Assembly: GCA_018343915.1 (NCBI GenBank)
Contig: JABRWF010000006.1
Coordinates: 3,472,001-3,536,000, forward strand
Direction: 5' to 3'
Length of the DNA stretch: 64,000 bases
Source of the DNA: Agroathelia rolfsii
Lineage: Eukaryota; Basidiomycota; Agaricomycetes; Amylocorticiales; Amylocorticiaceae
In this document: positions 1 through 64,000 of the stretch, one piece after another
How positions within the stretch are numbered: position 1 is the first letter of the stretch
How the letters are laid out: each line of letters starts with the position of its first letter
Translations under genes and position numbers: made by a program
Notes under the pieces: generated by a model
What the model saw: only the letters and a program-made list of their open reading frames with translations
Databases searched by the model: none
Told to the model about the DNA's origin: nothing

Positions 1-796
1 CAAAATAAAAATAATGCATTCAAAGTATGTGAGAGATATGGAACATGTACAAGACATTTTGAGAGAGAGAGAGACCGAGATCAAACTATCACAGATGGAA
101 AACTAGTTCAAGAGAAACAAACAGAGAAACAAACATAAGAAAGGTAGAAAAGAGGTGTGTGCGTATGTGTGCGGAAAGCTAGTATTATTATCATAAGTGC
201 GAGAGAAAGACAAAGAGTAGAAGTAGACAGGGGAGAGAAAAACAAACAAAATGTGGATAGGGAGCGTAAATGAACACGAGTTACTCGATGACTGATAAAA
301 GAGAAGAAAGAGGAAAAATATACGTCGTGGTAGTATGAAGTAAATATAGTACTAGTTACGCAATGAGTAGTAAAAGGAACAGAAAGAGAGAAACAAGGGG
401 ATAGTAAAAAAAAATTGAAAAACCGTCTGTTTGACGTGGATGTGGATGCATGTGTTTTACGCGAGTTTTTGGTGTAGTACGGACAACCAGGTAAATGAAA
501 AACAGTCAACAAACATGGAATGACGCTAAAACAAAACAAAAAAAGAAAAGAACCGTTCAGATGTAATAAATGACGCAGGGGGAGAGGAGTGGGGGTAACG
601 CCCGTTGCCTGCCACAGTATCAAAGACAAACAACAACATAAACTATCCACAAATGCATGAAGAGAAAGAAGGAGAGAGGGAAGAAAGCGTGCAGGAGGGA
701 GGTGCAGCAACGAGGGAGAGGCGAGGCTTGGAACATAGGAGATTCATAATAAAGAAAGAAGAAACAAACAAAAGCGGCCCTCTTCTTCTGTCGATC
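1..796. other. 3' flank of the Msb1-like gene, purine-rich
   Basis: No supportable gene. The + strand is strongly purine-rich (GAGA and GAAA runs), so the minus strand is a long polypyrimidine tract, as often seen in fungal 3' untranslated or intergenic DNA. The long open frames here are low-complexity (Ser/Phe/Leu-rich or Glu/Arg-rich) and look like composition artefacts. Confidence 0.6.
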
Positions 797-3700
797 TCAC
801 TCGTCCTCCTCCTCAGGTTCCTCCATTACATTATGCAGCGGTGCACCATGCACGTACCGTCTCGGACTGTCCAGCCCACTCGAACCCATACCAGGCATCG
901 TCGACGGCTCTGGCAGAGACTCCTCATCGTACAAATCCGAGGGCGACGTGCTGATGCTGATATCCGAAACTGGCGACGGCGCTTTGGGAATGGAATCCAA
1001 GCGAACTGGTAGCCTTGAAGGAGGCACAACCGGTTGCGAAGACGACGATGAGGAAGAAGATGGGATGACGGGTGGCTGCTGTTGGAGCGGTTTCGGTAGG
1101 GGTCCACGCGGGATGACGAGAGGCGCAGGTGTGACTCTGGAAGAAGAACCCTGTGCGCTCTGCTGCTCTCGTTGCCTGTACATCTCAATGAGCGATGCAG
1201 TCTTGCTCCCGGATGGCTTCGGAGGCTCCTCAGGAGCTGCTGGTGCGGGAGCAGGCACAGGCGGCATGGGCAGCACGCGCAATTTCGGCTGTAAAGGCGG
1301 CACGACCGTATCTGATCTTCGCGTAAAGCCAGGCGCCAGAGCATTCGTGCCAATTCCATTAGCGTACCTATGGGGGTACGGAATGTGCTCTTCGAGATCC
1401 TCCCTCGCGCTACTATCCATCGAATCCTTCGTCAAGGACTCATCATCCGCAAACGGCCTGCGCGGCTCATTAAACCCATTCATCTCATCCGCCATTCGAG
1501 GGTCAGCAGCACCCGCAAGCTGTGGCTGGCGCGCCTGTAGTCGGCGCTCAGGGTGTAGATCAAAGTACCCCATTCCCGCGCCCCGCCGGTGTGGCCGCGG
1601 ATAAGATACCTCCGAGTCATTCTCCGTATCCCCTCCGTCGGCGGGAGACTCGCCGCTGCCGTCCTCGAAATGGCTACTGTCTCGATCCGCAATACTCGCC
1701 GTCCGAGAGTCCACCACCGGTTCCGCGTCCAACTCATCCATGTACGAAGATAACGGCAACGGAGGCGGCGTGTTCTCTCTTACCACCTCCGGCACCTCAT
1801 CCGCCCTGCCATAAGCACGGCCACCACCACCACCACTGAGACTAGGATCGATCCCTCTCGGCATACGCGGACCCACGCGCATCTCCGCAGTTTGCCCATC
1901 CAACTTCCTATCCCCCGTCGCCACGAGAATATCCACCCACGCATCATCCTGCCCACCACTACCACCTTTCTTCTTCTTCTTCGAAGGCGACACCCCATCC
2001 TCATCTTCATCATCGGTATGCCCCACCCGTGCCTCCCGCGTTTCAAACTCGACCGTGCTATACTCGGCCGCGGGCAAGCCCGAGCGACGCACCGGAGAAG
2101 CGACGGACGCGAGGCGGAAACGTGCGCCCAGCCTGCGCGGGGACTCGGAGCGATCCGCGTCGGGCCCTGTGCCAGCACCAGCACCACCACTCGGACTGGT
2201 CGGGAAACTCGACGCAGGTGGGGTAGGCAAGAACGGCGTCGTCGTCATCGAATTCACAGGTAAGCCAGGAATTGGCGGTCGGGCCGGCTTCGTTGGTGTC
2301 ATCACGCTCGCACTCGCCGCCGTGACCGAAGGGGTAGCATTGATAACCGTAGTCTGCGGCACACCAAACGACGAAATGACCTTGGTCGAGCCTGAGTTGC
2401 CATAGAGCAGGCCTTCAAACTCAACCTCGCGGTGGCTTGGGCTGAGCGGGACCTGGCCGGGGACGTACGGCCGGCCGTTGAGCGTCGTGGCCTGCTTCCA
2501 CGCCTTGGGCCGAGACGAGGTGGAGAAGATGGAGGGGATACGGGATCGGGGTGCGTTTTTGAGCGCGAGCTGCTGGCGGTATTCGAGCGGCACGAATTCC
2601 TCGTAGAGCACGAGCGTCGTTGACGTACGCGGGTCTGACGTACCGAATGTCTCGTTCGTAGGTGAGGACACGGGTAGAGAGCGGTATTCCACCTAAATTA
2701 AGTTGTATCAGGAAATGGAACGAAAGAGCGGGGTGGTGGTGGCTGGATTTTGGGGAGAGAACGCACCAAAGCCCAATTACACTCCCGATCCAGCTCCTCG
2801 TCCCTCTCCAGATCCATCCACCCACCACCATACACCAAATCGCAAAACACATCGACAAACGCCTCCTCGATGATTTCCTCGCCGCCTAGAACGGGGTCCG
2901 TGTCCCACCCAAACGCGGGTAGCGCACGTTGCGTTTTCTTCAGCTTGCGCGTGATCTCGACGTCTTTGGTCGGCCAGGCGGAGATCGTCGCCTCAACGGG
3001 CATCGAAAACTGTAGCGTCATCTTCAGCGGATCATCCGTGCGTGAAAAGCCCGCAGCGGAGAAGTCGTTCCAGGTGAGCGTGGCGCGTTTAGCGTGGCGT
3101 GCCTGTTGAAGAGAAGAGGAGGAAGAGTCAAAAAAAGACAAGTTGTCATCAGCCACGTGCATTCGCTTGGGAAGGATCAGTTGAAGAAGAAGTCCGGTGA
3201 CGACAGTCAGCCAGTAAAGGACAACAAGGAACAAAACAGAGCCGGTCGAACCAGAACCAAAAAAAAAGGCAGAGAAGAAATCAAACGCACACTTCTCGCA
3301 CTCTCTGTCAAATCAAACTGCAACTTATCCTCGCCGAGCCCACCAAACCCAAGCTCCTCAAACTCACCCCATTTGAGGTCCGTGAGACTCCTGAACCGAT
3401 CGTCCGACCGATCGTCATCCAACAGCGTCGACGATGAGGAGACCGAGCTGATCGTCGAAGGCGCGCTGGAAAGCGTGCCGGGCAAAGGCACGCCCGTATC
3501 AGGAAAACAGTTACTCGGCATATCCATCCGCTTCTTATACGCATCCGAGTACCGGGGCGGGAGTCGCAGCTGCGGCGGCGCAATACGTTGCCATTCCTTC
3601 GACATCGCCAGGATCCCGTGGGCCGCCCCGGGGGCACGCATCAACGGGTAGGGCCGCGCGTTCGCCCAGCCCGCCGCGGTGCGTACCAGATCGGGCGAGT

Positions 3701-5031
3701 ACATGCGCACGTTGCGCTTGATGCTGATGACACGCACGGTGCGGGCGCCTGTGCGCGGCTGCTGGCGCGCGGATCCAGACCGGCCCGTCGTCGACTCGAG
3801 CAGACCGGGGAGCATGGCGGGGTAGCCCCTGATCCAGTCCTTGAGCCGCGTGGGGAGGCCGAGGGAAGTGCTGCTACTTCCACCGTTACTGACGTTGTTA
3901 TTAGTGCCCCCGCTGGGATCGGTGGTGGGAGAGGAAGGGGGGACATCTTGCCAACGGATGTAGGCGAGGAGGATGTGCTCCATCGCGTTCGTTGCGCGGA
4001 GGTAGTGGTGATACGTGTGGTGGAACGAGAGTGTGGCAGGTCCAAGGCCAAACATGAGCGGGCCGAAGAGAGGGGAGAGTGTTGGGGGTGTGTGGCCCGA
4101 TGAAGCGCTGTGTGCTGTGAAACGCATCAGGAGGGAGAGGAGTGTGGTCACGATGTTTTGTAATAGGGGCACCAGCGGCGCTAAGAATGTTTCAAAGTGG
4201 TTGGGAGGGTATCTGAGCTCTTATTTTTGTTTAAAAAAAGTCAGATTTTAGAGTGAGACAGAGAGTGGATCAAACGAACGAACCAGCTTCAGTGTTCCGG
4301 AACTCGACATAATGCTCCCACGCAATCAACCCACGATAGTCCTGCCCGCTGACGACTCGCACAGCCCTGGCGAGGCCCCAGCGGAGACACATGCCGAGCT
4401 CGTGCGGACCCGCCAGCCGGGCCTCCTCGCGCCAGGCTAGGTCGGACTGGGGGGAGGGCGTGGAGCAGGTCAGCACAAAAGCCTTGATGAGGCGCCTGAT
4501 CGCATTCGCGGACACGTCCAGCGCGATCGTCGAAAATATAAACGGCGTCGTCAGGCCGCGCGAGCCAAGCTCGCCCGCGACGACGTCGACCAGGCGTGCG
4601 AGCTCGTCGAGGCCGAGGACGACGTGGCGCTGATAAGAGAGGTAGCCGTAGTCGTGCTCCTTGGCTTTGTTGTTGCCGCTACTAGTGTCACCCTCGCTGA
4701 GAATGCGAGGCGGATCGAGGTTGAGAGCTAAAAAGCTGCCATCTGGAATATCGTACAGGTCTCCAAGTGGCTCGCCAAACTCGGACTGGTATTGTTGTCT
4801 GTCGAAGGACCTGCCTGGTTTGCTGTTGGTGGAATGTTTGCCGTTAGCGCTACTGCCGCCTGGGGTGCCGTCCTTGTTCTTCTTCTTGCCCTTTTTTGTG
4901 GGCGTAGAGTCGTTGACGGACTGCCTGCTGGGTGCTCTCCCAAATTCGTCATATCCGTCGACGTTGAGCCCAAGTTTCTGCGGCGTCTTGGGCGTTGATT
5001 TCGTACGGGCGCGCGAGAAGAGACTGCTCAT
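797..5031 (-). CDS. Msb1/Mug8-domain morphogenesis protein (RhoGAP-like fold), 4 exons
   Basis: The family (yeast Msb1, fission yeast Mug8) acts in polarised growth with Cdc42/Rho1 signalling at growth sites; the role here is inferred. Exons (minus): 5031-4284, 4219-3291, 3102-2767, 2692-797. Together they give 3909 nt, an uninterrupted 1302-aa protein. Donors are GTTCGT, GTGCGT and GTGCGT; all three acceptors are AG. The N terminus (MSSLFSRARTKSTPKTPQK) is basic and Ser/Thr-rich. The family domain runs from about residue 110 (YGYLSYQRHVVLGLDELARL) through a helical RhoGAP-like region to about residue 690 and includes WGEFEELGF. The exon 4 half (about residues 672-1302) is Pro/Ser/Gly-rich, probably disordered, and ends in an acidic EEPEEEDE tail. 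The second intron (188 bp) is longer than the others and could hide an extra exon. The family call is by recognition only. Confidence 0.8.
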
Positions 5032-5467
5032 CGACAGCGAGTGCTAGCCAGCAGATGGGCAGAGAGAGATACAACGTAAGAGTAGAAGAACTGCAGAGAG
5101 GGATGTGTTGCAGCAATAAAAAGAGAGAAACGAGAGAGGAGAGAGAGGATGGATGATACAGACAGAGTGGAAGAGAGAAGAGGAGAAAAGGATGCGATGA
5201 TGTGTTTTCCACTCGGCTGTTGTCAAGTACTACACAATTCCTTTCTTTCTTTCTTTCTTTCTCTCTCTTTTTACTTGGTAGTTGAATATTCATAATAATA
5301 ATAATAATAACCATATATCACACCAAGCACTCCCAGCGTTCATTTCACTTTTCATTGTACCCAGGTCCTGCCCGGTATCATCGCTACAGAAAGAGAAAAA
5401 AAAAAACTCGTATTAATCCTACAGCAGCCATCGTTACCATCGCTAGCTCTCCTGAATCACTACCCTC
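5032..5467. other. Intergenic: Msb1-like promoter and 3' end of next gene, with microsatellites
   Basis: This separates two tandem minus-strand genes. It contains a tetranucleotide tract of TTTC units near 5241-5262 and an AAT trinucleotide tract near 5292-5310. No open frame with support on either strand. Confidence 0.6.
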
Positions 5468-6275
5468 TCACACATCCATCTTGGCCGGAGGCGGGCCCTG
5501 CGGGGGTGCGTATTGTGGATACGAGCCCATAGGTCCCTGCGGGCCAGGGTAAGCGCTGTACGACGGGGCCGGTGGCTATTATCATCAAGAGTCGTCAGCC
5601 ATTCTAGTTCCAGATGGACAACACGTAAAGAAAGAGGCAAGGGCGCAGACGATGCCATCATCGACACTCACCAAATTGGGATCGGTAGAGCCTTGGCCTG
5701 TGAAGGGGTAGTTGTACGTCGCTGGTGGCGCAACACCGGCGTCCAGGTTAGAGTTGTACGACATCTGGGCAACCTCGACATCGGCCTTGCGCGCACGGCG
5801 CTTGTTGATAAAGTATGCGAGGATGATGAGGAGGATCAAGACACCCACTGTTGTTCATGCAAAAGAAAAATAAAATAAAATTAGATCTTTTAATAAATGG
5901 GTCATATATTGCATAATGACGTACAGACGACGAGTCCCACGATGAGATGCACTTTAGAACTCACGTTCGGCTGGCAGACCTCGACGCCGAAACTGTATGA
6001 GCAAATATGAAAAAAGCATGGTACGGTCAGAGAGATCCGTGTAGGACGTAATAAACCGAGCGAATGGGACATGGGACAACGTACCCATTCTTGTTACAGA
6101 TCTCGCCCTCGGCCCTAGCAAGAGGCAGCGCGCTGGCAGCGGCAAACAGGGCAACGGCCAATGAAAGGAGTTGAGAACCTGATTACATATCATAGTCAAA
6201 GGTCAGTTTCACAGCAGCTGGTGAGGGCAATCATCCATGACGACACTGCCGCCGCCGTGGCAACAACTTACTCAT
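5468..6275 (-). CDS. Small secretory-pathway single-pass membrane protein, 5 exons, unknown function
   Basis: I do not recognise the family. Exons (minus): 6275-6272, 6178-6085, 5992-5925, 5847-5672, 5575-5468. They total 450 nt, 149 aa. The first coding exon is only 4 nt (ATG plus A). Introns are 77-96 bp with GTAAGT, GTACGT, GTACGT and GTGAGT donors. The protein has a signal peptide (SSQLLSLAVALFAAASALPL), a short lumenal part with two Cys (EICNKNGFGVEVCQPN), one transmembrane helix at about residues 55-77 (LIVGLVVLGVLILLIILAYF), a basic stop-transfer NKRRARK, and a Pro/Tyr/Gly-rich cytosolic tail. This is type I topology. Splicing restores one frame across all five exons and assembles the helix from two exons, which supports the model. 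It might be a sensor or adaptor; nothing in the sequence decides. Confidence 0.75.
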
Positions 6276-8036
6276 GATGAATTATATATTCGGTTCGTTG
6301 AAGCGAGTGATGTTATAAAATAAAGAAGAGAAAAATCCCAGTGACTGAAAGGGAATTAATCAAGGCAAGAAGATAACAAACAAGGATACAATGAAAGGGA
6401 AAAATAAAAAGAGACAATGAGAACGAGTGGGAAGAGAGGGATGGTGAGACCGCACAGCAGCTGGGGGGAAAACCTCATCCATTGCTCATGTCTTGCGTTA
6501 TTATATTCTCTCACCTACCCCCGTCGTCGAATCAATTTTGATCCTGTTGTTTGCCGCATAATAAGAGGCAGTGCGAAGCCACTCTCTGACTATTGTTGTT
6601 TTGATCCATTGTGGTTTCGTTTCCGCCTTTGTCTAACTAGGATAGTGATAGCCATCATCTCCATTATTCCGCATGGCCCAATACCGTAGCGACCGGAGCT
6701 CCCTCTACTGGAGTTACTCCTATCACATGCCTACTAAAACATTTTTTATGAACAACCGATGATTGATGATATCTCGACTCTTTCTCACCAGCACCCGTAA
6801 CAAACAAACGACTATGACTATGCACACACAACAACCCACACTTAGCTCATTCCAGCTCATGCCGAAGGCACCATCTGATGCACCATCAACTAGGGTTGAT
6901 GCCACTTACCCCCATGTTTCCCTTCCCGGGGGGGGGGGGGAGGGCTTTACTACCGCCTACTCCACCACCGTGATCAGCTTGCAATCGTCGGTGCCAACCT
7001 CGGCCACTGGCGTTTCGCACTTGCTTCGGCAATGCCGTCTTGTCAACTGATTGTCTTACGCTCGTTCGCTTTTTTTGTATTTTGTATCGCCACATTATAG
7101 AAACAATTGGGAATGAATGAATGAAAAAAATGAGAGTTTCAAGGGAAAACAACCATCTTGAGCTGTCTATGTGAAAAAAAAAATTGCAGTACCTACGACC
7201 GCCCAGTGTTTGCTTATATGTGCTCGGGTTTGCGTCACATCGTTCGCAATTGCCATCAAACCTCAGATCAGCATCTTTTGATCATGAGGATTGAATATGA
7301 AGCGGAACAACCATTTCGTGTGAGAGCCGAGGTTACTACATTATGAGATCATTTGGGGTATGAACAGCGCTTCAGATGCATAGGTGCTGATTGGCATAGA
7401 AGCAAATACATGTATGCGCATCTCGACTTTGACACATCTGTGAACTGATTCAATGTACGCACTGTCGATTGTCTTGAAGTTTATTTTGCAGTGCCCAATA
7501 CAAGTGAGTTGCCAGTGGAAAGCCTCAAGAGCCTTGGAACTTACAAAAAAAGGTCATTGATTAAATGTAGGGTACAGTGAAATACAAATCAAATCAAGGT
7601 ACAACAAGGCCAACTACACAGAATTTCCAAAGCAAAAAGGGGTATCAAGTATGTATGTATGTTTTTCTAAAGCATTTAGCTTTTATATGCAATATTCCAC
7701 CAAGAACAAGGAAGAGGAAAGAGGAGGGGAAAATATGAGTTTCCAACAATTCGAATGAACAATCCAAGCTAATTGTTACAACAACATCGAAGAAATGATA
7801 AAAAATTGTTTACAAACTGTCAAATCATCATTCCTGTCCGGATCATAAGAAAGAAAGAAAAGGGTACGAGGAAAACATCATTGCGTAGTCAGCCATATTA
7901 TCCCTTTCAGATTTAAAAGAATACAGCCACCAATCGCCCGCTAGCCAACTCAGTGACCCATTAATAAACCAGGCCAAAAAAAAAAATCAAGACACTCCCA
8001 TCTCACTTATCCCCACTTACTCACTCACTCACTCCT
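6276..8036. other. Intergenic region, 1.76 kb, no gene seen
   Basis: Promoter side of the small membrane protein gene and downstream side of the glycosidase-like gene. There is a G homopolymer near 6929-6938. The short frames have no family likeness and no convincing splice partners. No tRNA-like cloverleaf was noticed. Confidence 0.5.
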
Positions 8037-9784
8037 TTAGAAAAGCAACCACCCCGCGATGCCTGCACCTACACTCATCGCCCATATCCAGCTGGTGGCC
8101 TTCAAGCTAGTCGCACCATTAGCACCCTTGCTTCCCAACGCGACCCAGTCCTGGTACGCAGCCGTCATCTCGACAATGAACGCCTCGCCCTCGGGACTGC
8201 GCGACCCTTGGTCGGGATAGTTGTACGGATCGACGACGGGTGTGAGCCAGCCGGAGGAGTCAAAGTGCGTCAGCGGGGTGGAGAGCGTGGTCGGGGCGGA
8301 GGAGGAAGCGGAGCTCGTGGTGGCTGAGGAAGAGGAAGAGGAAGAGTTGATGGAAGACAGCGCCTTGCGAGATAACTCGGCCTGTGGGAGGTGCTTGTAC
8401 ACATCCACGAGTGTGGCGAGACGGTAGACTGTGCTGGCGAGCAACGCCGTCGACGAGGCGTCATAGAACGTGCTGCCGTTGTCGGGGTAATTTCGGAAGA
8501 TGTGCGTGGCATCCTGTGATAATAACGTAAAAATTTGACAACCAGTTTGTCAGCAAGCAGTGAAATGATCATCAGGTGAGCATATGATGATTTGATACTT
8601 GCCAGATGTGGGTATATGCCGTCATGAATGCCCTCAATCCAGCTTTGTAGATCGGATTGTTCGGATTTGAACGAGCTGGCGTATTGCGAGCGCTTGATCG
8701 TAGCCAAAACACGAAGCATGCCAGCAGCCGCCCAGCCGTTACCTGCAACACAACATCCAGATCCACATACGCATGTTGAGTAAATGACCTCCTTTTTTAC
8801 TCGTCGATATTACAGGGGAAAAAAAACGCACCCGTAGCCCAATGACCGGGATCCTGATTCACCGGCCCAAATTCAATGTGCTTCCACATCGATCCAGAAG
8901 ACGAATTTGACGACACGAGGTAATTGCGATAGAGTTTTATCTGATTATAACTCTCCGAGATGAGACTCTGGTTATTCGTCAGGACGCCGTAATAGGCCAA
9001 GAAAGGCGGGACCATATAAACGAAATCGGACCAGAGTTGGAGATACTGTGTGCGATGCGATATAGCTACAAAAGAATGTATATTATATGAGCAATTACAG
9101 CGGTCCTGCCATATCAGCTGACGTCGGACACGCACCTCCGTCTGGCGTCTTGGGAACCTTCCACATCAGAAAGTCCAACTGATCCTGCGCTGCGCCGACA
9201 TAGTTCTCTCCCGTTTGGCCAGTCCAGTTGGCGAGCAAGACAGCGACACCGATGGAGGCTGGATCTGCCGCCGAGTCGTCCGAGATGAGAGGCTGGGGGC
9301 CTTGGATGCCGCCGTTGGACGTGGATCGGTTCGCGACTGTATTTTTTGCGACTACATACCATGTACAGGTTTGTAAGCCAGCCGGGTGAGGATGTCAATC
9401 CTCTTTTGGTCGCACAAAAATGACCAGGACAGAGCTTACTGGACAAGACGGGGGCCATGGCAGCCGTCAAATTAGACGGAATACTGGTAGGTGGGGGTAA
9501 ACTGGTCGAATTGGGGGACACCACGGAGAAGATAGGCGCCGAATATTCCAACAGCGCTTGGGCGCGTGTTCCAAGCTCCCATCTATGTTGTGTCAATAAT
9601 GTCAGTCGAGCTATGGCAAAACCAACGCTGGGGTCAATGCATACGGCTGCTGGGCACCCTGGGCCAGATTGTTGATGACGACCTGCAAGTCCTGGTCACT
9701 CAGCGTCTGGGCACGGGCAACGGAGACCGCCCCCAGGAATAGCCAAAAGCAAAGAGAAAATTGTACAAGGTCTTTACTGAACAT
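8037..9784 (-). CDS. GPI-anchored six-hairpin glycosidase-like protein, 6 exons
   Basis: Exons (minus): 9784-9645, 9582-9440, 9351-9136, 9065-8832, 8742-8603, 8513-8037. Together 1350 nt, 449 aa. The start ATG at 9784 opens a signal peptide (hydrophobic core FSLCFWLFLGAVSVARA). The body resembles (alpha/alpha)6 six-hairpin glycosidases of the GH88/GH105 type: DFVYMVPPFLAYYGVL, then GHWATGNGWAAAGMLRVL, close to the W-x-x-GNGW motif of that superfamily. Several N-glycosylation sequons are present. A Ser-rich linker and a hydrophobic C terminus (WIWAMSVGAGIAGWLLF) after small residues suggest a GPI anchor, so it is probably a cell-surface or wall enzyme. Intron 5 begins GCAAGT, a GC-AG intron; only that donor gives phase 0. 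Substrate unknown; unsaturated uronide hydrolysis is one family activity. Confidence 0.75.
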
Positions 9785-10910
9785 GACGAAGAGGGAAAAG
9801 GGAAGAGCAAACACGTCGAGGGTCAGCTATCCTCTTTCAGATTTTGAAAGGTAGTGGGTAGAGTTGCGTGGTGAATCCGAGTCCAGAGAGAGAGAAAGAG
9901 TTCAGAGGCCGGGGCAGGAAAACAACATGTACATTTAACCTCACTGGCAAGTCAGCCGCTGAAGGGGCTCCGGATGATCTGATGACATCACAAACATGCC
10001 TGATTGGCCGGCCCCAAGAAAAGACTAAGACTAGGGGAGAAACCATTATGCGCATGTGAGAATGAGAGAGTGAGAGTGAGGGAGGCGGATTCGGTGCTTT
10101 TCACGATTGCGTATCATCGCCACGACGCAGTTGCAGTTGCGTTGAGAAAGACAAGCAAGCATGTTCACAAATGACGTAGTCGCTCTTCCTTTTTCTTTTT
10201 CATTTTTGGATGAATAAAAGCTCTTCTAAAGCCGGTTTACAGTCCAAGGCCCAGGCACATAAGGCTTCCTTGCCTGAACAGAGAAATATTTCATATCTGA
10301 GTACAATATCTATCCCTCTATATCCACGATACGGCCAAGTAATTCGTCAAAAAAGCCACTGTTCCCCCAATTTTGTTGATGGGCACCAAAAGATCGAGGT
10401 CAGCAGGTCACGTGGCAACCTCTAAACCTCCCTGATATTGCATAACTTCTAAAGGTAAGAATTGTTTTATTTTATTTTATTGGGGGGGATGCGTTCGGGC
10501 TAGCGTTGCTCCCCCGTTACAGGCGTAGTCACTTTGATTTTTGGTTGTTGCTTTTACTCAGAAAGCAGCCAATCAGAACCTGAGTGTGACGGTTAGGTCA
10601 CAGAGATAACACATGAGAGAGAAAGAAGTGGTGTAGATGGTAGATTCGGTTCAAGCCTAGGTACTACGCCTCCTACGATACATGCGTATTTATATGCGTA
10701 CGAGTAGAAACTATACAGTATCATATCATTTATTTGTCCCCTCCGGGATCGTTCGTACCAACAACAAGATGCCAGAGGGATAGCGGCGCGGTGACATGCG
10801 GTCACGAAGTGACGGAGCGTTACACTGAGAAGGTCACGTGAACCTTGGCAAAGTCGATTGCCATTATGACAAGGGCCAACTACCATCGACTGGATCCTCC
10901 ATCTTGCACA
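9785..10910. promoter_or_regulatory. Divergent promoter interval between glycosidase-like and Crinkler-like genes
   Basis: The two genes start in opposite directions from this 1.1-kb interval. A CACGTG E-box-type palindrome sits at 10,835-10,840, about 70 bp before the Crinkler-like ATG. A similar CACGTG lies at 38,722-38,727, upstream of the second copy. Binding by a bHLH factor is inference. No other feature is supported. Confidence 0.4.
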
Positions 10911-13900
10911 ATGTCAAACGAAAAGCGTGAAGCAGCATATGACTCCTCGACTGATGACAAACATAGCCCTCCCTCCATCAAGCGACCAGGACAAGACCTA
11001 TCCGAGTCCGAGTCCGTGCCGGATAGTACTCTGGAAGCACGCTTCCTGAAGCGCCTGTACACGGAGCTCACAGAGGGGGGAGATCCATTACTACAGCTAT
11101 GTTCCCCCAAAGAGAAATTTTCCCGCTCCGCTCTGTCTCTCTGCATTGAATTCACATTCGATGCATTGGGAGCCCATTTCCTAAATCTCCTTACGAAGAC
11201 CCAGCTGGAATGTTTCAAGAATGCGCCTCGAATGCAGAAGCATATACTTTCCCACTTTGAGCACTTGCCTGAGAAACAGCTTACTGACTTGAAACATCTC
11301 TACACCGGCTTCCTGGAAACCGAATCCAACTTTGACTTGGAATGCCTGTTCCAATCGTGTAAATATGCTGATATTTTGTGGCATTCAATTATCTCAAATC
11401 ATTTTTAGTAATCCTTGCAGAAAAAAAAGGCTCAAACTTGGATCTTATACATCCATCACTTTCTACTGATGGTACGTGCTTGAGCCTTCTTACGATAGCA
11501 TTCTGAAGCCTCCATAGCAACCGTGAAGTCTTGGAGTCGGGACTACACTGGCAAGGCTCACGAGTCATTCTGGTTCCACGTTGAAAAGCTATGCGAGGAC
11601 TTTACAAGTTCCAACGTCGAATACTATGCCAAATATTCTTCCATTATTCAGTCATCTGGAATGGGAAAATCGAGACTAGTCGATGAGATGAGCAAGACCC
11701 ATTTTACGATCCCATTTTGTCTACGCCATGATCAATCAGGTGCGTTATCGAGCGGACTCGATACTGAGCGGCGCAACTAACAAAAAAAAACTCTTTCAGA
11801 AGGATTTCCTCCAGCCGATATTGATGTTCGAAACTATCTTACGCAGGCTAAGGAAGAAGCAGAGGCTAATCGGAATGCGCAGGCATTCTTGACATCGGCC
11901 TTCATAAAAGCAATAAAATGGATCAACAACAACTTCTCATCAAGAGATGTTTCCATCAGGCAGGTTGCGTATACTTTTCGAACTTACATGAGCAAAGACC
12001 AGAAGTTCGAGAAACCTAACGAGAATCGAGAGAACTTTTTTCGGAGTGTGGTCGATCTCGCTAAGGAACTGAGCCCAGAAGACAACGGTTGGCGTCCTGA
12101 TGACTCACAAAACAAGACATCGGGCCCAGTCACTCCTCAAGCGAAATATGTGCAAGTGCGAGCGCCGGACTCGCCTGACCACATTATTACTTGGAAACCT
12201 TCCAGTGAGCTTTTCTGTTTTGCTTTTGTTTTTATGGCTTGGAATGAACACAATAGAAAAGCCGATCTCGGGTCTTTATCTAAAATGACCATCATTGATG
12301 CTGCTAAATCGCTGGAGGACGCTCTCTTAAAATTCAAGCAGGACGATTGGAAGCCATCTTCGCCCATCATCATTCTGTCTTTCGACGAAGCACATACTCT
12401 GAGCACAGTCGTAAAAGCAGCCAACGTTTCTGCCTCCTCGCCAACTCACTTCTCTTGTTTGCGACGTGCACTACGGAAAATACGACATCAGGCTATCTTC
12501 TCCGTCTTCTTGTCGACCACAGGCCAAGTCTTCCAATTCACGCCTCCGAGAGGTCTCGACTCTTCTGCGCGCGTAACAAGGTTTAGTGGGCTGAAATTGA
12601 TGCCACCATACACTGATCTCGGGTACGACATGCTGGCAGAACATGCCGTCGAAGGCCAGACAACGATGGAGGATGTGATGCGACTAGGATACTTGGTCAA
12701 GCTGGGCCGACCGCTGTGTGTAAATTGTATACATCCTATATGTCTGAACTTATAGTTATGGCTCGATAGGTTCGCAACGCGGTATGCATATGGAGCCGAA
12801 GAGTTAAGAGGACAGATCGTTATCTTTGCCGCTCAAAAGCTCACAAAAATGGACGATTTGAGTATCATCAATTCAAACAACATTCTGCACGAGGATGCAC
12901 TACTAGCTTGCCTTATGTGTCGCTTGGGTCTTGACTTCAATCGTTGGTCATACGAAGCCAGGAAACGAGAGATGCGCCACGTCGAAGACCACATGCGTGT
13001 ATGCTTGAAGGCTGAGCCTTCGTTTGATGGTGTCCATACTATATCGCCTTCGGAGCCGATTCTGGCGGAAGGGGCAAAATATGTGATGCAGAAATTTCCT
13101 TTCAATGCTGCGTCGGTTCTTTCAAACGAATACCGCCGGCCGGAGGTTGAACGCGGGCCACGGGGTGAAGCAATTTTCAAACTGCTTGTGATCCTTGCCA
13201 CTGATATGGTGGCCACGGCGGGTCACCCTGAAGCTTGGTCCGTTCCTGCGTTCCTGCAAAAGCTCTGCGGTTCGCCGTCATCACAAGGTGTATTTGTTTG
13301 TGATGTACTCGATGCATTGCCGTCTTGTGTCCATCCTAATAGCGGGATCACCCTGGAAACACGCCTTCGAGATGCTTTCAAAAATTCGAAGATGAACATG
13401 AATCATTTCGCGAGAGCTGGTAATTCTGCTGTCCTGAACCGGAACTTTATATGGCGACGTATACCTCGTCGTGCTGGGGTTGAGTGTGCACTGAATCAAC
13501 CACGGATAGACGGTGTCATCCCAATCACATACTACAACGAGGCTCTAGGACGATATAACGTGACATTCATAATGTACCAGGTCAAAAACAACATAGAATA
13601 TGGCTCAAAAGTTGATCCTCTCCTATTCGATGATATGGACCCTTACCTCCTACGTCTTTTTTCAAAGAATGACAAAGACTACTCTATAGGATGCATACCA
13701 ATCATTCGAATCGTTGTCGCATTATCTTCTGATCACCCAACTGTAGTCAACCTTTCTAGCCAGACTTCGCAAAGGAAACTCAGAGGGGATCGAAAGTCCT
13801 ATTTTACTACGTATGACCTTTGGTTTTCAGGTCTTAACCATCATATCTGGGGTCCAATAAAGGAGCAAGAAGAAACCTCTTGGAAAGAACTTTTGGATGC

Positions 13901-14075
13901 CTCTGGGAGATCTATTCCCGAAGTGTTTAGAACAGAGAATCCCACTGCAGCAAAACTCCGACAATTTCAGGCCCCCTGTATGTTTGATGATGAACAATAT
14001 TCATCTCAGTTTATAAAAGAAGATAGTAGTCTAGAACTAAATCTAGAGATTAGGGGCTATAACAATGCCATGTAA
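10911..14075 (+). CDS. Crinkler-like P-loop NTPase + PD-(D/E)XK nuclease, copy 1, 5 exons
   Basis: Exons: 10911-11358, 11409-11471, 11518-11739, 11800-12715, 12770-14075. Together 2955 nt, 984 aa. Introns are 46-60 bp with GTAAAT, GTACGT, GTGCGT and GTGTGT donors. The N-terminal header (about 1-150) is hydrophilic, with no signal peptide. Then comes EKKGSNLDLIHPSL, the P-loop SSGMGKSR (K about 221), the family block GFPPADIDVRNYL, Walker B ILSFDEAH (D440, E441), and GRPLFATRYAYG across the last junction. The C-terminal part holds a restriction-endonuclease-like core, RIDGVIPI (D797) and YQVKNN (Q820-x-K822). Fungal Crinkler-type proteins of this architecture are thought to derive from selfish NTPase-nuclease elements and to act as nuclear effectors or conflict toxins; that role is inferred here. 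A possible intron at 12,205-12,256 would break the frame and is not used. Confidence 0.85.
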
Positions 14076-14299
14076 AGGCATCTAGAAACTAAGGGTGGTT
14101 TTCTGCTAGTTTACATTCTAACCAGTATAATATAATCTATATAAGATTTTTGTTAGGTATAGCTTGGGATAGAGATACTAAAATATAATAGTTGCTTCTA
14201 TACTAGCACTAGGTACTATTTTGCTATATTTGCTTGTTTGTTTTTTAGTTTCTATTTGGTCTATCATTCCTCTACTTTTTGTAAATTCAAAGTGTTACA

Positions 14300-14572
14300 A
14301 TATATAGTAGCCGCTAAAAGTCTGTTATATAGGCCTTTAATTGTTATGAGTTAGATTATTTAAGATAATTTTTGCTGATTTTTTAGTTATTTTCTTGTAA
14401 TATTTGGACTAGTATCTCTTTTATTTTGATATTTTCTTTATTTTCTTATAAAAATTACCCCTTTAGGGTATAGACTATAGGCAGTATAGTAGTTATATAA
14501 TTAGCCCTTATATGTTTTAAGCTATATATTATAGAAGTAATCTTAAGGCTATATATATTTTATATTAATTAT
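14300..14572 (-). repeat. LTR fragment resembling the 31.5-32.3 kb LTR, inside the arm
   Basis: The reverse complement of this stretch aligns with the right part of the LTR at 31,513-32,326. Shared stretches include the CTAAAGGG-GTAATTT block and the run ending AAGAAAATAA. It has no complete ends, so it is an old truncated insertion that was duplicated with the arm. The mirror copy is at about 34,971-35,243. Confidence 0.5.
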
Positions 14573-14780
14573 GTTATAAGTTACTTGTTGTATTATAAAT
14601 TTATTTAGATTTTCTTACTATTTTTCTGATTTTTTCTGGATTTTTCTCTGTTTTTTGGTATATAAATCATATATTATATAATTAGACACTATATAAGTAT
14701 TCTTATAACCAAGCAAGTCATATAATCATAAGATAGGCTTAGGCTTTATGCTAGCCATTTACAGTAGTAATTCACAAATC
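14573..14780 (+). repeat. Truncated gypsy-family LTR (TGTTATAAG end)
   Basis: It begins TGTTATAAGTTACTTG and continues through the family's AAATTTATTTAGA and ATTTTTCTGATTTTT blocks. It is cut off at 14,780 where another LTR begins. Its mirror copy (34,763-34,970) continues further inward, so the left copy lost sequence at the arm's inner edge. Confidence 0.6.
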
Positions 14781-16022
14781 TATTACAACTATAGTTATAC
14801 CATGCCATAGATACTATAGCATTTAATTATGTCTACTAAGCATATATTTAGGTTTACCAAGTATATACCTAGGTTTATTCAGCATACACTCAAGATAACC
14901 ATGAAATCACTCAAGTATTTATTATTATTATTATCAAGCTACAAATCATGCTGTAGAGGCTATTATATATAATATATCACAGTATATTATCTATAAGTCA
15001 TAGTATATCACAGTAAACCATAGTTTATTATTTGGTCAAAGCTTAATTCTAAGCCCAAGGCTTAGAAACAGGTATATTATTATTTCCGCTCCTTTTCACT
15101 GTCATGCTAGTTGTGACATATCATACATCATATCACACAAAAGAGTGTAACTTTGTATTCCCCATCTTCAGGCACTATCACAGTTATATAGGAACTATAA
15201 TATATCATGATAATCATTGAAACAATCAAGGAAGAACCTAGGAATGATATTGGATCATTTAGTAAGGATTAGTAACTAGAAAAGCATACCAAAGTAGGAG
15301 AACAATAGTATACAATTATGTATTGAAGTTACTAAGGTCTAAGAGATGTTTCCCATCTCACAGACCTCTTTTATTAATACTATCATTGTTCTTTATTGCC
15401 TCAGGTTCTCTTTACACCTTTAAGCCTCTATTGTGCTGCTCCCATTGCCCTAAGTCATAGTCATAGTTATTATAGTTGTTAAAGTCATAGTACACTCTCT
15501 TATAGTTAACCTTAGGGTTGGATGTTGTGACTGTACAGAATGCCCTAGCAGCTGTACCAAAGATGCAATAAAGGAAATTGGAGCGGAGCTCTAATATTCA
15601 GTAGGAGATTAAAATACAGTATATATATAAGGTAGTAACATATTTTAATGACAACGGTCTTTATACCTAAACTACTACCACCACCTTGCACCTACATACA
15701 CACATAAGCTTTATCACTTATCACCTTCACCCATGTAAGTCTAATACATATATTAGTAGTGTGTATAGCATAGTACATAAGTACAATAGTAGTAGTACAT
15801 CATATATAGTAGTGTACAGTACAGTGGCGGCCAGATACACACGCTGCTGGTCTTAGGACTGGCACTGTTCATTATTGGAAACTCTAGGAGTGTTACTTCT
15901 AGCCTTGGATTAGGCTTTACAACCTACTGTTTACTGCTTAAGTATTCTTAATAGTCTTTTCCATAGCAATCCCTTATAAATATTTATAAGTATTCATAGT
16001 CATAGTTGATAGACCTATGACA
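14781..16022 (-). mobile_element. Family-2 solo LTR (reverse), interrupted by a 352-bp insert
   Basis: It reads TATTACAACTATAG at the left and ends GACCTATGACA, the reverse of the family's TGTCACAGGTC start. The interior has the family's TTTCCGCTCC, GTTGTGACATATCA and CATCTCACAGACCTC blocks. The flanks (AAATC and ATAGG) do not match, so there is no TSD. This is unlike the other family-2 copies in the window and suggests a rearrangement here. Confidence 0.7.
15523..15874. mobile_element. 352-bp insertion with TSD TTGGA, possible short LTR/TRIM
   Basis: The host family-2 LTR is interrupted exactly between two copies of TTGGA (15,518-15,522 and 15,875-15,879). The insert starts TGTTGTGACTGTACAG and ends CACTGTTCATTA. 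It contains a TATA-like run near 15,616-15,630 and no open frame. I see it only once in this window. Confidence 0.6.
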
Positions 16023-16113
16023 ATAGGGTTATATACTAATTCTACCTAGTCTATGCACTGGTACATGGTCTATACATAGGGGTACTAAGTATAGTGTAAT
16101 ATTGCATCATAAT
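16023..16113 (+). repeat. Gypsy-family LTR fragment
   Basis: It contains the family's internal AGGGTTATATACTAATTCTA block followed by the block ending ATATTGCATCATAAT. It has neither LTR end and is flanked by other insertions. Confidence 0.5.
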
Positions 16114-16917
16114 TATCAAGAGCATACTAGACTCTTATCACTAAAACTCAACCAGAGCCTATGTTAACCCCTGTAAGGTACGGGATAGCCTATAATAGCT
16201 GTTTTACAACTCCTAAGGCCTGGGATACAAAGGTAGACATGCCTTATGTACTGTCTTTGTTTTTACTCAACCCTGAGCTTACTAATCACCAAGCTTTACT
16301 CTAGACTTGCTAAGTCTTCAAGTAAGATCTACTATTGAGACACAAAGTTTCTTATATATACAAATAGGTATACAGGGTCTCTTAACCTTGATAAATGCAG
16401 GGTAAGCCTTTGTTTACTTGAGTGCACTAAGCACTATGATAGTTGTGATCAACAACTGCAAGTAGCTAGCATAAAGCCTAAGCCTATATTATGTAGTATA
16501 CATATAGAGGAGCACTGAGCAACCTCTAAACAATAGGTAGCACAAAGTGTCAGGGGTTAATCTTTTGAATTTTTCACTTCCTTTGATTTTTTATCATTTT
16601 ATTTTATTTTGTGGATTAGTATTTTGCTTACTGTACTTGCAATTCTTCTTAGATTAAGATCTTACTTTTTAGGATCTATTTGGTACTGTTTCTTTACCTT
16701 ATTTTCTATTCTGATCTTCTTATCTCTTAGTTGATCTCCTTAGTTTTGCATTTTACTATATATATCTGCATTTCTTCACTTTGTGGCTGATGTAGCTGCA
16801 CTTTCATACTCCTCTTTAATATTGAGACTTAGCTACTATATAGTTTATATATATACTTAAGGCTGGCTATCCTAGAGAATGCTTCTCTAGTTCAGACCAC
16901 TCTGTTTACCACTCAGT

Positions 16918-17883
16918 TGTTAAGAGCACACCTGACTCTTGTCACTAAAACTCAACCAAAGCTCACAGTAACCCCTTGAAGGTATGGGGTAGGTAGTAAT
17001 ACCTTTTTTACACTTCCCAGAGCTTGAGATGCAGAGGTGTACACTTCTTGGTGCCTAGTCTCTATTCTCATACAAACTCAAGTTCTTCTATCACTGAGCT
17101 ATACTTTAAGTATGAATACTTTCTAGCAAGGTCTATAGTTGAAGCACAAGTTGTCTTGTATATATAGATATGGGTAGAAGTATCTTAACCCTAACTAACT
17201 AGGTATATAGCTTTGTTAGATACATGCACTAAGCACAATGTTTTTTGTGTATATAGCTAATATAAATAGTTACCACTAATGGGCTGGACCTGTCTTATGT
17301 ACGCTCACAGAGGCAGTATAAAGCACACCTTGACTACAAGTAGCACTGAGCTGACTTATAACCTTCTGGCACAGAGCCTAAAGAATTTGTAGGGAAGTAG
17401 AGAGGGGAGAGATAGACTTAATCAGCCTAGGAGCTGAGTAGACTCTAAAGACAAAGTTTTTATTATATTAGTTATTACTTAATATATAGCACTACTTATA
17501 CTTACCTAAAGACAAAGAGAACAAATCTGGGTCTTCAGATAGAGGTACTACAGGGTTATATACTAATTCTACCTAGTCTGTATACTGGTATATGGTTTGT
17601 GCACAGGGTGCTAAGTATGGTGTAATATTGCATTATCATTAGTCTATTATGGTATTATGGTCTGGACTCATGTTCTAGACTAGGGTATACATAATAAGTC
17701 ATATGACTAGCTTATCACATAATAGCCAGTTATGTGGTGACTAGTTATATGACTTGCTTAGTTATTAGGGTGCTTATATAATATATAAGTTATATATTAA
17801 AAAATAGAGAAAAATTGGGAAAAAATCAGAAAAATGATAAGAAATTCTAAATAAATTTATAGTACAATGGGTGTCTTGTAACA
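16918..17883 (+). mobile_element. Gypsy-family solo LTR
   Basis: 966 bp, from TGTTAAGAGCACACC to CTTGTAACA, with the family's ACTCAACC and AGGGTTATATACTAATTC blocks. The flanks TCAGT and TTAGT differ by one C/T change, consistent with a decayed TSD. Confidence 0.75.
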
Positions 17884-18105
17884 TTAGTGTTCTTTGCTTA
17901 ATCCACTCTTTTACTTTCTTATGACTTAGTGATGATGATGCTGACTCACTCTAGCTTATGTTCTTTGTCTATGCACTTAGGAAAGGCTATAGGCTCTAAA
18001 AATTAGTAAGGGATGGGATATCCCAAAAGCCTGCTCTATTAGGGATATAGGTATATAAAGTTCTATAATGATTAGCATTTGTTAGCCCTTGCCAGAGATA
18101 TTCCC

Positions 18106-19998
18106 TATCAAGAGCACACCTGCCTCTTGCCACCAAAACTCAACCAGTGCCTACGTAAACCTCTCTAAAATGCAAGGTAGCCTGTAATGGCTGTTTTACA
18201 ACTCTCAAGGCCTGGGATGTACAGGTGTATATGCCTTATGCCCTATCTTAACTATCACTTACTTCAGAGTATTCTAGTTACCAAGCTTTACTCCAAGTTC
18301 ACTGAACTTTCAAGCAAGGTCTACTATCACAACACCAAAGATCTTGTGTGTACTAATAGGGGTGCAGTATTATGAGATGGTAGATATGCTATTGTAGGAT
18401 GGCTGATATATTTTCTGTGTAAATAGATATGTTTCTATGGGTTGGCAGTATGTCTCTAATTTTTCCTTATTTTTCCCTATTTTTCTTATGTTTTTATCTT
18501 TTGATTTAAGTATACAGGATATACTTCTTTATTTTCTAGTTTCTTGTTGTATTGTTTACATAGTACTATGTTATATTTAGATATGATTCTAGATCTTTTA
18601 ATGTACATCATTGATTTCCTTCTTTAATTATTGATGCTTCTTTCATCTTTGATCTTTTCTCATACTATACTTCTATTCTAACTCCATTGATCCTTTTCCT
18701 TTCCTTTCTTCTATTTCCCTTGATATGAAGTTAAGGACTATTCTTAGAATACTTGTAACTAGTATATAAAGGCCTGCCCTTAGGGCCTTTGCAATCTAGC
18801 TTGACTACTTTGTCTTTGTCTTTGTCTCTGCCCTTATTACTTGTCTGCCTTAGTGCTTTGCTCTGTGCTTAGTACTCTGTCTTAGTCTCTTTGGGCTTCT
18901 TCTCTTGCAGCTACCTATATAAGCTTGTAAGAGGAGTGTGCTAGTCAGCAACCTATATAAGCTATGCTATGCCTTGTCCCTTAGTGGTGCTCACTCACAC
19001 TTATCCCCACTCTCTCTTTTGTGTGTTTTATCACTCTTCCCACTATTATAATATACCTGGACCCCAAGGTTAAGGGGATATAAACAAGTCCTATCTAGTT
19101 AAGGGACTGTAAAGATGCTAGATTGTTGAGTGTTGCTTGGGAAAGTAACCTTACTTATGGGAGACCTTGCATTCAGATCTTAAAACATAGATAGTACCTC
19201 CCAGCTAGGGGAGGATAAAGATATTAGTATGGTTCCTTTGCCAGCCTTCCAGGCTAGTCTAGTTAGGTTTGGCTAAGTTATGAGGATCTCATGATATACA
19301 GGGTATCTTAACTATAACAAGCTCAGAGCAAAGTCTTTGCTTGCTTAGGTGCACTAAGCACTATGTAGGTTGTGTTGTTGCAGATGTAAATAGTCACTAC
19401 AAGGGCTGGACCTATCTTATACATGCACATAGGAGTAGCATAAAGCAAACTCCTACTATAAGCAGCACTAAGCATGCTTATAACCCCTCAGCACAGAGCA
19501 AAGAGGATTTTCAAGGAAGAGAGGGAAAAGGGGAGATAGGGACTCTGAAGACAAAGTTTTATTATGTTAGTTAACTATTTAATACAAAGTACTACTATGC
19601 TTATCTAAAGATAAAGAGAACAAATCTAGGGTCTTCAGGTAGAAATACTACAGGGTTATATACTAATTCTACCTGGTCTGTGCACTTGGTACATGGTCTG
19701 TACATGGTAATGCTAAGTATAATGTGATATTGCACTATAATGAATCTATAATGATGTTATAGTCTAGACCTATATTCTAGGCCTTACTTATATAATATGT
19801 TACATGACTAGTGGTCACATAATGGCTAGTCATATAATGGCTGGTCATATAACTTGCTTAGTCATCAGGGTACTTATGTAATGTCCATTTATATAATATA
19901 TATATTATATACCAAAAAATCAAGAAAAATCAGGAAAAATTCAGAAAAATAATAAGAAATTCTAAATAAATTTATAGTATATCAATCAACTTGTAACA
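18106..19998 (+). mobile_element. Gypsy-family solo LTR, TSD TTCCC, interrupted
   Basis: Ends are TATCAAGAGCACACC and CTTGTAACA, with perfect TTCCC repeats at 18,101-18,105 and 19,999-20,003. It carries a family-3 solo LTR at 18,368-19,296; without it the LTR is about 960 bp. Confidence 0.8.
18368..19296 (+). mobile_element. Family-3 solo LTR (929 bp)
   Basis: It starts TATTATGAGAT and ends GATCTCATGATA, so the termini are inverted. Flanks are TGCAG and TACAG (one transition). It shares long stretches with 32,843-34,565, including a core-promoter-like AGTATATAAAGGCCTGCCC near 18,760 followed by a T/C-rich leader. Confidence 0.75.
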
Positions 19999-20131
19999 TT
20001 CCCACTATGTTATATTTCTCAGTTTCCCACCACCTTCTCATTACTTCTTACCCCCCCCCTCTTTTATAGTTGTTTAGAGTAGTTAGTTATAGCTTCTGAC
20101 CATACCCTAATACAAAGCATACTGTCAAGAG

Positions 20132-21909
20132 TGTCAAGAGCACACCTGTCTCTTGTCACCAAAACTCAACCAGAGCCTACGTAAACCTCTCTAAGGTGCG
20201 AGGTAGCCAGTAATGGCTGTTTTACAACTCCCAAGGCCTGGGATGTATGGGTGTACACTCCTTGTGCACTGTCTTAGCTATCACTCACTCAGGAACTCGC
20301 AGATCACCAAGTGTTACTCCAAGTCTACAAGACTTTCACACTGTCACAGGTCTATAGCAATAAACAATAATACTATGAACACTGTGAATAGTTCCTATGG
20401 AATTGTTAGTAAAATTTTATGATTTCTCTAGCCTAATCCAAGGCTAGAGGTGACGCTCTCAGGGTTTCCAACCCTGAGGTTAACTATGGGATAGTGAACT
20501 ATGACTTATAATAGCTTTGACTATAACTTGGGCTTGCAGGAAATAATACAGAGGTAAGGAAATATTCTTAGAGCTAGTAGTGGCTTGTGAGGGGGCTTTA
20601 GACAAGGGAAAAGACAATAGAATTGACAAAAGAGGTCTGTGAGATGGGGGACATCTCTTAGACCTTAGTAACTTGAATACATGATTTATATACTATTGTT
20701 CTCTTACTTTGGTACACTTTCCTAGCTTCTATTCCTTACTAATAATCCACTATTACTCCTAAGATTCTCCTTGATTGTTCTAGTGATCAGCAATATGTAC
20801 TATAGTCCCTTTGTACCTGTGATAGTGCCTGAAGATGAGAGATTGCAAAGTTACGCTCTTTTTGTGACGTGACATGTCACATGTCACAACCAGCGTAGCA
20901 ATGGCAGCCAGGGAGCGGAAATACAGGTATGCCTCTTTCTAAGCCTAAGGCTTAGAACTGAGCTGTAATAAAATAGCAACTATAGCTTACTATGATATAC
21001 TATGACTTATAACTAGTGTGCTATGAAGTATAATATGCTATGGCTTTTATATGGCTTGATATAATCTCTAAGAAATCCTTTGACAGCTGCATAGTAATTC
21101 TAGATATTTGCTTGGTAAACCTGAGTGTATGCTTGGTAAACATGAATAAATGCTATAATAACTATGACATGGTACAACTAGGGTTGTGACACACACAAGG
21201 TCTACTATTGAGGCACCTAAGGCTTTTATGTGTGCCAATAAGTGTGCAGGGTATCTTAACCATGATAAATGCAGGGTACAGTGCCTTTGTTTACTTAGAG
21301 CACAAAGCTTGGAGATTTATGTTGGTTGCTAATGCAAATAGTCACCCAGAGGGCTGGACCTGTCTTATACATGCTTACAGAGGTAGCACTAAGCACACCT
21401 CAACTACAAGTAGCACAAAGCACACTTATAACCTTCTGGCACAAAGCCTAAAGGATTTTTGTAGGAAGAGAGAGAGAGAGAGATAGGGACTCTAAAGACA
21501 AAGGTTTTATTATGTTAGTAACTACTTGATACAAAGCACTACTTGTGCTTATCTAAAGACAAAGAGAACAAATCTGGGGTCTTCAGGCAGAGGCCCTACA
21601 GGGTTATATACTAATTCTACCTGGTCTGTGCATGGGGTCTATGGTCTGTGCACAGTAGTACTAAGTATGATGCAATATTGCACCATAGTAAGTCATAGCT
21701 TATATAATATATCACATGACTAGTGGTCACATGATGGCCAGTCATATAATGACTGATTACATGACTTGCTTAGTTATCAAAGTACTTATGTAATGTCTGC
21801 TTATGTAATATACAAGTTATATATCAAAAAATAGAGAAAAATCAGAGAAAAATCGGAAAAATAATGAAAAATTCTAAATAAATTTATAATACAACAAGCG
21901 ACTTGTAAC
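20132..21909 (-). repeat. Chromovirus 3' LTR (interrupted)
   Basis: It starts TGTCAAGAGCACACC and ends CTTGTAACA on the + strand. It is interrupted by the family-2 LTR at 20,342-21,191 and otherwise matches 27,186-28,109 closely. Many of the differences are C/T or G/A changes. Confidence 0.85.
20342..21191 (+). mobile_element. Family-2 solo LTR (850 bp), TSD CACAC
   Basis: Runs from TGTCACAGGTCTATAG to AGGGTTGTGACA, with perfect CACAC copies at 20,337-20,341 and 21,192-21,196. The uninterrupted sister LTR at about 27,390 shows the empty site (CTTTCACACAAGG), confirming insertion. Confidence 0.9.
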
Positions 21910-21921
21910 ATTACCCCCTTC

Positions 21922-24900
21922 TTAGGGGCAATCTGCCTTGGGTTGCCATTCTATCAAGTTATCCTAGTTTTGAAAAGGTAGAAGTCCAAATACTGCTGCA
22001 CTAATTTTTCTTGGTGCACTCGGGTTGGCTTTATAGAAGTTTCTGATTGCTTCATCTATATGCATATCAGATTCTCTAACCCAAGTTTGTTCTCCTGGGT
22101 AACCTTTCCAAGTGACTAGGAATTCTAATTTTCCACGGCGTAATCTAGAGTTGAGTACTTCTTCCATTTTGTATTCTTCTTCTCCCTCTACTTCAACTGG
22201 TGGTAAAGGCTTCTAGTGTCAATTGGAAGCATAGTGTGGCTTAAGCAGGTGGACATGGAATACATTGTGGATTTTAAGGTTGGCTAGTAGGTCTAGTTGG
22301 TAGTTTAGGTTGTTTAGCTTCTTTTCCACTTTATAGGGTCCAATCCACTTTTGACTTAGTTTTTTGGATGGTCTATCAAGCTTCAAGTTTCGTGTATTAA
22401 GCTATACTTCTTGTCCTTCCTCTAGGTCTGGGAACATCTTTTTTTCTTTATTATAGGATTGTTCCATTTATTCCTTTGCTAATCCTAATGCTGCTTGTGC
22501 TTTCTTTCATGCTTTCTTTGCATTTTCAATCTAGTTGAAGGCCCCTAGGGTAGGATCTTGGATGTCTTTAGCTTCCCAATTTGGAATATAACCATAAGTG
22601 AGTTCAAAGGTACTAGAGCGTGTGCTTTTGTTCTTTCTATTGTTATGCATGAATTCTGCATAAGGCAACTAATCTACCCAGTTGGTTTGTTGGTGGTTAC
22701 AAAAGATTTGGAGGTATTGTTCTACTTCCTAGTTTACACACTCAGTTTGTCCATCACTTTGTGGGTAATATGCTGTGGACAATGCTGTTCTGATATGTAG
22801 ACTTGCATGTATATCTTTCATGACCTGACTTGCAAACTGGGGTCCATGATCCGAGGTCCATGTTGACGGTGTACCATGTAATTTGAATATATTCTTAACG
22901 TAGAGATCAGCTATATCTTTGGCAGAGATATTTTCATTGGTTGGTATAAAATGTGCCAGTTTTGTGAGTCTGTCTACTACTACCAGGATTGAGTCAAATC
23001 CATGTGACTTAGGTAGTTTTACAATAAGATCTGAGGTTACATGTTCCCATGGTTTTCTAGGTACTGGGAGTAGGTGCAGGAGTCTAGGTAACATTTGTCA
23101 ACTTGGTTTATTGGCTTGGCATAATAAGCAAGAATCTACGTATTGGTTTATTTCTTTAGTCATGTTGATCCAATAGTAGTTCCTACTAATAAGCTCCAAA
23201 GTTTTTGTGTATCCCGGGTGACCTGCTAATGCTGAGTTGTGGTATTTAGCCATAATTTTTTCTTTGAGTTCCTTATTTGGGGGCACAAATACCTTTTCTC
23301 TATACAGCACTAGACCGTCTTCTGTTTCCTAATCCTATAATCCTAGGGTAATTTGTTGAGGGCCAATCTTGACAATTTGATAGAGGGATTCCAGCAACTT
23401 GGTGCTCTCCTGTCTAATCTCTGCCAATATTTCCTTTTCCCCTTCTACCAAAATATAACCTCTCCTTGCAGCCATTATTCTGAAATGGGTAGGTTGGAGT
23501 ACAGTTACATCTTGGTTATCTTGTGAATCCTCGATATAAAAATCAGGTTGTCGAGATAAAGCATTGGCTTGTCTATTAGTAGATCCCTTTTTGTAACATA
23601 ACACAAAGTGATATTCTTGTAGGATTCAGTACCATCATGCTTGTTGTCTACTAAGGTGTTGACTTGTTGCCCAATACTCCAGATTCTTGTGATCCAACCA
23701 AATTTCCACTGGTTTAGGTAACCATATGATATAATAGCGCCATTCTTCCAATGCTCTAATGATTGCAAGCATCTCTTTATCCCAGATGTCATAATTTTGT
23801 TGTGCATTATCCATGGACTTAGAGTGAAATGCAATGGGGTGCCATTCACCATCATCTTGTAACTGGGAGAAAACTCCTCCCGTAGTATACCCAGAGGCAT
23901 CTATTTCAATTCAACTTTCTCTTTGATGATTATAAATGGCTAACACAGGTACAATGGTGAAAGCCTTTTTGAGTTTGTCAAATGAATCTTGTTCCTCCTT
24001 TTCCCATTTCCAGGTTCCTTTGTCTGTTAGTTTATCCAGAGGCTTAGTTATATTGCTAAAGCTTTTGATAAATCACTGGTAATAATTTGCTAGACCTCTG
24101 AACTTCTGCACATCCTTAACCGTTGTAGGAGTTGGCCAATCAAGGATGGCTTGTACTTTATCATTAGTCATCTGTACGTGGTTGTAGCTAATAATTACTC
24201 CTAAGAATTCCACCTCTGGTACTTCAAATAAGCACTTGTCTAAATTAGCAAAGAGGTCGTTTTCTGCTAATCTTTTAAGTACTTCATGTACTAGGCGTCA
24301 GTGTTCCTCTAGATTGGCAGTGGCAATGATAATATCATCAATATATACATATACTAATTCTTGTACAATTAGGTCTGCAAATATTTCATCCATCATAGCT
24401 TGGAAAGTGGCTGGAGCATTGCATAGACCAAATGTCATTACAAGGGGTTCAAACAATCCACGGGGAGTTATAAATGCTGCTCATTCCTGATGTCCATTTT
24501 TTATAAGCACGTTATTGTATCCCCATTGTAAGTCTAGTTTGGTAAATATCTTTGCCCTTGAAAGTCCATCAACAATGGAAGATATGAGTGGAAGTAGGTA
24601 AGAATTTTTTATAGTGATATTATTTAGTTTGCAATAATCCACTATAGGCCTGAGTTTCCCATTCTTTTTAGGGATAAAGAAAAATAGGGAGGCATAAGGG
24701 CTTTGGGATTTTCTTATATATCCCTTAGCCAAATTCTCTTCTAGGTATGTATCCAACTTTTTTAGTTCTGGAATTGATAATGGATACACCTTGGCTCTCT
24801 TCATTTCTGCTCCTTCTACTAGTTCAATCTTATGGTTATATGTTTTACTAGTTAGGAAGCGTTGGGAGTCTATTTTGGAGAAGACCTTGGCATGTTTCTG

Positions 24901-26603
24901 GTATTAGGGTAGCAAACCTAGGGTTGCAGCCAATTATGGAGGAGAATCCTCATCTTTTATGATTTTATTAATTTTTTTGTATTCCTCATCTTTTAACAAG
25001 TTGTTCATTAAAGTAACATGTCCTTTTTTCCAGTTAATAATAGGGTTTTCTAATTGTAACTAATCAATACCTAAGATTACATCTTCTGTACCAATATCTA
25101 CTACTAGAAATACTAAACGTTGTCATTCCATTCCAATCTGGGTTAAAAGAATTACATATTCTAAAATGAATCCCATTGTATTTGGTGAATTATCTATATT
25201 GTACAGAGGAACTTGTTTTTGTAGTTTTAAAGTTTTTATTTTATTTTTGTCTATAAATTTTTTATTGATAAAAGTGAAAGAAGCGCCAGAATCAATCATA
25301 GCTAATACAGAGATTGTTGTAGAATGTCTATAGAACATAAGTGGAATTTTTAGGTATTGTCCATTTATACCTTGCACAGAAGAAGATGAAATTGAAAAAG
25401 AAGAAGAAATAGAAAAGGAAGAGATTTTGTTTTGTACATATTGGTCAGAAGCATTGGCCTCATACTCTGACCATTCTAAAAACCCAATTTATCTTTGAGA
25501 GCTGCAATCATCTGACCTTATTCTTGCAATATATTGATCATGTCTTGCTGCATCATAGTGGACAAATTTTGGCCGTCTACTACCGGTGGGGGTGGGGGTT
25601 TTGTTGATGAGGCTGCAGCCACCTTTTGGAATGGGTTGTTAGGTTTAACCCTGTCTACCTTTGGGCTTCTGCAATCCCATGCAATGTGACCCTTCTTTTG
25701 ACAATTGTAGCATACAATGTCGTTTTGTTGGAAGGGATTATTGGATGTTGTAGCAGTTTAATTTTGCATTGCAGCTACTTGCAACGGGGAGGATTGTTGG
25801 GCCAATCCTGCACTTGTAAATGGGTTTTTTAATGACTTGGGTTTCCCTCCCAAGATTGTTGCTAAAATATCCATGGCATCCAGATCACTACACTGGAGAT
25901 CTACTTGTGGGTTATTGTTATACCAATATCTCTTATTGGACAATATTTCTTCCTTCATGAGGTTTACCTCTGCATTGTATACAGCACTCATAAGAAGTTG
26001 GAGTATGGACGTATTTCTATCCTAACCCGTGATGATATGCCTAAGTTTGACGTTCATCCTTTCTAAGTATTTTTCCCTTAGGTCATCATCTGACAACCCT
26101 GTTCTTCTCCCTAATAGCATAAAAGCCATCCCAAAGTTTCTAGTTGAAGTGATTCCTTGTCTGAGGTTTTACAGCTGGTCTCTTGCTGCTACTTTTTTGT
26201 CAAAGGCTCCAAACAAGGTTTTGAAACTTTGTAACACTTCTGCAAATACTATGGGTCCTTCTACCCTTATTCCTTCTCCTGCACATCTGATTTCATTGTA
26301 CCATAGACTAGACCATACAGTAGCACCATCCACCATTAAACCCAAAAGATATTTGACCTTTTCTTCCTCTGTTACATATACTTTAGGGTTGAGTTTGAGG
26401 TGGGCTTGGAATTTTTGGACAAATAGATGGAAATTAATCCATTGCCTATCAAAGGTAGGAGGTGGGTGTCTGATTTCTTTGAGCTTGGACATGGACCCTT
26501 GTTGGTTTTGAATCCACTGTATCATAGTGGTTTGGTTTGCCACTAGTATTTGCAGTAGTTCTGCATTGGTAACAAGAGCGGGGGTTTGGGGTTATTCAGC
26601 CAT
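21922..26603 (-). pseudogene. Chromovirus gag-pol, broken
   Basis: Gag starts at ATG 26,603 and meets a stop at codon 4 (CAA to TAA). Identifiable parts in order: a gag helical region (26,543-26,169); a CCHC knuckle CYNCQKKGHIAWDC near 25,668-25,714; an aspartic protease with DSGAS near 25,290; RT with FTKLDLQWGYNN and YIDD near 24,340; RNase H with IDASGYTTGG near 23,890; an HHCC zinc finger (GHPGYT...CLLCQANK, 23,310-23,098); an integrase core with DRLTKLAHF, TSDHGPQFAS and the QSDGQTE glutamate (23,094-22,729); and a C-terminal chromodomain ([14 protein letters not shown], 22,167-21,964). Stops are scattered throughout; several sit where relatives have Arg (CGA to TGA), Gln or Trp, pointing to transition mutation rather than deletion. 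Confidence 0.9.
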
Positions 26604-27185
26604 GGGGGATTGTGCACGTAGAGTAAAAGGGGTGGGGAGGGCGGATACTTGTGAAAAGGGAAATAGAGGGAGAAAGGTGGGATTTTCTTTGTTGAAGGAT
26701 TTGTATTCTTCTGAAGAGGTGTCTTTACTACTTTCTTCCTCTAGGGTTGAACTGGGGTTATAGTCTAGGTGTGAAATGGTAGGTAAGCTCAACAGTGATT
26801 ACTGGAGACTCCCAAAGTAATTGGTACAAATGGATAAAAGTGTTTTTGCCCTTTGAGCTAGGCCTAATTCTACTAAAGTATTTACTTGTTTTGGGCTACT
26901 TGTAGTAACCGGAGTCTTTTTTGTCTATCCACTTGGGTGTTGTTCCCTTTAATAGCTCGAAAAAACCAATACAACCATGGATACTAATACCACTTGCAAG
27001 CTGGCCAAGAATACTCCTAAAACAAGAAATGTGCAAAGATGAAGACTACTACTTTTTGTATGTAAAATGGCTATGATAATCTACTAAAATTCTATGGTAA
27101 TTGATTTTTGCTCAAAATAATGTGGCTTACTACACCACCTCTAGTACATAGAGCAGCTAATACAGAAAGGAGAGATTTGTTCTAA

Positions 27186-28109
27186 TATCAAGAGTATACC
27201 TATTTCTTGTTACCAAAACTCAACCAGAGCCTACATAAACCTCTCTAAGGTGCAAGGTAGCCAGTAATGGCTGTTTTACAACTCCCAAGGCCTGGGATGT
27301 GTGGGTGTACACTCCTTGTGCACTGTCTCAGCTATCACTCACTCAGGAACTCGCAGATCACCAAGTGTTACTCCAAGTCTACAAGACTTTCACACAAGGT
27401 CTACCATTGAGGCACCTAAGGCTTTTGTATGTGCCAATAAGTGTACAGGGTATTTTAACCATGATAAATACAGGGCACAGTACCTTTATTTACTTAGAGC
27501 ACAAAGCTCGGAGATTTGTGTTGGTCACTAATACAAATGGTCACCCAGAGGGCTGGACCTGTTTTATACATGCTCACAGAGGTAGCACTAAGCACACCTC
27601 AGCTACAAGTAGCACAAAGCACACTTGTAACCTTCTGGCACAAAGCCTAAAGGATTTTTGTAGGAAGAGAGAGGGAGAGAGATAGGGACTCTGAAGACAA
27701 AGGTTTTATTATGTTAGTAACTACTTGATACAAAGCACTACTTGTACTTACCTGAAGACAAAGAGAACAAATCTGGGGTCTTCAGGCAGAGGCCCTACAG
27801 GGTTATATACTAATTCTACCTGGTCTGTACACCTAGTATATAGTCTATGCATAGTGGTGCTAAGTATAATGCAATATTGCACCATAGTAAGTCATAGCTT
27901 ATATAATATGTCACATGACTAGTGGTCATATAATGGCCAGTCACATGATGACTGATCACATAACTTGCTTAGTCATCAAAGTACTTATGTAATGTCTGCT
28001 TATGTAATATACAAGTTATATATCAAAAAATAGAGAAAAATCAGAGAAAAATCGAAAAAATAATGAAAAATTCTAAATAAATTTATAATACAACAAGTAA
28101 CTCGTAACA
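27186..28109 (-). repeat. Chromovirus 5' LTR (924 bp)
   Basis: The + strand reads TATCAAGAGTATACC to ACTCGTAACA. It is uninterrupted. It is followed directly by AAGAGTACACC, which is both the TSD and the continuation of LTR X. Confidence 0.85.
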
Positions 28110-29584
28110 AAGAGTACACCTGACTCTTATCACTAAAACTCAACCAAAGTCCACAGAAACCCCTTAAAGGTACGGGGTAGGCAGTAAGGCCTTTTTTACT
28201 CTTCTCAGGACTTGGGATGCAGGGGTGTATACTTCTTTGTGCCCTGTCTCTACTCTTACTCAAACTTAAGCTTTCCTATTACCAGGCTTTACTCCAAGTC
28301 TACAAGACTTTCAAGCAAGGTTTATAGTCAAGACATAAGTTTTCTTATATATGCAGATAGGGGTTGAGGTATCTTAACCCTGGCCAACTAGATGTAAAGC
28401 TTTGTTAGGTACATGCACTGAGTACAATGGGGTATTGTATTACAGCTGTTGCAAATGGTCACTACTAATAGGCTGGACCTGTCTTATACAAGCTCACAAA
28501 GGTGGCACTAAGCATACTTGTAACCTTCTAGCACAAAACAGAGAGGATTTTGAGAAGGAAGGGGAGGGAGATAGGCTCTAAAGACAAAGTTTTATTATGT
28601 TAGTTAACTATTTAATATAAAGCACTACTGTACTTATCTAAAGACAAAGAGAACAAATCTGGGGTCTTCAGGTAGAGACACTATAGGGTTATATACTAAT
28701 TCTACCTGGTCTGTACACCTGGTATATAGTCTATGCACAGAGGTACTAAGTATGATGCAATATTGCACCATAGTAAGTCTATGATGGTGTCATGTTCTAG
28801 ACCTATACTCTAGACCTTCTTTACATAATAAGTCACATGACTAGTGGTCACATAATAGCTAGTCACATGCTAACTGATCACATGACTTTGCTTAGTCATC
28901 AGAGTATTTATGTAATGTCCGCTTATATAATATACATGTTATATCCCAACAAATAGAGAAAAATCGGAGAAAAATCAGAAAAATAATGAGAAATCTTAAA
29001 TAAATTTATAGTACAATGATTGTCTTGTAACACACACCTATTACCTCTTAGCATGGAGTAGGGAGGATTTTATAGGGGGGAGAGAGAGGAAGAGGAATAG
29101 GACAGGCTCTATAAGCCTAGAGTAAAGTAACTCTGAAGACGAAGTTTTATTATGTTAGTTAATTATTTAATACAAAGCACTATTGTACTTACCTAAAGAT
29201 GAAGAGAATAAATCTGGGGTCTTTGGGTAGAGGCACTATAGGGTTATATACTATTTCTACTTGGTCTATGTACTAGTACATGGTCTGTGCATAGAGGTGC
29301 TAAGTATAATGCAATATTGCACCATAATGAGTCTATGATGGTATTATGGTCTAGACCTATACTCTAGACTTGTTACATAATAAGTCATATAACTAGTGGT
29401 CACATGATAGCCAGTTACATAATAACTGATTATATGACTTTGCTTAGTCATCAAAGTACTTATGTAATCTTTGCTTATATAATATACATATTATATACCA
29501 AAAAATAGAGAAAAATTGGGGAAAAATCAAAAAAATAATGAAAAATCTTAAATAAATTTATAATACAATGAGCAACTTGTAACA

Positions 29585-29670
29585 CTATACTTGTAGGCAA
29601 AGTATAGCCTAGCCTTCTTGTGCTTGGCAGATAGCATGGGCTTCTTAACTATGTAAGCCTTTATATCTTA
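29585..29670. other. Short AT-rich spacer between nested LTRs
   Basis: No feature recognised. It ends with TCTTA, the TSD of the next element. Confidence 0.4.
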
Positions 29671-31446
29671 TGTTGAAAGATATGTCACAGGTCTATAACT
29701 GAAGGGCAAACTATGACTATGAATACTATGAATATTGTAAAGAATTACTATGAAAAGACTGTAGATAAAGCTTAAGGAAAAAACAGTAGGTTACCTAGCC
29801 TAATCCAAGGCTAGGAATGACGCTCTTAGGGTTTCCAACCCTAATGTTGATTATAAGGGAGTCTACTATGACTTTGACAACTATAATGCTATAACTATGA
29901 CTTAGGACAAGGAAAGCAATACAGTGGGAACTTAGGGGCTTAGAGGAAGCTTAGGACAGTAAATAACAATGATGGTATTGACGAAAGAGGTCTGTGAGAT
30001 GGGGAACATCTCTTAGACCTTAAAGGTTTAAATACATGGCTGTACACTATTGTTCTCTACTTTGGTACGCTCTACTGACTTCTAACCTTTACTAAATAAT
30101 CCAATATAATCCCTAAGTTCCTCCTTGATTGTTCCAGTGATTATCAGCATGTGTTGTAGTTCCTGTGTACCTGTGATAGTGCCTGAAGATAGGAAAATGT
30201 AAAGTTACGCTCTTTTGTGTGACGTGACCGTGACATGTCACAACCAGCGCGGCAGTGATAGTAAGGGAGCGGAAGTAACAATAGGCTTATTTCTGAGCCT
30301 TAGCTCAGAACTAAGCTATAGCTAAGTAGTGAACTATGATCCACTATAATATACTGTGACTTAGAAATAATATACTATGACTTATACTTTACTATGGCAT
30401 CTATAGCTTGATTTATAGCTTGATAAAATAAAACTTAAACACCTAAGTAATTCCATAGCTATCCTGAATAAACCTAGGTATATACTTGGTAAACCTGGAT
30501 ATATGCTTGGTAAACTTGAATAAATGCTATTGAAGCTATGATATGGCATAACCAGGGTTGTGACAAGATATACATATTTCAATATATTAAATCTTTCTAA
30601 ATATTCCAATGAACACTTCAATAAATCAGTTTATATCTCATTTATCACTGTTATTTATTTCAAGAATTTGCAACCATTAGTTGTGGAGATATAAAGTAAT
30701 CATTCATTCACTTTATTCTGAATATTTCCAAAATATATTCATATTTTAATATTTATTTCTTAAAATCATTTAAATATTCATTTTAAATATCTTTTGTTCA
30801 AACAATTCACTTTACTTACTAATACATGATTGTGATTATAAATCAGCTTACAAATCACACAAATAAATTAGTAATCACCTTCAAAGATATTAGTAATATT
30901 TGAGATATATTACTAATATTACTTTCCTATTCATTCAAATATTCAATTTGCTTACAAATACTATACTTAGCTTATAGAGTAGATTTATCAGTATAAACCT
31001 TACACTCTTTGCTTACCAAGTAGATTACTTAAGCAAAGACATTACTTACAAATCCTTCAGAAATTAGAATATTTTGTAGTATATAAACCCTAGCTAAATC
31101 AGCTGTAAAATATAAGTTATTTCACTCAAAAATAGTGAGTTAAATAGTCTACAAGACTAGCTCCTAGGGTACTAACTTCACTACAGACTTACCAAGTCTA
31201 CCAGATAAAGATTACAAGCCTTTCCCAAGGGAAAATAAATAGGTAGTCTCAAAGGGACACTAGCTATAATCTTATCTTCAGTATAGCATAGTTACTAATC
31301 ACTTCCCATCTAGGAAACTTTGCCTAACCTTAGGAACAATCCCCAAGCCTGCACTTTTCCTACAAGTAAGTGTTTGCTTCATAACAGGTAACTTATAAGC
31401 TAGCATATAGCCACACTATATAATCAAGAACTACCATAGTTCAATA
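29671..31446 (+). mobile_element. Old copia-type solo LTR, TSD TCTTA, interrupted
   Basis: Pieces are 29,671-29,682 and 30,566-31,446. The ends TGTTGAAAGATA and ATAGTTCAATA and the internal GTAGTCTCAAAGGGACAC block show it is a diverged relative of the copia LTRs at 41.6, 44.2, 52.2, 60.5 and 62.6 kb. The TCTTA repeats at 29,666-29,670 and 31,447-31,451 are perfect. Confidence 0.8.
29683..30565 (+). mobile_element. Family-2 solo LTR (883 bp), TSD AGATA
   Basis: Runs from TGTCACAGGTCTATAAC to CCAGGGTTGTGACA, with AGATA at 29,678-29,682 and 30,566-30,570. It has the same length as 56,243-57,125, and every line I compared is identical. It contains no open frame of note and a GTGAC-rich block near 30,220-30,250. 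Confidence 0.9.
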
Positions 31447-31512
31447 TCTTAGTCCAGAAGAGCATTTCTAGTACTCTAGACAGAAATAAGGGTGGGAAGG
31501 ATGGTGTTTATA

Positions 31513-32326
31513 TGTCAAGGGTTGACTCCTTGACCTTACATCTAGTATCTACACAAGAGTGTTTCCATAGCTATGTAATCCTTATTCTATTGAGGATGTG
31601 TATAGATACTTTCTTATCTCTTATGTAATTAATGCTCTTTTGTATCTTTCATATACATGGATATGCACAACTATTTACTACTTTTTATAAGGGGATTTGC
31701 ACCACCTTCTATTTTTAGAGAAGAGGGAGAGAGAGAGAGGGAGGCTAGGACAAGAGGCCTAGGCCTGAGAGTATAACCCTGAAGGCAAAGGTTTTTATTA
31801 GTAATCTACTTTAAATAAAATACAAACTCTTAGTTACTTGCCTGAAGGCAAAGAGGTCAAAGCTAGGGCCTTCAGGACAAGTTACACACTTTATTTATAC
31901 TACTAGGGAAGGGTCCATATATAGCCTTATTGGTCTATATGCAGCCGGAATTTAGAAGTATTAATGAGGCTATACAGGGGGAGAACTTTTATCCTAACTC
32001 CACCAGGCATCTATATAGAATTCTATTTCTAGAATAGTACTAGTAACTATTTAGGAATTGTTCAGGGAAAGAAGGCTATACTTCTTAGGCTATACATGAT
32101 GATGAAGGGGAATAGCACAGCCCTAAGATTACTCCTGTAACATGCAGCTTGGAACATGTAAGGGCTAATCAGGTAACCACTGTACTGCCCACAGTCTATG
32201 CCCTAAAGGGTAATTTGATAAGAAAGAATAAGAAAATAAAAGAAAATATTATAACAAAAGAAATACAAGTCTAGATATTACAAGAAAATAACAGAAAAAT
32301 CCGCAAAAAATGTCCTACTTATGACA
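31513..32326 (+). mobile_element. Family-4 solo LTR (814 bp)
   Basis: It starts TGTCAAGGGTTGACTCC and ends CCTACTTATGACA. The flanks TTATA and TTATG differ by one transition. The first 22 bp fold into a hairpin (GTCAAGG/CCTTGAC). A related truncated fragment lies in each Crinkler arm. Confidence 0.65.
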
Positions 32327-32580
32327 TTATGTAGGTAGTAGCTTTAAGAGGGGTGGTGACTTTGCCAGTGATAAAAATGAATTTAAGATATCTTTTATTA
32401 GCAGGAGTAAGCTTGCTAGGCCTTCTCTGGATAGTGGTCTCCCTATTTAGAAAGGCTTCTTTAGCTATTTCAGCCATCTTAGACTTGCTAACACCAGTTC
32501 TAGAGGTAATAGCCCTATAGGGGTAGTAGGTAGAGAGGAGAGAGAGTACATTATTAAGCTGGGAGGAGGAGATAGACTTT
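32327..32580 (-). pseudogene. Fossil helix-turn-helix fragment, Tc1/mariner-transposase-like
   Basis: A minus-strand frame of about 80 codons without an ATG start reads YPYRAITSRTGVSKSKMAEI, then RRPSKLTPANKRYLKF, and stops near 32,327. The T-G-V-S-x-S turn followed by a basic R-P-x-K-L-T block resembles the paired-type DNA-binding domain of Tc1/mariner transposases. No catalytic DDE/D domain is seen nearby, so this is at most a truncated relic. The family call is tentative. Confidence 0.4.
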
Positions 32581-32842
32581 ATAGTAAATATAGAGAAAGG
32601 TATATTCTGCCATAGTATATATATACTATGTAAGTTACTATGATATCATAGTGATATCATAAGTATATTATACAAGTGTTATAATGACATCAGTAGAGCT
32701 ATATAATATCATATAAACAAAATATTAGGTATAAAACTATAGACACAAAAAGTGTCTAGATGATATAGTATACTAAAATATATATATCTTCTATTCTACT
32801 AGTTGAAATCCTATAACTAGGGTATTAGATTAAAGCTAGAAG

Positions 32843-34565
32843 TGTCATGGGTTGATCCCATGATTATTTTGTTCCCCTAATTTTTCTCTATATTCTACTA
32901 TTTTTCTTGATTTTTTATCTTTTGATTTGAGTATATAGGCTTTATTTCTTTATTTTTGGTTTCTTGTTGGATTGTTTATATAGTACTGTACTTCATTTGG
33001 GTATACTTCTGAATCTTCTGATGTACATCATTGATTTGCTTCTTTTATCTTTGATTTCTTCCTACACTATACTTCTGTTCTAACTCCTCTGATCCTTTTT
33101 CTTTCCTTGCTTCTATTTCCCTTGATATAGAGTTAAGAACTATTCTTAGAGTACTTGTAAACAGTATATAGAGGCCTGCCCTTGAGACCTTTGCAATCCA
33201 GCTTAACTACCTTTTTCCCTTTGTATCACTCTCACTCACACCTGAAGTTCCTTCCCCCACTCTCTTTCTTGTGTGTTTTACCCCCCCCCTCATCATCATC
33301 TTTATTGTTATACCTAGACCCTAAGGTTAAGGGGATATACTGTGACTCCATGCTCTAAGGGAGTATAAAACTGAGTAAAGCTATGTATGTATCACCAGGA
33401 TGTATAAATATGGACTCCTAGGATGAGGGAGTATAAAGAATTATGTTAAAGCTGAAGATAGCATATCCTACCTATCACAACCTCAGTAGTACCATACCAT
33501 AGACATAATAGCATTTATTTATGTTTACCAAGCATATATCCAGGTTCATTTGGTATAGACTTAAAACAATCATGCAATTACTTAGGTATTTAATATTTAT
33601 TACATAAAACTACAAATCATGCCATAGACACTGTAATACAATATACACTATATTGTATTACCTATAAGTTATAGTATACCATAGTTAAACCATAGTCTAT
33701 TATTTAGTCATAGCTTAGTTCTAAGCCTTAGGCTTAGAAAGAGGCATACCATTATTTCTGCTCCCTTTCACTATTGTGCTAGTTATGACATGTCACGCAT
33801 TACGTCATGCAAAAGAGCATAACTCTGCATTTCCTATCTTCAGGCACTATCATAGTTACACAGGAACTACAACACATCATGATAATCACTGGAACAATCA
33901 AGGAAGATCCTAGGAGTTATATTGGATTATTTAGTAAGAGTTAGAGACTAGGAAAGCATACCAATATAGAGAACAATAGTATACTATTATGTATTTAAAC
34001 CTTTAGGGTCTAAGAGATGTTCCCCATCTCACAGACCTCTTTTGTCAATTCTACCATTGTTTTCTCACTGTCTAAAGCCTCCTCCAAGTCCTTGCTAGCC
34101 TTAAATAATATTTGCTAAGTGTTTCTATTGTCCTTACAAGTCTAAGTAGTATTGGGTATTAACCCCTTACTATTTAGACTCCTCCTATTATATTCCATTG
34201 TTCTAAGACTATAGTTACTATAGCCATTGTATCCCTAAGTCAGGGATAGTATTAGTCACACTCCTAAGTGTCCATTGTACCACTTCCTTTATATCAAGTC
34301 ATAGTCACAGTTATAGATACATTTTATAGTTATAGACCTGTGACACTATCTAGCAAAGGACTTTAAGAATACTAGTGATTGTATGTTGCATGGAAGCCTC
34401 TATGAAATAGTAAGAGACCTTGCCTCTAGGTCTTTAAATATGAGTTGCACCTCCCTGCTAGGGGAGCTTAAAGATATCAGTTGTATCCCCCCCCTATTTG
34501 CTTCTGGCCCTTCTAGGCTAGGCATCTTAGGGTTATGTTGGTTGAGTCATAAGTGTCCCATGACA
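32843..34565 (+). mobile_element. Family-3 solo LTR, TSD AGAAG, interrupted
   Basis: It starts TGTCATGGGTTGATCCC and ends GTGTCCCATGACA, with perfect AGAAG repeats at 32,838-32,842 and 34,566-34,570. It is broken by a reverse family-2 LTR (33,473-34,345); net length is about 845 bp. It shares the AGAGGCCTGCCCTT promoter-like region with the copy at 18,368. Confidence 0.8.
33473..34345 (-). mobile_element. Family-2 solo LTR, reverse (873 bp)
   Basis: It reads TATCACAACCTCAG to GACCTGTGACA. Flanks CTACC and CTATC differ by one C/T change. The interior matches the other family-2 copies. Confidence 0.8.
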
Positions 34566-34762
34566 AGAAGACTAGGCTACAAACTATACACTAAGCTTAC
34601 ATAAGTAAAATGTCTATATGCTGAGATATTAAGTAATCTTTACAAAAATATTAAATATCTAGATACTTTTTTGACCAACTGTATAAATAAATATACAGGG
34701 TATCTTAGCTTTAATAAATGTAGGGCAAGCCTTTATTTACTTTTGAGCATAGAGCTCAGATG

Positions 34763-37700
34763 GATTTGTGAATTACTACTGTAAATGGCTAGTATAAAGC
34801 CTAAGCTTATCTTATGATTATATGACTTGCTTGGTTATAAGAATACTTATATAGTGTCTAATTATATAATATATGATTTATATACCAAAAAACAGAGAAA
34901 AATCCAGAAAAAATCAGAAAAATAGTAAGAAAATCTAAATAAATTTATAATACAACAAGTAACTTATAACATAATTAATATAAAATATATATAGCCTTAA
35001 GATTACTTCTATAATATATAGCTTAAAACATATAAGGGCTAATTATATAACTACTATACTGCCTATAGTCTATACCCTAAAGGGGTAATTTTTATAAGAA
35101 AATAAAGAAAATATCAAAATAAAAGAGATACTAGTCCAAATATTACAAGAAAATAACTAAAAAATCAGCAAAAATTATCTTAAATAATCTAACTCATAAC
35201 AATTAAAGGCCTATATAACAGACTTTTAGCGGCTACTATATATTGTAACACTTTGAATTTACAAAAAGTAGAGGAATGATAGACCAAATAGAAACTAAAA
35301 AACAAACAAGCAAATATAGCAAAATAGTACCTAGTGCTAGTATAGAAGCAACTATTATATTTTAGTATCTCTATCCCAAGCTATACCTAACAAAAATCTT
35401 ATATAGATTATATTATACTGGTTAGAATGTAAACTAGCAGAAAACCACCCTTAGTTTCTAGATGCCTTTACATGGCATTGTTATAGCCCCTAATCTCTAG
35501 ATTTAGTTCTAGACTACTATCTTCTTTTATAAACTGAGATGAATATTGTTCATCATCAAACATACAGGGGGCCTGAAATTGTCGGAGTTTTGCTGCAGTG
35601 GGATTCTCTGTTCTAAACACTTCGGGAATAGATCTCCCAGAGGCATCCAAAAGTTCTTTCCAAGAGGTTTCTTCTTGCTCCTTTATTGGACCCCAGATAT
35701 GATGGTTAAGACCTGAAAACCAAAGGTCATACGTAGTAAAATAGGACTTTCGATCCCCTCTGAGTTTCCTTTGCGAAGTCTGGCTAGAAAGGTTGACTAC
35801 AGTTGGGTGATCAGAAGATAATGCGACAACGATTCGAATGATTGGTATGCATCCTATAGAGTAGTCTTTGTCATTCTTTGAAAAAAGACGTAGGAGGTAA
35901 GGGTCCATATCATCGAATAGGAGAGGATCAACTTTTGAGCCATATTCTATGTTGTTTTTGACCTGGTACATTATGAATGTCACGTTATATCGTCCTAGAG
36001 CCTCGTTGTAGTATGTGATTGGGATGACACCGTCTATCCGTGGTTGATTCAGTGCACACTCAACCCCAGCACGACGAGGTATACGTCGCCATATAAAGTT
36101 CCGGTTCAGGACAGCAGAATTACCAGCTCTCGCGAAATGATTCATGTTCATCTTCGAATTTTTGAAAGCATCTCGAAGGCGTGTTTCCAGGGTGATCCCG
36201 CTATTAGGATGGACACAAGACGGCAATGCATCGAGTACATCACAAACAAATACACCTTGTGATGACGGCGAACCGCAGAGCTTTTGCAGGAACGCAGGAA
36301 CGGACCAAGCTTCAGGGTGACCCGCCGTGGCCACCATATCAGTGGCAAGGATCACAAGCAGTTTGAAAATTGCTTCACCCCGTGGCCCGCGTTCAACCTC
36401 CGGCCGGCGGTATTCGTTTGAAAGAACCGACGCAGCATTGAAAGGAAATTTCTGCATCACATATTTTGCCCCTTCCGCCAGAATCGGCTCCGAAGGCGAT
36501 ATAGTATGGACACCATCAAACGAAGGCTCAGCCTTCAAGCATACACGCATGTGGTCTTCGACGTGGCGCATCTCTCGTTTCCTGGCTTCGTATGACCAAC
36601 GATTGAAGTCAAGACCCAAGCGACACATAAGGCAAGCTAGTAGTGCATCCTCGTGCAGAATGTTGTTTGAATTGATGATACTCAAATCGTCCATTTTTGT
36701 GAGCTTTTGAGCGGCAAAGATAACGATCTGTCCTCTTAACTCTTCGGCTCCATATGCATACCGCGTTGCGAACCTATCGAGCCATAACTATAAGTTCAGA
36801 CATATAGGATGTATACAATTTACACACAGCGGTCGGCCCAGCTTGACCAAGTATCCTAGTCGCATCACATCCTCCATCGTTGTCTGGCCTTCGACGGCAT
36901 GTTCTGCCAGCATGTCGTACCCGAGATCAGTGTATGGTGGCATCAATTTCAGCCCACTAAACCTTGTTACGCGCGCAGAAGAGTCGAGACCTCTCGGAGG
37001 CGTGAATTGGAAGACTTGGCCTGTGGTCGACAAGAAGACGGAGAAGATAGCCTGATGTCGTATTTTCCGTAGTGCACGTCGCAAACAAGAGAAGTGAGTT
37101 GGCGAGGAGGCAGAAACGTTGGCTGCTTTTACGACTGTGCTCAGAGTATGTGCTTCGTCGAAAGACAGAATGATGATGGGCGAAGATGGCTTCCAATCGT
37201 CCTGCTTGAATTTTAAGAGAGCGTCCTCCAGCGATTTAGCAGCATCAATGATGGTCATTTTAGATAAAGACCCGAGATCGGCTTTTCTATTGTGTTCATT
37301 CCAAGCCATAAAAACAAAAGCAAAACAGAAAAGCTCACTGGAAGGTTTCCAAGTAATAATGTGGTCAGGCGAGTCCGGCGCTCGCACTTGCACATATTTC
37401 GCTTGAGGAGTGACTGGGCCCGATGTCTTGTTTTGTGAGTCATCAGGACGCCAACCGTTGTCTTCTGGGCTCAGTTCCTTAGCGAGATCGACCACACTCC
37501 GAAAAAAGTTCTCTCGATTCTCGTTAGGTTTCTCGAACTTCTGGTCTTTGCTCATGTAAGTTCGAAAAGTATACGCAACCTGCCTGATGGAAACATCTCT
37601 TGATGAGAAGTTGTTGTTGATCCATTTTATTGCTTTTATGAAGGCCGATGTCAAGAATGCCTGCGCGTTCCGATTAGCCTCTGCTTCTTCCTTAGCCTGC

Positions 37701-38690
37701 GTAAGATAGTTTCGAACATCAATATCGGCTGGAGGAAATCCTTCTGAAAGAGTTTTTTTTTGTTAGTTGCGCCGCTCAGTATCGAGTCCGCTCGATAACG
37801 CACCTGATTGATCATGGCGTAGACAAAATGGGATCGTAAAATGGGTCTTGCTCATCTCATCGACTAGTCTCGATTTTCCCATTCCAGATGACTGAATAAT
37901 GGAAGAATATTTGGCATAGTATTCGACGTTGGAACTTGTAAAGTCCTCGCATAGCTTTTCAACGTGGAACCAGAATGACTCGTGAGCCTTGCCAGTGTAG
38001 TCCCGACTCCAAGACTTCACGGTTGCTATGGAGGCTTCAGAATGCTATCGTAAGAAGGCTCAAGCACGTACCATCAGTAGAAAGTGATGGATGTATAAGA
38101 TCCAAGTTTGAGCCTTTTTTTTCTGCAAGGATTACTAAAAATGATTTGAGATAATTGAATGCCACAAAATATCAGCATATTTACACGATTGGAACAGGCA
38201 TTCCAAGTCAAAGTTGGATTCGGTTTCCAGGAAGCCGGTGTAGAGATGTTTCAAGTCAGTAAGCTGTTTCTCAGGCAAGTGCTCAAAGTGGGAAAGTATA
38301 TGCTTCTGCATTCGAGGCGCATTCTTGAAACATTCCAGCTGGGTCTTCGTAAGGAGATTTAGGAAATGGGCTCCCAATGCATCGAATGTGAATTCAATGC
38401 AGAGAGACAGAGCGGGGCGGGAAAATTTCTCTTTGGGGGAATGCAATAGCTGTAGTAATGAATCTCCCCCCTCTGTGAGCTCCGTGTACAGGCGCTTCAG
38501 GAAGCGTGCTTCTAGAGTACTATCCGGCACGGACTCGGGCTCGGACTCGGATAGGTCTTGTCCTGGTCGTTTGATGGAGGGAGAGCTATGTTTGTCATTA
38601 GTCAAGGAGTCGTATGATGCATCGCGCTTTTCGTTTGGCATTGTGTGCAAGATGGAGGATCTAGTCGATGATAAGGCCCTGTTAAGTTCG
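34763..38690 (-). repeat. Right arm of large inverted duplication
   Basis: Reverse complement of 10,880-14,780 (see left arm). At the inner edge, the gypsy LTR fragment (34,763-34,970 in common) continues leftwards with recognisable LTR sequence to about 34,690, so this copy keeps more of the ancestral arm. Confidence 0.9.
35468..38641 (-). CDS. Crinkler-like P-loop NTPase + PD-(D/E)XK nuclease, copy 2, 5 exons
   Basis: Exons (minus): 38641-38185, 38134-38072, 38025-37804, 37743-36828, 36773-35468. Together 2964 nt, 987 aa. From within exon 1 onward it is identical to copy 1, with the same Walker A (SSGMGKSR), Walker B (SFDEAH) and nuclease (RIDGVIPI, YQVKNN) motifs. Exon 1 differs: the header starts MPNEKRDASYDS instead of MSNEKREAAYDS, has two extra residues (SEPESVP), one extra residue near the LHSPKEK block, and several substitutions. 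It is oriented tail-to-tail with copy 1 across the transposon block. The frame is intact, so both copies could be expressed. Confidence 0.85.
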
Positions 38691-39640
38691 GGACCTCTTT
38701 ACCGTGAGTGACTTTTGATGTCACGTGTTTTTTTTCTTAATTCTATTCTATTTTGTCTTCTACGCCTCCCCCTGGAAACTGATTCTGCGCCCTAGGCGTT
38801 AACAAGCTTCCCGCCGCACACGCCCTCTCATACCAAACACCACCTTACCACACCAACTATTACTCTCCCACTTTAGTCACCTACTATCGCCGTCATCTGC
38901 ACCTAGAGTGCTTGCTTTCATAACCTGTCGGAGTCACAATGAAACAAATCATCAACTCACGAGATACCAGTTGAATACGAGCCTCGCCGGTGCTTCTTCA
39001 GCATCACTATTTTTCATACTCATCATCGAAAACGTCCGGAAAACCAGGCAAGACCTTGAATCCGTTATGTGCATCTTCAAGGTTATTACCATGAGCCTCT
39101 GCTTTCTTACTACATCCCCCTTTACTTCTTCATCACCTTTGTGCGTGTTTTGCTTCTACGTCAGAATCATCGATCCATCTCACGGGCTCTATATAATCTT
39201 TTTTTGCTTGCTAGATATCATTGGATCCACGGTCTATTTGAAAGTGCTAGTTCCTCATCACATTCCGTCTTTTGTTTATGAAGATCTCTCCGGAGCTGGC
39301 TGCCATAGGCTTCTATGCCTGTAGCATGAAGCCAAAGAAGGGGTGGTTGCTGGAGAGATCACTGGATCCATTGATTTAGTGCCGTGTCGGCACCCACTGA
39401 AATTCTCATGATATAACGTATGATACTTCATGTTCAAAATTGGTAGTCTTTGCACATATGATGTTGAATGCTATCGCTTCTATATCTTGGCTTGATTTAG
39501 TCCTAAATTCAATGCAGCTTAACAAATTATAAGCGCATGTATGACTAATTGATGGCCTAAATTAGGGATGATCCTGGTTGAATAAACCACTTTGCATGTT
39601 ATAAAGCATCATAGCAGTATACTATCCGCGGCCGTTGTGG
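38691..39640. other. Host-like flank of the right arm; possible gene remnant
   Basis: Base composition returns to that of 1-10 kb. A + strand open frame at 38,908-39,324 has hydrophobic stretches, and splice-like sites lie near 39,080-39,235, but I cannot assemble a convincing gene or recognise a family. It may be a decayed membrane-protein gene or untranslated DNA. Confidence 0.3.
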
Positions 39641-40389
39641 ACAAAATGCAATTTTTGTTGCAATATATATATACACCATATATACAGATATTGTATATAG
39701 ATATCATCTTAAGGCATAATCTTGGTGTAGGCCAACTCATGTGATATTCTAGCCTTGGCTTAGCTTAGAGCCACTAGTTTTAGCCCAAATCTGCACTGCT
39801 GCAGTTTTGGCCCAACTCTATATCTTAGCTATATATAGCAGCTAGCCTAGTACAGCAAGTTACACCTTATATATAGCAATAGTAATTGTATTTGTATAAT
39901 GTAATATAGAGAGCATGAGAAATTGATGTAAATAAATTTAAGGGACTAATAGCCTAGGCCTAGCTAGCTTAGCCCTATGCATAGATTTTGGATAAATGAG
40001 TTTGGCCAAGACTAGACCTAACACTAGATTATATTACAGGTCCATAGGCTATAAACTATAATAACTATAGTATAATACTATAAAAGACTATAGAAGGGAG
40101 TATACTTGGTAATATAGGAGGTCAATACTATTAAGAGCACACCTAATGTCATGGGTACACCCAGACTCTCCTAATCTTTCTTTATTTTCCTGTATTTTTC
40201 TTGTATTTTTACAATTTTTCTTGGACTTTCTATATATTATTTATTCACAATAGACAGCCTAGGACAATTAGTTATAGAGTACTTGGTTATATGACCAGCC
40301 ATCATTGTACCTTTATACCAGTACCTATTAGTAAACAGAGTCTAGACCCTTCTAGTTCCTTCCAAGTCTAGACTCTTAATCAATCAGCT
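39641..40389. other. AT-rich interval, no gene seen
   Basis: TA-rich, CpG-poor sequence like the transposon blocks, with a TGTCATGGGTACACCC stretch near 40,148 that resembles a family-3/4 LTR start, but no matching end. It ends with CAGCT, the TSD of the next element. Confidence 0.4.
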
Positions 40390-41615
40390 TGTCAAGAGCA
40401 CATCTGACTCTTGTCACTAAAACTCAACTAATGCCTACAAAAACCCCTCTAAGATACAGGGTAACTAGTAATGGTTATTTTACTTCTCCTAAGGCTTAGG
40501 ATGTAAGGGTATACACTTCCCTGTGCACTGTCCTTGTTATCACTCACACCAGAGCTTATCAATCCCTAGGCTTTACTCCAAGTCTACTAGACTTTTAAGC
40601 AAAGGCTATTATTGAGACACTAGTATTCTTGCATATACAAGTAGGTGTTAGGGTATCTTAACCTTGACAAGTGCAGGGCAGAGCCTTTACTTGCTTGAGT
40701 ATACTGAGCACTATATATGTTGTGTTATTGTAGATGCAAATGGTCACTACTAGGGCTAGACCTATCTTATGTGTTATAAGACAATCATTGTACTATAAAT
40801 TTATTTAAGATTTCTCATTATTTTTCTGATTTTTCTCCGATTTTTCTCTATTTTTTGGTGTATAATATGTATATTACATAAGTACCCTGATGACTAAGCA
40901 AAGTTATGTAATCAGTCATTATATGACTGGCCATCATATGACCACTAGTCATGTGACTTATTATGTAAGCAGGTCTAGAGCATGGGTCTAGAACATAACA
41001 CCACTATAGACTCACTATAGTACAATATTGCATCACACTTAGCACCTCTGTGCACAGACCATATACCAGGTGCATAGACCAGGTAGAATTAGTATATAAC
41101 CCTGTAGTGCTTTTACCTGAAGACCCCAGATTTGTTCTCTTCATCTTTAGGTAAGCACAGTAGTGCTTTATAGTAAATAAGTAACTAACATAATAAAACT
41201 TTGTCTTCAGAGTCCTTATCTCCCCTCTCCCTCTCTGTCCCACAAATCCTCCCTGCTTCATGCTAAGAGGTAATAGGTATGCTCCATACTACCTATTATT
41301 TAGAGGTTACTCAGTGCTCCTCTATGTATATACTGCATAATATAGGCTCAGGCTTTATGCTAGCCACTTACAGTTGTTAACTACAACATCATAGTGCTAA
41401 GTGTACCTAAGTAAACAAAGGCTTACCCTGCGTTTATCAAGGCTAAGAGACCCTGCACGCCTATTTGTATACACAAGAAACTTTGTGTCTCAATAGTAGA
41501 CCTTGCTTGAAGACTTTGTAAGTCTAGAGTAAAGCTTAGTGATCAGCAAGCTCAGAGTTGAGTGAGAATAAAGACAGTGCACAAGGTATGTCTATCCTTG
41601 CATCCTAGGCCTTGG

Positions 41616-42648
41616 TGTTGAAAGATCAAATATTTACAGGCTTCATATCTTTCCAATAATTCCAATGAATACTTCAAATAATCATCTAACATCATATCAT
41701 ACATGATTATTTATTTCATGATTTTACAACTGTTCATTGTTGAGATATTAACAATTCTTTACATGCATATATTCATTGAAATAATATGCATATATTCTTT
41801 TATTTAATATTTTCAATATTTCATTATATCTAATCTTATCAGAGATAAGATTATCATATCTGAAGTCACTTGACTTTATCATTTATGAATATCTTTTTCA
41901 TAAATATTAAACAATTCCATTTAAATATTCATTTCTCAATAATCATTGTGAATATTACTAATTGATTTTTCACGCCCTAGATCCTTGCTTATAAATCACC
42001 AAAATATTTACTAAGCAAGTTCATAATATTAGTAATATTTATAAAATATTACTAATATAGATCTAATAATAGGATATTGAGATCAATAGACATTTTACTT
42101 ACTAATACTATACAAATTACTTACTAAGCACACAGATTGCTTACCAAGCATATTATTCAGCAAATAGGAATATTACTAAGCTGATTTATAAGCTGATTTG
42201 TAAGTAACCCTTCTTACTAAGCGGATTAGATAAGCACAGGATTGGCTTACTAATCTTGTAGAAATTAGAATATTTTGTATTATATAAGCACCAGCAAATT
42301 CGGCTGGAAATGATAAGTTATTTCACTTGAAAATAGTGAGTTAAATAGTCTACAAGACTAGCTCCTAGAGTACTAACTTCACCCTAGACTTACAAAGTCT
42401 ACAAGACAAGACAACAAGCCTTTCCTAAAGGGAAACAAGTAGGTAGTCTCAAAGGGACACCGGCTATAGTCTTATCTTCAGTATAGCAAAGTTACTAATC
42501 GCTTCCTATCCTAGGAAACCTTGCCTTATCTTAGGAACAACCCAAAGCCTGCACTTTTCTTTACAAGTAAGTGTTTGCTTCACAACAGGTAACTTGTGAG
42601 CTAGCATATAGCCACACTATACAACCCAAGAACTACAATAGTTCAACA
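41616..42648 (+). repeat. Copia B 5' LTR
   Basis: TGTTGAAAGATCAAA to ACAATAGTTCAACA. Rich in ATTAGTAATATTT-type AT repeats; about 97-98% alike by eye to the copia A LTRs. Confidence 0.9.
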
Positions 42649-42664
42649 GGTTATGAGCCCTGCC
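42649..42664 (+). promoter_or_regulatory. Primer-binding site, initiator tRNA-Met anticodon region
   Basis: GGTTATGAGCCC directly follows the LTR. Its complement, GGGCTCATAACC, is the anticodon stem-loop of eukaryotic initiator tRNA-Met (CAT anticodon). This matches the internal half-tRNA priming known for Drosophila copia, rather than the usual 3'-CCA end. Confidence 0.7.
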
Positions 42665-44186
42665 TAAAAAGGCAGTCAGTATAAAAACAGGAGTAACTAA
42701 CACAAATTTGTTATTCTAGTGTCTTCCTTCAACACCGAGATCTCCAACACATTCACCACTGTTGCCCAGGCAATCAACTTTGCCAACAGTAACCCTACCA
42801 CCTCTATTGATCAATCAGAGATTGACAAGCAGTGGCAAAAAGATCTCAAGAGTAAAAGCCTACTGATTAAATAAATCAAAAGAATTACTAATAAATTCTT
42901 TATAGGCACAGAAATCCTCTGGTCACCCTCTGAATCCATTAAGCAAGAAGAAGATATCGATCTCCTTCAGGCCTTTTTAGACTCAGACAACGACATCAAG
43001 GAAAAGGAAGACAGTAAGAGAATTATAGTATAAAAAATCCGAAAATAAAGGATAAAAAATACTAATAAAATTCTCTAGGCCTCAATAATATCAACCAGGC
43101 CCTTAGCAAATTTACGATTAACCCAGAAATCCACTGGGAAACATATCAAGAATTTTCTAGAAGCTTCAAAGATATTAGGAAGGAGTCCCCAGCGACTTAC
43201 ATCTCCATAATCACAGATATCAAGGTCAACAAGGACAAGTACAACCTTGATCACAACCAAGTCACCCATTACATAACAGCAGAATTAGCCAATCAACAGG
43301 ACGTTTGGTGCAAGCACTTCAACATCCCATTGACTGGACCCTGCTGGACTGTCCGTGACATCTTTCAAGAAGCCTCAATCTACAACCCGGACAAAGAATT
43401 TGTGTACCCAGGAGAAGAAGAGTCAGAACCTTCCGATATCAATATTTCTGACACCTCCTCCCCCTTCACATTATCTCCCTTGGTCAGTAGTGCCAATCTA
43501 GTGGAAAGAAGCCCCCTAGATAAATCAATTGGTGATCTTCAGGTAAAGTAAACAAAACTTTATCATTTCACCATCACTAACACACTTTTAGGAGCTTAAT
43601 AAACTCCCTGAAGAACCCATCGACAAGACCATTGGTTGGGGCACAGAAGGTCAGCAAAAATCAACTGCTCCACCTTCAAATCGTTCATATACACCCTGGT
43701 CAATGTCACAGGCCTAAGGCAATATCCTGCAATACTATGATTTTAGCTATTAATACTATGATGATATATTCTGTGAAAGACTATGAAAGATAAGGAATAG
43801 TTAATACAACCTAGTACAGGGCCAGCAGTAACGCCTCTAGGGTTTCCAACCCTGAGGTTACTTATAAGAACAAAGCTATGATTAGGATAACTATAATAAC
43901 TGTGACTTATGACTTGGACTTGTAGGAGCGGTATAGAGACAAGGAAATACTCTTAAGGCTGATAGACACTTGAAGGGGACTTTAGACAGTGAGACAATAA
44001 TACTAGAATTGACGAAAGAGGTCTGTGAGATGGGGAACATCTCTTAGACCTTAAAGGTTTAAATACATGATGGTATACTATTGTTCTCTATATTGGTACG
44101 CTCTCCTAGCTTCTAACCCTTACTAAATACTCCAATATAACTCCTAGGATCCTCCTTGATTGTTCCAATGATTATCATGATGTGTT

Positions 44187-45217
44187 TGTTGAACTATCGT
44201 AGTTCTTGGGTTGTATAGTGTGGCTATATGCTAGCTCACAAGTTACCTGTTGTGAAGCAAACACTTACTTGTAGAGAAAAGTGCAGGCTTGGGTGGTTTC
44301 CTAAGAATAGGCAAAGTTTCCTAGGTAGGAAGCGGTTAGTAACTATGCTATACTTAAGATAAGACTGTAGCCGGTGTCCCTTTGAGACTACCTACTTGTT
44401 TCCCTTTAGGAAAGGCTTGTTGTCTTGTCTTGTAGACTTTGTAAGTCTAGGGTGAAGTTAGTACTCTAGGAGCTAGTCTTGTAGACTATTTAACTCACTA
44501 TTTTCGAGTGAAATAACTTGTCATTTCCAGCCGAATTTGCTGGTGCTTATATAATACAAAATATTCTAATTTCTACAAGATTAGTAAGCCAATCCTGTGC
44601 TTATCTAATCCGCTTAGTAAGAAGGTTGCTTACAAATCAGCTTATAAATCAGCTTAGTAATATTCCTATTTGCTGAATAATACGCTTGGTAAGCAATCTG
44701 TGTGCTTAGTAAGTAATTTGTATAGTATTAGTAAGTAAAATGTCTATTGATCTCAATATCCTATTATTAGATCTGTATTAGTAATATTTTATAAATATTA
44801 CTAATATTATGAACTTGCTTAGTAAATATTTTGGTGATTTATAAGCAAGGATCTAGGGCATGAAAAATCAATTAGTAATATTCACAATGATTATTGAGAA
44901 ATGAATATTTAAATGGAATTGTTTAATATTTATGAAAAAGATATTCATAAATGATAAAGTCAAGTGACTTCAGATATGATAATCTTATCTCTGATAAGAT
45001 TAGATTTAATGAAATATTGAAAATATTAAATAAAAGAATATATGCATATTATTTCAATGAATATATGCATGTAAAGAATTGTTAATATCTCAACAATGAA
45101 CGGTTGTAAAATCATGAAATAAATAATCATGTATGATATGATGTTAGATGATTATTTGAAGTATTCATTGGAATTATTGGAAAGATATGAAGCTTGTAAA
45201 TATTCAATCTTTCAACA
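44187..45217 (-). repeat. Copia A 3' LTR
   Basis: 1031 bp, + strand TGTTGAACTATCG to CAATCTTTCAACA; identical to 52,235-53,265 as far as compared. Confidence 0.92.
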
Positions 45218-45236
45218 CTCCCACTCAATGAATGCT

Positions 45237-48200
45237 TTATTGCTTTAACCATCTAAGATCATTTGTTAGTCCAGCTAAATTTGAAAAATAGCTGTGCTTT
45301 GTTTCTGCCAAAGGCTTGGTTAAAACATCTGCTAGTTGTTGGTTAGTATTAATATACTCAGTCCTAGCAGTACCATCGGAGACTGTTTCTCTGATAAAGT
45401 GATGCCTAACTTCAATGTGTTTAGTACCTCTACCACCATGTTTAGGGTTATTGGCTAGGCTAATAGCTCCTTGATTATCTGTAAAAATAGTTGTTGGGTT
45501 AGATATATCTTCACCTATGTCATTTAGTAGTTTCCGTAACCATTTAACTTGTTTTGCTGCTTCTGTGAGAGCCATATATTCAGCTTCTACACTAGATAAT
45601 GCAGTGGTGTGTTGTCTTCTGGTTGACCAGGAAGTTGCACCTTTGCACATCATGGTAATGTATCCAGTTGTAGATTTCCGGTCATCTAAGTCCATTGCCC
45701 AATCTGCATCTGAATATGCGGTTAATTCTTTTGGGTGTTGTCCTTGATAGACAATGGCTTTATCCGGGGTTTTGGATAGGTATTGGAATATATGATTTAC
45801 TGCAGTGAAATGCTCTTTTCCAGGATTTTCACTGTACTTCGCACATTTGTTTACAGCAAAAGTGATGTCTGGCCTAGTTATGATGGTTAAGAATGTGAGT
45901 GAACCAATCATGCTTTTGTAGTGGGTTTTATTGGCCTCTGTCACTTGGTTAGGGTTAGATTTGAGTTGGATGCTTGCTGACATCGGTGTAGAATATCCTT
46001 TTGATTTTTCTTTTTGGAATTTCTTTAGAATACCTTCACAGTAATCTTTTTGATCAATAGACAGTAATTTCTTTTTCCTGTTTCTATTGATATTGACGCC
46101 TAGGAATGATTTAGCTTCTCCAAGATCTTTCATTTCATATTTTTCCATGAGTTTTTTCTTAAAGTCTTGAATTCGCTTTTTCACTTTTCCCATGATTAAT
46201 AAATCATCAACATATAAAATGAGAATGATTTTATCATTTGGGTCTCCCACTTGTTGATGGTTTATGTAGATACCTGCATCTGAGTGTGTTCTTTTGAAAT
46301 TCATTTTTTCAAGTGTTGAATGTATTTCAAAATTCCACTGTCTGCCTGCTTGTTTTAATCCATAGAGGGATTTTTTAAGCTTGCAGACTTGATCTTCTTT
46401 TCCTTTGACTGAAAAACCTGTAGGTTGTTCCATGTAAATCTCATGGTTAAGTTTTCCATAAAGGTATGCAGTGGTAACATCCATTTGGTCAATTTCCCAA
46501 TCACTATATGTGGCAATTGCAAGTAAAACTCTGAATGCCTCATATCTTGCGACTGGTGACCAAGTGTCATCGAATGTATCATTTGTTTGTAAATCTCCTC
46601 TAGCAACATATCTAGCTTTGTAACGTCCATCTGATTTAATATTTAGAACCCATTTTCCTTTGAGGATTGTCTTGTTTTTGGGTCTATTAACCAGATCGTA
46701 AACATCCCTAGATTTTAATGAATCCATTTCTTTTTTCATAGCTTCTTCCCATTTTTCATGGTCAGGTGAATTCATTGCTTGTTTATATGTTCTGGGAATA
46801 TTTTCGACGTCTGCAGCCAATGTTAGCAGATGATTTATAGTTGGTTGAACTGGTTCGATTTGGCTTGAAGTGACATAGTCTTTATATCTGGGATTAGGTC
46901 TCTTTTCTCTTCTAGGTCGACTTGTTTCTCCAGGATCTATGTTTGCTTCTGGTGTTTGGGATTCACCTGGGAAATATTCTTCAGAAAAATCTCCAAGTGG
47001 TCCAAATCTGCCTGTTCTTCCAAGTGCTCCAGAAATACTATCTGGCTCTAGCTCTTCGTCACGTATTTCAGTATCTCTTAACTCTTCAAGATATGAAATA
47101 TCTTCTTCTTCATCTGTTGTAGAGATAGGGTTTGTTATATTCCCTATGTCTATGTATTCATTTTGTTTTCGAGGATAAAGTATTTTTTCTGAGGTAGTTT
47201 CAGAACCTGATATATCTGCCTCATTGTTTTGAGGTAGCATATATTGAGCCTTTTTCTTTTCTTTCATAGGAAATATGTGTTCATTGAACTTAACATCGTA
47301 TGAATCCCATATCTTTCCAGTAATTGGATCATAAAGTCTCCAACCTTTGGAACCTTCTGGATATCCTATGAAAATTGTTTTTCTGGCTTTGTCTGAAAGT
47401 TTATTTTTTCTACCTTCCTTTGGAATAGTCATCCATGCCTGGCATCCAAATACCCGTATCCTTGATATATCTGGTTGTTTTCTATACCAAGATTCATATG
47501 GAGTTTTCCAGGATTGAACTCTGGTAGGTGTACGGTTATAGGTGTATAGTGCCGCTTCCATGGATATTTTCCAAAATCCTTCTTTCATTCCAGCAGTTTT
47601 CCTAATGGCTTCAGCTTTTTCATGGATGGTTCGTTGAACTCTTTCTGCTCTGCCATTTTGTTGGTGTGTATGCGGAATAGAAGTTTCTCTAGAAATACCA
47701 AAGTCATTGAGAAATTTGTCAAAATCTTTTGACATATATTCTCCACCTCTATCTGATCTGATAGTTTTTAACTTATTTCCAGATTGCCTTTCTGACCATG
47801 TAACATATTTTTTAAATACTTCAAGGGTTTCATCTTTTGATGATATGAAGTACATTGTGCAATATGAAGTGGCATCATCTAGGAATGTCACAACATATTT
47901 TATGTTACTCCGGATGGCATTTACTGGAAGTGAGTATAAGTCTGAGTGTACCAAATCATTTGGGTTTTTAGTACGCTCTGGAGATGGAAAATGTGGTGCT
48001 CTGATAGATTTCCCTAGTGCACAACCTTCACAGGTTTCATAAGATGTCTTTCCTATATTTTTAGGTCCACCTATGGTGTTTCCTAAGATTTTATGGATAA
48101 CATCACTACCTGAGTGTGCAAATCTTTGATGAATTAATTCATAGGGTGTTTCTTCTGAGCTATGCAAAGATTTTGCATGTTGACTTTGTGTGATTGATCC

Positions 48201-49583
48201 TCTAAACTCAAAATTATTGTTTAGGTTGATGTATGCGCTTAGAATCTTTTTTTTGTTGATCATTAATTCCATGGTTTTTCCAGATTTTCCAATGATCCAT
48301 ATCCCATTTGTTTTTTGTGAAATTTGTTGAGGGGATAGTAATCTTTCTCTAGTGTCTGGAATATACCTGACATTTGTAATGTCGAGTACATGTATTCTCC
48401 CACTGGAATCAATGTGTTTGATTTTGACAGTACCTATCCCTTTAATTGGGAGTCTGGTGCCATCTGAGATGATTGTGTATTTTTGTTTTTCAGGAGGAAA
48501 TGGTTTGTACTGGTGAAAATCCTTTAAATCAAATGTGGAGTGATGGCTAGTACCTGAATCAACTAGGTAAAAGAATTCATCATCCTGTGTTTTTTCTGTT
48601 TGATACAGAGAGAGTGAAGTATTTATTCCTTCATCGGAAGAGCCTTCAACTTCTTCTGTTCTTTGATTTGTTTTGGATTTTCCACCATAGTTTTTCTTTC
48701 CTGTATTTTTTCGATTAAGAGGTTTCCAATTGTCTATGTGTTTGTCAGTAGTATGTTTAACATACTTTTTGCACTTTTTGCAATAGTTTTTGTTATCTGA
48801 CTCCTGACTATTTGTTTTGTCTTGACCTTTAAATTTCTTTTTGAATTTTCTTTGGCCTTTAGACATATTGGACCTGCTTTGAGATTTATTATTAGTGTGG
48901 AGAGATTCACGTATGGTTTGTTCCTGCTGCAATTCTCCCCGGATTAAGTCTATTGTGGCCTTTTCGTAACCTCCCACTGCTCTTAGAATACTACCCCAAA
49001 TCATGCGGTATGAATCTGGAAGTATTTCTCCTATGCGTGAGATGAAATCTTTTTTTCCAATAGATAATCCTGTAGCATTGGCTCTTGTCTGTATTTCTTG
49101 CATTTCTGAGATTTGTGTAGCCATTGATTTATCAGTCCTGAGTCTGTAGGAGTAGAACTCAGTATGATATCTTTGACCTTCTGCAAGTCTTTGAGCTTTT
49201 GCCGCTGTATAAATTTTATTCCACATTTTAGCAGCTGTTTCTTCAGCCATTAAAATATTTGCCCAAGTTTCATTTACACATCCTCCAAGTAAACCCTTTG
49301 CACGATCATCTGCTTGATCCCATGCATTAGCTAGAATGATTTTTTTGTCTTCTCCCCAAGAAATCCCTGCAGCTGAAGCTAATTCTTGTGGTAGAATTTC
49401 TGCTGGCTTGAGATCTGGTTTTTGTAAGGGAGTAGGATCATCCTTAGGTAATCCTTTAGAGAACATTGTCCAAATGCGCAATGACTTGGCTAGGAAATAA
49501 AATTTAACTGAGAATTTGGCCCAATTTGAACCGTTGAAAACAGGAAATCCTGAGGGTATATCTTTTATAAGTATTTCAGTCAT
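45237..49583 (-). CDS. Copia A Gag-Pol polyprotein, 1448 aa
   Basis: Domains in order: a UBN2/DUF4219-like Gag (residues 1-260); a Cys/His stretch CKKCKKYVKHTTDKH near 270-290, a non-standard knuckle; an aspartic protease LVDSGTSHH (about 340-348); an integrase zinc-binding region with HQRFAHSG and CEGCALGK; an integrase core with HSDLYS (D about 546), SDRGGEY and NGRAERVQ (E about 645); RT with WVLNIKSDGRYKARYVARGD, DVTTAYLYG and YVDDLL (about 1124); RNase H with AYSDADWA, SSVEAEYMAL and FTDNQGAISLA. All catalytic acids are present. The protease-integrase-RT-RNase H order is Ty1/copia. The ATG at 49,583 lies two codons after the in-frame ORF2 stop, in the same frame. Confidence 0.95.
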   Translation of the reverse strand: MTEILIKDIPSGFPVFNGSNWAKFSVKFYFLAKSLRIWTMFSKGLPKDDPTPLQKPDLKPAEILPQELASAAGISWGEDKKIILANAWDQADDRAKGLLGGCVNETWANILMAEETAAKMWNKIYTAAKAQRLAEGQRYHTEFYSYRLRTDKSMATQISEMQEIQTRANATGLSIGKKDFISRIGEILPDSYRMIWGSILRAVGGYEKATIDLIRGELQQEQTIRESLHTNNKSQSRSNMSKGQRKFKKKFKGQDKTNSQESDNKNYCKKCKKYVKHTTDKHIDNWKPLNRKNTGKKNYGGKSKTNQRTEEVEGSSDEGINTSLSLYQTEKTQDDEFFYLVDSGTSHHSTFDLKDFHQYKPFPPEKQKYTIISDGTRLPIKGIGTVKIKHIDSSGRIHVLDITNVRYIPDTRERLLSPQQISQKTNGIWIIGKSGKTMELMINKKKILSAYINLNNNFEFRGSITQSQHAKSLHSSEETPYELIHQRFAHSGSDVIHKILGNTIGGPKNIGKTSYETCEGCALGKSIRAPHFPSPERTKNPNDLVHSDLYSLPVNAIRSNIKYVVTFLDDATSYCTMYFISSKDETLEVFKKYVTWSERQSGNKLKTIRSDRGGEYMSKDFDKFLNDFGISRETSIPHTHQQNGRAERVQRTIHEKAEAIRKTAGMKEGFWKISMEAALYTYNRTPTRVQSWKTPYESWYRKQPDISRIRVFGCQAWMTIPKEGRKNKLSDKARKTIFIGYPEGSKGWRLYDPITGKIWDSYDVKFNEHIFPMKEKKKAQYMLPQNNEADISGSETTSEKILYPRKQNEYIDIGNITNPISTTDEEEDISYLEELRDTEIRDEELEPDSISGALGRTGRFGPLGDFSEEYFPGESQTPEANIDPGETSRPRREKRPNPRYKDYVTSSQIEPVQPTINHLLTLAADVENIPRTYKQAMNSPDHEKWEEAMKKEMDSLKSRDVYDLVNRPKNKTILKGKWVLNIKSDGRYKARYVARGDLQTNDTFDDTWSPVARYEAFRVLLAIATYSDWEIDQMDVTTAYLYGKLNHEIYMEQPTGFSVKGKEDQVCKLKKSLYGLKQAGRQWNFEIHSTLEKMNFKRTHSDAGIYINHQQVGDPNDKIILILYVDDLLIMGKVKKRIQDFKKKLMEKYEMKDLGEAKSFLGVNINRNRKKKLLSIDQKDYCEGILKKFQKEKSKGYSTPMSASIQLKSNPNQVTEANKTHYKSMIGSLTFLTIITRPDITFAVNKCAKYSENPGKEHFTAVNHIFQYLSKTPDKAIVYQGQHPKELTAYSDADWAMDLDDRKSTTGYITMMCKGATSWSTRRQHTTALSSVEAEYMALTEAAKQVKWLRKLLNDIGEDISNPTTIFTDNQGAISLANNPKHGGRGTKHIEVRHHFIRETVSDGTARTEYINTNQQLADVLTKPLAETKHSYFSNLAGLTNDLRWLKQ

Positions 49584-49589
49584 TTTGAC

Positions 49590-50321
49590 TTATACAAATT
49601 CCCAGGATATAAAGCTGTCTTCGATAGGATATAGATATATGCTATAATTTTCTATGATCCTGTTGAGGCTTGTTTCAAGGTATTCCTTGTGATGATTTTC
49701 TAGGAATTCCTTAAAGTCTTTAAGGTTTGGACCTGGATGTATGCTATCCCAATGTCCTGAATTATAGAGGTAGATTATATCGTCTAATCTCTCTATATCT
49801 GTAAGACTAACTTTGTCTTCAATTTCCTCCGGTGTGAAGTATGGTATACTCCAATTATGAGGCGTTGGAGTGATTTTGATAAGATACCTTGTATGGTTTT
49901 GAGAGTTTCCTCTTACTTCTTCGTCTGGAAATGTGAAGGGTTCGACTTTGTCAAATCTTCCGAATACTCTTGCAAGAATTATTCTTTCTGCACAGAGAGT
50001 GAAGAATTTATTCTGGAAATCCTGACTGACTTTTTCCCAATTATATTTGGTACTGTCGAATAGGAATTTCTTTATTTCCAGGTATAATTCTGGGTTTCTG
50101 GATGGTGTAGGGAAATCTTTGTGATATGTTTCCCAATGAGATTTAAGGGTGATATGCCCTTCTCTTCGAAGTTTCTTTTTGTTCCTCTTTGCTAAGTATT
50201 TAAGTGAAGTTTTACTTAATTTCTTAGGAGGAGTGATTTCTTCAAACTCAAGTGGAATTTGAGTTTGAGGTGATTCTTCACCTGTAGAGTTGTGGTGATA
50301 TTGTGTTTTCTCTGATGCCAA
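49590..50321 (-). CDS. Copia A ORF2, about 243 aa, unknown function, no ATG
   Basis: The frame is open from about 50,357 to the TAA at 49,590-49,592. The first canonical ATG is absent, so the true start is unknown: non-AUG initiation or a spliced upstream exon. The acceptor-like TCAG near 50,309 is shared in phase with copia B. The product is Lys/Glu-rich with aromatic blocks: PKKLSKTSLKYLAKRNKKKL, KEFLENHHKEYLETSLNRII, DSFISWEFV. No signal, membrane segment or known domain is seen. The last ~190 residues are almost identical in copia B and the N terminus is diverged. It is in frame with gag-pol across a single UAA. Confidence 0.7.
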   Translation of the reverse strand: MASEKTQYHHNSTGEESPQTQIPLEFEEITPPKKLSKTSLKYLAKRNKKKLRREGHITLKSHWETYHKDFPTPSRNPELYLEIKKFLFDSTKYNWEKVSQDFQNKFFTLCAERIILARVFGRFDKVEPFTFPDEEVRGNSQNHTRYLIKITPTPHNWSIPYFTPEEIEDKVSLTDIERLDDIIYLYNSGHWDSIHPGPNLKDFKEFLENHHKEYLETSLNRIIENYSIYLYPIEDSFISWEFV

Positions 50322-50439
50322 TATTTTGCCTGTTTTTAAGTTTATAGTATACCTGAAGAATTCTTAGTATGAAAATAAAAATCCTTAGTAGACTTATGTT
50401 GGGCTTATTGAAAATCAAAGAATCACAAATACAATGTTT

Positions 50440-50480
50440 GATTTTTGTGGTAGCTAAGACTTGGCTACTTTCACAAAAGT
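50440..50480 (-). other. Conserved hairpin between ORF1 and ORF2 (copia A)
   Basis: On the minus strand TTTTGTG-AAA-GTAGC pairs with GCTAC-CACAAAA around a 9-nt loop. Copia B has the same design (54,304-54,342) with GTAAC/GTTAC, so one G-C pair is replaced by A-T on both sides although the flanks are diverged. An RNA element is inferred. Confidence 0.5.
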
Positions 50481-50660
50481 ACAGTTGCACAAAATTCAAA
50501 AATAAGTGAAATGATTGATGCAATGAAACTTGAAATGGCAGATATAAGGTTGTATAAAAATTCAAGGCTCAAGACAAAAATATAAAAGAAGAGGTAAAGA
50601 CTGAAGCGTAAAGATTTTTCTAGTACTAGTAGGACTTGTAGTACTAAAAGTATAAGACTT

Positions 50661-52209
50661 CTAATAAGGGGTGAATCTGTTACTTGTAAGCCTTCTACCA
50701 CCTCTATGAGACGTTCCAGTTTGGTTTTCTAGGATTTTCCTAGTCTGGGCCTCGAATCGATCCTTGAATTCTTTTAGCTCACCAGTGTACTTCTTGTTGA
50801 AATCCCTCTGGTGGTAATCGATCTCGAAGAGTCTACCTGCCTGATGATTAATCAATCGACGAATCTCCTTCCTTTCTTCTTCTGCCTTTGCAGCTACTCC
50901 TTTCTGGATCTCCTGGTTCCAACCTAAGGAGTATGAGAGTCCTCGTAATTCCTTGGTAAGGTCTTCCAGGGAACTTTTGTACCAGGAAAGTTGGGCTGAC
51001 TGGTGCTTGACTGTTGCTTCAAGAACGTTTACAGTCTTAAATGCAAACTGAAGGAGGGATTCTTGTTCAACTAAAGCTTGGTTAGCTTATCTAGTTGATT
51101 GTGATGTATGGTAATTAAATACCTTGTGTGGATGACGATGAGTCTATAGCCTTGGGAGTAATTTCTTCTTTTGCCCAGTCGTTGAGCTCTCTATTGCCTA
51201 CTGACCAAGGTGTGTATGGTCTAGACTGACTGGATCCCCAAGTTTCTGTATTGTCAACGTTGAACTCAGGTAACTGTTTAAGTTCCTGGTATAAGGATTT
51301 GAATGAGGAGGATTTAATAAATTTGATAAGATTCACCTGGACGTCTTTAACTGACTTGTCCTTAGGGCTTCTGATTTCTCCTTCCTCTAATGAAGATGAA
51401 GATGAAGAGATTGGGGAGAGCTGTGTATATTTTTCTGTGTCAATAAGCTTCTACTAAAATTAATTTTAGTTTGCTTACTGGTTCAGAAACCGATGATGGT
51501 GTAGATAGTTCTAAATCTGAGGAAGTGAGAGTGAGGGGGTCTGGATAGATGTATTCCTCCTCTGGGTTGTATCTTGCTGCTTCCTCAAAAATATCCTTGA
51601 TTGTCCAACAGGGTCCTGTCGATGGGATGTTGAAGTGTCTGCACCAGACGTCTTGTTGCTCTGTGATTTCTCTTGTGATGTAATCCCTAACGCTTTCTAT
51701 ACACTTCCACTTGTTTTGAATTTCAAGATCTGTTAGGATAGAAATGTATGTGGAGGGGGATTCTCTTCTTATGTCTTCGAAGCTATTGGTGAAAGCTTGA
51801 TAGTCAATCCACTGGAATTCTTCTTCAGTGGTAAACTGGGTAATCTCCTTGTTGATGTCTTCAAGGTTTTCCTCCTCTTTGTAGTTGCCTGTAGTTACTA
51901 GGCTTGGGACCTCCTCTAGGTCTTCTGATTTGATAGAGGGGCTGGAGGGCGATGGGTAGCCTGATTAGGAAGATATATCAGTTTCCTAATTTAGTATTTC
52001 CTTATCTGTGCTTACTGTTGAGATCTAGAAGCCACTGATGGTCGATCTCTTGATCCTCGATGATCTGCTGATCAAGGGTTTCTGCGATAGCAACCTGATT
52101 GGCAGAATTGATTGCCTGGGCAATAACAAGGTTGAAAGAGGCAGTGTTGGATTGGAAAGACACTAGAAAAGGGAATTATTTAGTTAGCTACTCCTGTTTT
52201 ATACTGACT
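50661..52209 (-). CDS. Copia A ORF1, spliced 428-aa protein of unknown function
   Basis: Exons (minus): 52209 (the A of ATG), 52162-52016, 51960-51479, 51420-51337, 51285-51123, 51070-50661. Total 1287 nt, 428 aa. Introns are 46, 55, 58, 51 and 52 bp, all GT-AG; intron 1 contains CTAAC. The protein starts MSFQSNTASFNLVIAQAIN, has an acidic linker, a conserved core (QQDVWCRHFNIP, TGPCWTIKDIFEEA, PYTPWSVGNRELNDWA), a coiled-coil-like C-terminal half (QLSWYKSSLEDLTKEL, GELKEFKDRFEAQTRK) and a basic end SHRGGRRLTSN. The same protein can be read from copia B despite heavy nucleotide divergence and different introns, which supports real coding. No membrane segment is seen, so it is not env-like. 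It could be an accessory Gag or nucleic-acid-binding protein. The last acceptor could be 6 nt upstream. Confidence 0.75.
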
Positions 52210-52218
52210 GCCTTTTTA

Positions 52219-52234
52219 GGCAGGGCTCATAACC
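52219..52234 (-). promoter_or_regulatory. Copia A primer-binding site, tRNA-iMet anticodon type
   Basis: On the minus strand GGTTATGAGCCCTGCC directly follows the 5' LTR, exactly as in copia B. It includes an ATG with only three further codons before a stop. Confidence 0.7.
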
Positions 52235-53265
52235 TGTTGAACTATCGTAGTTCTTGGGTTGTATAGTGTGGCTATATGCTAGCTCACAAGTTACCTGTTG
52301 TGAAGCAAACACTTACTTGTAGAGAAAAGTGCAGGCTTGGGTGGTTTCCTAAGAATAGGCAAAGTTTCCTAGGTAGGAAGCGGTTAGTAACTATGCTATA
52401 CTTAAGATAAGACTGTAGCCGGTGTCCCTTTGAGACTACCTACTTGTTTCCCTTTAGGAAAGGCTTGTTGTCTTGTCTTGTAGACTTTGTAAGTCTAGGG
52501 TGAAGTTAGTACTCTAGGAGCTAGTCTTGTAGACTATTTAACTCACTATTTTCGAGTGAAATAACTTGTCATTTCCAGCCGAATTTGCTGGTGCTTATAT
52601 AATACAAAATATTCTAATTTCTACAAGATTAGTAAGCCAATCCTGTGCTTATCTAATCCGCTTAGTAAGAAGGTTGCTTACAAATCAGCTTATAAATCAG
52701 CTTAGTAATATTCCTATTTGCTGAATAATACGCTTGGTAAGCAATCTGTGTGCTTAGTAAGTAATTTGTATAGTATTAGTAAGTAAAATGTCTATTGATC
52801 TCAATATCCTATTATTAGATCTGTATTAGTAATATTTTATAAATATTACTAATATTATGAACTTGCTTAGTAAATATTTTGGTGATTTATAAGCAAGGAT
52901 CTAGGGCATGAAAAATCAATTAGTAATATTCACAATGATTATTGAGAAATGAATATTTAAATGGAATTGTTTAATATTTATGAAAAAGATATTCATAAAT
53001 GATAAAGTCAAGTGACTTCAGATATGATAATCTTATCTCTGATAAGATTAGATTTAATGAAATATTGAAAATATTAAATAAAAGAATATATGCATATTAT
53101 TTCAATGAATATATGCATGTAAAGAATTGTTAATATCTCAACAATGAACGGTTGTAAAATCATGAAATAAATAATCATGTATGATATGATGTTAGATGAT
53201 TATTTGAAGTATTCATTGGAATTATTGGAAAGATATGAAGCTTGTAAATATTCAATCTTTCAACA
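52235..53265 (-). repeat. Copia A 5' LTR
   Basis: 1031 bp, the identical partner of 44,187-45,217. The inner edge meets the PBS; the outer edge meets TSD GTGTT. Confidence 0.92.
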
Positions 53266-54303
53266 GTGTTGTGGTTCCTATGTAACTGTGATAGTGCCTG
53301 GAAGATAGAAAATGTAAAGTTACGCTCTTTTGTGTGACGTGACGCGTGACATGTCACAACCAGCGCGACAGTAAAAGGGAGCGGAAACAATGATATACCT
53401 TCTTCTAAGCCTTGGGCTTAGAGCTAAGCTATGATCAAATCATAAACTATGATTTGCTGTAATATACTATGACTTATAAGTAATATACTGTGAGATGCTA
53501 TGTATCATAGCCTCTATACCATGATTTGTGGCTTGATAATAATAATATTAAATACTTGGTAAACCTGAATGTATGCTTATTAAACATGAATAAATGCTAT
53601 AGTGTCTATGGCATGGTATAACTATGGTTGTGACAGTCAATAGGAAATTACGAGCTCAACGACTGGGCAAAGATTCCAACACCACAAGAAATTCCTGAAC
53701 CCGGTGAAGGTATTTGATTTAGTAAATTAAATACATCACAACCTCACTAACAACTAGTCTTAACATCACCACTAGAACTCCTCAAGTTTGCTCTCAAGAC
53801 AGTTGACGTCCTAGAGCAAACCATCCTACACCAATCCTCACAGCTTTCGTGGTACAAGTCTTCTTTAGAGGACCTTACCAGAGAAGTCCGGGGCCTCCAG
53901 TACACCATTGGTTGGACCAACGAGATCCAGAAAGCAAAGGAGATCAAGACCCAGGAGGAACTTGAAAACCTTAAAAGATTGGTGAATACCCAGAGTAGGA
54001 GACTTGTTGACATTGATCTACACCAGAGAAATTTCAGCAGGAGACACTCTGGAGAGTTAAGGGAATTCAAAGACAGGTTTGAGGCACAGACCAGAAAGAT
54101 CTTAGAGAATCAGACTGGTACATCACACAGAGGTGGCAGGAGGAACAGGAAGCACAGATACACTCCTTTTTGAACAATTTTTTATATACATCAGAATTAT
54201 CCTCATCCTAAATAAATTTTTCTATCTCTTTTTGTTGTTTGGAGCCCTTGTATCTTTTATACAGCTCTATTTTCTTTCAAAAATCTTCTTCTATTTTCTG
54301 TAT

Positions 54304-54342
54304 TTTTTGTGAAAGTAACTATAGTATTTAGTTACCACAAAT
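54304..54342 (+). other. Conserved hairpin between ORF1 and ORF2 (copia B)
   Basis: TTTGTG-AAA-GTAACTA pairs with TAGTTAC-CACAAA around a short loop. It is the counterpart of 50,440-50,480 with compensatory changes. Confidence 0.5.
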
Positions 54343-54443
54343 ATTCATTATATTCTATTTCTCTGAATTCCCTTAAAGTCTGCCCAACATAAGTTTTTAT
54401 AAGCTCATCATTTTAATTTTGGTTTGTATTGAGCTTTACCTGA

Positions 54444-55202
54444 AACTTTGGCATAAAAACCTTTATTCTGGATTCAGATCAGGAAATAGAAACTCACTTA
54501 TTTGACACAGGTGAAGAAGATATACAGACTCAGAAACCTTTTGAGTTTGAAGAAGAAAAACCTTCTAAGAAATTAAGCAAAACTGCACTTAAGCTCTTAG
54601 AAAAGAAAAACAAAAAGAAACTTTGAAGAGAAGGGCATATCACCCTTAAATCTTGTTGGGAAACATACCACAAAGATTTCCCTACACCATCCAGAAACCT
54701 AGAATTATACCTGGAAATAAAGAAATTCCTATTTGACAGTACCAAATATAATTGGGAAAAAGTCAGCCAGGATTTCCAGAACAAGTTCTTCACCCTCTGT
54801 GCAGAAAGAATAATTCTTGCAAGAGTATTCGGAAGATTTGACAAAGTCAAACCCTTCACATTTCCAGACAAAGAAGTAAGAGGAAACTCTCAAAACCATA
54901 TAAGGTATCTTATCAAAATCACTCCAACGCCTCATAATTGGAGTATACCATACTTCACACCGGAGGAAATTGAAGACAAAGTTAGTCTTACAGATATAGA
55001 GAGATTAGACGATATAATCTACCTCTATAATTCAGGACATTGGGATAGTATACATCCAGGTCCAAACCTTAAAGATTTTAAGGAATTCCTAGAAAATCAT
55101 CACAAGGAATACCTTGAAACAAGCCTCAACAGGATCATAGAAAATTATAGCATATATCTATATCCTATCAAAGACAGCTTTATATCCTGGGAATTTGTAT
55201 AA
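54444..55202 (+). pseudogene. Copia B ORF2, one internal stop
   Basis: Open frame without an ATG, ending in the TAA two codons before the gag-pol ATG. A CGA codon of copia A (in the KKKLRREGH block) is TGA here, a CpG transition at about 54,624. From that point on the protein is nearly identical to copia A; before it, it is clearly diverged. Confidence 0.75.
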
Positions 55203-55208
55203 GTCAAA

Positions 55209-58200
55209 ATGACTGAAATACTTATAAAAGATATACCCTCAGGATTTCCTGTTTTCAACGGTTCAAATTGGGCCAAATTCTCAGTTAAATTTTATTTCCT
55301 TGCCAAGTCATTGCGCATTTGGACAATGTTCTCTAAAGGATTACCCAAGGATGATCCTACTCCCTTACAAAAACCAGATCTCAAGCCAGCAGAAATTCTA
55401 CCACAAGAATTAGCTTCAGCTGCAGGGATTTCTTGGGGAGAAGACAAAAAAATCATTCTACCTAATGCATGGGATCAAGTAGATGATCGTGCAAAGGGTT
55501 TACTTGGAGGATGTGTAAATGAAACTTAGGCAAATATTTTAATGGCTGAAGAAACAGCTGCTAAAATGTGGAATAAAATTTACACAGCAGCAAAAGCTCA
55601 AAGACTTGCAGAAGGTCAAAGATATCATACTAAGTTCTACTCCTACAGACTCAGGACTGATAAATCAATGGCTACACAAATCTCAGAAATGCAAGAAATA
55701 CAGACAAGAGCCAATGCTACAGGATTATCTATTGGTGAAAAGGATTTCATCTCACGCATAGGAGAAATACTTCCAGATTCATACCGCATGATTTGGGGTA
55801 GTATCCTAAGAGCAGTGGGAGGTTACGAAAAGGCCACAATAGACTTAATCCGGGGAGAATTGCAGCAGAAACAAACCATACGTGAATCTCTCCACACTAA
55901 TAATAAATCTCAAAGCAGGTCCAATATGTCTAAAGGCCAAAGAAAATTCAAAAAGAAATTTAAAGGTCAAGACAAAACAAATAGTCAGCAGTCAGATAAC
56001 AAAAACTATTGCAAAAAGTGCAAAAAGTATGTTAAACATACTACTGACAAACACATAGACAATTGGAAACCTCTTAATCAAAAAAATACAGGAAAGAAAA
56101 ACTATGGTGGAAAATCCAAAACAAATCAAAGAACAGAAGAAGTTGAAGGCTCTTCCGATGAAGGAACAAATACTTCACTCTCTCTGTATCAAACTGAAAA
56201 AACACAGGATGATGAATTCTTTTACCTAGTTGATTCAGGTACTGTCACAGGTCTATAACTGAAGGGCAAACTATGACTATGAATACTATGAATATTGTAA
56301 AGAATTACTATGAAAAGACTGTAGATAAAGCTTAAGGAAAAAACAGTAGGTTACCTAGCCTAATCCAAGGCTAGGAATGACGCTCTTAGGGTTTCCAACC
56401 CTAATGTTGATTATAAGGGAGTCTACTATGACTTTGACAACTATAATGCTATAACTATGACTTAGGACAAGGAAAGCAATACAGTGGGAACTTAGGGGCT
56501 TAGAGGAAGCTTAGGACAGTAAATAACAATGATGGTATTGACGAAAGAGGTCTGTGAGATGGGGAACATCTCTTAGACCTTAAAGGTTTAAATACATGGC
56601 TGTACACTATTGTTCTCTACTTTGGTACGCTCTACTGACTTCTAACCTTTACTAAATAATCCAATATAATCCCTAAGTTCCTCCTTGATTGTTCCAGTGA
56701 TTATCAGCATGTGTTGTAGTTCCTGTGTACCTGTGATAGTGCCTGAAGATAGGAAAATGTAAAGTTACGCTCTTTTGTGTGACGTGACCGTGACATGTCA
56801 CAACCAGCGCGGCAGTGATAGTAAGGGAGCGGAAGTAACAATAGGCTTATTTCTGAGCCTTAGCTCAGAACTAAGCTATAGCTAAGTAGTGAACTATGAT
56901 CCACTATAATATACTGTGACTTAGAAATAATATACTATGACTTATACTTTACTATGGCATCTATAGCTTGATTTATAGCTTGATAAAATAAAACTTAAAC
57001 ACCTAAGTAATTCCATAGCTATCCTGAATAAACCTAGGTATATACTTGGTAAACCTGGATATATGCTTGGTAAACTTGAATAAATGCTATTGAAGCTATG
57101 ATATGGCATAACCAGGGTTGTGACAGGTACTAGCCATCACTCCACATTTGATTTAAAGGATTTTCACCAGTACAAACCATTTCCTCCTGAAAAACAAAAA
57201 TACACAATCATCTCAGATGGCACCAGACTCCCAATTAAAGGGATAGGTACTGTCAAAATCAAACACATTGATTCCAGTGGGAGAATACATGTACTTGACA
57301 TTACAAATGTTAGGTATATTCCAGACACTAGAGAAAGATTACTATCCCCTCAACAAATTTCACAAAAAACAAATGGGATATGGATCATTGGAAAATCTGG
57401 AAAAACCATGGAATTAATGATCAACAAGAAAAAGATTCTAAGCGCATACATCAACCTAAACAATAATTTTGAGCTTAGAGGATCAATCACACAAAGTCAA
57501 CATGCAAAATCTTTGCATAGCTCAGAAGAAACACCCTATGAATTAATTCATCAAAGATTTGCACACTCAGGTAGTGATGTTATCCATAAAATCTTAGGAA
57601 ACACCATAGGTGGACCTAAAAATATAGGAAAAACATCTTATGAAACCTGTGAAGGTTGTGCACTAGGGAAATCTATCAGAGCACCACATTTTCCATCTCC
57701 AGAGCGTACTAAAAACCCAAATAATTTGGTACACTCAGACTTATACTCACTTCCAGTAAATGCCATCCGGAGTAACATAAAATATGTTGTGACATTCCTA
57801 GATGATGCCACTTCATATTGCACAATGTACTTCATATCATCAAAAGATGAAACACTTGAAGCATTTAAAAAATATGTTACATGGTCAGAAAGGCAATCTG
57901 GAAATAAGTTAAAAACTATCAGATCAGATAGAGGTGGAGAATATATGTCAAAAGATTTTGACAAATTTCTCAATGACTTTGGTATTTCTAGAGAAACTTC
58001 TATTCCGCATACACACCAACAAAATGGCAGAGCAGAAAGAGTTCAAAGAACCATCCATGAAAAAGCTGAAGCCATTAGGAAAACTGCTGGAATGAAAGAA
58101 GGATTTTGGAAAATATCCATGAAAGCGGCACTATACACCTATAACCGTACACCTACCAGAGTTCAATCCTGGAAAACTCTATATGAATCTTGGTATGGAA

Positions 58201-60443
58201 AACAACCAGATATATCAAGGATACGGGTATTTGGATGCCAAGCATGGATGACTATTCCAAAGGAAGGTAGAAAAAATAAACTTTCAGACAAAGCCAGAAA
58301 AACAATTTTCATAGGATACCCAGAAGGTTCCAAAGGTTGGAGACTTTACGATCCAATTACTGGAAAGATATGGGACTCATACAATGTTAAGTTTGAAGAA
58401 AACATATTTCCTATGAAAGAAAAGAAAAAGGCTCAATATATGCTACCTCAAAACAATGAGGCAGATGTATCAGGTTCTGAAACTACCTCAGAAAAAATAC
58501 TTTATCCTCGAAAACAAGATGAATACATAGACATAGGGAATATAACAAACCCTATCTCTACAACAGATGATGAAGAAGATATTTCATATCTTGAAGAGTT
58601 AAGAGATACTGAAATACGTGACAAAGAGCTAGAGCCAGATAGTATTTCTGGAGCACTTAGAAGAACAGGCAGATTTGGACCACTTGGAGATTTTTCTGAA
58701 GAATATTTCCCAGGTGAATCCCCAACACCAGAAGCAAACATAGATCCTGGAGAAACAAGTCAACCTAGAAGAGAAAAGAGACCTAATCCCAGATATAAAG
58801 ACTATGTCACTTCAAGCCAAATTGAACCGGTTCAACCAACCATAAATCATCTGCTAACATTGGCTGCAGACGTCAAAAATATTCCCAGAACATATAAACA
58901 AGCAATGAATTCACCTGACCATGAAAAATGGGAAGAAGCTATGAAAAAAGAAATGGATTCATTAAAATCTAGGGATGTTTACGATCTGGTTAATAGACCC
59001 AAAAACAAGACAATCCTCAAAGGAAAATGGGTTCTAAATATTAAATCAGATGGACGTTACAAAGCTAGATATGTTGCTAGAGGAGATTTACAAACAAATG
59101 ATACATTTGATGATACTTGGTCACCAGTCGCAAGATATGAGGTATTCAGAGTTTTACTTGCAATAGCCACATATAGTGATTGGGAAATTGACCAAATGGA
59201 TGTTACCACTGCATACCTTTATGGAAAACTTGACCATGAAATTTACATGGAACAACCTACAGGTTTTTCAGTCAAAGGAAAAGAAGATCAAGTCTGCAAG
59301 CTTAAAAAATCCCTCTATGGATTAAAACAAGCAGGTAGACAGTGGAATTTTGAAATACATTCAACACTTGAAAAGATGAATTTCAAAAGAACACACTCAG
59401 ATGCAGGTATCTATATAAACCATCAACAAGTGGGAGACCCAAATGATAAAATCATTCTCATTTTATATGTTGATGATTTATTAATCATGGGAAAAGTGAA
59501 AAAGCAAATTCAAGACTTCAAGAAAAAACTTATGGAGAAATATGAAATGAAAGATCTTGGAGAAGCTAAATCATTCCTAGGCGTCAACATCAATAGAAAC
59601 AGGAAAAAGAAATTACTGTCTATTGATCAAAAAGATTACTGTAAAGGTATCCTAAAGAAATTCCAAAAGGAAAAATCAAAAGGATATTCTACACCGATGT
59701 CAGCAAGCATCCAACTCAAATCCAATCCTAACCAAGTGACAGAGGCCAATAAAACCCACTACAAAAGTATGATTGGTTCACTCACATTCTTAACCATCAT
59801 AACTAGGCCAGACATCACTTTTGCTGTAAACAAATGTGCTAAGTACAGTGAAAATCCTGGAAAAGAGCATTTCACTGCAGTAAATCATATATTCCAATAT
59901 CTATCCAAAACCCCGGATAAAGCCATTATCTACCAAGGACAACACCCAAAAGAATTAACCGCATATTCAGATGCAGATTGGGCAATGGACTTAGATGACC
60001 GGAAATCTACAACTGGATACATTACCATGATGTGCAAAGGTGCAACTTCCTGGTCAACCAGAAGACAACACACTACTACATTATCCAGTGTAGAAGCTGA
60101 ATATATGGCTCTCACAGAAGCAGCAAAACAAGTTAAATGGTTACGGAAACTACTAAATGACATAGGTGAAGATATATCTAATCCAACAACTATTTTCACA
60201 GATAATCAAGGAGCTATTAGCCTAGCCAATAACCCTAAACATGGTGGTAGAGGTACCAAACACATCGAAGTTAGGCATCACTTTATCAGAGAAACAGTCT
60301 CCGATGGTACTGCTAGGACTGAGTATATTAATACTAACCAACAGCTAGCAGATGTTTTAACCAAGCCTTTGGCAGAAACAAAGCACAGCTATTTTTCAAA
60401 TTTAGCTGGACTAACAAATGATCTTAGATGGTTAAAGCAATAA
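55209..60443 (+). pseudogene. Copia B gag-pol, broken by a stop and an LTR insertion
   Basis: Very close to copia A gag-pol throughout. It is inactivated by TGG to TAG within CVNETW (at about 55,527) and by the family-2 LTR inserted in the protease DSGT codons (56,243-57,125). Downstream, integrase (SDRGGEY, GRAERVQ), RT (YVDDLL) and RNase H (SDADWA, TDNQGA) remain open as 1107 codons. Confidence 0.93.
56243..57125 (+). mobile_element. Family-2 solo LTR (883 bp), TSD GGTAC
   Basis: TGTCACAGGTCTATAAC to CCAGGGTTGTGACA with GGTAC at 56,238-56,242 and 57,126-57,130. Offset by exactly 26,560 from the copy at 29,683 and identical on every line compared. Copia A gives the empty site. Confidence 0.93.
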
Positions 60444-60462
60444 AGCATTCATTGAGTGGGAG

Positions 60463-61495
60463 TGTTGAAAGATCGAATATTTACAGGCTTCATATCTTTC
60501 CAATAATTCCAATGAATACTTCAAATAATCATCTAACATCATATCATACATGATTATTTATTTCATGATTTTACAACTGTTCATTGTTGAGATATTAACA
60601 ATTCTTTACATGTATATATTCATTGAAATAATATGCATATATTCTTTTATTTAATATTTTCAATATTTCATTATATCTAATCTTATCAGAGATAAGATTA
60701 TCATATCTGAAGTCACTTGACTTTATCATTTATGAATATCTTTTTCATAAATATTAAACAATTCCATTTAAATATTCATTTCTCAATAATCATTGTGAAT
60801 ATTACTAATTGATTTTTCACGCCCTAGATCCTTGCTTATAAATCACCAAAATATTTACTAAGCAAGTTCATAATATTAGTAATATTTATAAAATATTACT
60901 AATATAGATCTAATAATAGGATATTGAGATCAATAGACATTTTACTTACTAATACTATACAAATTACTTACTAAGCACACAGATTGCTTACCAAGCATAT
61001 TATTCAGCAAATAGGAATATTACTAAGCTGATTTATAAGCTGATTTGTAAGTAACCCTTCTTACTAAGCGGATTAGATAAGCACAGGATTGGCTTACTAA
61101 TCTTGTAGAAATTAGAATATTTTGTATTATATAAGCACCAGCAAATTCGGCTGGAAATGATAAGTTATTTCACTCGAAAATAGTGAGTTAAATAGTCTAC
61201 AAGACTAGCTCCTAGAGTACTAACTTCACCCTAGACTTACAAAGTCTACAAGACAAGACAACAAGCCTTTCCTAAAGGGAAACAAGTAGGTAGTCTCAAA
61301 GGGACACCGGCTACAGTCTTATCTTCAGTATAGCAAAGTTACTAATCGCTTCCTATCCTAGGAAACCTTGCCTTATCTTAGGAACAACCCAAAGCCTGCA
61401 CTTTTCTTTACAAGTAAGTGTTTGCTTCACAACAGGTAACTTGTGAGCTAGCATATAGCCACACTATACAACCCAAGAACTACAATAGTTCAACA
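60463..61495 (+). repeat. Copia B 3' LTR
   Basis: 1033 bp, TGTTGAAAGATCGAA to ATAGTTCAACA, preceded by the polypurine tract GAGTGGGAG. Four transitions distinguish it from the 5' LTR. Confidence 0.92.
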
Positions 61496-62209
61496 CTTGG
61501 GAGTTGTAAAACAGCCATTACAGGCTACTCCGCACCTTACAGGGGTTAACGTAGGCACTGGTTGAGTTTTGGTGGTAAGAGGCAGGTGTGCTCTTGATAT
61601 TATATATGTACATGGAGACTTGCATAGAGCTTGTCTCTTCTATAAGCAGCACTAAGCATGCTTACAACCTTCTAGCACTGAGCCAAGAGGATTTTTAGTG
61701 GGAAAGGAAAAGAGAGAGGGGTTGGGACAGGCTCTATAAGCCTAGAGTGAGGGGACTCTAAAGATAAAGTTTTTATTATGTTAGTTATTACTTAATACAT
61801 GGTACTACTTGTACTTACCTGAAGATAAAGAGAATGAATCTAGGTCTTTAGGTAGGAGCACTACAGGGTTATATACTAATTCTACCTAGTCTGTGCATTA
61901 GTGCATGGTCTGTGCACAGAGGTGCTAAGTATGGTATAATATTGTATCATAATGAGTCTATTGTGATGTTATAGTCTAGGCTCATGTTCTAGACTTGTGC
62001 ATATATAATATGTCACATTGACTAGCTGTCACATGATGGCCAGTCATGCAGTAACTAGTCACATAACTTGCTTAGTTATCAGGGTGATTATGTAATGTTT
62101 ATGTAATATACAAGTTACATATAAAAAAAATAGAGAAAAATCAGGAAAAATTCAGAAAAATAGTAAGAAATTCTAAATAAATTTATAGTACAACAAGCGT
62201 CTTGTAACA

Positions 62210-62578
62210 CAGCTGATGATATAATGATTGCACCATCATGCTTAGTCATCTATTTATACTATATTTGGCATTCCTTTCTATTTCTGTCTCTATACACAGA
62301 CCATTCAGAAGTATACAGACTACCCCTAAAACTTATATAAGGACCCTATAACACTCCCTAAAGGCCTTAGCTTTGACCTTTTGCCTTCAGGTATATAAAT
62401 AAGCATGTACATCTCTTTTTACTATTTACTAACATATTTGCCTTTAGGCTCATTGTCCTAGCCCTCTCACCCTTGCCCTCTCTTTATGCCTTGTCAGCCT
62501 AGGGGTTGTATAAGGACCTAAGCAAGCTATAGAACAAGCTATATTGCTTGTCTCCTCCTTTCTATATCAAGTCCCTTA
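62210..62578. repeat. AT-rich spacer with LTR-like remnants
   Basis: Contains a GCCTTCAGGTATATAAATAA block reminiscent, in reverse, of the 31.8-kb family-4 LTR, but no ends. No gene seen. Confidence 0.4.
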
Positions 62579-63610
62579 TGTTAAGCTATTGTAGTTCTTG
62601 GTTGTATAGTGTGGCTATATGCTAGCTCACAAGTTACCTATTATGAAGCAAATACTTACTTGTAAAGAAAAGTGCAGGCTTTGAGTTGTTCCTAAGATAA
62701 GGCAGGGTTTCCTAGGATAGGAAGCGATTAGTAACTTTGCTATACTGAAGATAAGACTATAGCCAGTGTCCCTTTGAGACTACCTACTTGTTTTCCCTTT
62801 AGGAAAGGCTTGTTGTCTTATAGTAGACTTAGTAAGTCTGTTGGTGAAGTTAGTACTCTAGGAGCTAGTCTTGTAGACTATTTAACTCACTATTTTCGAG
62901 TGAAATAACTTGTCATTTCCAGCCAAATTTGCTGGTGCTTATATAATACAAAATATTCTAATTTCTACAAGATTAGTAAGCCAACTCTGTGCTTATCTAA
63001 TCCGCTTAGTAAGAAGGATTGCTTACAAATCAGCTTATAAATCAGCTTAGTAATATTCCTATTTGCTGAATAATATGCTTGGTAAGCAATCTGTGTGCTT
63101 AGTAAGTAATTTGTATAGTATTAGTAAGTAAAATGTCTATTGATCTCAATATCCTATTATTAGATCTGTATTAGTAATATTTTATAAATATTACTAATAT
63201 TATGAATTTGCTTAGTAAATATTTTGGTGATTTATAAGCAAGGATCTAGGGCGTGAAAAATCAATTAGTAATATTCACAATGATTATTGAGAAATGAATA
63301 TTTAAATGGAATTGTTTAATATTTATGAAAAAGATATTCATAAATGATAAAGTCAAGTGACTTCAGATATGATAATCTTATCTCTGATAAGATTAGATAT
63401 AATGAAATATTGAAAATATTAAATAAAAGAATATATGCATATTATTTCAATGAATATATGCATGTAAAGAATTGTTAATATCTCAACAATGAACAGTTGT
63501 AAAATCATGAAATAAATAATCATGTATGATATGATGTTAGATGATTATTTGAAGTATTCATTGGAATTATTGGAAAGATATGAAGCCTGTAAATATTCAA
63601 TCTTTCAACA
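62579..63610 (-). mobile_element. Copia-type solo LTR, TSD CCTTA
   Basis: 1032 bp from TGTTAAGCTATTG to CAATCTTTCAACA, with perfect CCTTA copies at 62,574-62,578 and 63,611-63,615. Closely similar to the copia A and B LTRs. Confidence 0.9.
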
Positions 63611-63869
63611 CCTTAATAAATTGAGGCAAAGTATAACTTAGGGTTGTTACCCTCTAAGAAAGAATCTAAGCATTTTAGAGTTTTTAGCACTCCCTTCTTT
63701 ACTAAGCAAGCAGTAATAAGCCATTAGCTAATAGTAGCCTTTAGTGGAAAGTCTTCTAGACTTGGAGTATATCTTTGGGACCTAGTAGTGGTACATTGTT
63801 CTGTTTGTGGTATGAGTAGAGGTTACCTTTGTTATTTAGATAGTCAAGAGTATAAGCCTTGACACCTGA
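63611..63869. other. Spacer, no feature seen
   Basis: Anonymous CpG-poor sequence between the copia solo LTR and the next gypsy LTR. Confidence 0.4.
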
Positions 63870-64000
63870 TGTTACAAGATGCTTGTTGTACTATAAATTT
63901 ATTTAGAATTTCTTACTATTTTTCTGAATTTTTCCTGATTTTTCTCTATTTTTTGATATATAACTTGTATATTATATAATCACCTTAATGACTAAGCAAG
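63870..64000 (-). mobile_element. Start of an inverted gypsy-family LTR, runs off the window
   Basis: TGTTACAAGATGCTTGTTG followed by the family's AAATTTATTTAGAATTTC block; truncated by the window edge. Confidence 0.7.

Follow-up and report, generated by a model that had tools for sequence, protein, structure and literature searches.

A Ty1/copia element of Agroathelia rolfsii with an intron-containing ORF upstream of gag-pol, whose start codon appears to be made by splicing, and an ATG-free leader

Complex retroviruses produce early proteins of the Rev/Rex type from multiply spliced RNA, while the unspliced RNA yields gag-pol and serves as the genome. The element described here would follow the same logic of a spliced accessory message and an unspliced gag-pol message, but it belongs to a different element class and its accessory ORF has no homology to the retroviral proteins. 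Within the copia superfamily, copia and BARE1 are described as splicing their RNA to make Gag, and the authors of that work knew of no other case in 2013 (PMC3735527). As in Drosophila copia and barley BARE1, part of the RNA of the present Ty1/copia element would be spliced and the rest kept as genome; splicing in those two elements makes Gag from the gag-pol frame, whereas here an extra protein is encoded upstream of gag, with several introns (PMC3735527). Extra sense ORFs, sometimes made from spliced RNA, are reported for LTR elements of plants and rotifers, most of them between pol and the 3' LTR (PMC7264820, PMC5408684). The ORF studied here, ORF1, is likewise an extra sense ORF with a spliced message, but the cases described in these sources include no multi-intron ORF between the 5' LTR and gag (PMC7264820, PMC5408684). 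Finally, for RTBV leaky scanning is reported to span 900 nt of upstream ORFs that have no internal AUG (PMC5902531). Like RTBV and the badnaviruses, the element is reverse-transcribing and has AUG-free upstream ORFs ahead of an AUG-started polyprotein, with a short uORF in the leader (PMC5902531). It differs from RTBV, a plant DNA virus with an AUG-free stretch of about 900 nt and an AUU start for ORF I, in being a Ty1/copia element with 2.6 kb to be scanned, introns included, and with a modelled ORF1 start that is not a non-AUG codon but a splice-made AUG (PMC5902531). No homology of the element to RTBV or the badnaviruses was found. A search of the open-licence literature, which leaves subscription papers mostly outside, gave no copia element with this arrangement.

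The window analysed is a 64-kb stretch (64,000 nt) of the A. rolfsii genome, and copies were sought in that one genome, which amounts to 37.7 Mb in 8 contigs. Element A, a complete Ty1/copia element, occupies 44187-53265 on the minus strand, to which all of its features given below refer. Its 1031-bp LTRs (5', 52235-53265; 3', 44187-45217) have TG..CA ends and are flanked on both sides by the 5-bp target duplication GTGTT. The gag-pol frame (45237-49583) is open and single, encoding gag, integrase and RT/RNase H, with matches to Retrotran_gag_2 at residues 87-225, rve at 542-641 and RVT_2 at 962-1204. Element A is young, with two identical LTRs and an open frame. Integrase lies ahead of reverse transcriptase, the domain order of copia, and the LTR ends, target duplication and tRNA-Met primer site agree with this assignment. 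Copia-type primer sites are complementary to an internal part of tRNA-Met. In element A the primer-binding site, GGTTATGAGCCCTG (52221-52234), pairs over 14 nt with the anticodon arm of the tRNA-Met(CAT) genes of the same genome, and a uORF of four codons, ATG AGC CCT GCC TAA (52216-52230), opens within it.

ORF1 lies between the 5' LTR and gag-pol. In our gene model, exon 1 (52016-52162) is followed by intron i2 (51961-52015, 55 nt), exon 2 (51479-51960), which encodes a predicted helical middle domain, intron i3x (51421-51478, 58 nt), exon 3 (51123-51420), intron i5 (51071-51122, 52 nt) and exon 4 with the stop codon (50661-51070), the best-conserved part, which ends with FKDRFEAQTRKILENQTGTSHRGG and then a basic tail. 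With a leader intron of 154 nt (52163-52316) added to the three short ones, the product has 445 aa. A preliminary description of this DNA had proposed an intron-split coding region here, with phase kept in every exon, and third-position substitutions, variable intron lengths and precise intron losses bear this out; its five introns of 46-58 bp and 428 aa, on the other hand, give way to the present model. By arithmetic (445-17=428 aa) its fifth intron would be 51286-51336, a segment that is in frame, measures 51 nt in 7/7 aligned A copies, and is missing from 0/13 stretches in which both of its ends match. Its translation, VNLIKFIKSSSFKSLYQ, aligns with VSLLEFIRSETFIRLYK in a distant family of copies, with synonymous changes (over only 17 codons), and the segment is probably an exon in A. 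Its first intron also has a better donor, the GTAAGT inside the 5' LTR. The earlier end point at 52209 implies, at a guess, a first intron of 46 nt, and ORF1 would therefore be left without an AUG. The splice-made AUG, a 2.65-kb ATG desert and a second Met-less ORF, described below, go beyond that description.

Copies of ORF1 in this genome fall into three families: A, B and a distant C. Family B was modelled on an uninterrupted copy (C6_2719575) because the B copy of the window is broken up by insertions; the model has four short introns in addition to the leader intron, and its product of 427 aa matches the length previously given for the B homologue. The family C model, with one in-frame stop among its 502 codons, has two short introns besides the leader intron; the two copies of this family (L068 and L070) are both on contig C7, at distances of about 8 kb and 86 kb from its ends. 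A and B share 55% identity in the ORF1 protein, and C is 32-34% identical to either. At the place of A's 51286-51336 segment, B has an intron of 49-51 nt (B-i4, 43543-43591 in the window), so that the same site is coding in A and C and intronic in B. Intron i3x of A and i3 of B also lie at different sites, and introns thus seem to have been gained or lost between the families. ORF1 has no match to any described family in the protein collection or in Pfam, and analysis of exon 2 yielded no clear fold.

Searches of the genome gave 33 matches to ORF1 exon 2, 32 to exon 4 and 35 to the second, 257-codon ORF, counts that take in decayed copies and fragments. Seven A and eight B copies were aligned; fragments were left out, as were one copy in which the gag start was not recognised (C6_4046397) and one with an insertion (C6_3415699). 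Among 13 within-family pairs, three are near-identical copies and not informative; in all ten informative pairs omega for ORF1 is 0.06-0.15, at dS 0.13-0.65. This is far below the value near 1 that would have counted against the preliminary description, and the many copies in three families likewise answer the concern that ORF1 might occur in two copies only. Substitutions concentrate on the third codon position (for example 10, 2 and 41, or 31, 20 and 123, at the three positions), and between A and B pN is 0.30 and pS 0.77, which is saturated. The exons have no deleted base in 10/13 copies (the count covers deletions, not insertions); the remaining three show 2-4 gap columns, and all three have lost an intron at which the aligner placed the gap 2 bases off. 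Intron lengths, by contrast, vary in non-triplet steps (A-i3x 54-58, B-i3 62-66 and B-i4 49-51 nt). These comparisons indicate that ORF1 is a real coding gene under purifying selection.

Traces of splicing are found in the genomic copies themselves. We probed 34 stretches for intact and joined forms of each intron, leaving uncounted those that matched neither form. Precise absence was found for A-i2 in one copy (C6_3964972; present in 12), A-i5 in three (present in 10), B-i3 in one (present in 13) and B-i5 in two (present in 10). No precise loss was seen in the probed stretches for A-i3x (present in 11), B-i2 (11) or B-i4 (13), although by eye B-i2 is absent from two related copies, where divergence of the exon made the probe fail. 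Throughout ORF1 of the 15 aligned copies, every gap of at least 8 nt is of about intron length and lies at an intron. The simplest cause of the precise losses is the copying of partly spliced RNA, and although they need not all be independent events, they show through their genomic products that several internal ORF1 introns are spliced in vivo. The core of the preliminary description is upheld by these losses together with the low omega and the number of copies: a Ty1/copia element carries an accessory gene with introns, expressed from spliced RNA, and its genomic RNA retains them. A search for genomic copies that lack the leader intron gave none (the probe found it present in 5 and 3 stretches), which is what one would expect of an RNA that cannot be copied, and the case for the leader splice therefore rests on sequence.

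That case is as follows. The donor in the LTR reads ..CTACAA/GTAAGT; beyond the primer site, the first acceptor to follow reads ..TTCTAG/TGTCTTTCC. Removal of this intron joins an A (52317) to a TG (52162-52161) and creates the ORF1 AUG, with ACA ATG TCT in frame. The same split A/TG arrangement is found in B and in family C, despite different U5 and ORF1 sequences. GTAAGT stands at the LTR donor position in 23/26 stretches and the donor is damaged in two; in one copy (C3_2034485) foreign DNA separates the LTR from the primer site and the donor is kept. Where both sites were recognised, the junction reads AATG in 13/14 stretches and AATA in one decayed copy. Between the LTR and ORF1 the only AUG is that of the primer-site uORF, which in family C reads ATG AGC CCT GAC TAA, and the 240 nt before the donor are ATG-free in 13/14 copies. 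An ATG at 52572, near a TATA-like box, would give a short extra uORF if transcribed. The Met at the junction is the only one in all three modelled ORF1 proteins (A, B and C). The start codon of ORF1 thus appears to exist only after splicing, and we infer from the conserved sites that the leader splice is used.

The lack of internal Met codons in ORF1 is part of a larger feature. From the primer-site ATG to the gag ATG (49584-52229) the sense strand of element A contains no ATG in 2645 nt, against an expectation of 40 from base composition or 23 from a first-order Markov model. The same stretch contains 48 CAT, and gag-pol has 103 ATG. This desert covers ORF1, the introns, the spacer and the second Met-less ORF. 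The longest ATG-free runs in the window are the A leader (2647 nt) and the two halves of the B leader (1585 and 1050 nt); the next is 675 nt. Among 30 stretches, 16 could be measured: seven have no ATG, eight have 1-5 and one with a foreign insert has 29, where 23-34 are expected (53 for the copy with the insertion). When extra ATGs in aligned copies are compared with the reference copy, 14/20 align with ACG or GTG. The window copy of A and C2_1136498 differ by 128 substitutions, which would be expected to create 5.7 new ATGs, and both have none; in L070 of family C there are five over 2.8 kb. When the protein and its pool of codons are held fixed, synonymous shuffles of ORF1 contain more ATGs than the real sequence (P 0.0005 for A, 0.0015 for B and 0.02 for C). 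Introns from i2 onward contain none in 165 (A), 232 (B) and 105 (C) nt, for a Markov expectation of 0.9, 0.4 and 0.0, and the spacer none where 3.0 (A) and 3.5 (B) are expected. Six other copia elements of the same genome served as controls, and none of them has an ATG-free run above 296 nt in its upstream region. The gag start could be placed in four of these: in three it falls at an ATG of a primer-like site (1-2 mismatches) and in one 87 nt from the primer site, so that gag of these relatives begins at or near the primer site. The three elements of the former kind are L071, L074 and L075, in which gag appears to begin at an ATG that forms part of the primer-binding site. As separate observations, the window is poor in CG-containing triplets, the longest free runs reaching 7.8 kb, and C>T/G>A changes are in excess in several of the older copies, a pattern that suggests RIP-like mutation.

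The second ORF lacking Met spans 257 codons (49590-50363) and ends, in A with a TAA, 6 nt ahead of the gag ATG in A and B and 1 nt ahead of it in C. It is Met-less in the A, B and C copies read. A and B are 90% identical in this ORF and C is 30-32% identical to them; omega is 0.15-0.57 in ten informative pairs. Compared with synonymous shuffles it shows little depletion of ATG (P 0.16 in A, 0.03 in B, 0.10 in C). No match to any described family was found in the protein collection or Pfam. The ORF may be a further, alternative exon of ORF1, may start at a non-AUG codon, or may be coupled to gag by reinitiation.

We consider it likely that a single LTR transcript has two mutually exclusive readouts, the spliced form giving ORF1 and the unspliced form giving gag-pol by scanning, so that splicing probably decides which protein the RNA makes. 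After the presumed start in the LTR, the unspliced genomic RNA would contain one AUG only, that of the four-codon uORF, which is forced because the primer site is complementary to the CAU anticodon of tRNA-Met. Ribosomes would pass this uORF or reinitiate after it, and would then reach the gag-pol AUG by scanning through about 2.6 kb of RNA without any AUG. Splicing of the leader intron would assemble an AUG at the junction (ACA A/TG TC), from which ORF1 would be made, and would remove the primer site, leaving an RNA that could not be copied; one splicing event would therefore set both coding and replication capacity. Comparison of the copies shows the coding nature of ORF1 and the selection on it, the splicing of its internal introns, the ATG desert and the conserved split AUG. 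Scanning to gag and bypass of the uORF are steps that we infer; the proposed scan of 2.6 kb exceeds the 900 nt reported for RTBV, and the AUG of the uORF has to be passed as well.

The difficulty of so long a scan would be eased if gag-pol had a spliced mRNA of its own, with the LTR donor joined to an acceptor close to the 257-codon ORF or to gag, or if it depended on an internal promoter or IRES within the pyrimidine-rich spacer; the desert would then protect only some RNA forms. The 257-codon ORF does open beside possible acceptors, such as TTCTTCAG and AAAACAG, the spacer (50364-50660) looks leader-like, and a shorter leader would be easier to scan. We nevertheless think this unlikely: the introns and the spacer are free of ATG too, which a short gag-pol mRNA would not require, and a search confined to junctions from exon 3 found no genomic copy joining exon 3 to the 257-codon ORF. 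The desert might instead keep ribosomes off genomic RNA destined for packaging, with gag-pol made from a minor RNA, in keeping with the separate RNA pools reported for BARE (PMC3735527). This is less probable still, since the first AUG behind the desert is that of gag-pol itself, in a frame that is full of ATGs, and the sequence does not indicate a second RNA. That ORF1 and the desert are an effect of chance or composition, or a product of C>T decay, is very hard to credit: the C>T/G>A excess of older copies and the scarcity of CG-containing triplets would fit it, but decay makes ATGs, as the ACG and GTG alignments indicate, and the strand-specific depletion that stops at gag, the low omega and the precise intron losses already contradict it.

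Under the preferred reading, in which splicing of one LTR transcript selects between ORF1 and gag-pol, the protein encoded by ORF1 could, at a guess, be a helper of RNA export, packaging or translation. A more speculative extension, to which we give little weight, is a retrovirus-like programme of early and late expression. The first product would be ORF1, from multiply spliced RNA whose start codon the spliceosome assembles; with its helical middle domain and basic tail it would act as a regulator, helping the AUG-cleared unspliced RNA to be exported, packaged or translated. The switch would lie in the LTR leader splice, because one step creates the AUG and removes the primer site. If the preferred reading is true, the coding content of an LTR RNA and its ability to be copied both hang on one splicing event, which directly answers the question of how an RNA keeps its roles as genome and as messenger apart. 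An AUG-cleared leader, described for plant pararetroviruses, would here occur in a copia element at larger scale, and the element makes it testable how far ribosomes can scan. The combination of a strand-specific ATG desert with a split AUG offers a simple signature for hidden spliced genes in other elements.

The ORF1 region also appears to have been mobile between elements. Every pairing of U5 type 1 or 2 with ORF1 type A or B is represented, by 10, 2, 2 and 8 copies; three further copies pair a type-3 U5 with ORF1 type B and one is unclassified. Two copies in this tally were reassigned by eye. Between A and B, synonymous sites are saturated in ORF1 and dS is 0.14 in the 257-codon ORF. This mixing and the difference in divergence point to the swapping of ORF1 blocks between co-active elements.

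Element B, a relative of A on the plus strand, starts at 41616 and has its 3' end at about 63612. Its 5' LTR (41616-42648) and leader intron (42567-42719, 153 nt, the AUG again split A/TG) are followed by the 5' part of ORF1 (42720-43703), which has introns at 42852-42905, 43014-43078 and 43543-43591 and contains no ATG. The AUG-free second half of the leader (53624-55209) holds the 3' part of ORF1 with an intron at 53710-53775, the spacer and the 257-codon ORF, here with one in-frame TGA, and runs up to the gag ATG at 55209. Elsewhere in the window, a 3.7-kb inverted repeat (11102-14783 and 34760-38441) is reported as 100% complementary, and its frames of 324 and 439 aa have no Pfam family match. 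Element B is cut twice, at 43704-53635 and at about 56256-57125, by related insertions that look non-LTR and have TGTCACA/TGTGACA-like ends, and element A lies inside the first of them.
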